Positions 1 through 64,000 of a DNA stretch of 64,000 nt are shown one piece after another (positions within the stretch are counted from its first letter, which is position 1; each line of letters opens with the position of its first letter). The DNA is from Isoetes taiwanensis. Taxonomy: Eukaryota > Streptophyta > Lycopodiopsida > Isoetales > Isoetaceae. The stretch is taken from assembly GCA_021234155.1 (NCBI GenBank), contig JAJEKV010000014.1:8387563-8451562 (forward strand), read 5' to 3'. The position numbers and the translations under genes are program-made. The notes beneath the pieces were generated by a model. It did not search any database. It had not been told where the DNA came from and worked only from the letters and a program-made list of their open reading frames with translations.

Positions 1-686
1 GTAGAATATAATGAAAGGGAAAAGCACCATAATTATCAGTGGATGTCATTTTCTAAAGATAGCTTGGATCATTTATAGCACCACTTTGCAACATTTTATG
101 TATCATTAAGTTACTGAATATCTACTAACTTATCAAACTATAATCCTCTTGCCGCTATTTGAAGAGTCCTTTCATGGGGCCCTACTGGAAGACCCAAACA
201 TGCGAAGTTTTTCAACCACAACAGTCTGCATGGCCTCTTTTGCTGATGCCAATACTTCAATGAGATCTTTCTTAGGCCGGACTATGGACTGCATATAAGT
301 AGTTCGCACTTTTGTATTTATATTAAATTTTCGCACTCCAATCTCAATGCAGGCCTGTGAGACACACATTAAATTTTGAGACTTACACAAATGGTTCGTC
401 TTATTGAAAAGTCTGAAAATGTACCTTCACCGTTTTACAAGGTAAACCAGATGCGCCATGCAGAACTAGTGGTACATTATATTCAGATGCAACAACCTTT
501 AAGTCCTGTTCAGCAGACACAGAATCACACACATATAGCATTAAACACCTTCACTATTTATTGTTAAGAATGACTTTATAACATACCTTAATTAGGTTGG
601 AATCTAATTTGCATTTGCTATAATTCCATTGGTAGTTCATTGACATCTGTAGTGATAAAATTATCGATGAAGCAAACTATCTCACT
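1..686. other. no recognisable gene
   Basis: AT-rich sequence with only short unconvincing open frames. If the Helitron remnant above 687 continued in its own direction (minus strand), a PIF1-type helicase would be expected here. I see no Walker motif or other helicase motif, so the helicase part is missing or too decayed to see. Confidence 0.4.
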
Positions 687-1958
687 CTATGATGCATACG
701 GATATTGCGGAGCTCCATGAATCCACAAGATCATATGATCGTGAGGACTTCCTCTATGCTGAAATTGTATAACACATATAGAGTCCACTACACCACTGGC
801 TAATATTGATTGTTCGCAAAGAACTAACTTTATTCCAGTTATTCTATTTACATAATCCCTTGCACAAGTTACAGGATCGGCTCTAACAAGTTCAAGCACC
901 GTTTTCTTTTCTGTCCACTATTGTTCGTTTGCCTTCTCTACTATATCAGGATTTAAGAACTTCAATGCAGCTACCAAATCTAGCCAATATGCTTCAGCCA
1001 TACTGAACGTTGCAAATATAGCAGGTGGACCTAATTCTCGTATCATTGCCATTGCGTCCTTTTTTACCGCATCTAATTTTTGAGGTGACGGACGTAAGGA
1101 CTTCAAATCATTATATCCCATATTTGTTTTACAAATTTCTCGCAATTTTCCAGAATCCAAAGCATTAATTGCTTTAGATTAAGATTACTTCGTCTACCTC
1201 GGCGGATGCGAAAGTTTGCTGAACCATTGACAAATTGCGGCTCTTCTTTTACTAACTTGAAGAATGTATTTGACACAGACCTTGCAAAACGCCAATCAAA
1301 ATTCATCAATTTCCAATGACAAATTTGCTTATAAGCGGCCTTGGCTCATCTTCAAACAACTCTGGGAAACATATTTCTTCTGCATGTGGAATAGCATACA
1401 ACCCTAAAGGATGAGATCCTTCACCAGGAGCTACGACAACAACCGTATCTTCGTAACCTCTTATCATCTCAGGACTTACATTCCAAACTAAAGTGTCTCC
1501 TTCATGTTCAGTGCTGTTTTGTTCCACATCATCATCAACTGCATCAATCTCGATGACATCAATATTCTTCTAAATAAAGCACTCCAATCTTCAATAACTT
1601 TAACGTTTGCCTCCATGTATAAATTGCTATTTTGTATTGAGTTCAATGCTGAGATTACGACAAAGGGTCAAACAGAACCTTCCGTGTGTGCACTTACATC
1701 AGACATTCTTCTTTTCAGCTGCAACCTTGACACATCTTCATTATCATGTAAACGTGGTAATGCAACTTGAGTTCCTTCGACATCTGCAGCGACGTGTATC
1801 AGGGCCCCACGTGATCGTTGCTGACCAACTCTATTATCTGATAATGATATTAAAGCAAACGGAATTCTCAATGACACGAGCCGATTTTCCAATTCTGATA
1901 ACTTCTTCACATCTTCTGATGCACAATGCACTTTCTTTTCCGACTGCAATTTTGGCAC
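687..1958 (-). pseudogene. Helitron Rep (Helitron-like N / HUH) remnant
   Basis: Broken minus-strand coding remnant of a Helitron replication initiator. Read from 1958 downward: a segment with LRIPFALISLSDNR and then LPRLHDNED...LQLKRRM, the N-terminal region found before Helitron Rep domains; a segment with VVAPGEGSHPLGL...AEEICFPELF at about 1306-1527; a segment with MIRELGPPAIFATFSMAEAYW at about 918-1160, the conserved start of the Helitron-like N domain; and FQHRGSPHDHMILWIHGAP at about 687-780. The HDH in the last segment is the HUH metal-binding motif. The frame changes several times and stops intervene, so it cannot encode a working protein. The catalytic tyrosine region and the helicase are not seen. 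Family knowledge: Rep/HUH nicks and transfers DNA for rolling-circle-like transposition. Confidence 0.8.
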
Positions 1959-2069
1959 GTGTAACTACGAACATTATATGGTTTACCATTAATCAGATTC
2001 CAAATATTCTTGAATCAGATACCACTAATTAGATTCTTAACATCAAAATGAAAAGAGCAGATATAAATG

Positions 2070-3110
2070 CTGGGTACTCACGCAATACACTCATCAAGAC
2101 ACTTTAGCAAAGGCAAGAAATGAATATTAGCGACACTCGTACTTGGCGCATAAAATTGTGTCGTTATCTGCAATAAGCAGTAGTAATCTCAATGGCAGCT
2201 TTCATAACTTTGGGAAGGCCCAATAGACTAAGTCCTCTATGACCAACTGCATTGTTGGTAAACATACATCAGCATATTACATTTTCAAGTTCATCAAAAT
2301 AGTTCAGCTTGTTCCGTAAAGCATCAGCAAATTCAACTAGTTTGTCTTTCTTCATGACCTGCAATCCTATCAAGTTGCCACATAATTAGCATAAAGGGAC
2401 TAAAGAAACTTGAATACTAATCTGCATAGCTAAAGGGAAACTATATTTAAAGACAACTATAAGATAATTCCACCATAACACTGTAATCGGAGACGCACAG
2501 TTGCCTCGTGAAGATTAAATTGCATGCATGGATGGACTATCGCCATCTCATTTTTCTGTTTGTTATGAAGGTTGTTTCCTACATTAAGCAACTAAGTGCC
2601 TATCAGTCTCTCGCAAGCATCATGAAGTGTACTGGTCTTTATCGCAACTGCTTGGTGTTGCGTTTGCAAATCATCAAATAAACCAAGTGTGTTATCCACC
2701 TGAGGTTGCATATGTGAAGCTTGGGTTAAACAGAAAGTTAAACAAGCATTAAGCCTAGTTCCAAATCAGTACCTGATTAAGAATTCTTTCACAGGTTTGA
2801 AGGTGTCCTGTAAGGGTGTTCACATACCGCCGTTATTTTTCTTCTGTCTGTAAATATGATCAAACAAATACATGGAAATTTTGCAACTAATCCCACAACT
2901 TGAAAACATTTGCAATGAAAAGGAAACGAACCTCTGACTTCATGGCAGACTCCAAATCAGTATGCCACTTATAGAACTGCACACCAATTTAATAATCAAT
3001 CTTATTTCCATGCTGCGCCTCTTAAGGCTTTGTCAACTTACCTGGTGTCAATTAAGCAAGACCACATCAAAAGTGGTGTGCATTTCACTTTGTGGAGTTG
3101 TGGAATTCGT
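2070..3110 (-). pseudogene. COG3: decayed COG3 (conserved oligomeric Golgi subunit 3) exon fragments
   Basis: Several short minus-strand exon-like blocks, in correct order and separated by introns, match plant COG3, a vesicle-tethering subunit of the Golgi COG complex. From high to low coordinate: FYKWHTDLESAMKSE (about 2930-2985); TEEK, a stop, then RRYVNTLTGHLQTCERILNQ followed by a GT donor (about 2770-2860); LGLFDDLQTQHQAVA...TLHDACERL (about 2600-2710); [20 protein letters not shown] (about 2290-2360); FLPLLKCLDECIA with a GT donor (about 2085-2130). A TAA interrupts the TEEK block and the first block needs a frameshift. Only the N-terminal part of COG3 is present and the remaining exons are absent. 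It sits between Helitron Rep and RPA-like remnants on the same strand, so capture by a Helitron is the likely origin. A broken resident COG3 gene is the alternative. Confidence 0.82.
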
Positions 3111-4146
3111 TTCTTCTAGTTTTACTGACTCCTTAGTTTATTTCAAGTACAAAGATAGTGGATGTTTACAAAAGTTTAGCAAGACTTTACGCAAAAATGA
3201 TTCTTACAAACTCCAATTACAAAAGTTTAGCAAGACTTTACGCAAAAATGATTCTTACAAACTCCAATTCCTCCTACTTTCATTCAACACTCATTGAATT
3301 ACAGAGATGCTTGCGGCTCACATTTCAGTTGTGGACCATCACTTAATTACATCTATCTATAGGAGCTCATAGATAAATGGAACATGCATCTTCCATCTAT
3401 CAACTATATGAGAACACATGGATGCAGGCATCTTAAATATCTTAGCACGCAAAAACTGCATAGCATTAAAGGTTCCCTTCCATGTTTTAATACAAACTGT
3501 TCTCTGATGCTACAGCAAATGCCTCTCAACACAAATTGCCCATTTCAACACAAACATGCTGCCATACTCATTTAAACAAGCAAGTGATTCCATTGTTTCA
3601 ATAACAATCTTTACTTAAGGACCAAAGGTTAACCTTACCCAAGATCACAATAACACAAAGACATAAATTACCTTATCTTTGGAGCGCCTTCCCATTTTCA
3701 TATCTAAAGGCCATTTATATTCCCAACAAAATATCAAAGAATCCACATCTTAAAAACAACAGATTCAAAACATACCTTAATGATGCTCATTATGAAACAA
3801 AAATGTCAGACATATGTAGCTCCATTATAGTAGAGTCTCAGACCAAAAACACCAAACCTAAGACTCGATATGACATTGATGGATTCATTGTTTTAGCACA
3901 GTCTCCTCCTAATATATGATTACATTTCATGAACAACAAGACACAATCATTAATTTGTTTTGAACAATCAAATCAATTTAAGTAACATAAACTACAATTG
4001 CATTACACTTCAGTACAAAAGCATACTTTCATTTACTTAATTACAAATATTTAACCTCGATACTATAACCTAACAACTATGCCAACTTCTGAACAACCAA
4101 CCATAGAACCTAAACAACTAGAAAATTCATGATTTCTCCGGTATAG
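3111..4146. other. AT-rich spacer with a 51-bp tandem duplication
   Basis: No gene is recognised. The stretch contains two adjacent 51-bp copies at 3167-3217 and 3218-3268, which give a repeated peptide-like pattern in one frame, a shadow of the repeat. The rest is A/T-rich sequence without coding features. Confidence 0.5.
3167..3268. repeat. 51-bp tandem duplication, two copies
   Basis: The unit starting TACAAAAGTTTAGC occurs at 3167 and again at 3218. The copies are virtually identical, which indicates a recent local duplication. Confidence 0.95.
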
Positions 4147-5501
4147 TTACATATTAACTGGCCTATTACGCAAAAACATCCTTTGCAACTCATGTGGATC
4201 ACGCATAAGTGCTGACAAAGTCCCTCCATCTTTGTACCCAAACAATGCATCTAAAACCTGCCCACCGACAGAAATGCGCACAGTCTTAGTTGGCGTTACT
4301 ATTTTCCCTAGTAATGTCAATTGTCCCCTCACATCTCATCCACCACACCTAATGCAGATAGCATCTACATGATTTTCCTCCAAACAGTTATTGCAAACAA
4401 ACTCGGTGATGTTCTTTGCATCAACCTGTAATCGCAACTGCCCTGTAATCTGTTCCACACAACATCTAAAATGTTTAACTAAACAACTTTGGAAATAATA
4501 AATCATACAAACCTAATACATTGAACACGAAACTAATACCTCACCACCGTTTAGCAGCTGATTGTGGGTCGAGAACACAACATTCCTTAGATATTCAACA
4601 AAAGCACCATTGTATTTAAAGACGGTAAGAAATGCGCTCTTAGAAGGGCTCAAAGGCCTAAACGCTAGAATTGCTCCTGTGGTGACAAGACTTCGAGAAT
4701 TCGACACAATACAATGTGCAATGCTCTTGAACAATGCCACTGGCCTTGCTCCAGACAAATACAACGTCTTCAGACATTCAAATTAAGACCTCTTCTCACT
4801 GCAAAAATATAGCTCAGCTGAATCCTCTGCACGTACACCATCTGCAATACGTAACAAAGGCTCATTCCTTGTCTCGTCCAACCCAATGATTGTAGCCATT
4901 ATACTACCATTCACTCACAAGTGACATGGTGCTTCTACCAAAGCTGCTACATGCGGCCCTTGTGTAGGTAACAATTTCAACACTATCTGCTCGCTAGAAA
5001 CAAAATACATTTCTGTCTGAGGCAAAATTTGTATAACACTTTCACAATCACCATATTGAAAAGAACGATCTGTAGGTATAATACCATAGTTCTTGATACC
5101 CAACCAAGTACCGGGCTTAAGAAACCATTGCGCACGATGGAAACCACTTCCTTCTGCACTGACCGTTATGGTTTGACAGGCTTATTGATCTACCACATCT
5201 GCCATCAGAATACATTCCTTACAAGTCCCTGTCCATTCGAATGTCTATATTGAGCAAGCACAAGAACACGTATATGGTTCCCAGGAAATTGCATCAAAGA
5301 AAAACAATTTTGCTGCAACATTTGCAAAGGTCCTTGTGAGCCTGGCTCCAAATAAAACAAATTGTCCATTTCATGCAGCTCCATCTCTAAATTTATAGAA
5401 TTGTTACACTGACCAACAGCATTAACATAATTCAAATCCTCGGCTTGCACCTTTTCAATTTGCATCGAAGTAACCGAAGAAACCGTAAAACTAGATGCCA
5501 T
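4147..5501 (-). pseudogene. RPA70-like OB-fold/zinc-ribbon gene remnant, probably Helitron-associated
   Basis: A spliced minus-strand gene remnant. Exon 1 starts MASSFTVSSVTS at 5501 and runs to a GTAAGG donor near 5222. After an intron of about 70 bp ending CAGTGCAG, the frame resumes as GSGFHRAQWFLKPGTWLGIK, giving a smooth join. The coding sense continues through DRSFQYGDCESVIQ, is cut by in-frame stops near 4915 and 4785, and continues with YLSGARPVALFKS...AFLTVFKYNGAF (4513-4764). The last block carries FVCNNCLEEN...AICIRCGG, a CxxC...CxxC zinc ribbon, followed after one stop by RGQLTLLGKIV...VLDALFGYKDGG. This ribbon-plus-OB arrangement resembles the C-terminal domain of RPA70, the single-strand DNA-binding replication factor. 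Plant Helitrons commonly carry RPA-like genes, and this one is on the same strand as the Helitron Rep remnant. The assignment rests on pattern only. Confidence 0.5.
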
Positions 5502-6127
5502 GGCGAACTAAAGCTAAAATGCATCACAAACGTACAAGCCTAATGTCGCAGATTTCATATTCTTTATATACAAGACAATTGCAACGCTGTCTTTAACTTA
5601 TCAAATAGTCAGGATTTATTGCCAAAACAAACTTCAGTAAACTAAACTACACCAACGAGTTCACAATTGTTGCCCAATATAAACTTGACTGAACTGAACT
5701 AAAGTGAACAATCCAAAATAACAGTTCTACATTTCATATCCACATGTATTCTACAACAATAACATGCGTCAATGCTCCATCTATTTGCCAATCATATTTT
5801 CTTCACTTCTTATGATCCCTTATTGTCGTTCATATTGCGCCACTAGGCATGTAAGAATCAGTGACACATGAGAATCGATATTATGCATCAGCAATCCCAG
5901 AGATCATACAAACTAATGTAGTAACAAAAGTACCTAGCCGACCTTACTACCTAGGCTATGCCACACTCAAAATGCTACTATTATGTTCGTTTTATGTAAA
6001 TAGCTATCAAACAATTGTACATAATAAAAATACTACTAAATAAAGAGACAGTAACTTCTTTTGCCCATCTGATTTGGGACATTTAAGAATAAGAATGTTC
6101 TTAGCACATAAATCTCGAGAATTATAT

Positions 6128-6163
<36 letters not shown>

Positions 6164-7074
6164 AAATTGATCCATGGGATGAATACACTACAATTGTCAC
6201 AGTTTTATACTTTGTAAATGAACCTTTTTGAAAATAGTCATATGATACCTTGGCCATAAGAATTCCAACCTCCACTTGAGCACTTCTCAATACCACAACA
6301 ATGGCATTTTGATTTTCCTTAGGCATCCTCATGAATTAATTATGAAGACTTTAAGACATCCTTAGAAACTAATGTTAATGGACTAATGTGCATGATGATA
6401 CACTCTACTTAATCGTTAAGCATAAGCAAATGCTAAATGTATATCGACTAATTGAAACTTTATTGCTTTTATGCCTCAATAAGAAAATATGTTGATAGAA
6501 ATCAGATAAACACGTTCCACCATATTTTAAAATATTGTAGGCCACTGTTCAAGAACAAATGCTAAATCTTCCTGATACACTGTCGATTTTTCTAGGAGAA
6601 GCCCCTTGAAGTTTACATAGCTCATCTCGTCGACAAGATAGCTGTACCGACAAGATGTCCCCATTGCTGTAGACACCGGACATTGTATTGGTTCCCTTAC
6701 AAAAATAAGAATTCATTGTACCTCAAAACCAAAGCATTATTTGTATACCCTGAATGTACAATTGATAAGCGATGTTATAAATAATAGCCAACACTCTTCA
6801 ACAACCAGGGTAAAAGAGACCGAAGATGCGAACAGACTTCGACTTTGCAATTGGTGACATCTCATCAACTATTGTTGTGTCGGCTTGAAAGACAACAACA
6901 GGCCTATATCCTCTGCTCAAGGGAACAAGGTATCTCATTCAGACCCCTAATCTTTGCACAAAACATTGCAAAAGCCTTTACAAATCTAAATCTAAGATAA
7001 ACTAAAAATAAATTGCTTGTCAATACTTGAATACTCCCTAGAGCAATCAAGCAATATAAAACATAAGGCAACCC
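5502..7074. other. gene-free spacer with poly(A) tract
   Basis: No gene seen. A run of about 31 A residues at 6132-6162 could be the tail of an old retroposed insertion, but I found no clear target duplication. The remainder is AT-rich and runs up to the truncated LTR at about 7075. Confidence 0.45.
6132..6162 (+). repeat. poly(A) tract
   Basis: About 31 consecutive A residues. It may mark the 3' end of a retroposed element inserted in plus orientation. No flanking duplication supports this. Confidence 0.6.
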
Positions 7075-7669
7075 ATGGTTTTGGGGGTGTGATGTGGCAT
7101 TCCCTTATTGGTTAAAATAAATATAAAGGAAAATCGAAGATCCCTGATCGCAGGCTGCTATAAGCAGCCAGATCAATTTAAAATAGGTCGGATCTGAGCA
7201 TAGGATGCTCAATTTCTGCTCCAGAAAAGGCCCATCTGCCTTTTTCTAGCTATTCTTGGCCGTAAAGGCCTTATAAAAGGATTTGGTGACGATTTCTGGA
7301 ATCGCAGTTTTACCTCTGGAGCCAAGCAATTGGAGTATTCTGCTTTCCCTGGCTGCTTGATCTTCAGCCTCTGGGGGTTTAGCGCCATTTCGAATTGATT
7401 GGTAATCAATTCGGCTTGTTCCGAGCAACTCCATATTTTGGTGCTGCTTGTGAGGTCACTCCGTTCTTGGAGCGTTCATGACTTCTCTTTGAGCAATACT
7501 GCTACTGCAATATCAAGTTCTTGCGATAGAACTTCTGAAGCTGGGCTTCAGGCTGATCCTGGGGATCAGTGGCGGTTGTGCGTGGGGAGTTCTAGGAACT
7601 CATGGTTGAGGGGAACTATGGGAGTTCTAGGCAGCACAATCGGACCTACTTCCTGTAGGTTGTGACCGT
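7075..7669 (+). repeat. 5' LTR, missing its first part
   Basis: The stretch from about 7085 (GTGTGATGTGGCATT) to about 7375 matches 13290-13580. The first about 190 bp of the LTR, present at 13093-13284, are absent here, so the 5' end of the element is lost. The end is set approximately by the primer-binding-like site at 7671. Confidence 0.75.
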
Positions 7670-7716
7670 TTGATATCAGAGCCCAGTTTCGAGCCATGGC
7701 TGATCCAACATAGGGT

Positions 7717-9060
7717 ATGGGGCAACCAATTGATGGGTTGCCAACTATAGCTTTAACGGATGTCATAGTACCTGCGCTCCAAGACATCCATTTGGAAGAC
7801 TTCCCTGTGCTCGATTTTGAAGCGATGCTGCAGGCACAACCTAGTGTGGGGTTGTCAGCTCCATCCATAATTGCTGTTAGTGTGCAGCCTCTTAGTAGTA
7901 CCGGACACCCTGGGGGTAACCCAGTTCCACAGGCAGGCTTGGCAACTAGCGAGGCGAGTACTGTTGTCAATGGAGTAGGCTCTGGGAGCAGTACTCCAAC
8001 AGCACCATTGCTGGTGACTACGATAACAGTTACTACTGTGCCAGAGGGTTCCCCAGAAGAGCAATCCTTGATTGCTAGAACCCTGGACAATATGCAGCGA
8101 CAAATGAATCGATGGATTCTGGAAAGCGCTGCCCGGGAGCAACATCTTAAAGAGTCTATTGATAGGCTCATGCAGAACTCTAGGAGTACTGCAAATAATT
8201 CCACAACCCAAACGGTACGAGGTACTGCAAGGGGACAGGCAGCTGCGAATGCACCACTTGTGGTTGGTCACTCTATGCCAGACACAGTCAACCAGCTGTG
8301 AGTGATCCTCCCACGGAAACCTTGAAAAGAGTCTCAGAAGACGAAATCAAAGCTCCGGAAAACACGAAAATGCCAGAGTTTGATGGAACGGGAACGCCAG
8401 AGGATGCGATGCTCTAGCTGGGTCGCATGAAATTATATTATGCGGCTACTAAGAAAGGCGATACCGCAAAGGTATTGCACGCCTCTCTTAACTTAAAAGG
8501 CTGCTTCGTGGTGGACTATCCACACTGACAGCGGAAAGACTTTCTGGTCTTGGACAGACTTCTTTAAACAATTCAAAGATGAGTATGCGCATCATTTTGA
8601 TAGTCGCCATGCACTAATATCACTCCGGAAGTCAGTGCAAATTGGGACTTTACAGGAGTACGTTAGTAAGCTCCGTGGGTTGTTTGCGAGACTTCCCGAC
8701 CTTACCCCTCAGATGAGGGTAGACCACTTTGTCAACGGTCTGAAAGAAGTCAGTATTAAAACACACCAATTGCAAGCAGAACCAAAGGCTTCGAGGAAGC
8801 AGTGGAGCTTACAAGGAAAGGTTGGTCGTGGGGAACCTTAGAAGACCAAGAAGAGTTTTGATTGGAAGTCAAAATGAGCTGATAATTCTGCGGATGCGTC
8901 ATCTGCTAAGAAGAGGAAGCGGAATCAGTCTAATAAAAAGGCTGCGGGGCAGTCTAAAGATTCCAGTCAAAAGAAGGCAGCTATAAAGTGCTATAATTGC
9001 CAGGGCATGGGTCATTATACGAGAGAATGTCCTAAGCTGCAAAAGCCAAAGAAGACAGTA
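7717..9060 (+). pseudogene. chromovirus gag with CCHC zinc knuckle, broken
   Basis: Capsid/nucleocapsid precursor. The first open frame (7717-8301) contains a helical stretch around SLIARTLDNMQRQMNRWI. The capsid region follows at 8340-8850 with MPEFDGTGTPEDA and GTLQEYVSKLRGLFARLPD, typical of gag. The nucleocapsid has a lysine-rich run and then CYNCQGMGHYTREC (about 8988-9029), a perfect CX2CX4HX4C knuckle that binds RNA. Stops at about 8301, 8417 and 8841 and frame changes break the frame. Its place upstream of the protease and pol remnants fixes the identity. Confidence 0.85.
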
Positions 9061-9845
9061 GCTGTAACGGCCAAAACACCATCGGATGGTGAAGCTGTGA
9101 AGACGTTGTTGTCCATCGCGGGAGAAGAAAGCATGGTAAATGATTCTTCTAAAGTTTTCTTTGGTAAAGTTATACGTGTTCTAAGTAGAATCAAGGGAAA
9201 GAATGTGGTTGTTCTTATCGCTGCGAGCACTGACAATTTCTTGTCTGCAAACTTAGCAAGGGAGTTAGGCCTAGAGCTGACGAAGGTGACTCCGTATGTG
9301 GTTGAAGGAGAGGTGGGGCCTCAAGTTCAGCGTGGAGATCAACAAGCGCAGGGCGTAGACTTGATACTTCAAGATAGAAATTCACCTAGAGCAGTACAGT
9401 TTAGAATTGACGTCGATTTGATCAATTTGAAATGTTATGATGTCATTTTAGGGATAAAATGGCTTCAAACTGCACGTCCGCTCATTGACTGGGCATCCCA
9501 TGCGTTAACTTTCAAGTTAGAAGACACTAAGTCTGTTAGTATACAAGGATCACCTTATGTGGGATCCGGGAAATTGTTGTCGGCCACTCAGGAAAAAACT
9601 GCTTTTAGAGTGAATAATAATCAAGTTTTTGGAATTTATGTATACGATGATGATATATGTGCTAAAACTTGTAATTCACTTGTAGCGCAATCGGATGGAA
9701 GCTCCCAACTTCATCCTCAGTTACTTGATCTTTTGGAAAGATACAAGGATGTGTTTCTCGAGGAGTTGCCTATAGGGCCACCTCCGTCGAGCATGAGTTT
9801 GACCTCGAGCCTGGAACTAAACCAATGGCAAGAGCGCTTTAGCGC
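9061..9845 (+). pseudogene. chromovirus retropepsin-like protease region
   Basis: This continues the gag frame, open from 9007 to 9849. The retropepsin region should read LIDSGSTxNF; here it reads VVLIAASTDNFLSANLARELG (about 9205-9264), so the catalytic Asp-Ser-Gly is replaced and the enzyme would be inactive. The flap and C-terminal part (YDVILGIKWLQTARPLIDW, about 9438-9495) are well kept. The product would cleave the Gag-Pol polyprotein in virus-like particles. The frame ends just before the RT frame. Confidence 0.8.
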
Positions 9846-11342
9846 TTGAGTCCTCTTGAATTAGAGAAAGTTAAAAAGCAAGTTAAGAAATTGCTTGAAA
9901 AGGGTTTTATCCAACCAAGTAAATTTTCTTTTGCAGCATCAATGATGCTAGTTAAGAAAAAAGATGAGACTATGTGCATGTGCATAGATTATCGCGCGCT
10001 TAACAAAGCAACAATTAAGGATAGATATCCTTTACCATGGATTGACGATATCTTAGATCGTTTGGGCGGTGCAACTTCGTTTCCAAGATTGATCTGAGAA
10101 GTGGATATCATTAAATTAAGATCCGTGAAGGTGATGAGCCAAAAATAGCTTTTCGAGCTCATCAGGGTCATTATGAGTTCTTAATCATGCCCTTTGGTCT
10201 CCCCAATGCGCCAGCTACCTTCATGAGGTTAATGAACCGAGTATTCGCTGTTCAAACAATTCAGTGGCCTTGTGTCAAAGCCCTCTTTATCTTTCGATTT
10301 CTAACAATTTTTCTGTGAATATTTGGCTTTGGAGTTAATCCTTTAATAAAGGCTGCAACAAAGTACGGTGTATTAGAATTTGACTTCTTTGGCATTTCAA
10401 AAGATAAGAGATAAACCTCTCAACATAATAGTTTATACTTTCACCAAAGCAAATGCAAAATGACTATAATTTATTTGCAAGTCTTGAGGCACAGAAAGCT
10501 TCCCAAACCTTGCCAAAAACTTCTAAACAAGAGACTCATAAGTGATAGTGCCCATAATATAGTAACATGGTCACACCACGCACTAACTTCATCTGCCGTC
10601 ATGCATTTTTCAAATTCAAAAGACTCACAACCTTCTTTTGTAACCATAGTCTTGATAGTACTCATTAAAAAGTTTTAGAAAATGGCTTGCATCCATATTT
10701 GAACTCGGGTTCATAAATAGGTGGTGGCACAGGTAAACTCAAATAATCGATAGGTAGAAGAAAACACATGCTGCAAAACTGGGACTTGAGATAGTTGGGC
10801 ATTTTCTTCTTGTTTCAGCATTTCAGTATGATCATTTAAATCAATGTTCAACAGATCCAAAAAAGATCTCAATAGAACCTCCAAAACGTTAACATCAAAC
10901 CTGGTACTTAAAGTTAACTTGAGAGAGATAGCTTGAAAAAAGATTCTCAAGCTAGGTTACTTAAAACCTCCATATCACTTGAAGTGATCAGTTTGTAGCA
11001 CAAATTTCTTTGAGAAACTCATTGGAAGAACACTTTCAACATCTAGAGCAAGTGCTTAAAGTGTTGTGATCCAATAAGTTGTATGCCAAAACCTCTAAAT
11101 GCGATTTCCTCAAGCAAAGGGTTGCTTATTTGGGTCACATCTTGTGGGGAGGGAGTGTCTCCAGACCCTAGCAAGGTACGAGCGGTACAGGAATGGACTC
11201 AACCTGAGAATGTTCATGAGTCGAGAAGTTTTCTTGGGTTGGCTACCTATTATAGAAAATTTGTACCTAAGTTTTCTAAGGTAGTAGCCCCGCTCACCGA
11301 TCTTTTGAGGAAAGTTCAAGAGTATGTGTGGGGTCGAGCTTA
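9846..11342 (+). pseudogene. chromovirus reverse transcriptase, interrupted
   Basis: RT that would copy element RNA into DNA. The N-terminal half (9846-10235) reads LLEKGFIQPSKF, then CIDYRALNKATIKDRYPLPW, and after a frameshift KIDLRSGYH and [16 protein letters not shown]. At about 10236 the match stops. It resumes at about 11018 with SLEEHFQHLEQVLKVL and continues as GVSPDPSKVRAVQEW and SRSFLGLATYYRKFVPKFS. The YxDD catalytic block that should lie between is missing, replaced by about 780 bp of unrelated sequence. The gene cannot be functional. Confidence 0.88.
10236..11017 (-). mobile_element. foreign gypsy gag fragment inserted in RT
   Basis: Sequence breaking the chromovirus RT. On the minus strand, 10471-10665 reads ESFEFEKCMTADEVSAWCDH, and further down [20 protein letters not shown] (about 10305-10370). 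These align with gag of the element at 33442-45849 (EVRAWLEYV and HLVASFIRGLSNRPRVYRKM). It is therefore a decayed gag piece of the same broad gypsy group, in the opposite orientation to its host element. No LTRs or target duplication are seen, so a deletion or rearrangement may have followed insertion. The boundaries are approximate. Confidence 0.65.
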
Positions 11343-11832
11343 GCAAGAGACCTTTGAACGGATTAAAAGTCTTTTGGTGAGTAGTCCAGTACTGAAGGTA
11401 CCTGACCTCAACGAGTCGTTTGAGGTATACACGGATGCTTGCGGGCAAGCTCTAGGAGTTGTGCTCTAGGAGTTGTGCTTATGCATATGAAAGTCGTAAG
11501 CTTAATCAAGCAGAACGGAATTATGCGACATATAAGCAGGAACTATTGACTATAGTTCATGCATTGAAGACGGGCGGTACTACTTGAGATATGGTACCAG
11601 TAAAGAGCCACACAATTTTGTGGTTTATACTAACAACAAGCCCTTGAGGTTTTTGCAAAGCCAAGCTGAGATTAGTCCTAGGCAAGCTAGGTGGCTTGAC
11701 TTTTTGCATGAGTTCCATTTTAGTATTGAGCATACCCCTGGAAAGAATAATCCGGTTGCGGATGCCTTATCCAGGATTAAGCATTTGAGTACTTTGATGG
11801 TAGGGGAGAGTGATCTCTTCCAAAGGATTTAA
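11343..11832 (+). pseudogene. chromovirus RNase H domain, broken
   Basis: Removes the RNA strand during reverse transcription. Visible blocks are LNESFEVYTDACGQALGVVL (about 11410-11468), with the first catalytic Asp in YTDA; RKLNQAERNYATYKQELL (about 11495-11550); and an open frame 11584-11832 with NFVVYTNNKPLRFL and FSIEHTPGKNNPVADALSR. Stops at 11341 and 11467 and a small duplication (GGAGTTGTGCTCTAGGAGTTGTGCT) disrupt the frame. Confidence 0.85.
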
Positions 11833-11859
11833 GACGCATATCAAGAAGATAAGCAACAA

Positions 11860-12815
11860 CCCGCAGTAACCAAATTTGGGGATTGGTAGACTGAGCAAGA
11901 TGGGTTGTACTTTTATAAATCAAGGATTTATGTTCCATTGCATGCTAATCTTTGCGATTTGATATTGTGCGACCATCATGAAACCCTGCAAGCTGGGCAT
12001 GGGGGTGAGTGGAAGACCTATGAGTTGGTCAAGCGTCACTACTATTGGCCAGACATGAAGGAATAAGTCTGGGACTTGGTTTCACATTGTTTGACGTGTC
12101 AAGCTGTTAAAGATGATCATGGTCGTACCCCGGGACTATTGCAACCTATACCTATATCCTTGCAAAGATGGAAGTGTATAAGTATGGACTTCATAGTCTC
12201 TTTGCCTAGAACTGTAAGGCAAAACACTCAGGTATGGGTGATTGTTGATTGTCTAACTAAATACGCCGCGGCCTTACTGGTCCAGATGTAGCAATTGCAT
12301 ATACGAGATATGTTTTCCCTCTTTGAGTAATGGTAACCACCCACAAACGGATGGCCAAACTGAGAGAATCAATATGATCCTGGAGGATATGTTGAGAAGT
12401 TTTGTCCATGAACGCCAAACTCGTTGGGAGGAGTATTTGCCTTACCTAGAGTTCGCGTATAACAACAGCCATCATACGGGAATTAAGATGATTCCCTTTG
12501 TTGACATGATGGGACAAAATCCCAGAACTTATGCTGGTAAGTATCTAAAGACGGAGGCCACTGTGAATATATTGGATGACATGAATGCAATGTTGCTTCA
12601 ATGTCGGCAAAATTTGCGAAGAGCGCAAGATCGCGCTCAACTGTATGCCAATAAGCGTAGATGTGATGTTACCTATGAGGAAGGTGACTATGTGTTCTTA
12701 AGGATTGTGTGTCCTTCATCATTACGAATCAACACCCTTAAACCATTGGTTAAAGGGCGTGTGCCTAAGTTAACCCCGAGATATGTTGGACCTTTTAAGA
12801 TGGTTAAAAGGTGAG
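11860..12815 (+). pseudogene. chromovirus integrase, internally deleted
   Basis: Would insert element cDNA into chromosomes. The HHCC zinc domain is visible as HETLQAGHGG...RHYYWPDMKE...CLTCQAVKDDHG (about 11970-12120). The core starts with WKCISMDFIVSLPR, holding the first catalytic Asp, and VWVIVDCLTKYAAA. It then jumps at about 12290 to GNHPQTDGQTERIN, holding the catalytic Glu. The expected middle block with the second Asp (SDRxxxFTS) is missing, a deletion of roughly 150 bp. The C-terminal GPFKMVKR block ends at 12814. Confidence 0.87.
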
Positions 12816-13055
12816 GTACCACAGTATATGAGTTGGCGTTACCACAGGATATTGGGATCCATCTTGTGCCAGCTTAAGCGAGCTATACTAGATACGGACA
12901 CCCGAACACCCGAACGGATTCTAGATACTCGTGTTCGGCAGTTGCACAATAGAGATATTCGTGAATATCTGGTCTTGTGGCAAGGCCAGTCTCCCGCGGA
13001 TGCCACTTGGGAGGCGGATGAGTTTGTGCAACGTTTTCCTCATTTGAAACTCTAG
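12783..13055 (+). pseudogene. integrase C-terminal chromodomain
   Basis: The sequence RILDTRVRQLHNRDIREYLV followed by LWQGQSPADATWEADEFVQR matches an integrase-fused chromodomain, which directs chromoviruses to particular chromatin. It is in a different frame from the preceding integrase block. The element's polypurine tract follows 20 bp downstream. Confidence 0.85.
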
Positions 13056-13092
13056 ACCTTGAGGACAAGGTCCTAAGGGGAGGGGAGGAAAT

Positions 13093-13580
13093 TGTTACGG
13101 ACCAAGGGCAAGTGGCACTTGCGGCCTTGGGACGGGGAGTCTGCCTTGGAAATGCCACGGGGCTGAGGAGTAGTACCGCCTAGAGGCGGTATGGGGTTAT
13201 TTTTTAATGGCGTTTGCTTCGTATGTTAAGGTGACTTTTAAATAAATTATAAAGGCCTTATGAAAAAACCACTTAACCTTTGGTTTGGGGGTGTGATGTG
13301 GCATTACCTTATTGGTTAAGGTAAATATAAAGGGAAATCGAAGATCCCTGATCGCCGGATGCTATAAGCAGCCGGATCAGTTTAAAATAGGTCGGATCTG
13401 AGCATAGGATGCTCGATTTTTGCTCCAGAAAAGGCCCATCTGCCCTTTTCCAGCTATTCTTGGCCCTAATGGCCTGATAAAAGGATTTGGTGACGATTTC
13501 TGGAATCGCAGTTTTACCTCTGGAGCCAAGCAATTGGAGCATTCCCCTTTCCCTGGCTGCTTGATCTTCTGCCTCTAGGG
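13093..13580 (+). repeat. 3' LTR, missing its last part
   Basis: Starts TGTTACGG directly after the polypurine stretch. It matches the 5' LTR from about 13285 to 13580 (ending CTCTAGGGG), where similarity stops abruptly. The last about 290 bp of LTR seen at 7385-7669 are absent. Confidence 0.78.
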
Positions 13581-14441
13581 GTATCAAATGAATTCTACTT
13601 TGTATCTTTCATTACCTTAGACGCCCAGTTCTCTATTCAATCTCTCTTATATCGAAGGTACCCCATAAGCATCCGGATCATCTCTATTTATGTAATCCCA
13701 TCGATTTTATTTCTACTTTTGTTTGTCTCTGTGGTCCTCAGCTATTCGACCGAGCTACTTTTGTTTGTCTCTGACATGTCTAGGCCGATTGCAGCTGACA
13801 GGACAGCGCTAGCCATTTGATAGCAGTATCGGGGTCTGCCAAGGATGACCTCTCTCTCCTACATTGTTTGCCTGGGCTATATATTGATCAGTTGGAGAGT
13901 TGGCTTACTAAAAATGGGAGGCAACGGAGCTCACCTCCTGCACCAGAGCTAATGTTCTATAAATAACAAATATTCATGCCAAAGCAAACCACAAATCAAC
14001 GCTCCACTAAACAACACTAAACAATTGAATACATAATCATGAAAACAAAAGCATTTTACGCTCTATTTAATCAGAAGTACAACATCGACTCTTATCATTT
14101 ACAAGATGATAATAGTCAATAAAAAACAAAATATTGAATAAGAGTCAATAAACACGGCGATCCTTGTCACCTGCATGATAATCACAATAGTTTGTAATTG
14201 TGCATGCATCAATGGCTCCTTTAAAGGGGTTGTAATTGTGCATGCATCAATGGCTCCTTTAAGGGGCAACCTATTGATGCGTTAGCATCTTGTTTCTTAA
14301 TATAGACGATGGTAATTTCTTAATATAACTGGATAAACCTCCTTATGACCTAATATTTGGAAGTCCTTCGATGTTTGCTAGTGTTATAAGTTTTATAGTC
14401 ATTTACTAATGGCAATGTAGTTTCACATATCACCATTGAAT
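13581..14441. other. gene-free spacer with a 38-bp tandem duplication
   Basis: No gene recognised. A 38-bp unit starting TTGTAATTGTGCATGC is duplicated at 14192-14229 and 14230-14267. The direct flank of the palindrome at 14442 lies at the right edge. Confidence 0.5.
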
Positions 14442-14869
14442 GGCTCAGGATAGTCTTACCCTGGTTTCGGGGATCCCGGAGGAAAAAATACCGGCCTCCG
14501 GTATCACCACCAGGGCTCGACGGAATCCGTTTCAGGACCCCCCGTTTCACCGTACTGACACACGTGAGGCGGCCTGCAGAAATCTGGGCCGTCCGCCCAC
14601 GCGACGCATCCGGGCCATCCGATATATCGCGTACGTGTGGTGATCCCGGAGGAGGGAATCACACCACATATCGAACCCGGCGGACAGCACGGACGGCCCG
14701 GATGCGTCGCGTGGGCGGACGGCCCAGATTTCTGCAGGCCACCTCACGTGTGTCAGTACGGTGAAACGGGGGGTCCTGAAACGGATTCCGTCGAGCCCTG
14801 GTGGTGATACCGGAGGCCGGTATTTTTTCCTCCGGGATCCCCGAAACCAGGGTAAGACTATCCTGAGCC
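14442..14869. mobile_element. GC-rich foldback (Mutator-like MITE) with 9-bp TSD
   Basis: A near-perfect palindrome of 428 bp. The left end GGCTCAGGATAGTCTTACC is the exact reverse complement of the right end, and the similarity runs almost to the centre near 14655. It is flanked by identical 9-bp direct repeats CCATTGAAT at 14433-14441 and 14870-14878. Long terminal inverted repeats with a 9-bp duplication are typical of Mutator-like elements. The element is much richer in G and C than its surroundings and has no transposase. Mirror-image open frames on both strands are by-products of the palindrome. Confidence 0.9.
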
Positions 14870-14878
14870 CCATTGAAT

Positions 14879-15552
14879 CGTCTAGTTATTCTAGAATAAT
14901 GTGAATGTGGCGACATGTGGACGTTTCATTTAACAAGCTACAGAATCCGTTGGCGGATGTCAGGCTGGTCCCCACAATCACGATCGAAGAGAACCCAACG
15001 ACTCTGATAAATATAATTTGCAGAGACCGAAATATAGGGCATCAAATACCCGCATACAATGTCAATACTATAAGATTTTGACATTCCCCTCAATTCCAGA
15101 GGGTAAAAAACGTGTAATAGCCTGATTGGATTGGATTCTATACAACTGTACAGAAAGAGATTCAAATTGCACGTGTAGAATAGCAGACGAACTTTTATTC
15201 CCTCAGCCCTGTCAAATGCAGCACTGGAGTAAGGAAATGCATGAACTGCCAGTAAATTGGCAGGCACAGGCACGATATGATACCAAGTCAAAGTAGGATA
15301 CTTTATAATAAAGTAAACCCTGCATTATGTTCGCCATGTGCAACCACCCAAGAATACCAATGCGGTCAGACTTAGATATAATGAATGGAAGGATATATAC
15401 AAAGGGACGGATAGGAAACATGAGACAAGCAAATGCAGAGGACTCAAGATCCAAAACCAAACTACATTTTCCTTTACAAGAGCCTCAGATCCAAGTAACT
15501 ACAGTCTCCTTTACTGGTAGTGCCTACATTCAAGAAGATCTGCTTCTTCAAT
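14879..15552. other. spacer downstream of the SRC2-like gene
   Basis: No gene recognised. This is the 3' flank of the minus-strand SRC2-like gene and probably contains its 3' UTR and poly(A) signals. I could not place them with confidence. Confidence 0.4.
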
Positions 15553-16536
15553 TCAGAAAAAGAGGTCACCCAGCAGAATTGCACCCAACACGCCTCCTAA
15601 CAGACCAAGAAGAACCCCATTACCTCCCTCTCTTCTTTGGATCTGAACAGGCTGTGGGGGTGGAGAATGTGGAGGTGCAGAAGGAGATGGGGCAGAAAAG
15701 AAGGGCACCTGCTGATAAGAATAAGGGCAAACTGCAGAGGAAGTGGATGGGTGCTGAGAAGGGAATGAGTAATTACTGGCAGCATAATTGGAAAATGCAT
15801 ACCCCATTACTGGAATGCCCTCTGCAGGTTCATGCTGGCCTGAGAAATGCTGATCAGTTGCTGGAGCAGGCTCTGGTGGAGAAGACCAAGAAGAATGATA
15901 CTCTGTTTGAGAAGGCAAATGTGCAATAGATAAATCATTAGGCTTTTCCAGCTGCTGAGCTTGGATTTGAGGCTGAGGATGAGAATGAATACTACGAGGC
16001 CTAGGTTGAGCTTGAACCTGTTGAAAGGGTACACCAGATCTCAAAGGAAAACCAGGTCCAACTAAACGTACCGATATCCTTACCACGCCTTGAACCCTGC
16101 CAGAAGGCCGATACAGCTGCAAGGTTATTACTTCTGGATCTTCGTCTGATTCCCGCAGCGCCCGCAGCCTGACCACTTCCCTCAACGGCAACCATGCTGT
16201 GCCCACCACAATCTCTCGCACAGTTGCATGATTCAGAATTTTAACCGTGAGACATGCATAAGGGCTAGACAGAGCAAACTCGTCCACCGGTAAAGACATG
16301 CTGTCGTTCCACACAGGATCCTTGCCCGCCTTCTTCAGAATCCGTGTGGATCGTTTCACAAACGGATTCATCCACACAACAGCATAAGGATTCATCTTGC
16401 CAAAAAGACTCACATCTTTTAGATCTTCCGCAGCCAGGACTGTGAGCTCCAGAAATGTATCTCCGGCGGTGTGCGCCATGGCCATAGCCGCGTTGATGGC
16501 GAGGGCGGAGTCCGGCGCCTCCATCGGAATCGGCAT
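15553..16536 (-). CDS. SRC2: SRC2-like C2-domain protein
   Basis: Intact single-exon gene of 327 aa. The start ATG lies at 16536-16534; a second Met is at residue 5. Residues of about 26-120 form a C2 domain (LELTVLAAEDLKDVSLFGKM, NPYAVVWM, DPVWNDSMSL), a Ca2+/phospholipid- or protein-binding fold. A long Pro/Gln/Ser/Tyr-rich low-complexity linker follows (PRSIHSHPQPQIQAQQ, SAPPHSPPPQPVQ). The protein ends with a glycine/leucine membrane segment, GVLLGLLGGVLGAILLGD. C2, Pro-rich linker and a C-terminal GLLGG-type membrane anchor is the layout of SRC2 (soybean gene regulated by cold 2) proteins, linked to endomembranes and stress signalling. It is probably a real expressed host gene, since the frame is long and unbroken. 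Regulation cannot be read from the sequence. Confidence 0.88.
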   Translation of the reverse strand: MPIPMEAPDSALAINAAMAMAHTAGDTFLELTVLAAEDLKDVSLFGKMNPYAVVWMNPFVKRSTRILKKAGKDPVWNDSMSLPVDEFALSSPYACLTVKILNHATVREIVVGTAWLPLREVVRLRALRESDEDPEVITLQLYRPSGRVQGVVRISVRLVGPGFPLRSGVPFQQVQAQPRPRSIHSHPQPQIQAQQLEKPNDLSIAHLPSQTEYHSSWSSPPEPAPATDQHFSGQHEPAEGIPVMGYAFSNYAASNYSFPSQHPSTSSAVCPYSYQQVPFFSAPSPSAPPHSPPPQPVQIQRREGGNGVLLGLLGGVLGAILLGDLFF

Positions 16537-18247
16537 TGCCCTAAATCCAAACAGAGCAAGAAAAAAGGGAAGCCTACGAGTCTGTTATTTTTTGCATCCA
16601 AATCTTCATGATTTGGCAAACGTCATTAGCTTTTGTCCCAACTCTAGCAACTACTAGCTGCCAATGTACCTTTTTTTGTCATCTCTACTGTGGAAGTATA
16701 GGATCCCGGCCCTGCAACCGGTGTTATCCGGGAGCGGGTCTGAAATGGAGGTCCTTACCTGCAACAGAAGGTCACGAAGACCAGATTAGAAATGGTCTTG
16801 AGTGAGAAGCCCATTCTCCATGCTGAAGGCACAGTTAGTAAACATCACTCACTTGTCAATCCTTTCTTAACTTCCATGGTGCTGACACGTGCTGCTGTTT
16901 CAATTTCAGGAATGCCTACCAGATTTACTTCCATTCTCTAATTCCACCGCACTAATTTGATGACAATGATATTAGTCTCGGGGTGCTTTCCCATGGGTCT
17001 GCCTGACTTCGATATAAGCACTTACGTGGCAAGGTCGTGGTAAAGTCGACCTAGACCCTAAATTGCCACTTTCCTATAGACGGATAAACCTAGACTCTGT
17101 TTTTGGACGAAGGGGGGCTAAAATCGACCGGTAGCTCCGGGATCCGGCTGCTCCAGCATTCGCTGATAATCCAGGTATCTAAACCGAATTTTTTTCCAAA
17201 AATGTTATGCAGAATCAAAGTATTATGATATTCAAAATATGAATTTTCTTATTCCTTTATGATGTGCCATCCGTTTCTTATGTCTTCTCTACCTTTTTTG
17301 TATCAAATACAGGTTTAAGAATCATAATTTCTAGGACACGATATCATGTAATCTTGTAGAATCTGAATTTTTCCATTCCCTTTCTGATGTGCCATCTCTT
17401 TCTTATTTCTTTACCGCCAATCTGAATTAAATAAAGGTTTAAGAATCATAAATTCATTTAAATGTTGTATAAGAAGTATCTTAATATTTAATGGCAAATG
17501 GTATTGATTAGCTTGATGAATTAGATATTTAGTGGCAAAAGGTATTGATTAGCTTGAATCGGCATTTTCTTCAATAGGGCTTTTGTAAACTAGTAGGGCT
17601 AAACTGCAACATTTATTCTTTTCAGGTTATAAAAATGGCACCCTGCTATTCTAAACGAGGTGCATCTTGGACTACCACAGTCATCGGATTCGTCGATTCT
17701 ACGACTCAGATCGTATGTTGGGGCCTGTGAGCACCTCTCATTTCTCTTATAGTCATTTATGATTGGAGGCGCCTATGATTTTGAAATATGAAATACGATT
17801 TCACCTAAGGTTTTGAGAGAATATTGAACCTCTATACGGCTTTGCCTAAGATTTTAGAATATGAAATATGGGGGCTTAAACCTCTATCAAAATAACTCAA
17901 TGTCCTAATAAGACTACTTTAATCAATATATCCAGTAAACTAATGTAATTTTTTTTATCTTGGATCTACATTGTTTTTTATAAAAACACATTCAATTGTT
18001 TTAGGGATATATGGTCTATGGTTTCAGGAATTGTTATTTTTTACATCCATATCAAATTCCCTTGGAACCCCCTGTTATTTTGCTACATATGCATACTAGC
18101 GACTATGATAGAAGCAATGATAGAGGCGCTCAGAATTATTGATCATATAAATGCCTTGATTAACGAGTCCTTTATAAAAACAGATTTATAGAGGTATTTG
18201 AGCAAAGACAAAATGATGAACATCTTATTTTTAAGGAATCCAACCAC
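16537..18247. other. 5' flank of SRC2-like gene and diverged repeats
   Basis: The first few hundred bases must contain the SRC2-like promoter. At about 17230-17460 there is an imperfect direct repeat of roughly 130 bp (GAATTTT...TGATGTGCCATC...GGTTTAAGAATCATAA twice). At about 17480-17560 a short unit ending GGTATTGATTAGCTTGA is repeated. No coding sequence is recognised. Confidence 0.5.
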
Positions 18248-19441
18248 ATGATGGACATGAGTACCCCATCTCTTGCAGCAACTCTGATGCATCCAGATGC
18301 TGGCATTACTGAGGTTGATCTAAGTGGGAGCAATTTCAGCCAATGGTACATAGGGCCTCCGACATACCATTGGTGGATTCATTTTCAAGAAACTGTTATA
18401 CCTACGGATCCAGCTAGATTCAAGGAAATGTTTCGGGTCTCACTTGATATTTATCTATACATTTGTGACCTTTTATTTGATGATTTGCAGAGGAATCCAC
18501 CATTTCCTTTGAGTACCATATCTGGAAGACATACGTCGGTGAGAATACAAGTGGCAATCGGTTTGAAACGTCTAGCATCAGCAAAAACTTTTTGGTCATT
18601 GTCAGAACAATTTGAAATTGGTAAGTCCACTGTCCCGAGGGTTACAAACTTGTTTGTAGATGTATTTCTCTCCCAAGCAAGCCATCATTTGAAATGGCTG
18701 GACCAGGATGAAATGATAAGAGTTAAAATGGGTTTCCAGTCACTTCATGGTCTCCGAACTATTGTGGGGCCATTGATTGTACACATGTGATTATAAATTT
18801 GCCAAGTAATGATCTAGAAGTGGATTGGTATGATAGAACAAAGAGATATTCTATGATTGTGCAAGCTATTGTAGATCATCGCACAAAATTTCGTGATGTC
18901 ATGGCTGGTATCCCAAGTAGTGTTAATGACATGAGGGTTCAAGGCACTAGTGGATGAAGGTCATCGATCGAATGGACCAGTGATGCATCATAACAGTTAG
19001 CCTATTCGTGAGTACATTTTAGGTGATGCTGGATACCCGCTAATGCCATGGTTAGTTGTACCATATCCAGGTAAGAGGCTTATGCCATTGTCTGATAAGT
19101 TTAACTTTATGCATTCCTCCACGCGCATGTCTGTGGAGAGGGCATTTGGTTTGTTAAAATGATCTCGGCAATACTTGGAGGCGAAGGTGCACTTACCCAA
19201 CTTGGATCATTTGTCCAAAAGTATTACAGCATGTTGTATGTTGCACAATATAATGATCGGTAGTGGAGATAGATACGTTGCACAGGTTTATGCAAATGTA
19301 GTTCACAAGGATTATCATCATGATAAAGGATATAAGGAAGCTTATCGTGGGCAGCCACCCCTAAATGATGGAGTGCAACTTAGAGAAACATTAGAAAATT
19401 GTGTCATGGAACATCCATTGAAGGTAAACGTAAACATTTAG
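18248..19441 (+). pseudogene. PIF/Harbinger transposase (DDE_Tnp_4 type), frameshifted
   Basis: Cut-and-paste transposase remnant. The first open frame (18248-18790) has the N-terminal helical region (FKEMFRVSLDIYLYICDLL, RIQVAIGLKRLASAKTFWSL, FEIGKSTVPRV). At about 18751 the frame shifts by one base, after which PNYCGAIDCTHV appears, holding the first catalytic Asp. WYDRTKRYSMIVQAIVDH and AGIPSSVNDMR follow. After further breaks come YILGDAGYPLMPWLV with the second Asp (about 19015-19060) and MSVERAFGLLK with the Glu, then a stop. The last frame (19175-19441) holds HLSKSITACCMLHNIMI, the usual C-terminal motif. All three acidic residues remain, but the reading frame has at least one frameshift and several stops. 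TIRs and a TTA/TAA duplication were not located. Confidence 0.9.
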
Positions 19442-19802
19442 TGGCTTCGAACTATCAGGTAAATCTGTACAATCTGCACTAATGTAATTTGTCAAATATG
19501 AATTGATGTAATTTCTTAAATGATTGTTTAGGTTGGTTTTTGCTTGGAAGGGAATATTGTTTTGGTAAATAAGATGGTATTTGTTTGTTGTTCTAGGTTA
19601 TTGCACAATTAGACAAAGAATTGGACAAATATTTTCTCATTTGTCGATTGGTCAGCTGTCGGTCTTTGTTTTGTTTAGAGCTTTTGAAAGTGCAGGCAAC
19701 AAAATACTATTTACTAGCAACCCGTCAACAAATCCATTTACTAAAGAAAATTATGAATGTATGTAAACCTGATTGCTCATCAGGGTATTGATTTATGAAC
19801 TT
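19442..19802. other. spacer, nothing recognised
   Basis: Downstream flank of the PIF/Harbinger remnant. AT-rich, with no convincing coding sequence or repeat. Confidence 0.4.
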
Positions 19803-19967
19803 GTACGATTTATCTGCGTTTCGAGATAAGCAGATAAATCCGCTTCTTGAGGCTAGTTGACGTGTCCTCTTTAGAGTGTTCCCTTTGGAGTATTTAAGTA
19901 TGTTTTTCTCCTTTTTGTCTCTATCAGCCGTTTCTCAAGCCTCTCCTCATTAGGTCGCTTGTAGCCC
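19803..19967 (+). repeat. module R, copy 1
   Basis: Nearly identical to 24857-25015. It contains an internal inverted motif, ATTTATCTGC / GCAGATAAAT, that can form a hairpin, and ends at about TTAGGTCGCTTG. Confidence 0.92.
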
Positions 19968-21589
19968 GTTGCTTTGGTGATTTTGGTGATTTCTCTCAGG
20001 TGTAGGGTTTAGTCCGATGGTCGCTAGTCCGCTGGGGGCACATCTCAGAGTTTGTACTGCAGTTCTTGTTGGTTTAGCTTTTCCTGGTTCGGACCTTCGT
20101 GCACTGCTTGTTTCGCTCGTGCGCAACAATTATTGTTGAGTGTTGGCTCTTTGCGCTTTCTGCTGTTCGTTTCTTTGGCCTCTGGCTGATGCAGCCATTG
20201 CTTGAAGGGTGTCTGTGCATCTTTTTGCTTGAAGGGTGTCTATGCATTTGTAGATCCTCAAGAATCGCCTCACTACAGGATCTTCCAAAGATGGGTCTCG
20301 GCATTATGCTTCATCGGTTCAAGTGACTTCATGGTTTTGCCTATGGCATTTCTATTGTCGTGTGCCTCTAGCTTCTTTTCCAGGTTATTTATGATGTTTT
20401 ATGTAAATATTTTACTATGTAATTGCGGCCAGTTGAGAAGGATGTTGCATTTCTAGTCGGTAGATGCAGGTTCTTGTTGGAGCTTCTTCTTTTGCCTCTG
20501 TTATTTTGTTTTCAGTTGATTATTCAAGCACATAGTTTTTGATCATTGGCACTGCTTAAGATTTGTGATAGAGGTCTTTCAGAGTTTTCGTATTTGCAAT
20601 ATGAGCATGTGCACATCCTAGTACACATCCTATTAAGTTTTGTTGTTGTAACTCTTAAGTTAATGCCAGCTTTGCCTGTGAAGACCGGCTTTTTTCCCGA
20701 GTACTAAGCTGAAGTTTTAATGTGTAGTTTCTAGGCATCTCACATTTGTCTCAGGTCTGACGCAGTAGCAGTAGTGCTTTACCTTGGGCTATAGTTCCGT
20801 TTCTTGTGGAAACCTGTGGCATAATATTTTCATTTGTGAGTTGCAAATGGCTATAGGTGGAGCTATAGTGAGGTTTGATTCGGGCTTTACCATAAGGACT
20901 TTCCTGCTCCATTTTGCTTAGGATCTTTTCCACCCTTGTGCATCTTTTACCTCAGTCATAAGCAAGCAAGTTTGTGTCAATGTTTTACTTTGCTAACATA
21001 TTTGTCTTCATTGCTATTATTGGAACTGGGCATCAGCGGCAGTCGCTTCCAAGCAAGTCATGTAGTTCAACCTTTTCTTGCCAGTATGGTCTAAATTAGT
21101 ACACGGTATGGATATGGGTTGAAGCCTTGGAGTCATGCAGTTTCTTTTTGGTTGGTTGTTATTTGAAAGCTTGGTGTTGGTTTCCTTGAGGGTTGGCGTT
21201 TTTCTGGTCATGCTTTTCCTTTATTCCATCTCTTGGCATCTTTTGCTCCTTCGTATTTTAGATCTGTTGGATATTTGGTGGGCCTACTTTCTCCTGCTAG
21301 AGTTTAGCATATCTCGAGTTTATGTATTTGTGCAGCTTATTTGCAAATAGCTTTGGAATGGCCTTGTCTTCGCCTGGTGTTATTTGGAGGTAATGTTTGG
21401 TTATTGCAGATGGGTATGGACTTGTAATTGGGTTCATCAGATGCCAAAGTCATTCCTTGCTTCATTTCCATAAAATAACTTCGCCATGCTCAGTAATAGC
21501 TTTTGCAAGTGCAGACAACACATGGTATATTCGTGGGATGATGTATTCGTAGCTTGGCATGGCTAGTACCTTTCTTGTTCGTTGGAGGA

Positions 21590-21905
21590 TTCGATGCATC
21601 AAGGTGAATGCAGTTTTGTTGCTTGTTAGCAGGTAGTCCTAGTTATCTGTAGCGTTTTACTTGTTTCGAGTTATTTCTCTTCATTACTATGGCAACTAGA
21701 TCCTGGTTGAAAGTAAAACAATATTGCAGTTTTTTGTAGCCTTTGAATTTGATGCATCAAGGTAAATGCAATTTTTGTTGCTTGAATAGTCAGTGGTCCT
21801 AGTTATCGGCAGCGTTTTACTTGTTTCTAGTTTATTTTCCTTGCTTACTATGGCAACTAAATCCTGGTTGAAAGTAAAACAGTATTTCAGTTTTTTGTAG
21901 CGTTT
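21590..21905 (+). repeat. imperfect tandem duplication of about 170 bp
   Basis: The block running from GATGCATCAAGGTGAATGCA to GTTTTTTGTAGC is followed by a diverged second copy starting near 21750. Shared words include GCGTTTTACTTGTTTC and ATCCTGGTTGAAAGTAAAAC. Confidence 0.85.
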
Positions 21906-22819
21906 CTATTTGCATATGTGTAGTATATCTCTATATGCCGGACATTTCTTTAGATCGCGTTCATGACTTTCCTCGTTCCTAGCTTCTTGAGAATGGGTAG
22001 AACTCAAGAGTTGTTGCAGATGCCTCATAATATCATTTGCTGGAGCATATCTTATCACGTTCGCTTGCAGATTTAGCGGCTTCATAATATAGAATCCTGG
22101 TGTTCTGGAGAGTTGGGGTTGCTTTTACTTAGCGACATGGAGCGACATGGATGGCTTCAATTTGGCGTGGGCCATGGTCTGGCTGTCGCCAAACGGAACT
22201 TGCGAGTTCAAACAGAAGGTTTTAATGTATGTGTTGAGAGTGATTTGTACTTGACTATTGAAAGTGATTTAGATTTCGCTGATCTATAAAGTCTACGCTG
22301 GGCTATGGAGAACTATTTGGAAACAACATGGGCATGTAGTTTTTTGTTGTAGATTGTATGTTTGCACAGGTAGCTAAGACTGTTAGTGTATTCGTTCTGC
22401 CTAAGGCATGGGGCCCTTATAATGCGAAAGGTTCAAATTTCGAGTTAGCTCTTATTTGCATTTTTTGCCTTACCGTAACAGCATATGGCATTACCAATTA
22501 TACACTTGCATGGGCCGGTTTTTAGAGAGCATTTGTTTGAGCTAGATTTAAAGAGGATTAGTCAGTATTCTATTGCATAAGGTGGGTAATTTTAGTGGGT
22601 TTCTTTTTTCTTATATGTGGAGATGACAGCAACACTGACTCTAAGTTATCAAGGATTTTTAGAGGGCTTTTGTGCCTGTTTTCAAGCATTATACTTAATC
22701 TAGGTGCTGTGGCTTTTGCTAACGTCCATTGAGCCATTTTGTATAGCAAGGCATGGCATTTTCGTTGGTGGTACTTGCAAGGCAGATTGACAAGATATTT
22801 AGCATGACAAGATATTTAG

Positions 22820-22945
22820 CAGGCATGGCAACCAAATTGTACATTTACTTGGAATGGGTATTACATGGTTTGCATCATCTATTAAGGCATGGCAACCAAA
22901 TTGTACATTTACTTGGAATGGGTATTACATGGTTTGCATCATCTG
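22820..22945 (+). repeat. tandem duplication of about 62 bp
   Basis: The unit GGCATGGCAACCAAATTGTA...GGTTTGCATCATCT occurs twice in a row (about 22822-22883 and 22884-22945) and is practically identical. Confidence 0.9.
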
Positions 22946-24856
22946 GTAGCTTTCTCGGCATATTGAGGTATCTAGTCTGGCACTGCTTTCCTAGTTTCTG
23001 TATAGGTTGGATGGGCCTTGGATGTTAGCGCCTTTGGTGAGTGTGTTTGCCCATGTGGCATGTTCGTTCTTAGTTCATATTGTAGGTGTATGGGTGTTTT
23101 TACTTATTAGCAGTGCTCTGCTCTAAATTGTTGTGTGACTTGGGTTAGGTTTGCTAATGACTCTTGATTTGAACCTTGCTATATTGCCAACGAAACAATT
23201 ATTGGAGGTTGTGCAGGTTGTCGAGGTACTAGATCGCTAATTTTTGTGGGGCGCAGTTTATTCAATGTTTTATACTTTGGACGATGTTTAGCGGATATTA
23301 CTGACTTTAGTTGTGGAGATGTGGTGAAAAGCTCGTTTGCAGGTTTGGACATTTAATTTGGGAATTTCATCTTGTTGCGCACTGGTCGGTCCTATTTGTG
23401 TGAGTCCTTTGTGTGAGTTCGGTTGCTTACTTTTGAAATTTTATGGTGGTGTTTTCATGCTTGCATTGTTCAATTCTCTTCTCGAATTTATGAGTTTCGA
23501 CATTTCCATTTGAATTTCATAGGGTGTTGATATTTGTTAGCTTAGAACTATATAGTGTCATCGTTGCGATGGTTGGTCGGCATTTGAGAGGCATGATCAG
23601 ATGTCTTGTAATTTAATACGCTTAGGATTGCATCTTCAGGGACCCTTGATTGAGGTGTTTACTTTGTCCATAGAGGTTTTGAAGTTGTTAAGCTCAATAG
23701 TTTGATCATTTACATGTTGGTAGAGCGTTTCATATTTTCTTCTGGTGTTGTTAGTTGTTTAAACTTGCCTTTGCCTTATGCTCTCAATTTTCGCACCCGA
23801 CTCGTGTTCCGTTTCCTTTGCATTGAGTGTGGCATAGAACCCCCTTTCTCTTGTAGGCCTTATTTAGTTGTTTGGCTTGGGTGCTTATAAGACAACCTTC
23901 ATGCCAGTGCTTTCTTGCTTAGTTTTGGTCATCAAACTTTGTTTAGCCTTCATCCTTTTGTAGTATTGTGTACACGTCTTATCAGTTCTTGGTGCATGCT
24001 AGCCTTTCTCCTTGCTTTGTTTTGAGTCGGTTTTTGGGTATTTTACGGGGGTATATAGCTTGATTCTCTCTTTCCTTGGCCTCATCTTTCCTTCATTTTG
24101 TGCATAATTTGTTTGGGGTGTTAGGAGGTGTGCTTGCTTAAGTTTTCTCTTTTGCCTTTCTCAAACTATGTCCTTATGGACGCATAGCTCAGTTTTGTAG
24201 ATTTTGGTCTGTGTGGTGTTCGCTTTAAGTTGCACTGATCTCGTTTCTGTTTTGGTGCTGTGTTAGTCTAGAGCTTTGTAGTCTTAGGCCTTGTGAAGTT
24301 TGGAGCTTTGCTGCTCTTATTCAAGTGGTATTATATTGGTAGTTTTGTGCTCTTAACGTATTTTACATGTCTTCTTTTGTACTTGCTCTCTTGCAGTTGG
24401 AGGTTGTATGTGAATTCCTGTTGGCTTTTTAGCATTTGTTCCATCTCTAGTTTAGTGTTCCTTTTGTGCTGTTAGTTGTCGGGACCTGCTTTGTGTACCC
24501 CTCTCAATGTCTTGCTGCGTTTTCCCTGCTCCTTTTTGTATGTATGAGTGGCTTCGAACCTTTAGGTTAGCTTGCATGCACTCGTTAGTTGTCTTTATTT
24601 CGTTTTGTGTGCTTATTGATTCCCTTTGGTTCATTCGTCTTGCTTGGATCTGGCCTTTAGACTTCGTTCCACTTTAGAGTTTAGAGATGAGGTCCGTGCT
24701 CGTTTCTCTTCCCTTATCTACGTTGTCACGGTTGCACTGGGCATGTTGGTTGCTACCTAGCATTCTAGATGCAAGGACGTGGTCACTATCTGGTTTTACT
24801 GCCTCTTTTTTCAGCATGGTTGTTGGTTTGTGTTGGAGTTCAACTAGGCTCTAGAA

Positions 24857-25015
24857 GTACGATTTATCTGCGTTTCGAGATAAGCAGATAAATCCGCTTC
24901 TTGAGGCTAGTTGACGTGTCCTCTTTAGAGTGTTCCCTTTGGAGTATTTAAGTCTGTTTTTCTCCTTTTTGTCTCTATCAGCCGTTTCTCAAGCCTCTCC
25001 TCATTAGGTCGCTTG
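24857..25015 (+). repeat. module R, copy 2
   Basis: Second copy of 19803-19967. It lies directly after module S copy 1 and is followed by a C-rich run and a stretch repeating GCCCTCGTGCC-like words. Confidence 0.92.
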
Positions 25016-25877
25016 CCCCCCCTCCCACCCCCTTCTGCCTTTGGGCCCCTAGTATTTTTAGATAGTTTCTTGTTTGGCCTTTTTGTTCTCTGCCCTCATT
25101 TCTTTGTTCTTTCTAGGAAGTAGCTTCTAGTATTCTTGTTCTTGATAATCTTGAGCCCTCGTGCAGTAATTTATAGTCCTGGTACCGAGTGTTTGATATT
25201 GCGGTGTTTCTCTTTCGTGATTGGTGGTTTTTGCTGGGATGCCAACGAGAGGATGGCTCCCGTGTCGGAGGTGTGGATTTTTTTGTGGTGGCCTTCACTT
25301 CGTGAGTATTTGCCCTCGTGCCTGGGTTAGAGGCCTTGTGCCTAGTGGATGTTGCATTTGGTGGTTTTGTGTGAGCGTTCGCCCTCGTGCCAGAGGTTTG
25401 GTGGCCCTCGTGCTTGGGTTAGGGCCCTCATGCCCCGTGGGTTGCATTTGGTGGTTTTTGCAGGTTACAGGTTGAGGTCAATTGGCATGGTTGCATGTAT
25501 CCCCATGATTGGTTGGCTTGCAGATGGATGGCCTTTGTTGGCATGACGCGCCTCGCAGAGTTGGGTGGTTCTTAGGATGAGTTGTTGTTCCTCTCGAGTT
25601 TTATAAGCTCTTATGCTGTTGGCGTCATTGTTTTGCGAACAACAGAGTTGCAAGCTTAGAGCTTGTTCCATTATTACCTTGTAGTCCACTATACAAGTTT
25701 GTCATTGTACTTTGTTATACTGTACACCCAAAAAGGCCGGTGGGCATGAGGGATTTTGTTGGAAGTGTTCTAAGAATATGATGTACTTTTTTCATTTTGA
25801 AGTAAAGAGGAGGGCTCCTATGGCTCATTCATTCAGCATGGTTTTTGGTTTGTGTTGGAGTTCAACTAGGCTCTAGA

Positions 25878-27018
25878 ATTACTTCTTTTTGAAAAGAAAA
25901 TCGGTATATATTTTGTGCTATGGTCTAAAATATTTTTGTATCTTTGTAAATCTTCTTCTTGTTATATGAGCGTACATTGTTATATAAGAACAAGTGTTTG
26001 GATTTCATATCATATTGAAAAAGATACTGTTTACTTTGCAAATGTTTGTAGAACCTCTTGGAGACCTAAATGCCAACTAGCCTAATTGTAAATTTAAACA
26101 TATGAGAAAAAACATTAAACATGTGATTCGTGAGAAAGCAAATATATAAGAAAAACCATTAAACATGTGATCTGTGAAAGCAAGTATGTGAGAAAAACCA
26201 TTAAACATCTTTCCAGATCTCAAATATGTGAAACTAAGGAAATTTGTCCAATTTCAAATCATCTATTGATTACCATTGCTAAAAAATCACTTTCACATTC
26301 TACATGTTACAATTGTTGTATAGATGAAATGAATTATTTTACAGGGAGGTTTTATGTTGTGAGAATTACTTGCAAAATTACATGTTGAATTACTGGCCAA
26401 TAATTCAAATACCATGTAGTATGCAAACACAAACAACAAATACTGTAGCATGCAAAAGGGAGATCTATGGTATGAATAAATGATAGATACTTGAGATTAT
26501 TGGGATTATGGCAATGTTAAAAGCACTTAATTTTATTGTATGCCTCAAAGTTTATGAGTTGAACCAATTTGCATCGCGTGTGGAAGGTGGTTATGATCCA
26601 TGCAACAACAATTATAAACATTTCCACCATTAATGCAAAATATGCGTTTGTAAGGTTGAATTTTTGCTTTTCTACTCTAATGCAAGCATAGAGTAGAGTA
26701 GAATAGAATAGAGTAGAATAGAGTAAAACAAGTACAACTTGTATTTTTCAGCTTCAAAAACGTTGCATACATGATGAAAGGATCTCACACTCTTGATAAA
26801 AAGCTATTAACATGCATTCTACGGTCCGCAACATAAATGAAGAAGGCATCCTTTGTGAACACTTGGGCCCTAATTTAGAGTTCTTGTCCCGATAAGAGGG
26901 ACACTCATCTTTGTTGCTATGATGTCCAGAAGGGGCCACAGGGGGGACACCATATTTGAGACCAATCAGCATGCATTATGGAAATACAACATCTCGTTTT
27001 ATAATTGTGTTAATTTTT
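25878..27018. other. spacer with short tandem repeats
   Basis: No gene. Three diverged copies of an about 50-bp unit containing GAGAAAAACCATTAAACAT lie at about 26098-26215. A TAGAG/TAGAA microsatellite lies at about 26690-26727. Confidence 0.5.
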
Positions 27019-27723
27019 GGGAAAAACTACAAGATACCCTTATGTTTTGACAAATTTCATGGCATACCCCTGAGTTTTCATAGATTTTTGTAATGCCTTT
27101 GGTCAACGTATTTAGTATTTTGTATTATTGAAAAATGTTCAAATGCCCTTAAGATGTAACTTAATTACTCAAATGCCCTTAAGATTCTACACAATTCACC
27201 AAATACCCTTAAGATGAGAGACGATGCAGTTTTTATCCTGATAATCTGATTAGGGTTCTTTCCAAGTATGACCATCAAATCCGAGAGCCATGATCAGAAT
27301 ATTAGATAGTCTACGACTTTTAGAGGAGGTGGATTCACATTCAGTTTTGTTTTGGCAAATGCCCTTGAAAAGATGCAAGATGAATGTACTCCGAGATATT
27401 CATATCTATATGGCAGTGAAGAGCGGATTCAAGCACGTGAGATCGAATAAAACTTTCCAACGGAAGTCCATCGGGTTAGAACGTCTAAATCTTTGCTCTG
27501 TTTTCTATTTAAAAATGAAAACTACCGATGTCAAATCCTTGCCCCAAAAACACATCCATTCAGAAGGGCTTTATATGAGATACGTAAAATACAAGGGCAT
27601 TTGATGACATACAAAATTCTACAGAGCAAAATACGTTGACCAAGGGCATTACAAAAATTTATGAAAACTCAAGGGTATGTCGTGAAATTCGTCAAAACAT
27701 AAGGGTATTTTGTAGTTTTTCTC
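27019..27723. mobile_element. MITE with about 100-bp terminal inverted repeats
   Basis: The left end GGGAAAAACTACAAGATACC and the reverse complement of the right end (GAGAAAAACTACAAAATACC) agree for roughly 100 bp, up to GGTCAACGTATTT. A possible 6-bp duplication ATTTTT lies at 27013-27018 and 27724-27729 but is low-complexity. The interior has three repeats of CCCTTAAGAT and an open frame at 27290-27604 that I do not recognise and regard as part of the element. No transposase is present. Confidence 0.82.
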
Positions 27724-29057
27724 ATTTTTAAATCTATAACTTAATGCTTATGAAGCTTGCACTATTAATTGAATAAATATAAAAGATAAACCTACTGCTC
27801 TAAGAACCCAGCAAGTGCAATGCTTGGAAATTTAGTAAATTGGAGATATAAAGTTCATCTGATCCCTTTAATTCTTTGAGAGATTAGAGATTTGTTCTAC
27901 AAAGTTGAGATTAAAGCATTAGAAATGATTCAAAATACATGCTGAAAAAAATGGCAGAAGCAACGCAAATCAGCTTCATTATTTAGCATTTCATGGAGTT
28001 AATGAATAATTTAGTATTAATCTTAAAGAAGCATAAATCTTGAAGGAATTGAAGAAGGATATGTATTTTTCAAAATTAACACAAGCAAGAAAAATCAAGA
28101 ACAACTCAACGAAGAAGAATGCTGCACTGACATGAGAAGGAAGGATTCTTTGAACCTCCGTCTGATTTTAGAGGAAGCACCTCCATATGATTTTAGAAGG
28201 AAGCACCTTCGTTTGATTTTAGAGGAAGAAAAGGAGGATCTTGGCATCATGAGCTAGATTGCAAACTTCGTTTAGCGTCAAGTTGAGAAGACCCGTCACA
28301 CCCCATATAAAAGAAAGCTAGACCGGTTGTTGCCTCATCCAGGTCTCGACCTGGAAAAAAGGAATTGTCGACATATTACTTTTTCGTCGAGGTCCAAAAT
28401 CTGAGCCGAGGAAGTCAAATCTTTATGGGAACATGGCACGCGTACGCCGGGCCTGAAAAAAACCCAAGGTTTTGGGCCCATTGGAAAGTACCCTTATACA
28501 CCACATGGCACACACAATTTACAGTAGAAATTCATTACACAAAATTTTATACGAATGCACATTTTATTGGAAGGAGTATAGCATCATTGACGTTAAAACC
28601 AAAACAAAAGGAAAAGTCAAAGTGTTCACAATGAATGTGAATAACACATCTATAGAAGTTGCCACCCAACATATAAAGGATGCCATTGTCTGCATTCATT
28701 TGCAGTGGTTGAGCCATGCATTGCTTCTTCAGAAATTCCCAATTCTCATTGAGGAACATATCATATTCTAGTTGCTTATTGGGTAAGCATGTTTCCTACA
28801 CCTGCAAGCTTCTTATCAGGTAACTACAATAGCTTCTACATTTTGAACATTTGCTTCTACTACAACTCTTCCAAATTGAAGATCTGCTTCTACTACAACT
28901 CCTGCGTTTTGAATGTCTATAAGAGCACATGCATAATATAGCAATGCTAAAATTCTAAACACTAAGGAGAAGCTAGTGCTATACCAGAAGATAAAATTGA
29001 ACCAGATGGTAAAGCTGAAGCAGAAGCACTAGCTAACATTGACGAAGAACTTGCATG
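27724..29057. other. spacer, no recognised gene
   Basis: Contains a minisatellite of about three copies of a 27-bp unit (GATTTTAGAGGAAGCACCTC-like) at about 28165-28232. Open frames at 28365-28771 have no recognisable domain. Confidence 0.4.
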
Positions 29058-29419
29058 GTGATGAATGGTGGTATCTTTGTGATGGGCCTCACATTGAAAG
29101 AATGGTGAACTTACTCGGAAGGCCATTGAGTTGGGCTGGTGCATATTGGAGATGGGATGAAAAGCAAGCAATGTTGCAGAGAATATATGGAACAACATGG
29201 GAAACTGAGGAACAATTGAAGGCATATCAAGTTCGGTAAGAAGAAGCAAAGCGACGTGAATTGTCGGCTTATGCAAGATCTTGATCTTTTTTCTATTCAA
29301 GTGACATTTCTTGGGCCTCCTTTCTGAAATAAAGATAGTGGTGAGCAAATATAGTCAATTTGTTGTCTAGGTTTTTGATAGTGTCTGATGTTCTCTCTTG
29401 CTTAAGACACCTTAATAGT
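29058..29419 (+). pseudogene. duplicated ThrRS exon 5 plus part of intron 5
   Basis: Close copy of 50622-51017. It begins exactly at the 5' edge of ThrRS exon 5 (GTGATGAATGG), covers the exon ([31 protein letters not shown]) and continues through the splice donor into the next intron as far as CTTAATAGT. In this copy the donor GT is mutated (TATTCAAGTGAC), a stop follows KAYQVR, and small deletions are present. Because intron sequence is included, the copy arose from DNA, not from spliced RNA. It is a gene fragment without coding capacity. Confidence 0.92.
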
Positions 29420-29991
29420 CTAAAAATAAATCACATACCTAGGAAGATCTCTACTTATAGCCAAAAACTAGAAGCCTACACAAAGAAACAAGAAAAATTT
29501 AGAAAAGCTTGCAAGAATAGTGAATGAAACAAAAAAGAATGTCTACAACCTTCAAAGCTCTACAAGTTCTGCCTAAGAATTCCTCTCCTTCTTAGATAAC
29601 AAAAGACCTTGAATGGATCAAGGAACATTTGCATCAGCCATCTGTAAACTCGAACCAAAGCACTGCCAGGCTACCAAAATGCACAAAATTTCTAAAAGCA
29701 TAATGCAAGAACTTGGCATCCGATACAAGAAAAAAACTTTGCCTAGCAGACGAATCTTGCACTAAAAAATAGATGAAAAAATAGGTTATGCTCTGGCGCC
29801 ACCAAACCCGTCACGAAATGGACATCCAAACATCATTTGGCGCAGCTGCAAGCAAAAAGCTCACCGCACCATCTCTATCGCTCGTCGGAAGAGAAGAAAA
29901 GCGAATCGGAAGAGAAGAAAGGAGAAACACAGACCAATTTTTTTTCTCTTGGCAAAAAATTCTGCCTTGTGGACATTTACGTGGCGTAATT

Positions 29992-30068
29992 GCATTGGCT
30001 CGGGGGTTTCCTGAAATAAACCCCCTGGCAGCCAGGGGGTTTATTTTAGGAAACCCCCTCCCCAATGC
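29992..30068. repeat. long hairpin / foldback
   Basis: The left arm GCATTGG...GGGGGTTTCC...AAACCCCCTGGC pairs with the right arm GCCAGGGGGTTT...GGAAACCCCC...CCAATGC with few mismatches and almost no loop. It is G/C-rich in an AT-rich setting. It may be a tiny foldback element or a structured site. Confidence 0.88.
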
Positions 30069-31152
30069 GGTTTCCTCCATCATAAAATATCCTAAACCAT
30101 ATGCCAAACGAATTAAGAGAAAAGAACATTTTAGCCCATTTCATTGTACACAATACAATCTCAAAAAGGTTTGCCAATTTGTTGTGAATGCATTGAGGGG
30201 TATTTATCCAATGGTTTAGCATAAGATTCGTGTGCATATATGTATTTAATTTCGTATATTTGTGGCCTTGGAGGGTGCTTTTTGCCAGGGCGTTTATAAA
30301 TTGAGTGTATTCTTTTTGGCAAGGCTTAAAAACGAATTGGGGAAATTTTCGACAGCAAGGCTTTCTATCCCCTACTGCGCTGAGGAGGCGGACGACTTTC
30401 TGTGAATCGGGAGGGAGATGGATGCCTTTTCATCCTACAAAATGGCCATTGATGATTCCTGGCCTGAGAATCCAGGCGCCAGAAGCTTGCAGTCGAAGCG
30501 AAAAGCGGAGCCAGAAGTCCGGCAATGGTCCAGAAGCTGGAAGGCTGCATAGGTGCGGCTATTGCTCCATATCCATAGATAAGAATTTAGCGAAGCTTCT
30601 GATTGATCTGCGGCCCCAGTAGCAGGCTGCATTGTACATAAAGACTTCATTGTTTAATTATTAACATGAATATATTGAATTCATACTGTGGCACTGAGAA
30701 ACACTATTTGAAGACGAATTTTTTTACCTTGAGATACTGTGTTTGTCTGATTCCTTCTGCTATCCTCACTGAAAAGGTTTGAACAAGGTAATGCTGAAGC
30801 GGGCAAAAAAAATTGAAGAAATAAACTATTCCCGAGGCCCAGGTCCCCGGATCGTTCTTGTGAAGTAGGCATTTGATGTTGAATTCTGTGAACTAAAGAA
30901 GAATGCATCCCCATTTAAAGCCTGAAATCAATGCTAGATTCCACAGATTTAAGTTCTTGCTTTTCTTTTTTTTCTCAGATCCAGCTACTTAATTACTGCT
31001 AGTAAAATAACAGCTGGCTTGACGTTAGAAGCTCTGTTTCATCGAAATAGAAATCCTTCATAAAAAATGGTGTCCAATTACTTCAAAAGGCTGATTCGAA
31101 GACGAAAATGAATGGATTGGATAAAGTTTCTTTGACTTTTTTTTGGCTTCTT

Positions 31153-31190
31153 ATCCCAGTCTGCCTTGAATAGGCGGACAACACTGGGAT
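31153..31190. repeat. stem-loop upstream of the Rep gene
   Basis: ATCCCAGTCTGCC pairs with GGCGGACaacACTGGGAT around a TTGAATA loop, with one mismatch and a 3-nt bulge. It lies about 290 bp before the Rep start codon. A word containing GGCTTCTTATCCC occurs at its left edge and again near 31257. Confidence 0.7.
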
Positions 31191-31483
31191 GCAGCGAACA
31201 GGGTAAGTTATGCAGCTGGGTACGATGATTTTGATGGCCTTAGTAGGCTGTATTTTTTGGCTTCTTATCCCTTGTGGATAGAGTTGCCGATTTGGGACGA
31301 ATCTAATTCTTGTTATATTTGGAAGGAGGCATCTTGTCCTATTGCATAATATTTCTTGGTGTTTTAAGGAGCTAGCATTGGTGTTGTGACGTCCAGTTCC
31401 CATGGATATTGAAGAAGGTAGTTAGCAAGCTTTTCTTGTTTTTTGCTCCGTTGTGTCTTGTTCTATCTTTGTTGCTTGTCATA

Positions 31484-32827
31484 ATGCTGAAGCGAGCAGT
31501 CCGCTCACGGGGCATCGTGTTCAAGGAGAGCGGTGTGTATAGGCCCTCCAAACCCAATAGTATCTTGTCTGGGATTTGTGAGAGATGTAAGATATTCTTT
31601 GGTGATAGCACAATGCATTGCTTAGATGATGAAGGCCGGGCACCCAAAAGCAGCAAATTGGCAGAATTGAGAGGGACGAAAGGAACTTCATCAGAGAGGC
31701 ATGTTTCTTGGGCCGTTGAGATAGGTGAAGGAAATCTAGTTGAGGAGCCAAGATTTACAAGTTGCTCCAATAATGTGATTCGGCATGTTGGTAGCAGTGT
31801 TACCATCTGTGGTGACGGCAGGTTTGATGACTGTACTTCTGAGGGCGGCTCAATTTTTATTCAGAAAGATGGGGAGAACAGAGTGGATTTGGGTGCAGGT
31901 TTTGCTGAAGTTTTTGAGGATAGGAGTGGGGTGGCCTCTCGTGCAAGTCAGAGAGAAGAGATTGGAACTAAGAAGAGTAGAGGTGTTGGGCGCGGAAGAG
32001 GAAGAAGTATAAAGGCTGTGGAGGATGTCTCTCGTTCTGTGGATGACTGGAGCGCCTGTACATTCTCAGGCAGTGGCGAAGGAAATAATCCGTACGTGAG
32101 TAATACGGATGGAGGTTCTGGTAGTGGGAATACTGTAAGAGGCTGTGGTCGTGGTCGCGGTCGTGGACGTGGACGTGGACGTGGAAGAGGTGGTGGAAGA
32201 GGAAGGGGGAGAACGAAGACAAATATGCTGGAAGAACATCTAGGCAGTGACATTGCAGGTGGGACGGGAGAGGAGGCCATTGAGATGCCGAGTCTTCTTG
32301 ATGTTTCTGTGACGATTGTAATGACTGGTTGCGACATTAACCAGAGCTTGTATGATCAAATGATAGAATTTGTGAAGTTGAATTGCCAGTCTGCAGTTGT
32401 GGCCTTGGAGAGGGGGTCCAGCTTAGATAACTTACATCTGCAGTGTGTTCTTCACCTGGATGCGAAGACACCATCAAGTGTGAATGTTAGAATCAAATCC
32501 CATTTTGGGTGGAACGCATGGAAGCCGCCAGGAGCAGTTATAATGTGCAAGGCGTTGCCTGATACAAAATTGCATTGTTTTGAAGGAATGGTGGGGTACT
32601 GCTTAAAGGACATGGGGAAACTTCATTTTAAAGTGCATCTGCATAACGTGACGGAGCGGCAGATTCAAGTGGGGAAGGATTTATATGCATTGTATGGAGC
32701 GGGTATCAAGCATTTAGTTACTCTAGACAATAGAAACTTGATGCTAAAGGCGAAACATTTTGTGGTTTATCACGGCAAGAGACAGAAGACTGCACCATTC
32801 ATAACAACTGTGAGGAACATGCTGTGA
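31484..32827 (+). pseudogene. Rep/HUH endonuclease-like protein, N-terminal and catalytic part
   Basis: Open frame of 447 aa from ATG 31484; the frame is open further upstream, but without another ATG. Residues 1-215 are low-complexity and acidic/basic. A glycine-arginine-rich run (GRGRGRGRG type) at 32138-32215 suggests nucleic-acid binding. A Rep catalytic domain follows. Motif I-like VSVTIVMTGCDIN begins at residue 273; motif II NLHLQCVLHL has HLQ at residues 318-320; motif III GYCLKD has Tyr 372 and Lys 375. HLQ plus YCxK is the signature of CRESS-DNA-type Reps, which nick single strands and bind the 5' end through Tyr. No Walker or SF3 helicase motif is seen. The frame ends at TGA 32825-32827, but similarity-like sequence continues in the same frame. 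It may be a Replitron-like transposon protein, a domesticated Rep, or of viral origin. Confidence 0.8.
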
Positions 32828-33199
32828 ACAGGGAAATTTGTTTTATCGAGCGTGTGGGTGCTTCCTTTGAACACCGCTTTCATTTCCTTGGATCGAGTGA
32901 ACGCAACGTGGAATATAATGTTGAATCCGGAGAGATGCAAGTACAAAGATGTGAAGATGGCTCTTTTTGGGTTGCAACCAGGTATTGTGCCTGTTGAGCA
33001 TGTTGGCCGAAGAAGGAAGCGTTACTGGGACGCTGCTGGTATTTATGAGAAGGAAACAGTGAGCGAAGAAAAGAACAGTAGTGAGGATGACCTCGCAGTT
33101 GATGATGATGGATTTGAAGGGCGCTCTAGTGTTATACCCAAGCCCTTTAGTGATTTCATTCCTTTAGATATTCATGATGAAACTATGGATGCAGCTTAG
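32828..33199 (+). pseudogene. Rep-like protein, segment after in-frame TGA
   Basis: The same frame as the preceding Rep segment runs on without another stop until TAG 33197-33199. It holds a conserved-looking block (ATWNIMLNPERCKYKDVKMA) and then a basic patch (GRRRKRYW, a possible nuclear signal) and an acidic tail (SEDDLAVDDDGFEG). The TGA at 32825 thus looks like a nonsense mutation or a recoded stop inside one gene. Immediately after the TAG comes a GT donor-like site (33200), and 33301-33305 is a good pyrimidine-rich acceptor ending TGTAG, giving a possible 106-bp intron. Confidence 0.7.
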
Positions 33200-33305
33200 G
33201 TTTTGTGTGCTGTTTACAATGTATTGCTCTAATTTCAGGTTTAGATTGAAGCTTACTTCTATTGTTTTGATATCTGATAGTTGCTACGTTCTTTTGGTTC
33301 TGTAG

Positions 33306-33441
33306 GTTTTGTACAGAGCGGTGTGGGCGATGAGGAGCGGCAGGACCAGCCTGTGCCGGCCCCAGAAATTGTGGTTCTTGATGACAGTATTGAAGATGAT
33401 GGGAACACGGCTACATCCATTAGAAGAAATGTTCTTGATAT
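33306..33441 (+). pseudogene. putative Rep-gene exon, 5' half, split by retrotransposon
   Basis: After the acceptor at 33305, an open frame reads FVQSGVGDEERQ, APEIVVLDDSIEDDGN, TSIRRNVLDI up to the retroelement boundary. The last bases GATAT (33437-33441) are the target-site duplication, repeated at 45850-45854. The frame continues correctly on the far side of the insertion. The exon is acidic with no recognised domain. Whether it belongs to the same transcript as the Rep frame is inferred from strand, spacing and splice sites. Confidence 0.65.
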
Positions 33442-35947
33442 TGTTGAAGGTGTACCTGACAAACCTTCAACTTAGTGGTTGAGAACCTCCAGGTTGCTTG
33501 AGGCAACCAATCTGTGGCCAAATTCCTGCACAAATCAACTCAAACTAGCTTGTGAACAACCTGTCCCTAAACAAGAAAAAACTGTCTGCCAAAAATTATT
33601 TGCCAAATGAAGTGGGATGATTGGTTTTTGTTGGGAATAGTTGCAATCGATGCTAAAGGGAATCCAGGAGATGCTTACAAAAGTCAGAGGCAAGTGGTTG
33701 ACCAGAGCTAGGTGAAAAACAGCTTCCTGACTGGGTCAATTTTGGGTCAATAACCCTGGCAGAGAGCTAAAATTTGCAGATGAGAATTTATGAGGATATT
33801 TTTTAAATTTCTTTCTTTGACACTTTCAACCTAACCTAGAGGACACGTGCATCATGTAGAGACAACAGAAAGTATGCAATGATGTGTACAAATGCCATTT
33901 TTATGGATTTTTTGTGACAGTCTGTAACGGAGTTGAAGAAGAGGTTTTGGATTGTGGTTTTACACGACTTTTTAGCTTTTAAATGATGGAGTTGGCCTAC
34001 AAGAGATGAAAAACAAGCTCTAGATGATTAAAAACTAGTGTAAAACACTATTTGACTAGACCTTTCTTGGTTTTTTGAGGAGTTTATCACTGGCTTGATG
34101 ATGCAGTATTGAACAAGCACTCCAGGCTGAGATTTTAGTTAAAAGACAACTTATACAAACCATAGTTGCGCTTCTTGTTGAGATTCAAACACTGCTACAA
34201 CACAAGTTGAACCAGCAAGATTCGATCTTCAAAACATGATCTTCACCAACTTCAAATTTTCAGTCAAAGGAGCCTTCAAGAATTACAATGAGAGAATTTC
34301 CCAGTGATTTGACATGGAGAAATTCATAAAATGAAAGAAACAAAGGTAATACATATCTTCAAATGATAATAAAGGACTTTATTGCACCAGATCTTCAAGA
34401 AATCTGACACAAGGAGGCAGTACAGGGCAAGCAGAGGTCATTCCCAACAGTAGCATGTTGGATTAGATCACTCAAGGCGCCGGGGTGCTCGAAAAATTTC
34501 TGAAACCTCAATGACCTCTTAAATTTGACAATTTCCGGTCAGTTCTTGATAAGGCAGATCAGTTTTTGCCTCTTCCGCCTGTAAATCACTTCTTGATCTG
34601 CAAGTCAATCGGTTGTGGTGTAGTAATCATGTCCTCAAAGTGAAGCCCCCTTTTCGAATAATCCCCTTTATCGTGGCCTTGCTCTTGTCTGATACTAACA
34701 AATGAGTTTTCAACAATTTTTAGCGAGATTCTTGGCATCAAAGGGCTAAATCCGATCGGTTTAATCATGATTTGCCAGTTGGTTGGGCTAATTTTTCGGA
34801 TCTTGCCATGATTCTAGGGTTCTTCACGACAACGGATATATCCCACAGGCATTTGGCGATAAATAGGCTTGGTTCCACGCGGCTGAATATAGTTGGTTGG
34901 GGCGTGACATGGATTTTTGGGGGGTAATTTAAGCCAAATGTTAGCACAACTAGGGTAGGGCGCGCATCCCGAGAACCACTAAAACTAGGGCTAGATGTGG
35001 TCAAAATGAGAATCTTTGACCACCATTTTGCATGATTTTTCATGGGCTTTCAGATGGAAAAAACAAATTTTGAAAATAAGCAACTTCATTTTTGGGCCTT
35101 TTTTCCATGGTGTACAAGGACATGTGGCACATGGGTGATGACTAGGCAAATGCTGATGATGTGGCATGGTGAGGTGGAAGGCAAGGTGTCAAAGAAATTT
35201 TCCCTAGGTAAAATCTTGATGAAGTGTGACAAGGTGTGGGTGACACGTGTTGGGTGAGTTGGTGATGATGTGGATGATGTGTGCATGACTTTTGAAGGTG
35301 AGGTGGCACTAGATATTGATTTCTTTCGACTAGTCAACTTTGGGCCTTTGGGATTTGATTTTTGACCCATACTTTGGTCTTGAATTGGTCATGTAATGGA
35401 CTAGTAGAGCTTCTCTCCTCTTTCTTTCTCTTTTTTAGAGAGAGAGTGTGCTTCTAATGACTTGTCAAGTGCATAGTCATGGATTATGATGTGTGTGTGT
35501 GATGTACATGGTGCATATGTATGAAATATGCGGTGTGTGAGATTTTGCCCTAGGGAAAAAAACTTTGAGCCATGGACATGTGATGAATGAAATGAGGAAT
35601 GGGTATGAAGGATGAGTATAGATGTGAGCAATGCCTTCTTGAGCCAATATCTCTAAGATAGTGTGAAAATCTCAAAAGGTGGCAAGACAACATACTTCTT
35701 TTGGGGTCTTCCAATCTTTGACTAGGGGTCTTCTCTTTTTGACTTCCTTTCCAACCTTTGACTCAAGTCTTGCTTACTTTTGCTAACTTGAATGCTCCTT
35801 TGAATGTTCTCCATTGGTCTTCAACTTGGTGTAAAGATCTTCATACCTAAACAATGAGCTCCAAATAGAAATGCCTTGCAAATGTGTTTTGATCTTTTTG
35901 TGTTTTCTTGTGAAGTTGCTCTTACATGCTGCCACAAGGTGGCAGCA
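33442..35947 (-). repeat. 3' LTR of the gypsy element
   Basis: 2506 bp, starting TGTTGAAGG and ending GGTGGCAGCA on the plus strand. It matches 43333-45849 throughout with scattered differences. The terminal GCTGCCACAAGGTGGCAGC is itself an inverted repeat. Open frames inside it on both strands are shadows. Confidence 0.97.
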
Positions 35948-36548
35948 TCATGCTAAACAAACAGAGGGAGTGTGGAGTGGAGATGGTGTTCTTCACATGA
36001 GCTTGCCAATGTGGTAGAATGGTTGGCAGCAGTCAGGGAGGAGACTTGTGTGCATGGGGAGCAAGGGTGGTGGAAGAAAGCTGTTTGAGTGTTCAAATGA
36101 ATATGAATGAATCAAGTGATGAACCTGCATGACAGAATGATAAATCTGTTAGTACTATGACTGCCATATGGAGGTGTGGTGGCAGTCTTTGACCTGGTTT
36201 TGAATGAAAATGGAGATGGGGGAAGGGCTTGTAATGGATTTTGGCCAACTTTGAGCAGATTATGTGCTTGTGAGTGTTTTGAAGGGTGGACCTGCATGGT
36301 AATGTGTGTGACCTGCCATTGGTTTAAGCATGTTTGAAGCTCCTTTTGCTGCTTTTGCTGAGGACTAAACATGATTAGGAAGTAAGGAAAGTGTTGTTTG
36401 CATAAAAAAGTAAATCTAGGCATAGTTAAATATGATCTAACCTACAACTACCTAGTTTCTGCAAGCAGGACTATTCAAATAGGCTTAAGGCAACATGCTG
36501 TTGCCAGTACCTCTTTAAATGAAGGATATTGAAAGGATTTGGCAGTTC
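35948..36548 (-). other. gypsy 3' untranslated region between integrase and 3' LTR
   Basis: Element sequence without recognised coding function. An obvious purine-rich priming tract directly next to the LTR is not visible on the minus strand. Confidence 0.5.
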
Positions 36549-37691
36549 CTAGCCATCAGTGAGATCCATGAGCCAATAAGACTCCTTGCCAGCCTCACCA
36601 ATGATCTCATAGGGTCCTTCCCACAAATTCTCAAACTTCCCTGCAACTTTCTCTCTGGCCTTGTTCCATTTCAGCACGAGTTCTCCTATCTTCATGATAC
36701 CTTGTAATTTGTGAGCAGCTTTGAATGCTGCCACATCCTTAGCCTTTTTCAGCAAGACTGCATTTTCAGCATCATACCTGTGCTCCTCAAGTTGCATCAA
36801 CCTAATAAACCTGTCTTGCAGAGCATCTTCCATTTTGAGGTTAATAATATGTGCCATTCTTAAAGAAGGCAACTCTAACTCTATAGGTAAGACAGCTTCA
36901 ATGCCATAAACCAAACTAAATGGGGTATGCTTGGTGGCATGCTTTATAGTAGTTCTGTAGGCCCATAATGCATCAGTTAATCTCAAATGCCAGTCTTTCT
37001 TGGATATGCTTACTGTTTTTTGCAGAATAAGTACCTTGTTTGTTGACTCTGCCTGACCATTTCCTTGGGGATAATATACTGAACTCTTTGTGTGTTTGAT
37101 CTTGAGGGTGCAGAGTAGCTGCTCAATCACTTCATTGACAAATTGTGAACCTCTATCTGATATTAGCTTCAAGGGGATGCCAAATCTGGCACAGATATTT
37201 TCATGAAGAAATCTGGCTGTTGTTAGGGCATTTGCTTGTCTCAATGGCACTGCTTCTGCCCATTTTGTGAAATAATCTGTGGCTACCAGTATAAACTCAT
37301 GCTGAGCAGAAGAAGAAGGATCTATAGGCCCTATAAAGTCCAATCCCCAGACTTGAAAGGGTCCTGGAGATATTATGGCTGTCAGTGGAGCAGGCTCTTT
37401 CCAAAGATCTGGCATTTGTGGCAACTTCTAATGTTTTCAGCAGTCTTTGAAGATTGAAGGCCAATAGTAACCTGACCTGAGTATCTTCTTGGCAGTTGTG
37501 TCTGCAGCAAAGTGACCTCCACATACACCCTCATGACAGGCCTTTAACATCAATTTTGCCTCAAACTTGTCCACACACCTTAGCAAGACACCTTCTTTGT
37601 TTACCCTGCATAAAACATCACCAATTAGCCTAAATTTCTTGACCTTGTCCTTGAATCTCCTGTTTTGGCTCGGGCTCTGATTCTTTGGCAA
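36549..37691 (-). pseudogene. gypsy integrase (HHCC zinc domain and DDE core)
   Basis: Two adjoining minus-strand frames. 37437-37691 carries LRCVDKFEAKLMLKACHEG and GGHFAADTTAKKILRSGYYW, the HH part of the HHCC zinc domain. A stop and a frame change separate it from 36549-37424, which has VWGLDFIGPID (first Asp), KLISDRGSQFVNE (second Asp) and GNGQAESTNKVL (Glu), all catalytic residues present. The C-terminal part ends ENLWEGPYEIIGEAG with no chromodomain. It would catalyse cDNA insertion. The core is intact but the domain as a whole is broken by the stop. Confidence 0.92.
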
Positions 37692-37727
37692 CTCTCCTTT
37701 TTTAAGGTACTCCCTAATTGCCTGTTG

Positions 37728-37990
37728 TCAGTCCTCCTCCTCAAGTAGGTTAATTGTAGCCTCCATGTGAGTGCTATCTAGATCCTCCAAGTCTTCATAC
37801 TTAAACAAAACAGCAGTAAGATAAGAGCTAGGATCCTTAGATTTGAGAGTTACCTGAATGTCTATACCATAATCTTGCACTCTGCAAGCCCACCTGCATA
37901 GTTTGGCTTTTTGTGGCTTCTTTGCAAAGAGTAAGGGCAGTGGATTTTGCTTCATGTACACTTGAGTCTTGCTACTTTGGATCAGGTGTC
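37728..37990 (-). pseudogene. gypsy RNase H, C-terminal remnant
   Basis: QNPLPLLFAKKPQKAKLCRW, then ACRVQDYGIDIQV and LKSKDPSSYLTAVL correspond to the end of a gypsy RNase H (the usual RWALxLQEYDFEI ... ADALSR block). It lies directly after RT, where the element's own RNase H is expected, but is cut off from RT by a stop at about 37992. Confidence 0.75.
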
Positions 37991-37991
37991 C

Positions 37992-39730
37992 CTATTTATC
38001 AAATAAATACATCAAAGCTGCTGCACTCTTCTCAAGCCTAGCATACCTCATTTCAGTATCAGACCATATTTTGCTGGAGAAAGTTACAATGTCATCCCCC
38101 TGCATTAAGGCAAGGCCTACAACCTTTTTGGTTACACTCAGGTAGGCTTGGAAGGGCTCAGACATGTTTGGTGGCTTAAGCAAGGTTGATTTGCAAATGG
38201 CCTCAATGATTGCTTCAAAGGAAGCTTGGCATGCTTCTGTCCAATCTACAGGTATGAACTTGCTTTCCTTTTTTGAGAACTTCTTTCCCTTGGTCAAGTT
38301 TGTAATGGGATGAACTGTGTGAGAGAAATGTGGCACATACATCCTTAAGAAGATTGTCATGCCTAGAAAGCTCTTAACTTGTTTGATAGTCTTGGGTGGT
38401 GTTAAGTTTCTAAGAGCTTGGATCTTGCTTTCTGCCACCTGAATCCCCTGATTTGAGACCTCATGTCCAAGTAGATTCCCTTTTGAGCAATAGAAGACGC
38501 ATTTCTTAGGGTTTAAACCCACTCCTCCTTTGCTGCACAAAGAACAGAGTTGTGGGAGATAAGTCATGTGATCTTCTAGCTTGGTATTGACACAAAGATC
38601 ATCCAGATAAACTCTGAACAACTTAGGATCCATATCCTTGAAAATGGTCATTGCTCTTTGAAATGTGGCAGATGCATTCATAAGCCCAAAGGGCATTCTC
38701 TTCATGGCAAAAGTTCCCCATGGTGTGACAAAAGATGTCTTGGCTTGATCTTCTTCCTTGATACTAATCTGGTTAAAACCTGAGAAACCATCCAAAAAGG
38801 AGTATACCTTCTTTCCTACAACTGCCTGCAATACTTCCTCAAGAAAAGGCAGAGGATAGCAGTCCTTTATTGTTGCCTTGTTCAAATCCCTGTAATGAAT
38901 GCATATCCTTATGGTTTTGTTCTTCTTTTCAACTGGTACAATGCAAGATAGCCAGTCAGGGTTAATTATCTCCTTTATAACTCCAGCATCTTTCATTTTG
39001 AAGAGTTCTTCCCTAATAAGATCTAACAAAGAACTGTTAATTCTTCTAAGTTTTTGCACAACTGGTTTTGATTTTTCTTTTATCTTGATCTCAAACTCAC
39101 AAACACTCTTATCAACTCCTAACAGTTCCTTATAATCCCAACCAAAAACATCATTCCAAGTGTCAAAGAAACTTACAAATGCTTCCCTTTCCTCTTCTTT
39201 GAACATGTCTCCTACATATAAGACTCTATCTTCATTGTTTTTTCTTACCTTGATTTCCTTTGCCTCTTTTTCAGAGCTGGCATTGATTACCAAGATTGGA
39301 TAGAGTTGCTGAAGCTCCTCATCTTCCAGATCTTCCTCCTTGATGGCTCCCTCAGCCAGATGCTCCATTAGTACATCTCTGCATAGGGAATCTGCCTCAG
39401 AGTTAAGCTCTCTAGGTATGTGCTGCAGTTCCCATGTTGTGAACTTTGCTAGTGCCTCCAATGCTTGATCTTTGAGCTTCACCATTTCTTCATGCTTTGC
39501 CTGATATTTCCCTTCAATCTGCCTGCATATGAGTTGTGAATCTCCAAAGATAACAAGGTTAGTGACACCCAAATGATTAGCCTCTTGAAGACCTGCAATT
39601 AGTGCCTTATATTCTGCCATGTTTGAAGTTAGATTCTAATAGATCCTCCCTACTTTGGCTAGCAACCTGTTGTCTTTGTCTTTTATGATTGCAGCAGATG
39701 AAGCAATGCTTAGCCTTTTTGATACACCCC
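37992..39730 (-). pseudogene. gypsy pol: RNase H-like domain followed by reverse transcriptase
   Basis: Long frame of 542 aa (37992-39620). Its first part is a second RNase H-like domain: EYKALIAGLQEANHLGV, NLVIFGDSQLI (with Asp), and HIPRELNSEADSL (with Asp). The upstream strand of this domain (SIASSAAIIKDKDNRLLAKV) is readable to about 39730, after one stop at about 39636. Then comes RT: VIKEIINPDWLSCIVPV, ICIHYRDLNKATIKD, FLDGFSGFNQISI, KRMPFGLMNASATFQRAM, RVYLDDLCV with the YLDD catalytic pair, and SKIQALRNLTPPKTIKQVK. An RNase H of this plant/archaeal type placed upstream of RT is not the order I know for Tat elements, where it follows RT. The frame differs by one from the gag-protease frame. 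Confidence 0.9.
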
Positions 39731-41053
39731 CATTTGAATGAAGTGGTAAGACTCATACTCACCTAGTTTGTTGAAAAGTGTAACAGTCCTTCTGCCATCC
39801 GAGATGGTGCACTCTCCTTTTGACCAAACTGGCCTTGCATCCACAGTTGATAGCCATCTTCTTCCTAATAATAAGTCATAAATTTCTGACCTTTCATTAG
39901 CTCCCTCAAATGCTACCACAACAAAATTAGCAGCTACCTTGATTCCTTCAATATCAATTGCTACATCACTTACCATGCCTACAGGATTGATTCTTGAGTT
40001 GGAGAAAGATTTTAGGATCATAGGGGCCTTTTTATCCACCTCCAACCCACTTCGTTTCATAATATGATGTGGCATGACATTCAAAGGTGATCCCCCATCT
40101 AATAATACCTTGTTTAGGGTCTGATTACCAATTCTTGTTGTGCAGGTGAAGGCACCAGGATCATGCTCCTCTTGTCTTAGCATTTGCTCGACTATATGGT
40201 TAGTAAAAACCACTTGCTCTTCTCTGGTGAGGTTTGCCTGCTCTTCTTTAGACATATCTACAACCTTTTCTCTATAAGAAGGAGCAATTCTTAGCAAAGT
40301 CAACAGATCTACACTTACTTTGGCATTTTTGAGCAGATACTCAAACTCATCACTATCCTTTTTTAGAAATCTTTGGTGAGGAGGAGGAGGTACAACCTGA
40401 TTATCAATTTGCTTTAGTTTCTGCACCTCTTGTCCATGAGACTCAAATTCTACTTCTTTGCCTTTGGCATTTGGGGCTCCCCTTGTGTGCACAGCCATGA
40501 TCTCTTCTTCTTTTTGAAAGCTTTCACCCTCAAAGTGCAATGAATTGCTTTCTTCCTGCAAATATCTGATGGAAGCACTAGGCTCAGGTCTTGGAAAACA
40601 TCTTTCATCCTGCAAAAACTTGACAGATGCACTTGGCTCAACAGCCTTAGCCTCCTCTTGCCTAGCAAAATATTCCTTAACACTACATTTATCTTCATAG
40701 TGTCCTATAGATTTGCAGAAAGTACAAAGAGGGCATTCCTTACCATAATGCCCTTTCTTACCACATTTTAGACATGTCCTATACCAGCAATAATCTGAAG
40801 AATGGGTGTTCCTGGTGCAGTGAGCACAGGCTGGGTAAACTCTCCTTTCTAGTTGGCTGGCCTTCATTTCCATGAGTTGTTTGGTCACCTAAGCCAAGGC
40901 CTCCGTGACTTTGTTGAGATCTGCTCTCATGTCTGACTCAGAACAGTTTGCATCATCAGTCTTAGTTTTTTTCTTCTCCTTTTGAATGGCATAGACAGGC
41001 ACAGGGGCAGATCCTATGTATTCTTGATTATAATCAGGGAAAAAAGGGTCATT
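39710..41053 (-). pseudogene. gypsy gag C-terminal part and protease
   Basis: Open frame of 392 aa from 40888 to 39710. The coding sense extends up to 41053 past one TAG at about 40890. It has two cysteine-rich knuckles, CAHC...CWY and CLKCGKKGHYGKECPLC, for RNA binding. The retroviral protease follows, with NKVLLDGGSPLNVMPHHIMK; LLDGGS replaces the usual LxDxGA/S core, which is common in plant gypsy elements. YDLLLGRRWLSTVDARPVW is the C-terminal protease block. At its upstream edge it is separated from the rest of gag by a poly(A)-tailed insertion. Confidence 0.88.
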
Positions 41054-42580
41054 AGAAAAATGAGATTGGTCGACCTAACCCTAGGCGCACAGTAGGGCGG
41101 CGGCGGCGGCCGCCCGTTGCTTGGACTCCTCTTGCTCGTGTTCGATGCTGGAAGAGCAGCTCAGATTGCTGCTATTGCTGGGTCATCGGTTCCTTAGGTG
41201 TATCAAGATCTCTGCTTTCCGGTCTGCCATGGATTTCGTGCAACAGGTTCATTCTGCCAAGGTAAATGCCGCAACCACTGGTGAAGATATTTTTTGTATG
41301 AGATTTGGATCAGGTCAGTAGAGATTTTATGTATTTTCTAAGTGATTCGGGTTGAGCACCAGCTAGTCTAACAGATAGCTTTTGATGAAACTGCTGTTAG
41401 AGCCTTAAGGGCAGATTTCAGTAATATTTTTCAGTTTTGGACAGTGTCTATACTTGTTAGTTTGTTGGATTAATGACAATGCTCCAAAGCTTCTGTGTTG
41501 TTTGCTGAGATAAGCTTGTAAGGGTATAGCATCACCCCATCTCCATCCCAGCTGGCGAGGATGTCATGGTGACCCGTCTGAGGCTGATTGGTAAAGCAAG
41601 AAATACGGTGACCGGGGAGACACGTGTCTCTTGTGGCTGCAACACATTTACTATTTAAATGGTAATGTCTTCAAATCTTTGAGGGTGTGCCGGGGAGGCG
41701 GTATTATTTAAACGGATATTTTGTCCCTTTGCAACTCCTATTTGTCATGACGGGCAGCCATGGATCCGTGGGGGCTGCATGGCTAGGAGGCGGCGTATGG
41801 TAATGCTCTCTAGGAATGAAAGAGGCATTCTCCTGTAGTACCTATGATTGCAGGAAATGTGAGTAACTTCCCTTTGTTTTGTTCAAGGAATAGGGCCACG
41901 ATGCGTAGTACTTCTCTTGCAAGGAAGAGGTTGAAGGCATTTTTTGCAAAAGTGAAGTGGTGGGTGCTTGGGTTTGATGTACGCGTCCTTTGAGAACCAC
42001 TCGTAGTATCTCATTTATGAGAAGATGGAGAGAGTTAAGCCTTTAGTAACGTAATGTATTTTTTGCTTTAATCTTTGGGGCATGCTTCAAGCTAGCGAGT
42101 GAATGTCTTGATGGAAAGGGTTTACATCTCCTATAGTATTATGGATGGGAGAAGAGAGTGAACTTTTAAGAGTGCACTTCTAGTCAAGTTATCCATCTTT
42201 GAAAAATCTATGCTTCGAGGGAATATATTTAGGAGTATGCTTCATAGTCTGGATGCATGTTTCTAGTAGGGCTCCACTAATGTAGCGGACTTCCCATAGT
42301 ACTTGATATGGTTGGAAGAGGACCAAGTCCCTTAGTACTGGATGAGACGAGAGAAGAGGCTTATATCCTCTTGTAAATGATAGGGAAGAGGTTGAAGGTG
42401 CTTCAATCAGAGTACACAGACATTATTGTATGGTGCTTTCTTAGCCTGACAGCTGCTTTTTTATGAAACTGATGCTTCCTATCTGGTGACCATGTGCTAC
42501 TTCTTCCTATAAGGCCATTTGGGCCACTATGTAATAAGGTCTTGGACCACTTTTTATTAATAGAAAATCATACCTTCGTA

Positions 42581-42610
<30 letters not shown>
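41054..42610 (+). mobile_element. poly(A)-tailed retroposed insertion in gag
   Basis: About 1.56 kb lying opposite to the gypsy genes. It ends in a run of A (about 42585-42616) and is bounded by a duplicated AAAAAAGGGTCATT (41040-41053 and about 42611-42624). Removing it restores the gag frame. The 5' end has a GC-rich (GGC)n tract at about 41095-41112. It has no long coding frame; the one at 41121-41321 is not recognised. This is a product of LINE-type target-primed reverse transcription: a truncated LINE, a SINE-like element or a retroposed non-coding transcript. Confidence 0.88.
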
Positions 42611-42617
<7 letters not shown>

Positions 42618-42619
<2 letters not shown>

Positions 42620-43296
42620 TCATTTGAAGCTTGCAGGTCATCAGGGAGGTAGGCCAACATTTCAGATGCTTCAATGGATCTCGTGAAAGCTTTGTGTATG
42701 GTGTCAAAACCTTCTTGCCTCTGCAGCTTCAACATTTTTCTGTAGACTCGAGGTCTGTTGCTTAATCCCCTAATAAAAGAGGCAACCAAATGTAAAGTGT
42801 GGTTAGGTACCTTGTGCACTTGGCATTTGGTGAGAGAGCAATTAAACCTCTCACCATATTGGTGAATTGTTTCATCATTTTTGATGTGAAAGTTCTGCAG
42901 CTCAAAGACTAGATCTTGTGGCTCAAGAAGCTTTCGAAACCTGGCCAAGAATTTCTTGACAATTTCCTCCCAAGTGTTAGCACCATCACTAATCACATAC
43001 TCTAACCAAGCTCTAACTTCCTCATTCTTAAAGCATTTCTTAAATTCAGCAAACTTACTCCCTTTCTTATAGCCACACTCTTGATAATATTCTTCAAAGG
43101 TCTTCAGAAAGTTATTGGCATTGATGCTTGGATCAAAAGTGGGGACAGGAGTAGGAATATTCAGCTCAAAATATGTGCAAGGCATGCCTGAACCATTTGG
43201 CAGTGTGACATGTGGTATTGATGATGATTCATGGTTTTCTGGTAATTCAGTATGTTCAACAGCATCAACAATTCTCCTGGGAGCCATGAGTTCCAA
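42618..43296 (-). pseudogene. gypsy gag, N-terminal capsid part
   Basis: Minus-strand frame beginning near MAPRRIVDAVEHTE and reading through the capsid region (FEEYYQECGYKKGSK, EVRAWLEYVISDGANTWEEI, FHIKNDETIHQYGERFN, HLVASFIRGLSNRPRVYRKM). Retrotransposon gag proteins form the particle in which reverse transcription occurs. The frame enters a run of phenylalanines, the reverse reading of the inserted poly(A) tract, so gag is interrupted after LPDDLQAS. Confidence 0.9.
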
Positions 43297-43311
43297 GATC
43301 CAGGTGATGTG

Positions 43312-43329
43312 ATCCCGGTAGGACCTCCA
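43312..43329 (-). other. primer-binding site of the gypsy element
   Basis: On the minus strand TGGAGGTCCTACCGGGAT begins 3 nt after the 5' LTR. It has the form expected for complementarity to a tRNA 3' end (TGG, seven acceptor bases, then ACCGGGAT of a T arm). I did not identify which tRNA. Confidence 0.75.
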
Positions 43330-43332
43330 AGA

Positions 43333-45849
43333 TGTTGAAGGTGTACCTGGAAAACCTTCAACTTAATGGTTGAGAACCTCCAGGTTGCTTGAGGCAACCA
43401 ATCTGTGGCCAAATCCCTGCACAAATCAACTCAAACTAGCTTGTGAACAACCTGTCCCTAAACAAGAAAAAACTGTCTGCCAAAAATTATTTGCCAAATG
43501 AAGTGGGATGATTGGTTTTTGTTGAGAATATCTGCAATCGATGCTAAAGGGAATCCAGAAGATGCTTACAAAAGTCAGAGGCAAGTGGTTGACCAGAGGT
43601 AGGTGAAAAACAGCTTCCTGACTGGGTCAATTTTGGGTCAATAACCTTGGCAGAGAGCTAAAATTTGCAGATGAGAATTTATGAGGATATTTTTTAAATT
43701 TCTTTCTTTGACACTTTCAACCTAACCTAGAGGACACGTGCATCATGTAGAGACAACAGAAAGTATGCAATGATGTGTACAAATGCCATTTTTATGGATT
43801 TTTTGTGACAGTCTGTAACGGAGTTGAAGAAGAGGTTTTGGATTGTGGTTTTACACGACTTTTTAGCTTTTAAATGATGGAGTTGGCCTACAAGAGATGA
43901 AAAACAAGCTCTAGATGATTAAAAACTAGTGTAAAACACTATTTGACTAGACCTTTCTTGGTTTTTTGAGGAGTTTATCACTGGCTTGATGATGCAGTAT
44001 TGAACAAGCACTCCAGGCTGAGATTTTAGTTAAAAGACAACTTATACAAACCATAGTTGCGCTTCTTGTTGAGATTCAAACACTGCTACAACACAAGTTG
44101 AACCAGCAAGATTCGATCTTCAAAACATGATCTTCACCAACTTCAAATTTTCAGTCAAAGGAGCCTTCAAGAATTACAATGAGAGAATTTCCCAGTGATT
44201 TGACATGGAGAAATTCATAAAATGAAAGAAACAAATGTAATACATATCTTCAAATGATAATAAAGGACTTTATTGCACCAGATCTTCAAGAAATCTGACA
44301 CAAGGAGGCAATATAGGGCAAGCAGAGGTCATTCCCAACAGTAGCATGCTGGATTAGATCACTCAAGGCGCCAGGGTGCTCGAAAAATTTCTGAAACCTC
44401 AATGACCTCTTAAATTTGACAATTTCCGGTCAGTTCTTGATAAGGCAGATCGGTTTTTGCCTCTTCCGCCTGTAATTCACTTCTTGATCTGCAAGTCAAT
44501 CGGTTGTGGTGTAGTAATCATGATTTCTTCCTCAAAGTGAAGCCCCCTTTTCGAATAATCCCCTTTATCGTGGTCTTGCTCTTGTCTGATACTAACAAAT
44601 GAGTTTTCAACAATTTTTAGCGAGATTCTTGGCATCAAAGGGCTAAATCCGGCCGGTTTAATCATGATTTGCCAGTTGGTTGGGCTAATTTTTCGGATCT
44701 TGCCATGATTCTAGGGTTCTTCACGACAACGGATATATCCCACAGGCATTTGGCGATAAATAGGCTTGGTTCCACGCGGCTGAATATGGTTGGTTGGGGC
44801 GTGACATGGATTTTTGGGGGGTAATTTAAGCCAAATGTTAGCACAACTAGGGTAGGGCGCGCATCCCGAGAACCACTAAAACTAGGGCTAGATGTGGTCA
44901 AAATGAGAATCTTTGACCACCATTTTGCATGATTTTTCATGGGCTTTCAGATGGAAAAAACAAATTTTGAAAATAAGCAACTTCATTTTTGGGCCTTTTT
45001 TCCATGGTGTACAAGGACATGTGGCACATGGGTGATGACTAGGCAAATGGTGATGATGTGGCATGGTGAGGTGGAAGGCAAGGTGTCAAAGAAATTTTTC
45101 CCTAGGTAAAATCTTGATGAAGTGTGACAAGGTGTGGGTGACACGTGTTGGGTGAGTTGGTGATGATGTGGATGATGTGTGCATGACTTTTGAAGGTGAG
45201 GTGGCACTAGATATTGATTTCTTTCGACTAGTCAACTTTGGGCCTTTGGGATTTGATTTTTGACCCATACTTTGGTCTTGAATTGGTCATGTAATGGACT
45301 AGTGGAGCTTCTCTCCTCTTTCTTTCTCTTTTTTAGAGAGAGAGAGTGTGCTTCTAATGACTTGTCAAGTGCGTGGTCATGGATTATGATGTGTGTGTGA
45401 TGTACATGGTGCATATGTATGAAATATGTGGTGTGTGAGATTTTGCCCTAGGGAAAAAAACTTTGAGCCATGGACATGTGATGAATGAAATGAGGAATGG
45501 GTATGAAGAATGAGTATAGATGTGAGCAATGCCTTCTTGAGCCAATATCTCTAAGATAGTGTGAAAATCTCAAAAGGTGGCAAGACAACATACTTCTTTT
45601 GGGATCTTCCAATCTTTGACTAAGGGTCTTCTCTTTTTGACTTCCTTTCCAACCTTTGACTCAAGTCTTGCTTACTTTTGCTAACTTGAATGCTCCTTTG
45701 AATGTTCTCCATTGGTCTTCAACTTGGTGTAAAGATTTGTCTTCATACCTAAACAATGAGCTCCAAATAGAAATGCCTTGCAAATGTGTTTTGATCCTTT
45801 TGTGTTTTCTTGTGAAGTTGCTCTTACATGCTGCCACAAGGTGGCAGCA
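43333..45849 (-). repeat. 5' LTR of the gypsy element
   Basis: 2517 bp, partner of 33442-35947, with the same TG...CA ends. The promoter of the element should lie here and face away from the ThrRS gene at 46608. Confidence 0.97.
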
Positions 45850-45854
45850 GATAT

Positions 45855-46200
45855 ACATAGGGGGCAGATAGGTCAGCACCTGATGGATTTGGAGCTCATG
45901 TGTCGAACTGTTTCTATCGCTGTTAGGAATGTGCGTTTGTCTCTCAGTCAGCTTTTGGATTACTTGCAAGAGGTGCTCAATTCGCTTGAGTTGGAGGAGC
46001 TGCATGCATCGCAGAGGGAGAGGGGTATGCTGCGAGCACAGGTGAACATGACGAGAGGCGTCATGATGCGAGAGCTGCGAGAGATGGAGAGTATGAGGCG
46101 ACGGCATATGCGTGGCATGAGGGATGAAGAGAGGATGTTGAAAAGAGATGTGGCATGTGAATATGTTGTTGTGTGTCGTTGTGTTTGTTTGTGTTGTTAG
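45855..46200 (+). pseudogene. putative Rep-gene exon, 3' half
   Basis: Continues in frame from 33441 once the retroelement and one GATAT copy are ignored. It reads HRGQIGQHLMDLELMCRTVS, LSLSQLLDYLQEVLNSLELE, and then an Arg/Met/Glu-rich helix (MRELREMESMRRRHMRGM) that should form a coiled coil. It ends at TAG 46198-46200 after a cysteine/valine-rich tail. AATAAA at about 46330 could serve as the poly(A) signal. No catalytic motif; possibly an oligomerisation tail. The frame carried from the retrotransposon LTR into 45855 is not real. Confidence 0.7.
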
Positions 46201-46607
46201 TAGGGATGTTATGTGGGAGCGATGTGGCTTGGGTGTATGTGCACTAGTATGTTTGCACAGATGTACATATGGCTTTGGTTTGGTTTGTGAGTAGATGAAG
46301 CTTATGTGTATAAATGGAGGTTATGTGAATAAATAAAGGCTATAGTCTGCTTCAATGGATCTATTCTATTTAAGTTTTGACAATCGTTTTTATTTTGAAG
46401 TCAGTATTGGCCGTGGATGTGGAATATTCTATTGGATATGCTCACATCCAACGATAGCAATAAGGATGGCAATAACGATAGCAATAAGGATAACAATATA
46501 GTTTGCCCAATTCGTTTTGTATTTGGGAGGGTTCAGATTTTTCGTGCCTTGATTTCTATCGGAAAATGTCTTCTTACCGGATTAGCTGAGAGCTCTGGTG
46601 TGGCACA
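46201..46607 (+). promoter_or_regulatory. interval containing the ThrRS promoter and 5' UTR
   Basis: 407 bp between the stop of the upstream frame and the ThrRS ATG, with both genes on the same strand. It must contain the ThrRS promoter and 5' UTR as well as the 3' end of the upstream transcript. A short minisatellite (AACGATAGCAATAAGGAT twice) lies at about 46451-46490. No TATA box is assigned. Confidence 0.4.
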
Positions 46608-49600
46608 ATGGGGACGTTGTGCTCAGCTAGAGTGCACCGTCTATCCCTGCCAGCAGTTTGGTCCGTCGCATTTTCTTCTCATCGGCTCCCACCATCGTCC
46701 CCTACCAGAAGGTATGTGGTTAAATTGTGAAATTTGTTATCAAGTAAATTGTACTAATTTGTGCAGTTAGCCTTGGATGACTTACTTTGTTGATGCTGCT
46801 GCATTTATGGCAATTCAATGCTCATTTCCTCTAAGCCTATTTATTTCAGAATTCTGCCTACTGAAGTGCACAAAAAGTTGAATTCCCTGCTCTCCTTGAA
46901 CTTTAAATTTCCAAGATAAACACCATAAGAATTCCAGCTTTATCATGCGGGTGGAGTCTTATCTTCCAGGTTTAAATAATTGAGCAACCTAAACACGTAC
47001 CAATCAATGCATACATATCACAGCAGCTACCGTAATTCTGTTTCAAAGATGGCATCATATCGTAGCAGTTGTCAATAGCATTGTTATGCATCTTATCAGG
47101 CAATTGTTATGCATCTTATCAGGCAATAATCAAACCAAGAGTATGAGACACTAGAAATGGTTCAGTATGGAAAGTGCTTCCATTTCATGTGCAATGTCTG
47201 AACATATTGGTTATTTGCAGGCGGATACTCCTAAGAAGTTATGAGTCTCATGTCCAAGGGACTAAAATATCAGCATTCAAATTGTTCCCTGTAAAGGACA
47301 ACATAATGCACATAGATGGTGTCAAAGTTCGGGTTTTTGCATCAGTAGCAGAGACAACTCAATTAGCAGATACAGCTATGGACTCAGGGCGAGGCACTGA
47401 TGAAAAGAAAATTGCCCTGCCCACTAATGAGTCATCTGAGCACCTTCTTCGTGTACGCCACACGGTATGCTTGCAAGGATAGCCAAACTTTTCTTTCACA
47501 TTCTATTTGTAGAGTAACAAATCATTAATCTCCTTGTCTAAATATTTCTTTTGCATGTAATTTTCTGAGCTCTGCTTTTGGTGGCAGAGTGCACATGTGA
47601 TGGCCATGGCAGTGCAGAAGCTTTATCCGGATGCACAAGTTACGATAGGTCCATGGATTGAAAAAGGATTTTATTATGACTTTGACCTAAAGGTGCCACT
47701 AACAGAAAAGGAGCTGAAAAACATCAAGAAAGAAATGGTGAGTTAGATGGACATTCACCATTTCCAGTTTCTTTCAGCATTGTCTCTGATCTTTAACCAG
47801 TTATTTGTGAATTGGTTGATAACAAATAAAGAATAAAGGCATGATTCTCAACAATTGTGAGGTATCAAAATTATATAGACACGTGCATAGTTCCAAGGCT
47901 ATGGAAAAGGCTTTGGATTAATAAGGATGTGCGGAACAGTATGGAGAGGCTTCAAGTCTATGTCTTCTCAGTTGAAAATAACATCAAATATTATTGGATG
48001 GATTTTGGAAGCCTGAAATAGCTTTTTGTCTTATAAAGCTCGAAAAGCATAGTGCATGGAAGCTCACTTGTTTCAAATTTCCAGTATTGCCTTGGAATGC
48101 ACACAAAGATATCACAGGACGCATGATGTGGCTTGGATGCAGATAGCGTGCTGCAGAGCAATGGGATCACTTGGATACTGCATAATCCTTGTAAGAACGC
48201 CTACTGCGAACACAAGATCAGGACAAGAAATAGTGAGATAAAGAAGCGCTCCCACTAACTGCCTATAGAGGGTAACATCAAGTGTAAGAGTCTGCCCTTG
48301 TTTCATAAGGCATTAGTGCTGATTTACAGTCAACCATATGAGATTTGTTCAAGAGTCCACAAATATATTTGTGTTGAGTCAAAATGTTTGAGGAAACTTG
48401 GAAAAGAAACGGAAGATGCTAATATTGAGGAGAAAACAAGTAAAGAGGACAAATGGAGTAATGTCTTATATTAGACATTACTGATGCAGAGGCACCAAGA
48501 TGATGTGGCACCATCTGGTCCCATCATATGTAAATGATGAGTTAGAGTGAATGTTTCATACCTAACAAGCACTATTTAGAAACTTGAGTTCCAACTTCTT
48601 GAACAGAAATATGAGACATATTAGCAGTAAAATCTTGTAATGAAGGTGTCACTGGAGCTGATTGTCCTGCTGGGTTAGAAGAAGCTTTAGCTGTCTTAAG
48701 AGCTTGATCTTGAATATATTGTGCAATATTCGTTTGCAACCTTCTACAATCTTTGTAAAAATGACCTTTCTTCCCACAATGGTAAACAAATATAGGGATT
48801 ATTAGAAGAAGCTATAGAGGAGTTCTGTTCTGGAACAGAAGCAGAAATTGCATAATTGAAGATTGAGCATTCTGTACCTCAGAGTAATTTGCCTCTTCCA
48901 CATGATATTTCCTTATGTGCTTAGCTTCTGCCTTCATAGTTGCTGCTGCAACTGATCAAAGGTGATCTTAATATGTTTCTTCATCTCATGATGATTAGTG
49001 ATATACTCATAGTCTTTGAAGAAGCCGTTGATAGCATGAATAATAGGAGCAACGTCATCCATCATGTAGTACGACCAGCACAATAATACTTATCCAAAAA
49101 ACTTCAATTGATCAAGATATTCCCCCATCTTTGCGGAGTCCTGAAGCTTAAGCTTATCCATTTTCCTTTAAATAGCAATCTGTTGCCCAGCTCTTGTTTG
49201 AACAGAATTCTGCCCTTTGAATAGCAATCTGCACAAAATCCAAAGCCTGGTATAATGTTTTAGTAGTTTGAAGATCTCTTTAAATCATCAGAAACTGTAG
49301 CCTTAAGAAGAGTAAGAGCTGTAACATCTTTCTTTTTATCCTCTGGAGTAACAGGAGCCCAAGTAGATTCAAATACTACAGACAATTCATGGCTAACAAG
49401 ACCAATGTTAATGGCTAACAGGACCAATGTTAGCCATTAACATTAATGTTTACCATTAAATTTTTACCATCATCAGTACTTTTTACCATTAAGGTCATGT
49501 GTAATGTACTTCCAAGAATGGAAAGAAGCCATGATAGAACAATTTGAAAACAGAAACTGAACAAGAGAAAGTTGTCAGGCCAAGTGCGATTTTTTTGTCT

Positions 49601-52600
49601 ACTAGTCTATCTAAATGTCAATTCAGATGCACATTTTGCGGGGGCGGATTCTGTTGGATGGAAAGGCTGAATACTCAGCACACTTAATGTGCACATAGTT
49701 GAGCTGGTGGAGCGTTATGGCTTGAACTTTTAGCTAGTAAAATATTTATAGCCAGCCAAGCTTTAGAGTTTGACTTTAAACCTAATTTCGTCCGAGGGTC
49801 AGTTTCGGCAGTAGACATACATCCATTCAGTGAGCTAGTTTGAACCTCATCTGAATTTTGCATTTGGCTTTCTATATCTCTTATCACGGTGGCCATACAA
49901 GACATTTTCTGGACTCTGCCACATACAAACTCTAGTGCGAAAAGGAATTATTCTTTAAACAAATTTCTCCTTGTCAGAAAATATAACAAATGGACATAGT
50001 CGCATGGACTAATATCTGTATTTGCGCAGCTGCATAGTTCCCTTGATTACATTAGTTTTGCATTGTATGGTCTCATAGCTTCTAATAAGCAGTGCACTGA
50101 TGTGCTTACAGGATCGTATTATAAGCAGAAACCTGCCCCTTAGAAGGGAAGAAGTTTCAAGACAAGAAGCTGAAGCTCGCATCAAGTCAATCAATGAGCC
50201 ATATAAGCTTGAGATCTTGGAGAGTATCAATTCTGAACCAATCACTATTTATCACATAGGTAAAGCATGCCCTTTCCGGGGTGCTTGTTGAAACATTAGG
50301 AATCCACAGACTACTAGTTGTCATATCATTCTGACTACAACTAGAGGAACACCAAATTAAATAACTCTTTTGAAGCATTAGCTGGCTCGGCGTGACTTAC
50401 TTCAATATTAAGTCTTTCTATTGCGTTCACAATTGCCATTTTTCCTTTTGATCGAAATTAAAGCATTTAGATTGTCATTTTTAAGTTCTTTGTAATCATC
50501 AAAGGTGGCGATTTAGAAAACAACTCATTTGGTGAGTCAAAACATTGTGAGACATTATTTTGGTAACAAATGTTGATGCGCATTTCTTAGACTATCATAT
50601 TTGTTGTCTTCTGCTATACAGGTGATGAATGGTGGGATCTTTGTGCTGGGCCTCATGTTGAAAGAACAGGTGAACTTAATCGAAAGGCCATTGAGCTGGA
50701 GTCTGTAGCTGGTGCTTACTGGAGAGGGGATGAAAAGCGAGCAATGTTGCAGAGAATATATGGAACAGCATGGGAAACAGAGGAACAATTGAAGGCATAC
50801 CAAGTTCAGAAAGAAGAAGCAAAGCGACGTGATCATCGTCGGCTTGGGCAAGATCTCGATCTTTTTTCTATTCAGGTGACATTTCTTGGCCATATATCTC
50901 ATTTCCATTCTGAAATAAAGGTAGTGGTGAGAAGAGAAGTATAGTCACAAGTTGAATTAGTTGTCTAGGTTTCTGACAGAGTCTGATGTTCTTTCTTGCT
51001 TAAGACACCTTAATAGTGATGTCATGCAAGAAAGCAATACAAGCAGCAAAGCGGTTGTAGCAGCAGTTCCTCCTCTTTTTTCTCCTCTCCTCTCCTGTTC
51101 TTTTAACTCCTCTCCTTTAAATCCTGTCTAGAAATCTTATAGCTGTAAAACATCTTGAACTTTCAAAGATGCCTCTAATTCTGATAATCAATTGGTTTTG
51201 CCGGGATCATGTTAGTTGGTTTTGTATACTCCTCTTCTTTAACCAATCGGGATGAAAGTGATTTAACAAGATGATTTGTTTGATTGCAAGAGTACAGGAA
51301 GATGCAGGAGGTGGTTTAGTATTCTGGCATCCAAAAGGTGCATTGATCCGGCATCTCATAGAGAATTACTGGAAAGAGCTTCATTTGCAACGTGGTTATG
51401 AATTACTCTACACTCCACATGTTGCAAAGCTTGATTTGTGGAAAACGAGTGGCCATATTGACTTTTACAAGGAAAACATGTTTGATCAGATGGACATTGA
51501 GGAAGAGTTGTATCAGCTGCGGCCAATGAACTGCCCATTCCACATACAAATCTACAAGGACAAGTTACGTTCTTATAGAGATTTGCCAATAAGATATGCC
51601 GAGCTTGGGACTGTGTACCGTTATGAAAGGTCTGGTGCCCTGCATGGTTTGTTCCGTGTCAGAGGATTCACGCAGGTCAGGAGTTATTTATCCATCCTGC
51701 AAAATGCAATTAAAGAAACTAAAACCTATAACATAACAGGCACAGAGAAAGTATTCTAATCTTCTTTTCTGTTGCAGGATGATGCACATATATTTTGCCT
51801 CCCTGATCAGATCCGACCAGAAATTAGACGGGTTCTGGATATGACAGAAGAGATTCTTTCCCAGTTTGGTTTTAGGAGTTATGAAGTTAATCTTTCAACA
51901 AGGCCAGAGAAGTCTGTTGGCTGTGATGAAATCTGGGAAAGAGCTACTACAGCATTGAGAGAGGCACTTGAAGAAAAAGGGTGGGCATATGCAATTGATG
52001 AGGGTGGAGGCGCTTTCTATGGTCCCAAGATAGATTTGAAAATTGAGGACGCAATAGGAAGGAAGTGGCAGTGCTCCACAGTTCAGGTAAAAGAGTATAA
52101 TATTTGACAATATATAATTTGCTAAAAATCTTCAGAAAAACTGCATACCAGTAATGCAATTGCTTTGCCATTGCAAACTTTAAAACCAGCAGCTCGTGTA
52201 ATTCTATGTTGAAAATTCTTCTTGTCTGTGTTTATCTTTACCTACATTAGCTGCATTGCAGGTGGATTTCAACCTGCCTCAAAGGTTTAATATTTCTTAT
52301 GTGGACGCTGCCTCGGAGAAGCATCAACCCATTATGATACATCGGGCCATATTTGGTTCAGTTGAGCGGTTTTTTGGGATTTTGATTGAAAACTATGCTG
52401 GTGATTTTCCCTTGTGGATTACACCTGTCCATGCACGCTTGTTACCAGTCACAGATAACGAGGTAGGTTTGTTTATACTCCTCTCTGCGAATAATGCAAC
52501 TGAAAGTGCAATAAAATTTTGCAGGTTCCATATTGCAAGGAAGTAGTTGCCAAGTTGCGGGAACATGGTATACGTGCTGAGATCTGTTATGGGGAGCGTC

Positions 52601-52785
52601 TAGGAAAACTGATTCGAACAGCAGAAGTGCAAAAAATACCATTGATGGCAGTTGTTGGGCCAAAAGAAGTTGAAGCTCATACCCTCACTGTTCGAACAAG
52701 ACATGGTGGGGAGCTGGGAACGCTAACAGTTGAACAAGTAATGGAAAAAATCCTCAAAACAGTAGCCATTAGAGGTCTACTGTGA
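46608..52785 (+). CDS. EMB2761: organelle-type threonyl-tRNA synthetase, nine exons
   Basis: Charges tRNA-Thr with threonine in plastids/mitochondria. Exons: 46608-46711, 47221-47464, 47588-47737, 50112-50259, 50622-50875, 51298-51675, 51778-52086, 52262-52462, 52525-52785. All introns are GT...AG, the phases agree, and the total is 2049 nt for 682 aa. The start [19 protein letters not shown] and the next residues are Arg/Ser-rich with almost no acids, as in transit peptides. The editing domain keeps HTSAH (His115, His119) and CAGPH (Cys223, His227). The class II core has zinc ligands Cys379 (RPMNCPFH), His430 (TQDDAHIF) and His556 (MIHRA), motif 2 YRYE at 407-410 and motif 3 FGSVERFFG at 560-568. 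The last exons form the anticodon-binding domain. It resembles Arabidopsis EMB2761 (an organellar enzyme) rather than the cytosolic type. No stop or frameshift was found. Confidence 0.95.
47080..47127 (+). repeat. 25-bp tandem duplication in ThrRS intron 1
   Basis: The unit TTGTTATGCATCTTATCAGG is present twice in a row within the first intron. Confidence 0.85.
48100..49532 (-). mobile_element. decayed Ty1/copia element in ThrRS intron 3
   Basis: The minus-strand gag starts [12 protein letters not shown] at 49532, followed by stops and frame changes. The nucleocapsid knuckle [16 protein letters not shown] lies at about 48742-48783. The reverse transcriptase/RNase H junction is at 48112-48306 ([14 protein letters not shown] and [19 protein letters not shown]). 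Protease, integrase and most of RT are missing, so this is an internally deleted copia copy. It lies in antisense to ThrRS and makes intron 3 (47738-50111) the longest of the gene. No LTRs were recognised. Confidence 0.82.
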
Positions 52786-54637
52786 CACATTGGTATTGAA
52801 TGTTCTGGGTCATATTCATTACAACCCAAGTTTTGGGTTTCACAATGCTTATAAATTGGCGTCACAGCCATGATAGTTGTTAAGTATATAAATGGATACA
52901 TCAAATACAAATATATATTGATTCTTAGCATCTGGTCACAGATCCCAGCATTCTTTAGATGAGCAAAACTTTAATAACCGTGAAAATTTGGCCCAAAACG
53001 GCTTGTTTCTAAAAAGAACTTTCTATTGATTGGGTGCTGCCGGAGAATGGCCGGGGAAAGGCCAAATTTCAAGGTCATTAAGGGATAGAATTTCCACCTC
53101 ACAAAATTATATCTTCCATAATGGTTTGCCACCTAGAATTTAGTGCCATGAGAAACACTAGGGAGGAATAAGATAGCATAATGGTATGGCACTTAAAATT
53201 AGTGTCATGAGAAATAGTGGTGGATGCCGTTTGAGCACGGCTAGGGCGGCTAGGGCAGGCAGTTGTCGATTAGGGTTTGCACCCCCTTGATGACCTCTGC
53301 CCCTATTTTCGATTAGGGTCTGCAGCCCCTATTTTGATTGCTTGAATCATGATTTCATCATCAAATTGGTTGCATCATGATGTCTAATAATTTCTAGTAG
53401 AATGGTTGTAGGTATAGGTCCAATATCCAATCATCTAGAGTCTTTCAAGTGTGGGGAAAGTTTTTGTCCTTAATAGGAAAAATTCTTACTACTTTTGAGG
53501 GCATTCGGAATTTATAAATTCTAATCGGAAGCTTCCTGCAATTATTTCTTCAACCGGAAAATTTGGAATTTGATAAACTAAGGGTGAAATCACACTATAC
53601 GGGGTTCTCCAAGATGACGTGTCAACGAGGGTTAACCAAATTTCGTGGAAACTACCTGAAGCGATCACACCAAGCGAAAAGAACAGGCCACGCATCACGC
53701 CACGGCAGCCGAAATCCTGAGAACGCGGGAAACCAATCTGCAGCACCTGCGCTTGGATGGATTTGCCTCACGCGGGAAACCAATCTAACCAATCTGACGC
53801 ACCACGTCACAGAAATGGGATGACGTAGGACCGGAGATCACGGAGGGGCAGGCTCCTGTGCCCTTAACGTCCTTGGCCTCTGCATTTAGCCGTAGGATGA
53901 AATCCCAGCCGTCTATTCTAAGAGGTTATATCCAGTAACAATTTGGCCAAAACTGTTATGTCCATAACAAGGATGTTATGTCCATAACATCCTCTGTTGC
54001 CACGTGCTATTTTTTCTGGGTTGCACTCTGCCGTGGTAGATCGCAAAAGGCCGCCATAGCCAGGCCTCCGGCCTCCATAGCCAGACCTCCAAGTCATAGC
54101 CAGGCCTCTAGGCGGCCTCCAGGGGGCTTCTGGTGTATTCTTTCCCGATTTTAAAGTTCCAATCTCCGGTGTGGCTTCTCTGTTTTATAACAGAGCTTCT
54201 AGCAGCCAGAGCTATGCAGCAAGCAACCACCGCAGCTCCAGATCTAAATCTGTCTCGGAAGTTAAAGAACTGGCAATAAAGATGTTACAAACGAATGATT
54301 CTTAGCAAATCCGACTCACTTGTGCAAATCCGACTCCCCTGCCTGTTTAAATCCGCCTCCCCTGTGCAAATCTGAATCCCCTGCTCTCCCTGTGCAAATC
54401 CGAATCCTCTGCAATCCGCCTCCCCTGTGCAAATCCGAATCCCCTGTTCTGTTTAAATCCGGCTCCCTGCTCTCGCTGCCTCACAAGTTCCATGTTCCGT
54501 TTTGAAAACAGAGAAAACAGAGACTTACATTTGACAAGACTTACATTTGGTTTATTTTTCTTGCCGGAATGCAGTGCAGGCTGCCAAGCTTGGCTATGGC
54601 GGCTCTGCCAAATGCCTCGGCCAAAGATGTTAAGGTC
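52786..54637. other. gene-free stretch with minisatellites
   Basis: 3' flank of ThrRS and repeated words: GTTATGTCCATAACA twice at about 53958-53991; CATAGCCAGGCCTCC-like units at about 54055-54115; an array of GTGCAAATCCGAATCCCCT-like units at about 54305-54470. Open frames here are short and unconvincing. Confidence 0.5.
54305..54470 (+). repeat. minisatellite, GTGCAAATCCGAATCCCCT-like unit
   Basis: Five or more diverged copies of a unit of about 19-30 bp with the core GCAAATCCGAATCCCCTG, irregularly spaced. Confidence 0.8.
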
Positions 54638-54774
54638 GATAACGTCCTCCCCTCGGCGTTATGGCCCATGAAAATGGCCTCGTGGCCATGTGGCCCACGG
54701 CCGAGGAATTTCCTGGGCCACATGGCCACGAGGCCATTTTCATGGGCCATAACGCCTCGTGGGAGGACGTTATC
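54638..54774. mobile_element. GC-rich foldback sequence
   Basis: GATAACGTCCTCCC at the left pairs with GGGAGGACGTTATC at the right. Inside, CGTTATGGCCCATGAAAATG pairs with its complement, and so on towards the centre CCACGGCCGAGGAATTTCCTGG. Arms of about 55-60 bp suggest a small foldback MITE. No clear target duplication was found. Confidence 0.82.
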
Positions 54775-57700
54775 TAGCCCATCTCTCGTTCGCCCCTCAA
54801 CGCCCTGCTGACTCGGCTGAACAGTCTGCTAGTGTGATAGGTTCCACTCTTCCTTTGCCAACGTGGCAAAATTTAGTTGGGTTTAAAAAATGGAAGTAGG
54901 GGGAGGGGCAATAGTATGATTTCACCCTAAAATCAAGCTTTATATTGAGCCCCTTCGTGTATATAACAAAGCATGCAATGCCTAGGAACAACAAAAGGAA
55001 CTGCAAAATAACAACTCTTCAAAGTGAACCGTTTCTGAGTAAATCGCAGGGATCTTCGATCTGAAAACCATCAGGCCTAATGGATCTCATCGAGATGTGT
55101 CGCAAGGTCGAATGGAGAGCTGAAAACTGAGTTGCAACAGGGGCTATAGTCGGGGCTGTAGAAGGGGCCAGAAATGCCCATGCATTGCAGCTATAAGTGC
55201 CTACAGGATAGTCTTGGCCATGGTTTTTTTTTTATATCCAGGTCTCCATTCGTGAGACTTGTTTTGAAATTTTTATTAGCTTGGATACTTTCTAGCTCGG
55301 ACCGGTTGGGAGGACGAATCTGTACTAAGGATAGAGATTCACAGAATACTCGTCAATCCAGTAGGGATTGTTTAGGATAAGCCTATAATTCAAGACCGGA
55401 GTTACAGACTATGAAAATGGGCAAATTCATCGAGTACAATCGAAAGCAAAAGTAGAGCAGAAAGCAAGGGGCCGTGAGGATTTAGCAAAGGGGTTGTGCG
55501 AGCAGGATAAAAGGGAAAATTTTGAGGGGGATTATTGATGGCAAGACTGGTGCTGCAATCCGGAGATTTACAGGCTGCTACTTCTTTACAAAACCTCTAC
55601 AGAAATAGAAGATGGTTAGCAAAACTAAACAAAGAACTAGTGACAATCAACTGAACATCAAATACTACCCACCATAAACACTACAAACCAGATTCTCAGC
55701 GGTCAACATGTCTTGCGCCACAGCTCCATGACTTGCTTCGTGATTTTTATAATGCTTCTCCATGACTCTGTCCCTGTGGAATTTATCCTATTGTAGAAAG
55801 TGGAATGGAAAAATAACCCAAAAACAATCCAAAATAGGAGGCGGACAAGGAAAAAAGCACATTTACATGTAGAGAATAGGATTTAACTGATCCGCCATAG
55901 CCTGTGGTTGTGATTGCTTAAGAAATAACAGGTAAATGCCGTCCCCTGCTCTCGAAGGCGGCAAGAATCCGAAATCACTCAAAAATTGGGCGGGATGGGT
56001 TCCGTTAGGTTTCCACGTCACGCGGATAATTACATTAATTAATGCTGGACGGTACAACTACCGTCTCCCGGGGAACTTCCCCAACGTACGTCCCTAAAAT
56101 TTATCATGTCAAATGTTTTAAAATGGATGCCAGAATATTAGCTGCATGTATTAATTATAAAAAAAAACTTTATAAATTGGATTATTATCACATTTATCAC
56201 AAAATTTCTAAGTGCCTTAATACTATCGCCAAGCATCCAAAACAAATCAATGCAGCGTCAATAGCTCCAAAAGATGTCCTTAAACAAAATCAAATCTATG
56301 CTTTCATAGACAATTATTAAAATTTGTTACGAATGTGCGGCTCAACAGATCACGACCTCAAACCTGCCGAGCAAGCAATAATGTTTGCTTTAATTTTCTA
56401 TTAGACTTCCGTAGAATTTGCATGACAATTTCTTTTATTTCTTTAGCCTTATTTAGTTACCATCATGTAGTTTGGAAGGATCACGGTCACGATTCTTTGG
56501 ACTGTCTAGCATACGTTTCTCTATTGAAACCTGTCTTGTGCAAATTCCTAGTCTCTTAAGGATCGCAGACGCGATCCTTCGGGCCTTAATTTATTGTAGC
56601 ATGTTTTATTATGTATCATAACATCATTGTTTTCCATACAACTTTGGATTTATTTCGTGGGTCCAAGACGAAACCCATAAGAATAATGACTCGTGATGCT
56701 TCTAAAAGATGGTGCATCTTAATCTATCCTCCAGACAAAAGGATATCATCGAAAAGACCTCTTTCTATTCATAAAGTCTAATAGAAAGGATGAGGACATG
56801 GAGCAGGATGGGGATCATGGTTGCCATGTGGTAAGGTACAAAGAATAATTTATATAGGAAGCTATTCTGCGCTCCATTGAAGACATCCAACATTTTCAAT
56901 TCGTTGAGTAGATTTTATATTGGAGGTGTTTTAAACCCAACATGATGACTGCAAGTAAACTTAACAGGCCACCAAGTGCTAAGAAGGTGCCTACTAGCAC
57001 AAGGTGCCATGTTCCTATGAATCTTTAGATTTGTCTGACATTAAGAGCAACAGAGATATTATTACAGGATTCAGTCTCTGTAGAAAAGGTCACGCCAATG
57101 ATTAAAATACTATCTATCTATTATCTGTGGAGAATATCAAATGCTGAAGTATCCCAGTTGATGGAAAAAAATACTACAGAGAAAGACTTTCCTTAAGGTA
57201 CAATTTTGTTATTCTAGCAGGGTTAATTATAAACAACGTGCACTGGATTTTCGGACGCTCACATTCATGAGGCACAAAATCCTTGCATGTGCTATCATCA
57301 TTCTTTTAGACAGTTATCCCCCAGATTCGAAGATTTTAATGTTCAGTTTTTGGAATTTATAACGAAGCGAATGTTAGGAATTGCAAATAGAAATTCGGAA
57401 TATGTAAAGAAAAAATAACAATAAGGATCATGTTCTTGAGTATTTGTCTAGCACTTTCATAGAAGCAATAAAATATATATTGAATCATGAGGAAGCTTTG
57501 GCTAGTAAAGAAAAATGGAATAGAAGCGGTTACCAAGCATGGGATTCTTGGCTCCAGCTACAGAAAATGCAATTAATGAACTTTATAGATATGAGGAGTC
57601 ACGTCAAACTTTGGGAAGTGAAATCCTACTTGGATTTTTTGTCACTAGAGTGTCGACCTTAACTACTGAAAAAATTTACCACATGGTGGTGCTTCTACAA

Positions 57701-58749
57701 CTCGTCCAGCTACCAAATTGTTTATATAGCCAGAGTTAGGTACATGGAAGCTCTCACATCTCAGTTGGGCCTACAAAGAGCGTGATAAGTAAAATATATG
57801 TCAAGCAAATTCATTATTACATCACCTAGATGTGCGTTAACAAAAGTGAGGCCAGGGTCATACCACTCTAGCCAGATATAAATTTGCGCTTCTTCAAAGC
57901 ACAATTGCACTAAGGAGCACTTCCATGCCACATATGGAGCCTACCGCCAATGATGATGAGGACAAGAAGCACAGAAAGATATATTAGTCGTATTTTATCG
58001 AAAAAAGTTTAGTTGGGCAGGCACGAATGGAGATATCATTTACAAGGATCAAATGAAAGCTTCTTACATGTATTATGTTGTAAGTCAATTAGTGCATGTA
58101 GATGGCACCAAAAGATTGCAAGATCGGACACAAAAAATTTGTCAACCAGATCATTGATAGTGATATGACCACCCTGCACATGTTAAACAGTTCCATGAAG
58201 GTTGATATGGCACTGGTAATGGGATATTCTAAAATGGAAATTCAAGATAGAATGGTTGCTGGAGAGGCCCATGTATAGAAGATTGCAAGAGACCTTGGGG
58301 TTCAACCTGATGTAATAACTGAAACAATTGATAACACCTGTTTATTATCGTCGTGGCAATTTTGTTGATATCTTCTTATAGGAAATGGCATGTACATTTA
58401 ATTTTGCTTAGTTCTTGTGTATTCCTTCGCATTCTTAATTGTAAAAATGATGTAGATTGATTTTCTAGGTTTTCCGTTACCTTATTTGTAAAATATACTT
58501 CTCATGTTTGAAAGATCGTTACAACAATCCTATTTTTTAAGGACGACAGATATATTCATCATTAGATTATGAAAATAAATAAATCCAAGGTACAGGTTAA
58601 AAACCTAAAGGAAAATATAGTCTCTCTGTGCAAAGATATTTGGGAACCTCAGATCATTTATGTGCAAAATAAACCTCAGATTCTAAGTCACCAATATGAA
58701 CTGCTAGAGCTCCTTTTTGCCGAGTAGCCTTCCTAAGGGAAATATCTTA
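54775..58749. other. long gene-free stretch
   Basis: Nearly 4 kb without a recognisable gene. Open frames at 56042-56320, 57444-57662 and neighbours have no known motif. A coding-looking patch at about 58100-58370 (MALVMGYSKMEIQDRMVAG, then KIARDLGVQPDVITETI) is interrupted by a stop and was not identified. A short hairpin GGATCG/CGATCC lies at about 56561-56578. Confidence 0.4.
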
Positions 58750-58985
58750 TGAGAATCTTTGGAAATCTAGAGGAATTAAGAGAGTCTAGGAGAATCCTTA
58801 TGGAATCTTAAGGAATCTTCATCGAATCTTCGAAGATCTTGGAGAATTAAGAGGATTCTTAAGAGCATCTAGGGGAATCTTCATAGAACCTTAGAGAATC
58901 TAGGGAAATTTCTTATTAAATCTTAAGGAATTTAGAGAAATCTTAAGAGAATCTAAAGGAATCTTCATAGAATCTTGGGGCATCT
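58750..58985 (+). repeat. degenerate minisatellite of GAATCTT-rich units
   Basis: Many irregular copies of words such as AAGGAATCTTCATAGAATCTT and GAGAATCTAGG with a period near 20-30 bp, strongly diverged. Confidence 0.8.
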
Positions 58986-59085
58986 GTTATGACATGAGCT
59001 CGAGGGTCTGGCTCAAAGGACTTGAAGTTGGAACACGGGAGCAAAGGCATGGCATGTGAACATGAAAGTTAATTTAATTAGCTAT
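58986..59085 (+). repeat. direct repeat of about 100 bp, copy 1
   Basis: Contains GGACTTGAAGTTGGAACAC and GGCATGGCATGTGAACAT, matched at 61538-61635. The two copies are 2.55 kb apart in the same orientation. Confidence 0.85.
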
Positions 59086-61537
59086 CTTGGTGATATCTGC
59101 TAGATTATGCTAGAATAAGTACTAAAATCAAAGGAATTCAGAAGCGCTATTGAACTAAGAAAGAATTTCCAATTTCTTTAATTTTTTCAGAACTAACTGT
59201 CTAGATTCTGATTACATTGGCAAATGGTTTCTACAAGCTTTTGTTGGGGAAAGAAGATTTATTCAAAAATAGGGGTTTTTTGTGCATGCTGAACCAATTG
59301 GGAGTTCATATAAATATAGAATAGAATAGAAGAGAATAGATTTTTAGAGAAAAAGATGTAGTTAAAAATGAAAAGGGAAATAAAGAAGCTTATATTATTG
59401 GTTTATCTTTTTACAGGCTTGTTATTTTTAAACTTAACAAACTTTTTAAGAACATTTTTGGTTTAAGGCCTTATTATTTCGAAATCCACAAATGCGAAGG
59501 CAACTGGGAGTTTTTGTTGAACAACTGCTTGCATGTCGGAGTATGTCTAGATGACCTGAGCAGTCTGCCTGACCCAAGTAGACTGTTGTATGGGTGATAT
59601 AATTCCTGGACTCAGGGGTTTGCTTGATCCTAATAAGCTTGAGATTTCATGTGCTTGAGCTTGAGCTTGTGATTGATTTTGGAACATAAATTTTGATGGT
59701 TTACTGGCAAATTGTGTTGAATTGTCCTTGAATTGATTTTGTCTAGCTTTCCAGATGTATGCAATGGCAGAATTTAGGGTTGCTTTTGGATTCATATAGC
59801 AGAACAGAAAAGAAAGATGAACGGGAGAGGCTTCATTACTTCCAGAGCTTAGCCATAACAAGCCAGAAGACCTGCAAAAGACAGCATTGCAAAGTATATG
59901 TGAAAGATCATTGTACTGCAGTAAGGTTTTACGAAGATATTGAAACTGAGACAGGTAGGTCGGGCAACTTTTTTTTGGAGGGGGGTTCCTTCTTTACTTT
60001 AGGAGATGATATTACGGTGGCCGCACTTTATTGATCGCGTTTTTTAACAAAATGCTTTGTTTGTGTATTATGGGATTTATGCTATATTTAATGTTTATGT
60101 TATTCATGAAGTTGCCAATGTTTTTTGAATTTTAATTAAAAATCATCTTCCAAAACACACCAAAAGAATCATCTCCCATAAGGAATGGGCTCACTAATAT
60201 GCTATCAGTGAGCCTATTTCTTATGCCTGAGGTAGAAGTATTGCAATATCTTATGCTTGAGGAAGAAGTATTGCAAGCAAGAAAAGAAAAGAAAAGAAAA
60301 GAAAAGAAAGGAAAAACTACCAACTATATGCCGAAACTGGTGTGTTGTTCTTGATTTCCTATGACCACTCAGCCACAAGAAAAACCAGAGGTGCTTTCTT
60401 TACTGCCCTTGAAACTAGTTGATGCCTAGAAATCTAAAAAAAACTATCAATGGTTTTATATTTGTGTTTAACCTTAGATACATCAAAAGCTTTATTCCTT
60501 TGAAAGCATGTAATTCAAAAGTTATTTTAGAGGTGCCTTTAACCTAGGTGATGATTACAAACCTAAAGGCCAATAAACCCTTGAATAAAAGTGCCATCAA
60601 TGGGTTGAGATACAAATAATAATGATTTTATTTGACCAGAGCTATCTCTAATAGAAGAAGTAAAGGAAATATTGTTCCCTAACAAAGTGATTTGAGATTG
60701 CGATCATAGAAAGATTGAGATAGAGGAGGATGGTGAAACTGTTATTACCATGAATTATTGCTCGAAATGCTGTAAAGCTTTGAATGTGTCATAGGTGATG
60801 GTTAATAGTGCAGAGATATTGATATAACTGAAGGAGCCATAGTATTCAGTAGGGTTTATTTAACAATGTCTCCGAGTTTTGTGGACATTGAGATTATCTT
60901 GCATGAATTTAATCTAGAGGAATAGCCAGAGAGTAGGTAGAGCACCTCCAGGAGTATGTCACTCTTATGGAGACCCTCATTACAAGACCACATATCCAAA
61001 GTTAGTGGCCAACTCTAAAGCGAACACTGAGCCAAATAAAGACATACGAGCAAAAGCTGATGAAGTACCTGAAAGTTTCCAAGCCAAGTTTAACAAAGAA
61101 AAAGCAGAAGCCTATGAGAGAGGCTAGCTTCAAATTGGTTATAAGCAAAGATAAGTACAATAAAGAAGTTTATGTGTCCATGTGAATGCTTGATTGACTG
61201 AGCATTTTCATTCGATTTGAATTAATATAAGAGTTTCTTTTCAATCAAATGTTGCTCTTGAGTAAAGATGTAATGAGATAATTGCGACTGCAGCACAGTA
61301 ACCAGATCCTAAGCATAATTTCTTATAGGCAGATGGTAAGGTTACCAATCTTAAAAAAAATCTTTCAAAGCAAATAGTCAGGTGACTAGCTTTGGAAAAA
61401 AAATTATTATTCCAACAAGGTAGATGATCGAGATCGATCAACCTTAGCAAGTTAAGTGACTAGCTTTGGGAAAAGATTGTTATTCCAACAAGGCAAATGA
61501 TTGAGATCGTCGGCCTTGGGAAGGAAGGGAATTACGG
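59086..61537. other. stretch between direct repeats, no intact gene
   Basis: A minus-strand frame at 59547-59861 contains NSAIAYIWKARQNQFKDN, resembling the IWKARN block near the end of plant LINE proteins; this is weak. An AAGAA microsatellite is at about 60278-60312 and a duplicated GAAGTATTGCAA unit just before it. A diverged tandem duplication of about 75 bp (GACTAGCTTTGG) lies at about 61377-61528. Confidence 0.4.
60278..60312 (+). repeat. AAGAA microsatellite
   Basis: Five or more perfect repeats of AAAGA. Confidence 0.9.
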
Positions 61538-61635
61538 CACAAGCTCGGAGGTGGGCTCAGAGGACTTGAAGTTGGAACACTGAAGCAAAAGCATGGCATG
61601 TGAACATAAAGGTTAATCAGTTAGCTATCTAATCT
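61538..61635 (+). repeat. direct repeat of about 100 bp, copy 2
   Basis: Matches 58986-59085. It lies about 100 bp upstream of the second Rep-like remnant. Confidence 0.85.
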
Positions 61636-61737
61636 TAGGAGTGTGAACGAAGCTAATAATCTTAGCCTCAAGGATAAAAGGGTATGGTTTGCAAATCGTA
61701 TGAGTTATATATTTCGTATTTAGCAAAGAACCATTAA

Positions 61738-61974
61738 GTATTTGGTGAAGGAAATCTACACTTGCAAGGTGTCATGAAGATGGCTGCTCAGAATGTCGGT
61801 GTTGTGAACAGGTTAATTAAGCAATATCGGTATATTTTAATTTGCAAGGTTTTGAAGGATTCAAAATTACATTGCTTTAAGGGGGTGGTAGGTTTGAAAA
61901 AACACCAATGTTCAAGTTGCAAGAATGAGAACTTCTTAGGAAATATATTCATTCTTGCACTACGACTCGCATGA
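61738..61974 (+). pseudogene. second Rep/HUH-like fragment
   Basis: After a stop at 61735-61737 the frame reads FGEGNLHLQGVMKM with HLQ at 61759-61767, the canonical HLQG form of Rep motif II. It continues NVGVVNRLIK and then ICKVLKDSKLHCFKGVVG. These blocks align in order and spacing with the Rep frame at 31484-32827 (NLHLQCVLHL, MCKALPDTKLHCFEGMVG). The tyrosine motif that should follow GVVG is destroyed by a small deletion or frameshift. It is only a fragment; motif I and the N-terminal region are not seen upstream. Confidence 0.8.
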
Positions 61975-62504
61975 ACACAACAACATCCCGATAGATAGGC
62001 TTTTCATTCATCTCAGCAGTTTTTTCTACAATGGTATAGGGTGGGTAGCTGCACATCGCAGGCTACCCAAAAAATGAAAAACATAGGGAATATCCAGTTA
62101 TAACGCCTGGACCCCAAATAAAATTGTGTGCTATAGATGTTGGCTAGTGTACCTGCCGAGAGTTTATCGCCGGATTAAAAACCCGCCCTTTCGGTTTTCG
62201 AGGAAAACCCTAGCGATAAAATCTCGGCAAGGGGCTTGGACAACGCAGGCTCGCTAAACGTTCCCAAAAAACCCACGCTCCACCGAGAATACCGGAAGTC
62301 GGCGCGATCACCCCGGACCCGCACATCACCAACGAAAAACCAATAGAGAAAAACCTCGAAAAAGCGGTAGGTCCTGGTCACGCGTGCCACGCGACAAAAA
62401 CAACATTTACACCTAAAAAAAGCGAGGGGGCTGGTCACGCCGCCACGCGACAATTATAACAAATATGAACATATAAATAACAATTTTAAGGGGGGAAGGG
62501 TGGG
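61975..62504. other. spacer with short direct repeats, possible LTR remnant
   Basis: The words GGTCACGCGTGCCACGCGAC and GGTCACGCCGCCACGCGAC occur at about 62373 and 62433. A start-like ATAACGCCTGGACCCC near 62100 is reminiscent of gypsy LTR starts, but no partner LTR is present. No gene. Confidence 0.35.
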
Positions 62505-63080
62505 AGCCATGGATACCGCCGAGAGATGAGAAAGCCGATGAAACGTCGATGAAGAACTCGCAATAAGTAGCGATCCCTCAACCCGATGAACGGCCTAGAA
62601 ATGCATGCGATGCATGCATGCGACGATTATGCAATGCATGCATGCTCGCCTCGCGGCAAGAATGGCGATTCGCTACGCGAATCGATGGCATTCTTGCACT
62701 ACGCATTCGCATGAACACAACAACATCCCGATACCAGAGAACTTCAAATACTAGATCCGAGGAGAAAAGGTTGAAGATTGTCCTAGGCTGGACAAAAGGG
62801 CAAAGATAGAAGAGATTAGAAAGGATAGGAAAGGCCAAGAAAGCGTAGCTCATGCAAGAAGAAGCCCCTCCTCCGCATGAGATCAAAGAATAGAAGCCAT
62901 GGATACTGCTGAGAGATGAGAAAGCGCCGATGAAACGTCGATGAAGAACTCTGCAATAAGTAGCGATCCCTCAACCTGATGAACGGCCTAGAAATGCATG
63001 CGATGCATGCATGCGACGCATGCAATGCATGCATGCTCGTCTCGTGCAAGAATGGCGATTCGCTACGCGAATCGATGGCA
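62505..63080. repeat. direct repeat pair of about 185 bp with iteron-like words and hairpin
   Basis: Copies at about 62507-62690 and 62893-63076 share GCCATGGATAC, CGATGAAACGTCGATGAAGA, GAACGGCCTAGAAATGCATG, several GCATGC words and the hairpin GATTCGCTACGCGAATC. In the first copy the hairpin is extended by an outer stem GCAAGAATG...CATTCTTGC, giving a 42-nt structure at 62656-62697. The sequence just after it (CATTCTTGCACTACG...CATGAACACAACAAC) also occurs at 61952, right behind the second Rep fragment. Confidence 0.85.
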
Positions 63081-63423
63081 ATAAGATTTATATTGCAATG
63101 TTAATATCCACTTCAATGGTTAATCAATAGACACCTTATTTTATCTCAAATGACTTACTGTAGATATGAATTGGTCTGCCTCTAAAATGATCCCTTGACT
63201 AGCCCAAGCCCCGATTACAAAGATAAGTTCAGCAGATCATACTTCGTTCACTGAATATTCAAAGTACTTGTTTTATTTTTATAATGCTCAGTCTGGCAGC
63301 TATGTCGAACCGACCTCTTGCAGATCAGTTTGAACCGACCTCATATTTCGTTCCATGACATCAACCTTGTCCTGTGTCTCAGATCTAGTAATCTCATCAT
63401 GAGTATTTATTTTTGGAATAACT
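63081..63423. other. spacer, nothing recognised
   Basis: Between the hairpin repeats and the copia integrase fragment. The RT part of the copia element should follow here on the minus strand but is not seen. Confidence 0.4.
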
Positions 63424-64000
63424 CTATAGTATTGAGTCTCGTCGAACACTACACTTGCTTATCAAGATCCTTTTCTTTTTTGGATCATAAAGTCTATATT
63501 CATTTGACTGTTCGTCATATCCAACCAAGTATGAGATATAGGCTCTATCATCAAGTTTCTTTCGTAGTTCTTCTGGCACATGTACAAAAGCTAAACATCC
63601 ATAGCTTTTTAATTTTTTAGAGTTTGGTGTCTTACCATTCCAGAGCATCTCGGGAATGGCTCCATTTGTACTTGATGTTGGCAGCAAGTTTTGAATATAA
63701 ACAGCTGTTCTTACTGCTTCTTTCACAGGAAATTTGGAAGGCCTGCATACTTAAGCATACTCCTCACAGCATTAAGAATTGTCCGGTTTTTCCTCTCAGC
63801 AATCCCATTTTGCTGAGAAGAAAATCTACATATCAATTGTCTCTTGATGCCCTTATTTTTTGCAGTAAGCTTTGAATTCATTTGAAAGATGTTGTCCTCC
63901 TCTGTCAGAGCGTAGACACCTTACTTTTTGTCCCATTTCTAATTCAACTTCACTCAGATAATGTTTAAATGCTTCAAAAGCCATATCCTTTGATCTTAGG
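63424..64000 (-). pseudogene. Ty1/copia integrase fragment
   Basis: Minus-strand remnant running off the window end. From about 63830 downward it reads RFSSQQNGIAERKNRTILNA, with the catalytic Glu of the DDE core in GIAERKNRT, and then VRSMLKYAGLP. After a frame change at about 63730 it reads EAVRTAVYIQNLLPTSS, LWNGKTPNSKKLKSYGCLAF and DRAYISYLVGYDEQSNEYRL, the integrase C-terminal region typical of copia pol. It ends at 63424. The rest of the element lies outside the window or is lost. Confidence 0.9.

Follow-up and report, generated by a model that had tools for sequence, protein, structure and literature searches.

Organization of the locus

The window, that is, the whole stretch of 64,000 nucleotides that was analysed, carries on its plus strand a frame that starts with ATG at 31484 and is open for 447 codons. 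The TGA that closes it is followed by a further 123 open codons in the same frame, as far as a TAG. The first part of the locus has the following features.

31484..32824, plus strand: Replitron protein, first open part, 447 codons, with a GR-rich N-terminal region and then the HUH domain (frame reading, Pfam)
32141..32212, plus strand: GR-rich low-complexity tract, residues 220-243 (motif scan; overlapped by 26 of 29 solved-structure matches)
32306..32686, plus strand: Replitron HUH endonuclease domain, positions 1-127 of the 128 of profile PF21859 (Pfam)
32435..32443, plus strand: HLQ motif of the HUH/HUQ type, presumably metal-binding, residue 318 (motif located; role as in HUH enzymes)
32597..32608, plus strand: YCLK motif, presumably holding the catalytic tyrosine, residue 372 (motif located; role as in HUH enzymes)
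32825..32827, plus strand: in-frame stop TGA (frame reading)
32828..33199, plus strand: same frame onward, 123 codons, ending with TAG 33197-33199; no Pfam match (frame reading, Pfam)

The initial annotation had treated 31484-33199 as one frame. Its start at 31484 is retained; its uninterrupted opening is not, because the TGA splits 447 from 123 codons and the interval thus holds one internal stop. Other parts of that description held. Low complexity of GR type is present in the N-terminal region as the tract at residues 220-243, and HLQ and YCLK (the YCxK motif of the annotation) follow each other in the right order, 54 residues apart. As in HUH enzymes, HLQ is presumably metal-binding and the YCLK tyrosine presumably catalytic. 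The absence of a P-loop or helicase was likewise borne out: no GK[ST] P-loop was seen by eye in the 571-residue reading, and Pfam scans revealed no helicase family in any scanned piece of the frame.

Identity of the HUH domain

Pfam analysis of the 447-codon frame showed a match of residues 275-401 to PF21859 (Replitron_HUH), with E = 4.6e-19 and 69.5 bits; the cut-off of this profile is 28.5 bits. The alignment covers 127 of the 128 profile positions (1-127) with no net gap, and the GR tract lies outside it. When the domain alone was compared with PF21859, without the GR tract, the match had E = 5.8e-20 and 72.4 bits. The domain without the tract therefore scored slightly higher than the whole frame, which argues against a chance frame whose GR-rich low complexity is merely Rep-like. 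The tract does draw spurious matches to GR-rich tails, as such a chance frame would lead one to expect; given the two scores, we consider this explanation vanishingly improbable. Among 34 sequences, some of them overlapping, that were scanned with Pfam at E-value limits of 0.01 to 10, PF21859 was found in the 3 that hold the domain and was absent from the other 31.

The guess of a Replitron-like element is thus backed by a match to a curated profile at a score far above the cut-off, and the profile search of 31484-33199 that had been suggested as a check returned PF21859 and listed no viral Rep family. At a Pfam limit of E 10, where the filters of the tool remove most matches above about 0.1, no viral Rep family came up with any piece of the frame, and no Helitron profile was listed on the frame from 31484. 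The element is assigned to the Replitrons because its HUH domain matches PF21859. By its enzyme domain it can with good reason be called a Replitron, and it is a further copy, broken but firmly identified, of a known kind of transposon.

A nested LTR retrotransposon

Self-comparison of the window revealed a 2.5-kb direct repeat at 33442-35947 and 43333-45849, which delimits an insertion with these features.

33442..45849, minus strand: 12.4-kb nested LTR retrotransposon, LTRs at 33442-35947 and 43333-45849 (self-comparison, Pfam)
33437..33441, no strand: target-site duplication GATAT, left copy (sequence comparison)
45850..45854, no strand: target-site duplication GATAT, right copy (sequence comparison)

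The LTRs are identical at 2474 of 2504 aligned bases (98.8%), plus 15 gap columns, and 24 of their 30 mismatches are transitions. The LTR ends are TG...CA, and the 5-bp GATAT lies outside both LTRs. Between the LTRs, on the minus strand, Pfam revealed gag, a zinc knuckle whose match falls slightly short of the cut-off, reverse transcriptase (RT) with RNase H, and integrase. The domain order gag, RT, RNase H, integrase is that of Ty3/Gypsy elements. RVT_3 (RNase H-like) precedes RT in one open frame, 37992-39635, and RNase H-like matches also occur after RT. A dual RNase H, with an extra domain beside the original one, is described for Tat elements in PMC5348765; the order seen here, with RVT_3 before RT, looks unusual. 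Because of the nesting, the Replitron is the older element and the LTR element was inserted later.

Probable continuation of the gene across the insertion

Two further pieces were found on either side of the retrotransposon.

33281..33441, plus strand: same frame, open again as far as the site of the retrotransposon insertion; probably a second exon (frame reading, flank joining)
45850..46200, plus strand: Replitron frame resumed past the insertion for 116 codons and closed by TAG; charged, possibly helical by eye (flank joining)

When the flanks were joined across the retrotransposon, 168 codons were open in the frame of the HUH gene, to TAG 46198-46200. Among first-order Markov sequences, an opening of this length arose in 1 of 5000 with the same composition and in 0 of 5000 with window composition, and the right-hand 114 codons alone were open in 7 of 5000; these figures are a guide, because the 168-codon stretch was picked after inspection and tested only once it had already been seen. 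The stretch is most likely the second exon of the Replitron gene. The gene probably extends beyond TAG 33197-33199, because the frame re-opens at 33281 and continues to 46200.

A splice search around TAG 33197, confined to GT-AG pairs of 60 bases or more, gave 8 GT and 7 AG sites, and 10 pairs would remove this TAG and leave the frame open through to 46200. Among the pairs tried, none was convincing as a link between the 168-codon stretch and the first part. G+C content by codon position dipped at the second position in the HUH domain, in 32828-33196 and in 45850-46197; in 33281-33441 both the second and the third positions were low. The second-position dip was absent from the N-terminal stretches 31484-31900 and 31901-32305, and it was present too in 33200-33280, which is presumed to be non-coding. 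As a coding signal the dip is weak evidence. No family match above cut-off was obtained for 45850-46200 with Pfam or NCBIfam. On the minus strand, a 219-codon frame at 45661-46320 runs antisense to the 3′ part of the Replitron; it showed a weak match to MLKL_N (E 0.0023, below cut-off) and is probably due to chance.

These results bear on whether the host could have domesticated the Replitron as a gene of its own, either with splicing that removes the TGA or with the 447-codon first part as the sole product. The 447 open codons, with a complete HUH domain and both motifs, are what such a gene would offer. However, the frame runs 123 codons past the TGA and then 168 across the insertion, which fits a longer, broken protein, and a 12.4-kb retrotransposon lies inside; the codon-position signal in the later pieces is suggestive only. 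Overall, domestication appears quite unlikely. Of the two possibilities put forward in the initial annotation, a Replitron-like transposon or a domesticated descendant, the first is upheld by PF21859, whereas a working or domesticated gene is disfavoured by the in-frame stops and the split by the 12.4-kb LTR element. Most likely, the locus is not an intact gene but a Replitron copy that has been inactivated and carries a nested insertion.

Structure prediction and homologue searches

Two single-sequence fold predictions were obtained, both of low confidence (pLDDT 38.9 and 43.9). Because of this low confidence, the fold prediction that had been proposed as a check gave the HUH fold no independent support. 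The first elements of the models follow the order strand-helix-strand-strand, with HLQ in the fourth; this order is compatible with a Rep fold but is no proof of it. A Foldseek search with the first model gave 1295 matches at E ≤ 10, none of them at E ≤ 0.001. Matches to solved structures up to E 10 numbered 29, of which 26 overlap the GR tract; the remaining 3 (residues 254-303) had E of at least 1.1.

Searches of protein databases for homologues returned 189 candidates with none at E ≤ 0.001, 18 with none at E ≤ 0.01, and 29 with none at E ≤ 10. In viral contigs, a set from which the genome records of the window itself were possibly excluded, 5 stretches fitted a pattern and none was confirmed. 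PHROGs gave no family, and NCBIfam gave no family above cut-off for the 3 pieces scanned. The collections searched are taken to contain few plants, so these negative results say little about plants. Rfam and tRNA scans of the whole window found nothing.

An endogenous piece of the Rep of a CRESS-DNA (geminivirus-like) virus was also considered. Its motif order, with one catalytic tyrosine, is shared by the frame, and the Rep of Muscovy duck circovirus appeared twice among the weak, non-significant Foldseek matches, at rank 24 (E 0.22) and at rank 46 (E 0.33). However, CRESS-DNA virus Rep (geminivirus, circovirus) differs from the frame, in which Pfam found neither a helicase domain nor a viral Rep match: no viral Rep family was listed at the limit of E 10, whereas Replitron_HUH matched at 1e-19 to 1e-20, and neither the GK[ST] P-loop (by eye) nor a helicase family was found. 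No close relative was found in the scanned viral contigs. A viral origin is therefore extremely improbable, and the distinction from geminivirus-type Rep drawn at the outset stands, no helicase having been found.

Ends, length and copies of the element

PMC10741241 gives the ends of Replitrons as short direct terminal repeats of 5-11 bp and a target duplication of 2-8 bp. Intervals 29400-31484 and 46150-47100 were compared in search of direct repeats, 5-14 bases long, adjoining a target duplication of 2-9; the best combined score was 13. Since 7 of 30 mononucleotide shuffles also reached at least 13, no pair of ends stood out above chance. The sequence repeated directly at 31139 and 31253, 19 bases long, was tried as an element end and rejected, because nothing closely similar lies on the right side. 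When up to 2 mismatches are allowed, its 13-base core occurs three times in the window, always within 30.3-31.3 kb; one of these sites has 2 mismatches, and 1.27 matches are expected by chance. The intervals 31484-33441 and 45855-46200 together come to about 2.3 kb, a figure for these two intervals and not for the end-to-end length of the element; Replitron length is given as 0.9-4 kb in PMC10741241. No second Replitron copy was found in the window by self-blastn.

Two small repeats lie near the left side of the gene. A 17-base near-repeat with one difference is located at 30789-30805 and 31482-31498, its second copy spanning ATG 31484; if up to 3 mismatches are allowed, chance alone would give 0.28 matches. 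The inverted repeat at 30002-30058 has 28-base arms that are 96% complementary and separated by a single base; it may be a small palindromic element.

Nature of the element

Taken together, the locus is very probably a decayed Replitron of autonomous type, a eukaryotic DNA transposon whose sole recognised enzyme domain is a single-tyrosine HUH endonuclease without a helicase, and whose 3′ part later received an LTR retrotransposon. The copy is most likely dead, because TGA, TAG and a 12.4-kb insertion lie in its coding sequence; one full protein is most likely impossible, since the stops break the frame.

In an intact element, to judge from the HUH superfamily, HLQ would hold a metal ion, and the YCLK tyrosine would nick a single strand where the element ends, remaining linked to the 5′ phosphate. 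The strand would then move to a new site with the aid of host replication, a reliance that we propose because no helicase was found. The GR-rich tract might, at a guess, bind nucleic acid. The 5′-phosphotyrosine linkage is a trait of the HUH superfamily, which is said in PMC13231165 to include Replitron transposases.

The original description of Replitrons is that by Craig (2023, PNAS e2301424120). The family is not known to carry a helicase. The element resembles Replitrons in its HUH endonuclease domain (curated profile PF21859) and in that no helicase was found; it differs from them in its broken frame and nested retrotransposon. Helitrons are eukaryotic transposons with an HUH domain plus a helicase. 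They resemble the element in the HUH domain and differ from it in carrying a helicase and in matching another profile, Helitron_like_N. The Replitron enzyme is called distantly related in PMC10741241, which names green algae, liverworts, mosses, lycophytes and ferns as Replitron hosts.

It is improbable that the locus represents a Replitron lineage that has gained a GR-rich N-terminus for binding nucleic acids, has a charged and possibly coiled-coil C-terminus on an exon of its own, and belongs to a plant group reported to be Replitron-free (hornworts or seed plants). If true, that lineage would widen the host range and domain make-up of Replitrons. The decayed Replitron preferred here gives a fuller gene outline of a recently described transposon group than the raw frame does, and indicates that a nested LTR insertion can mask the 3′ portion of a Replitron. 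For wider biology the locus is ordinary.

Other features of the window

At 690-1964 on the minus strand there are decayed Helitron pieces in separate frames, which match Helitron_like_N (E 2.1e-05 and 4.7e-06) and DUF6570 (E 0.00095), all below cut-off. The initial annotation had set the HUH gene apart from this Helitron remnant at 0.7-2 kb, and the weak matches of the remnant to these other families agree with that separation. A likely second LTR element occupies 7070-13582; a 309-base repeat at 7070 and 13275 (92.6% identical) encloses a frame that matches zinc-knuckle and protease families. Two copies of one repeat, 83% identical, are located at 29057-29419 and 50621-51017. Downstream of the Replitron, 51262-52107 on the plus strand contains core exons of a class II tRNA synthetase (PF00587) of threonyl type, a host gene with probable upstream exons, by eye, from about 47 kb.
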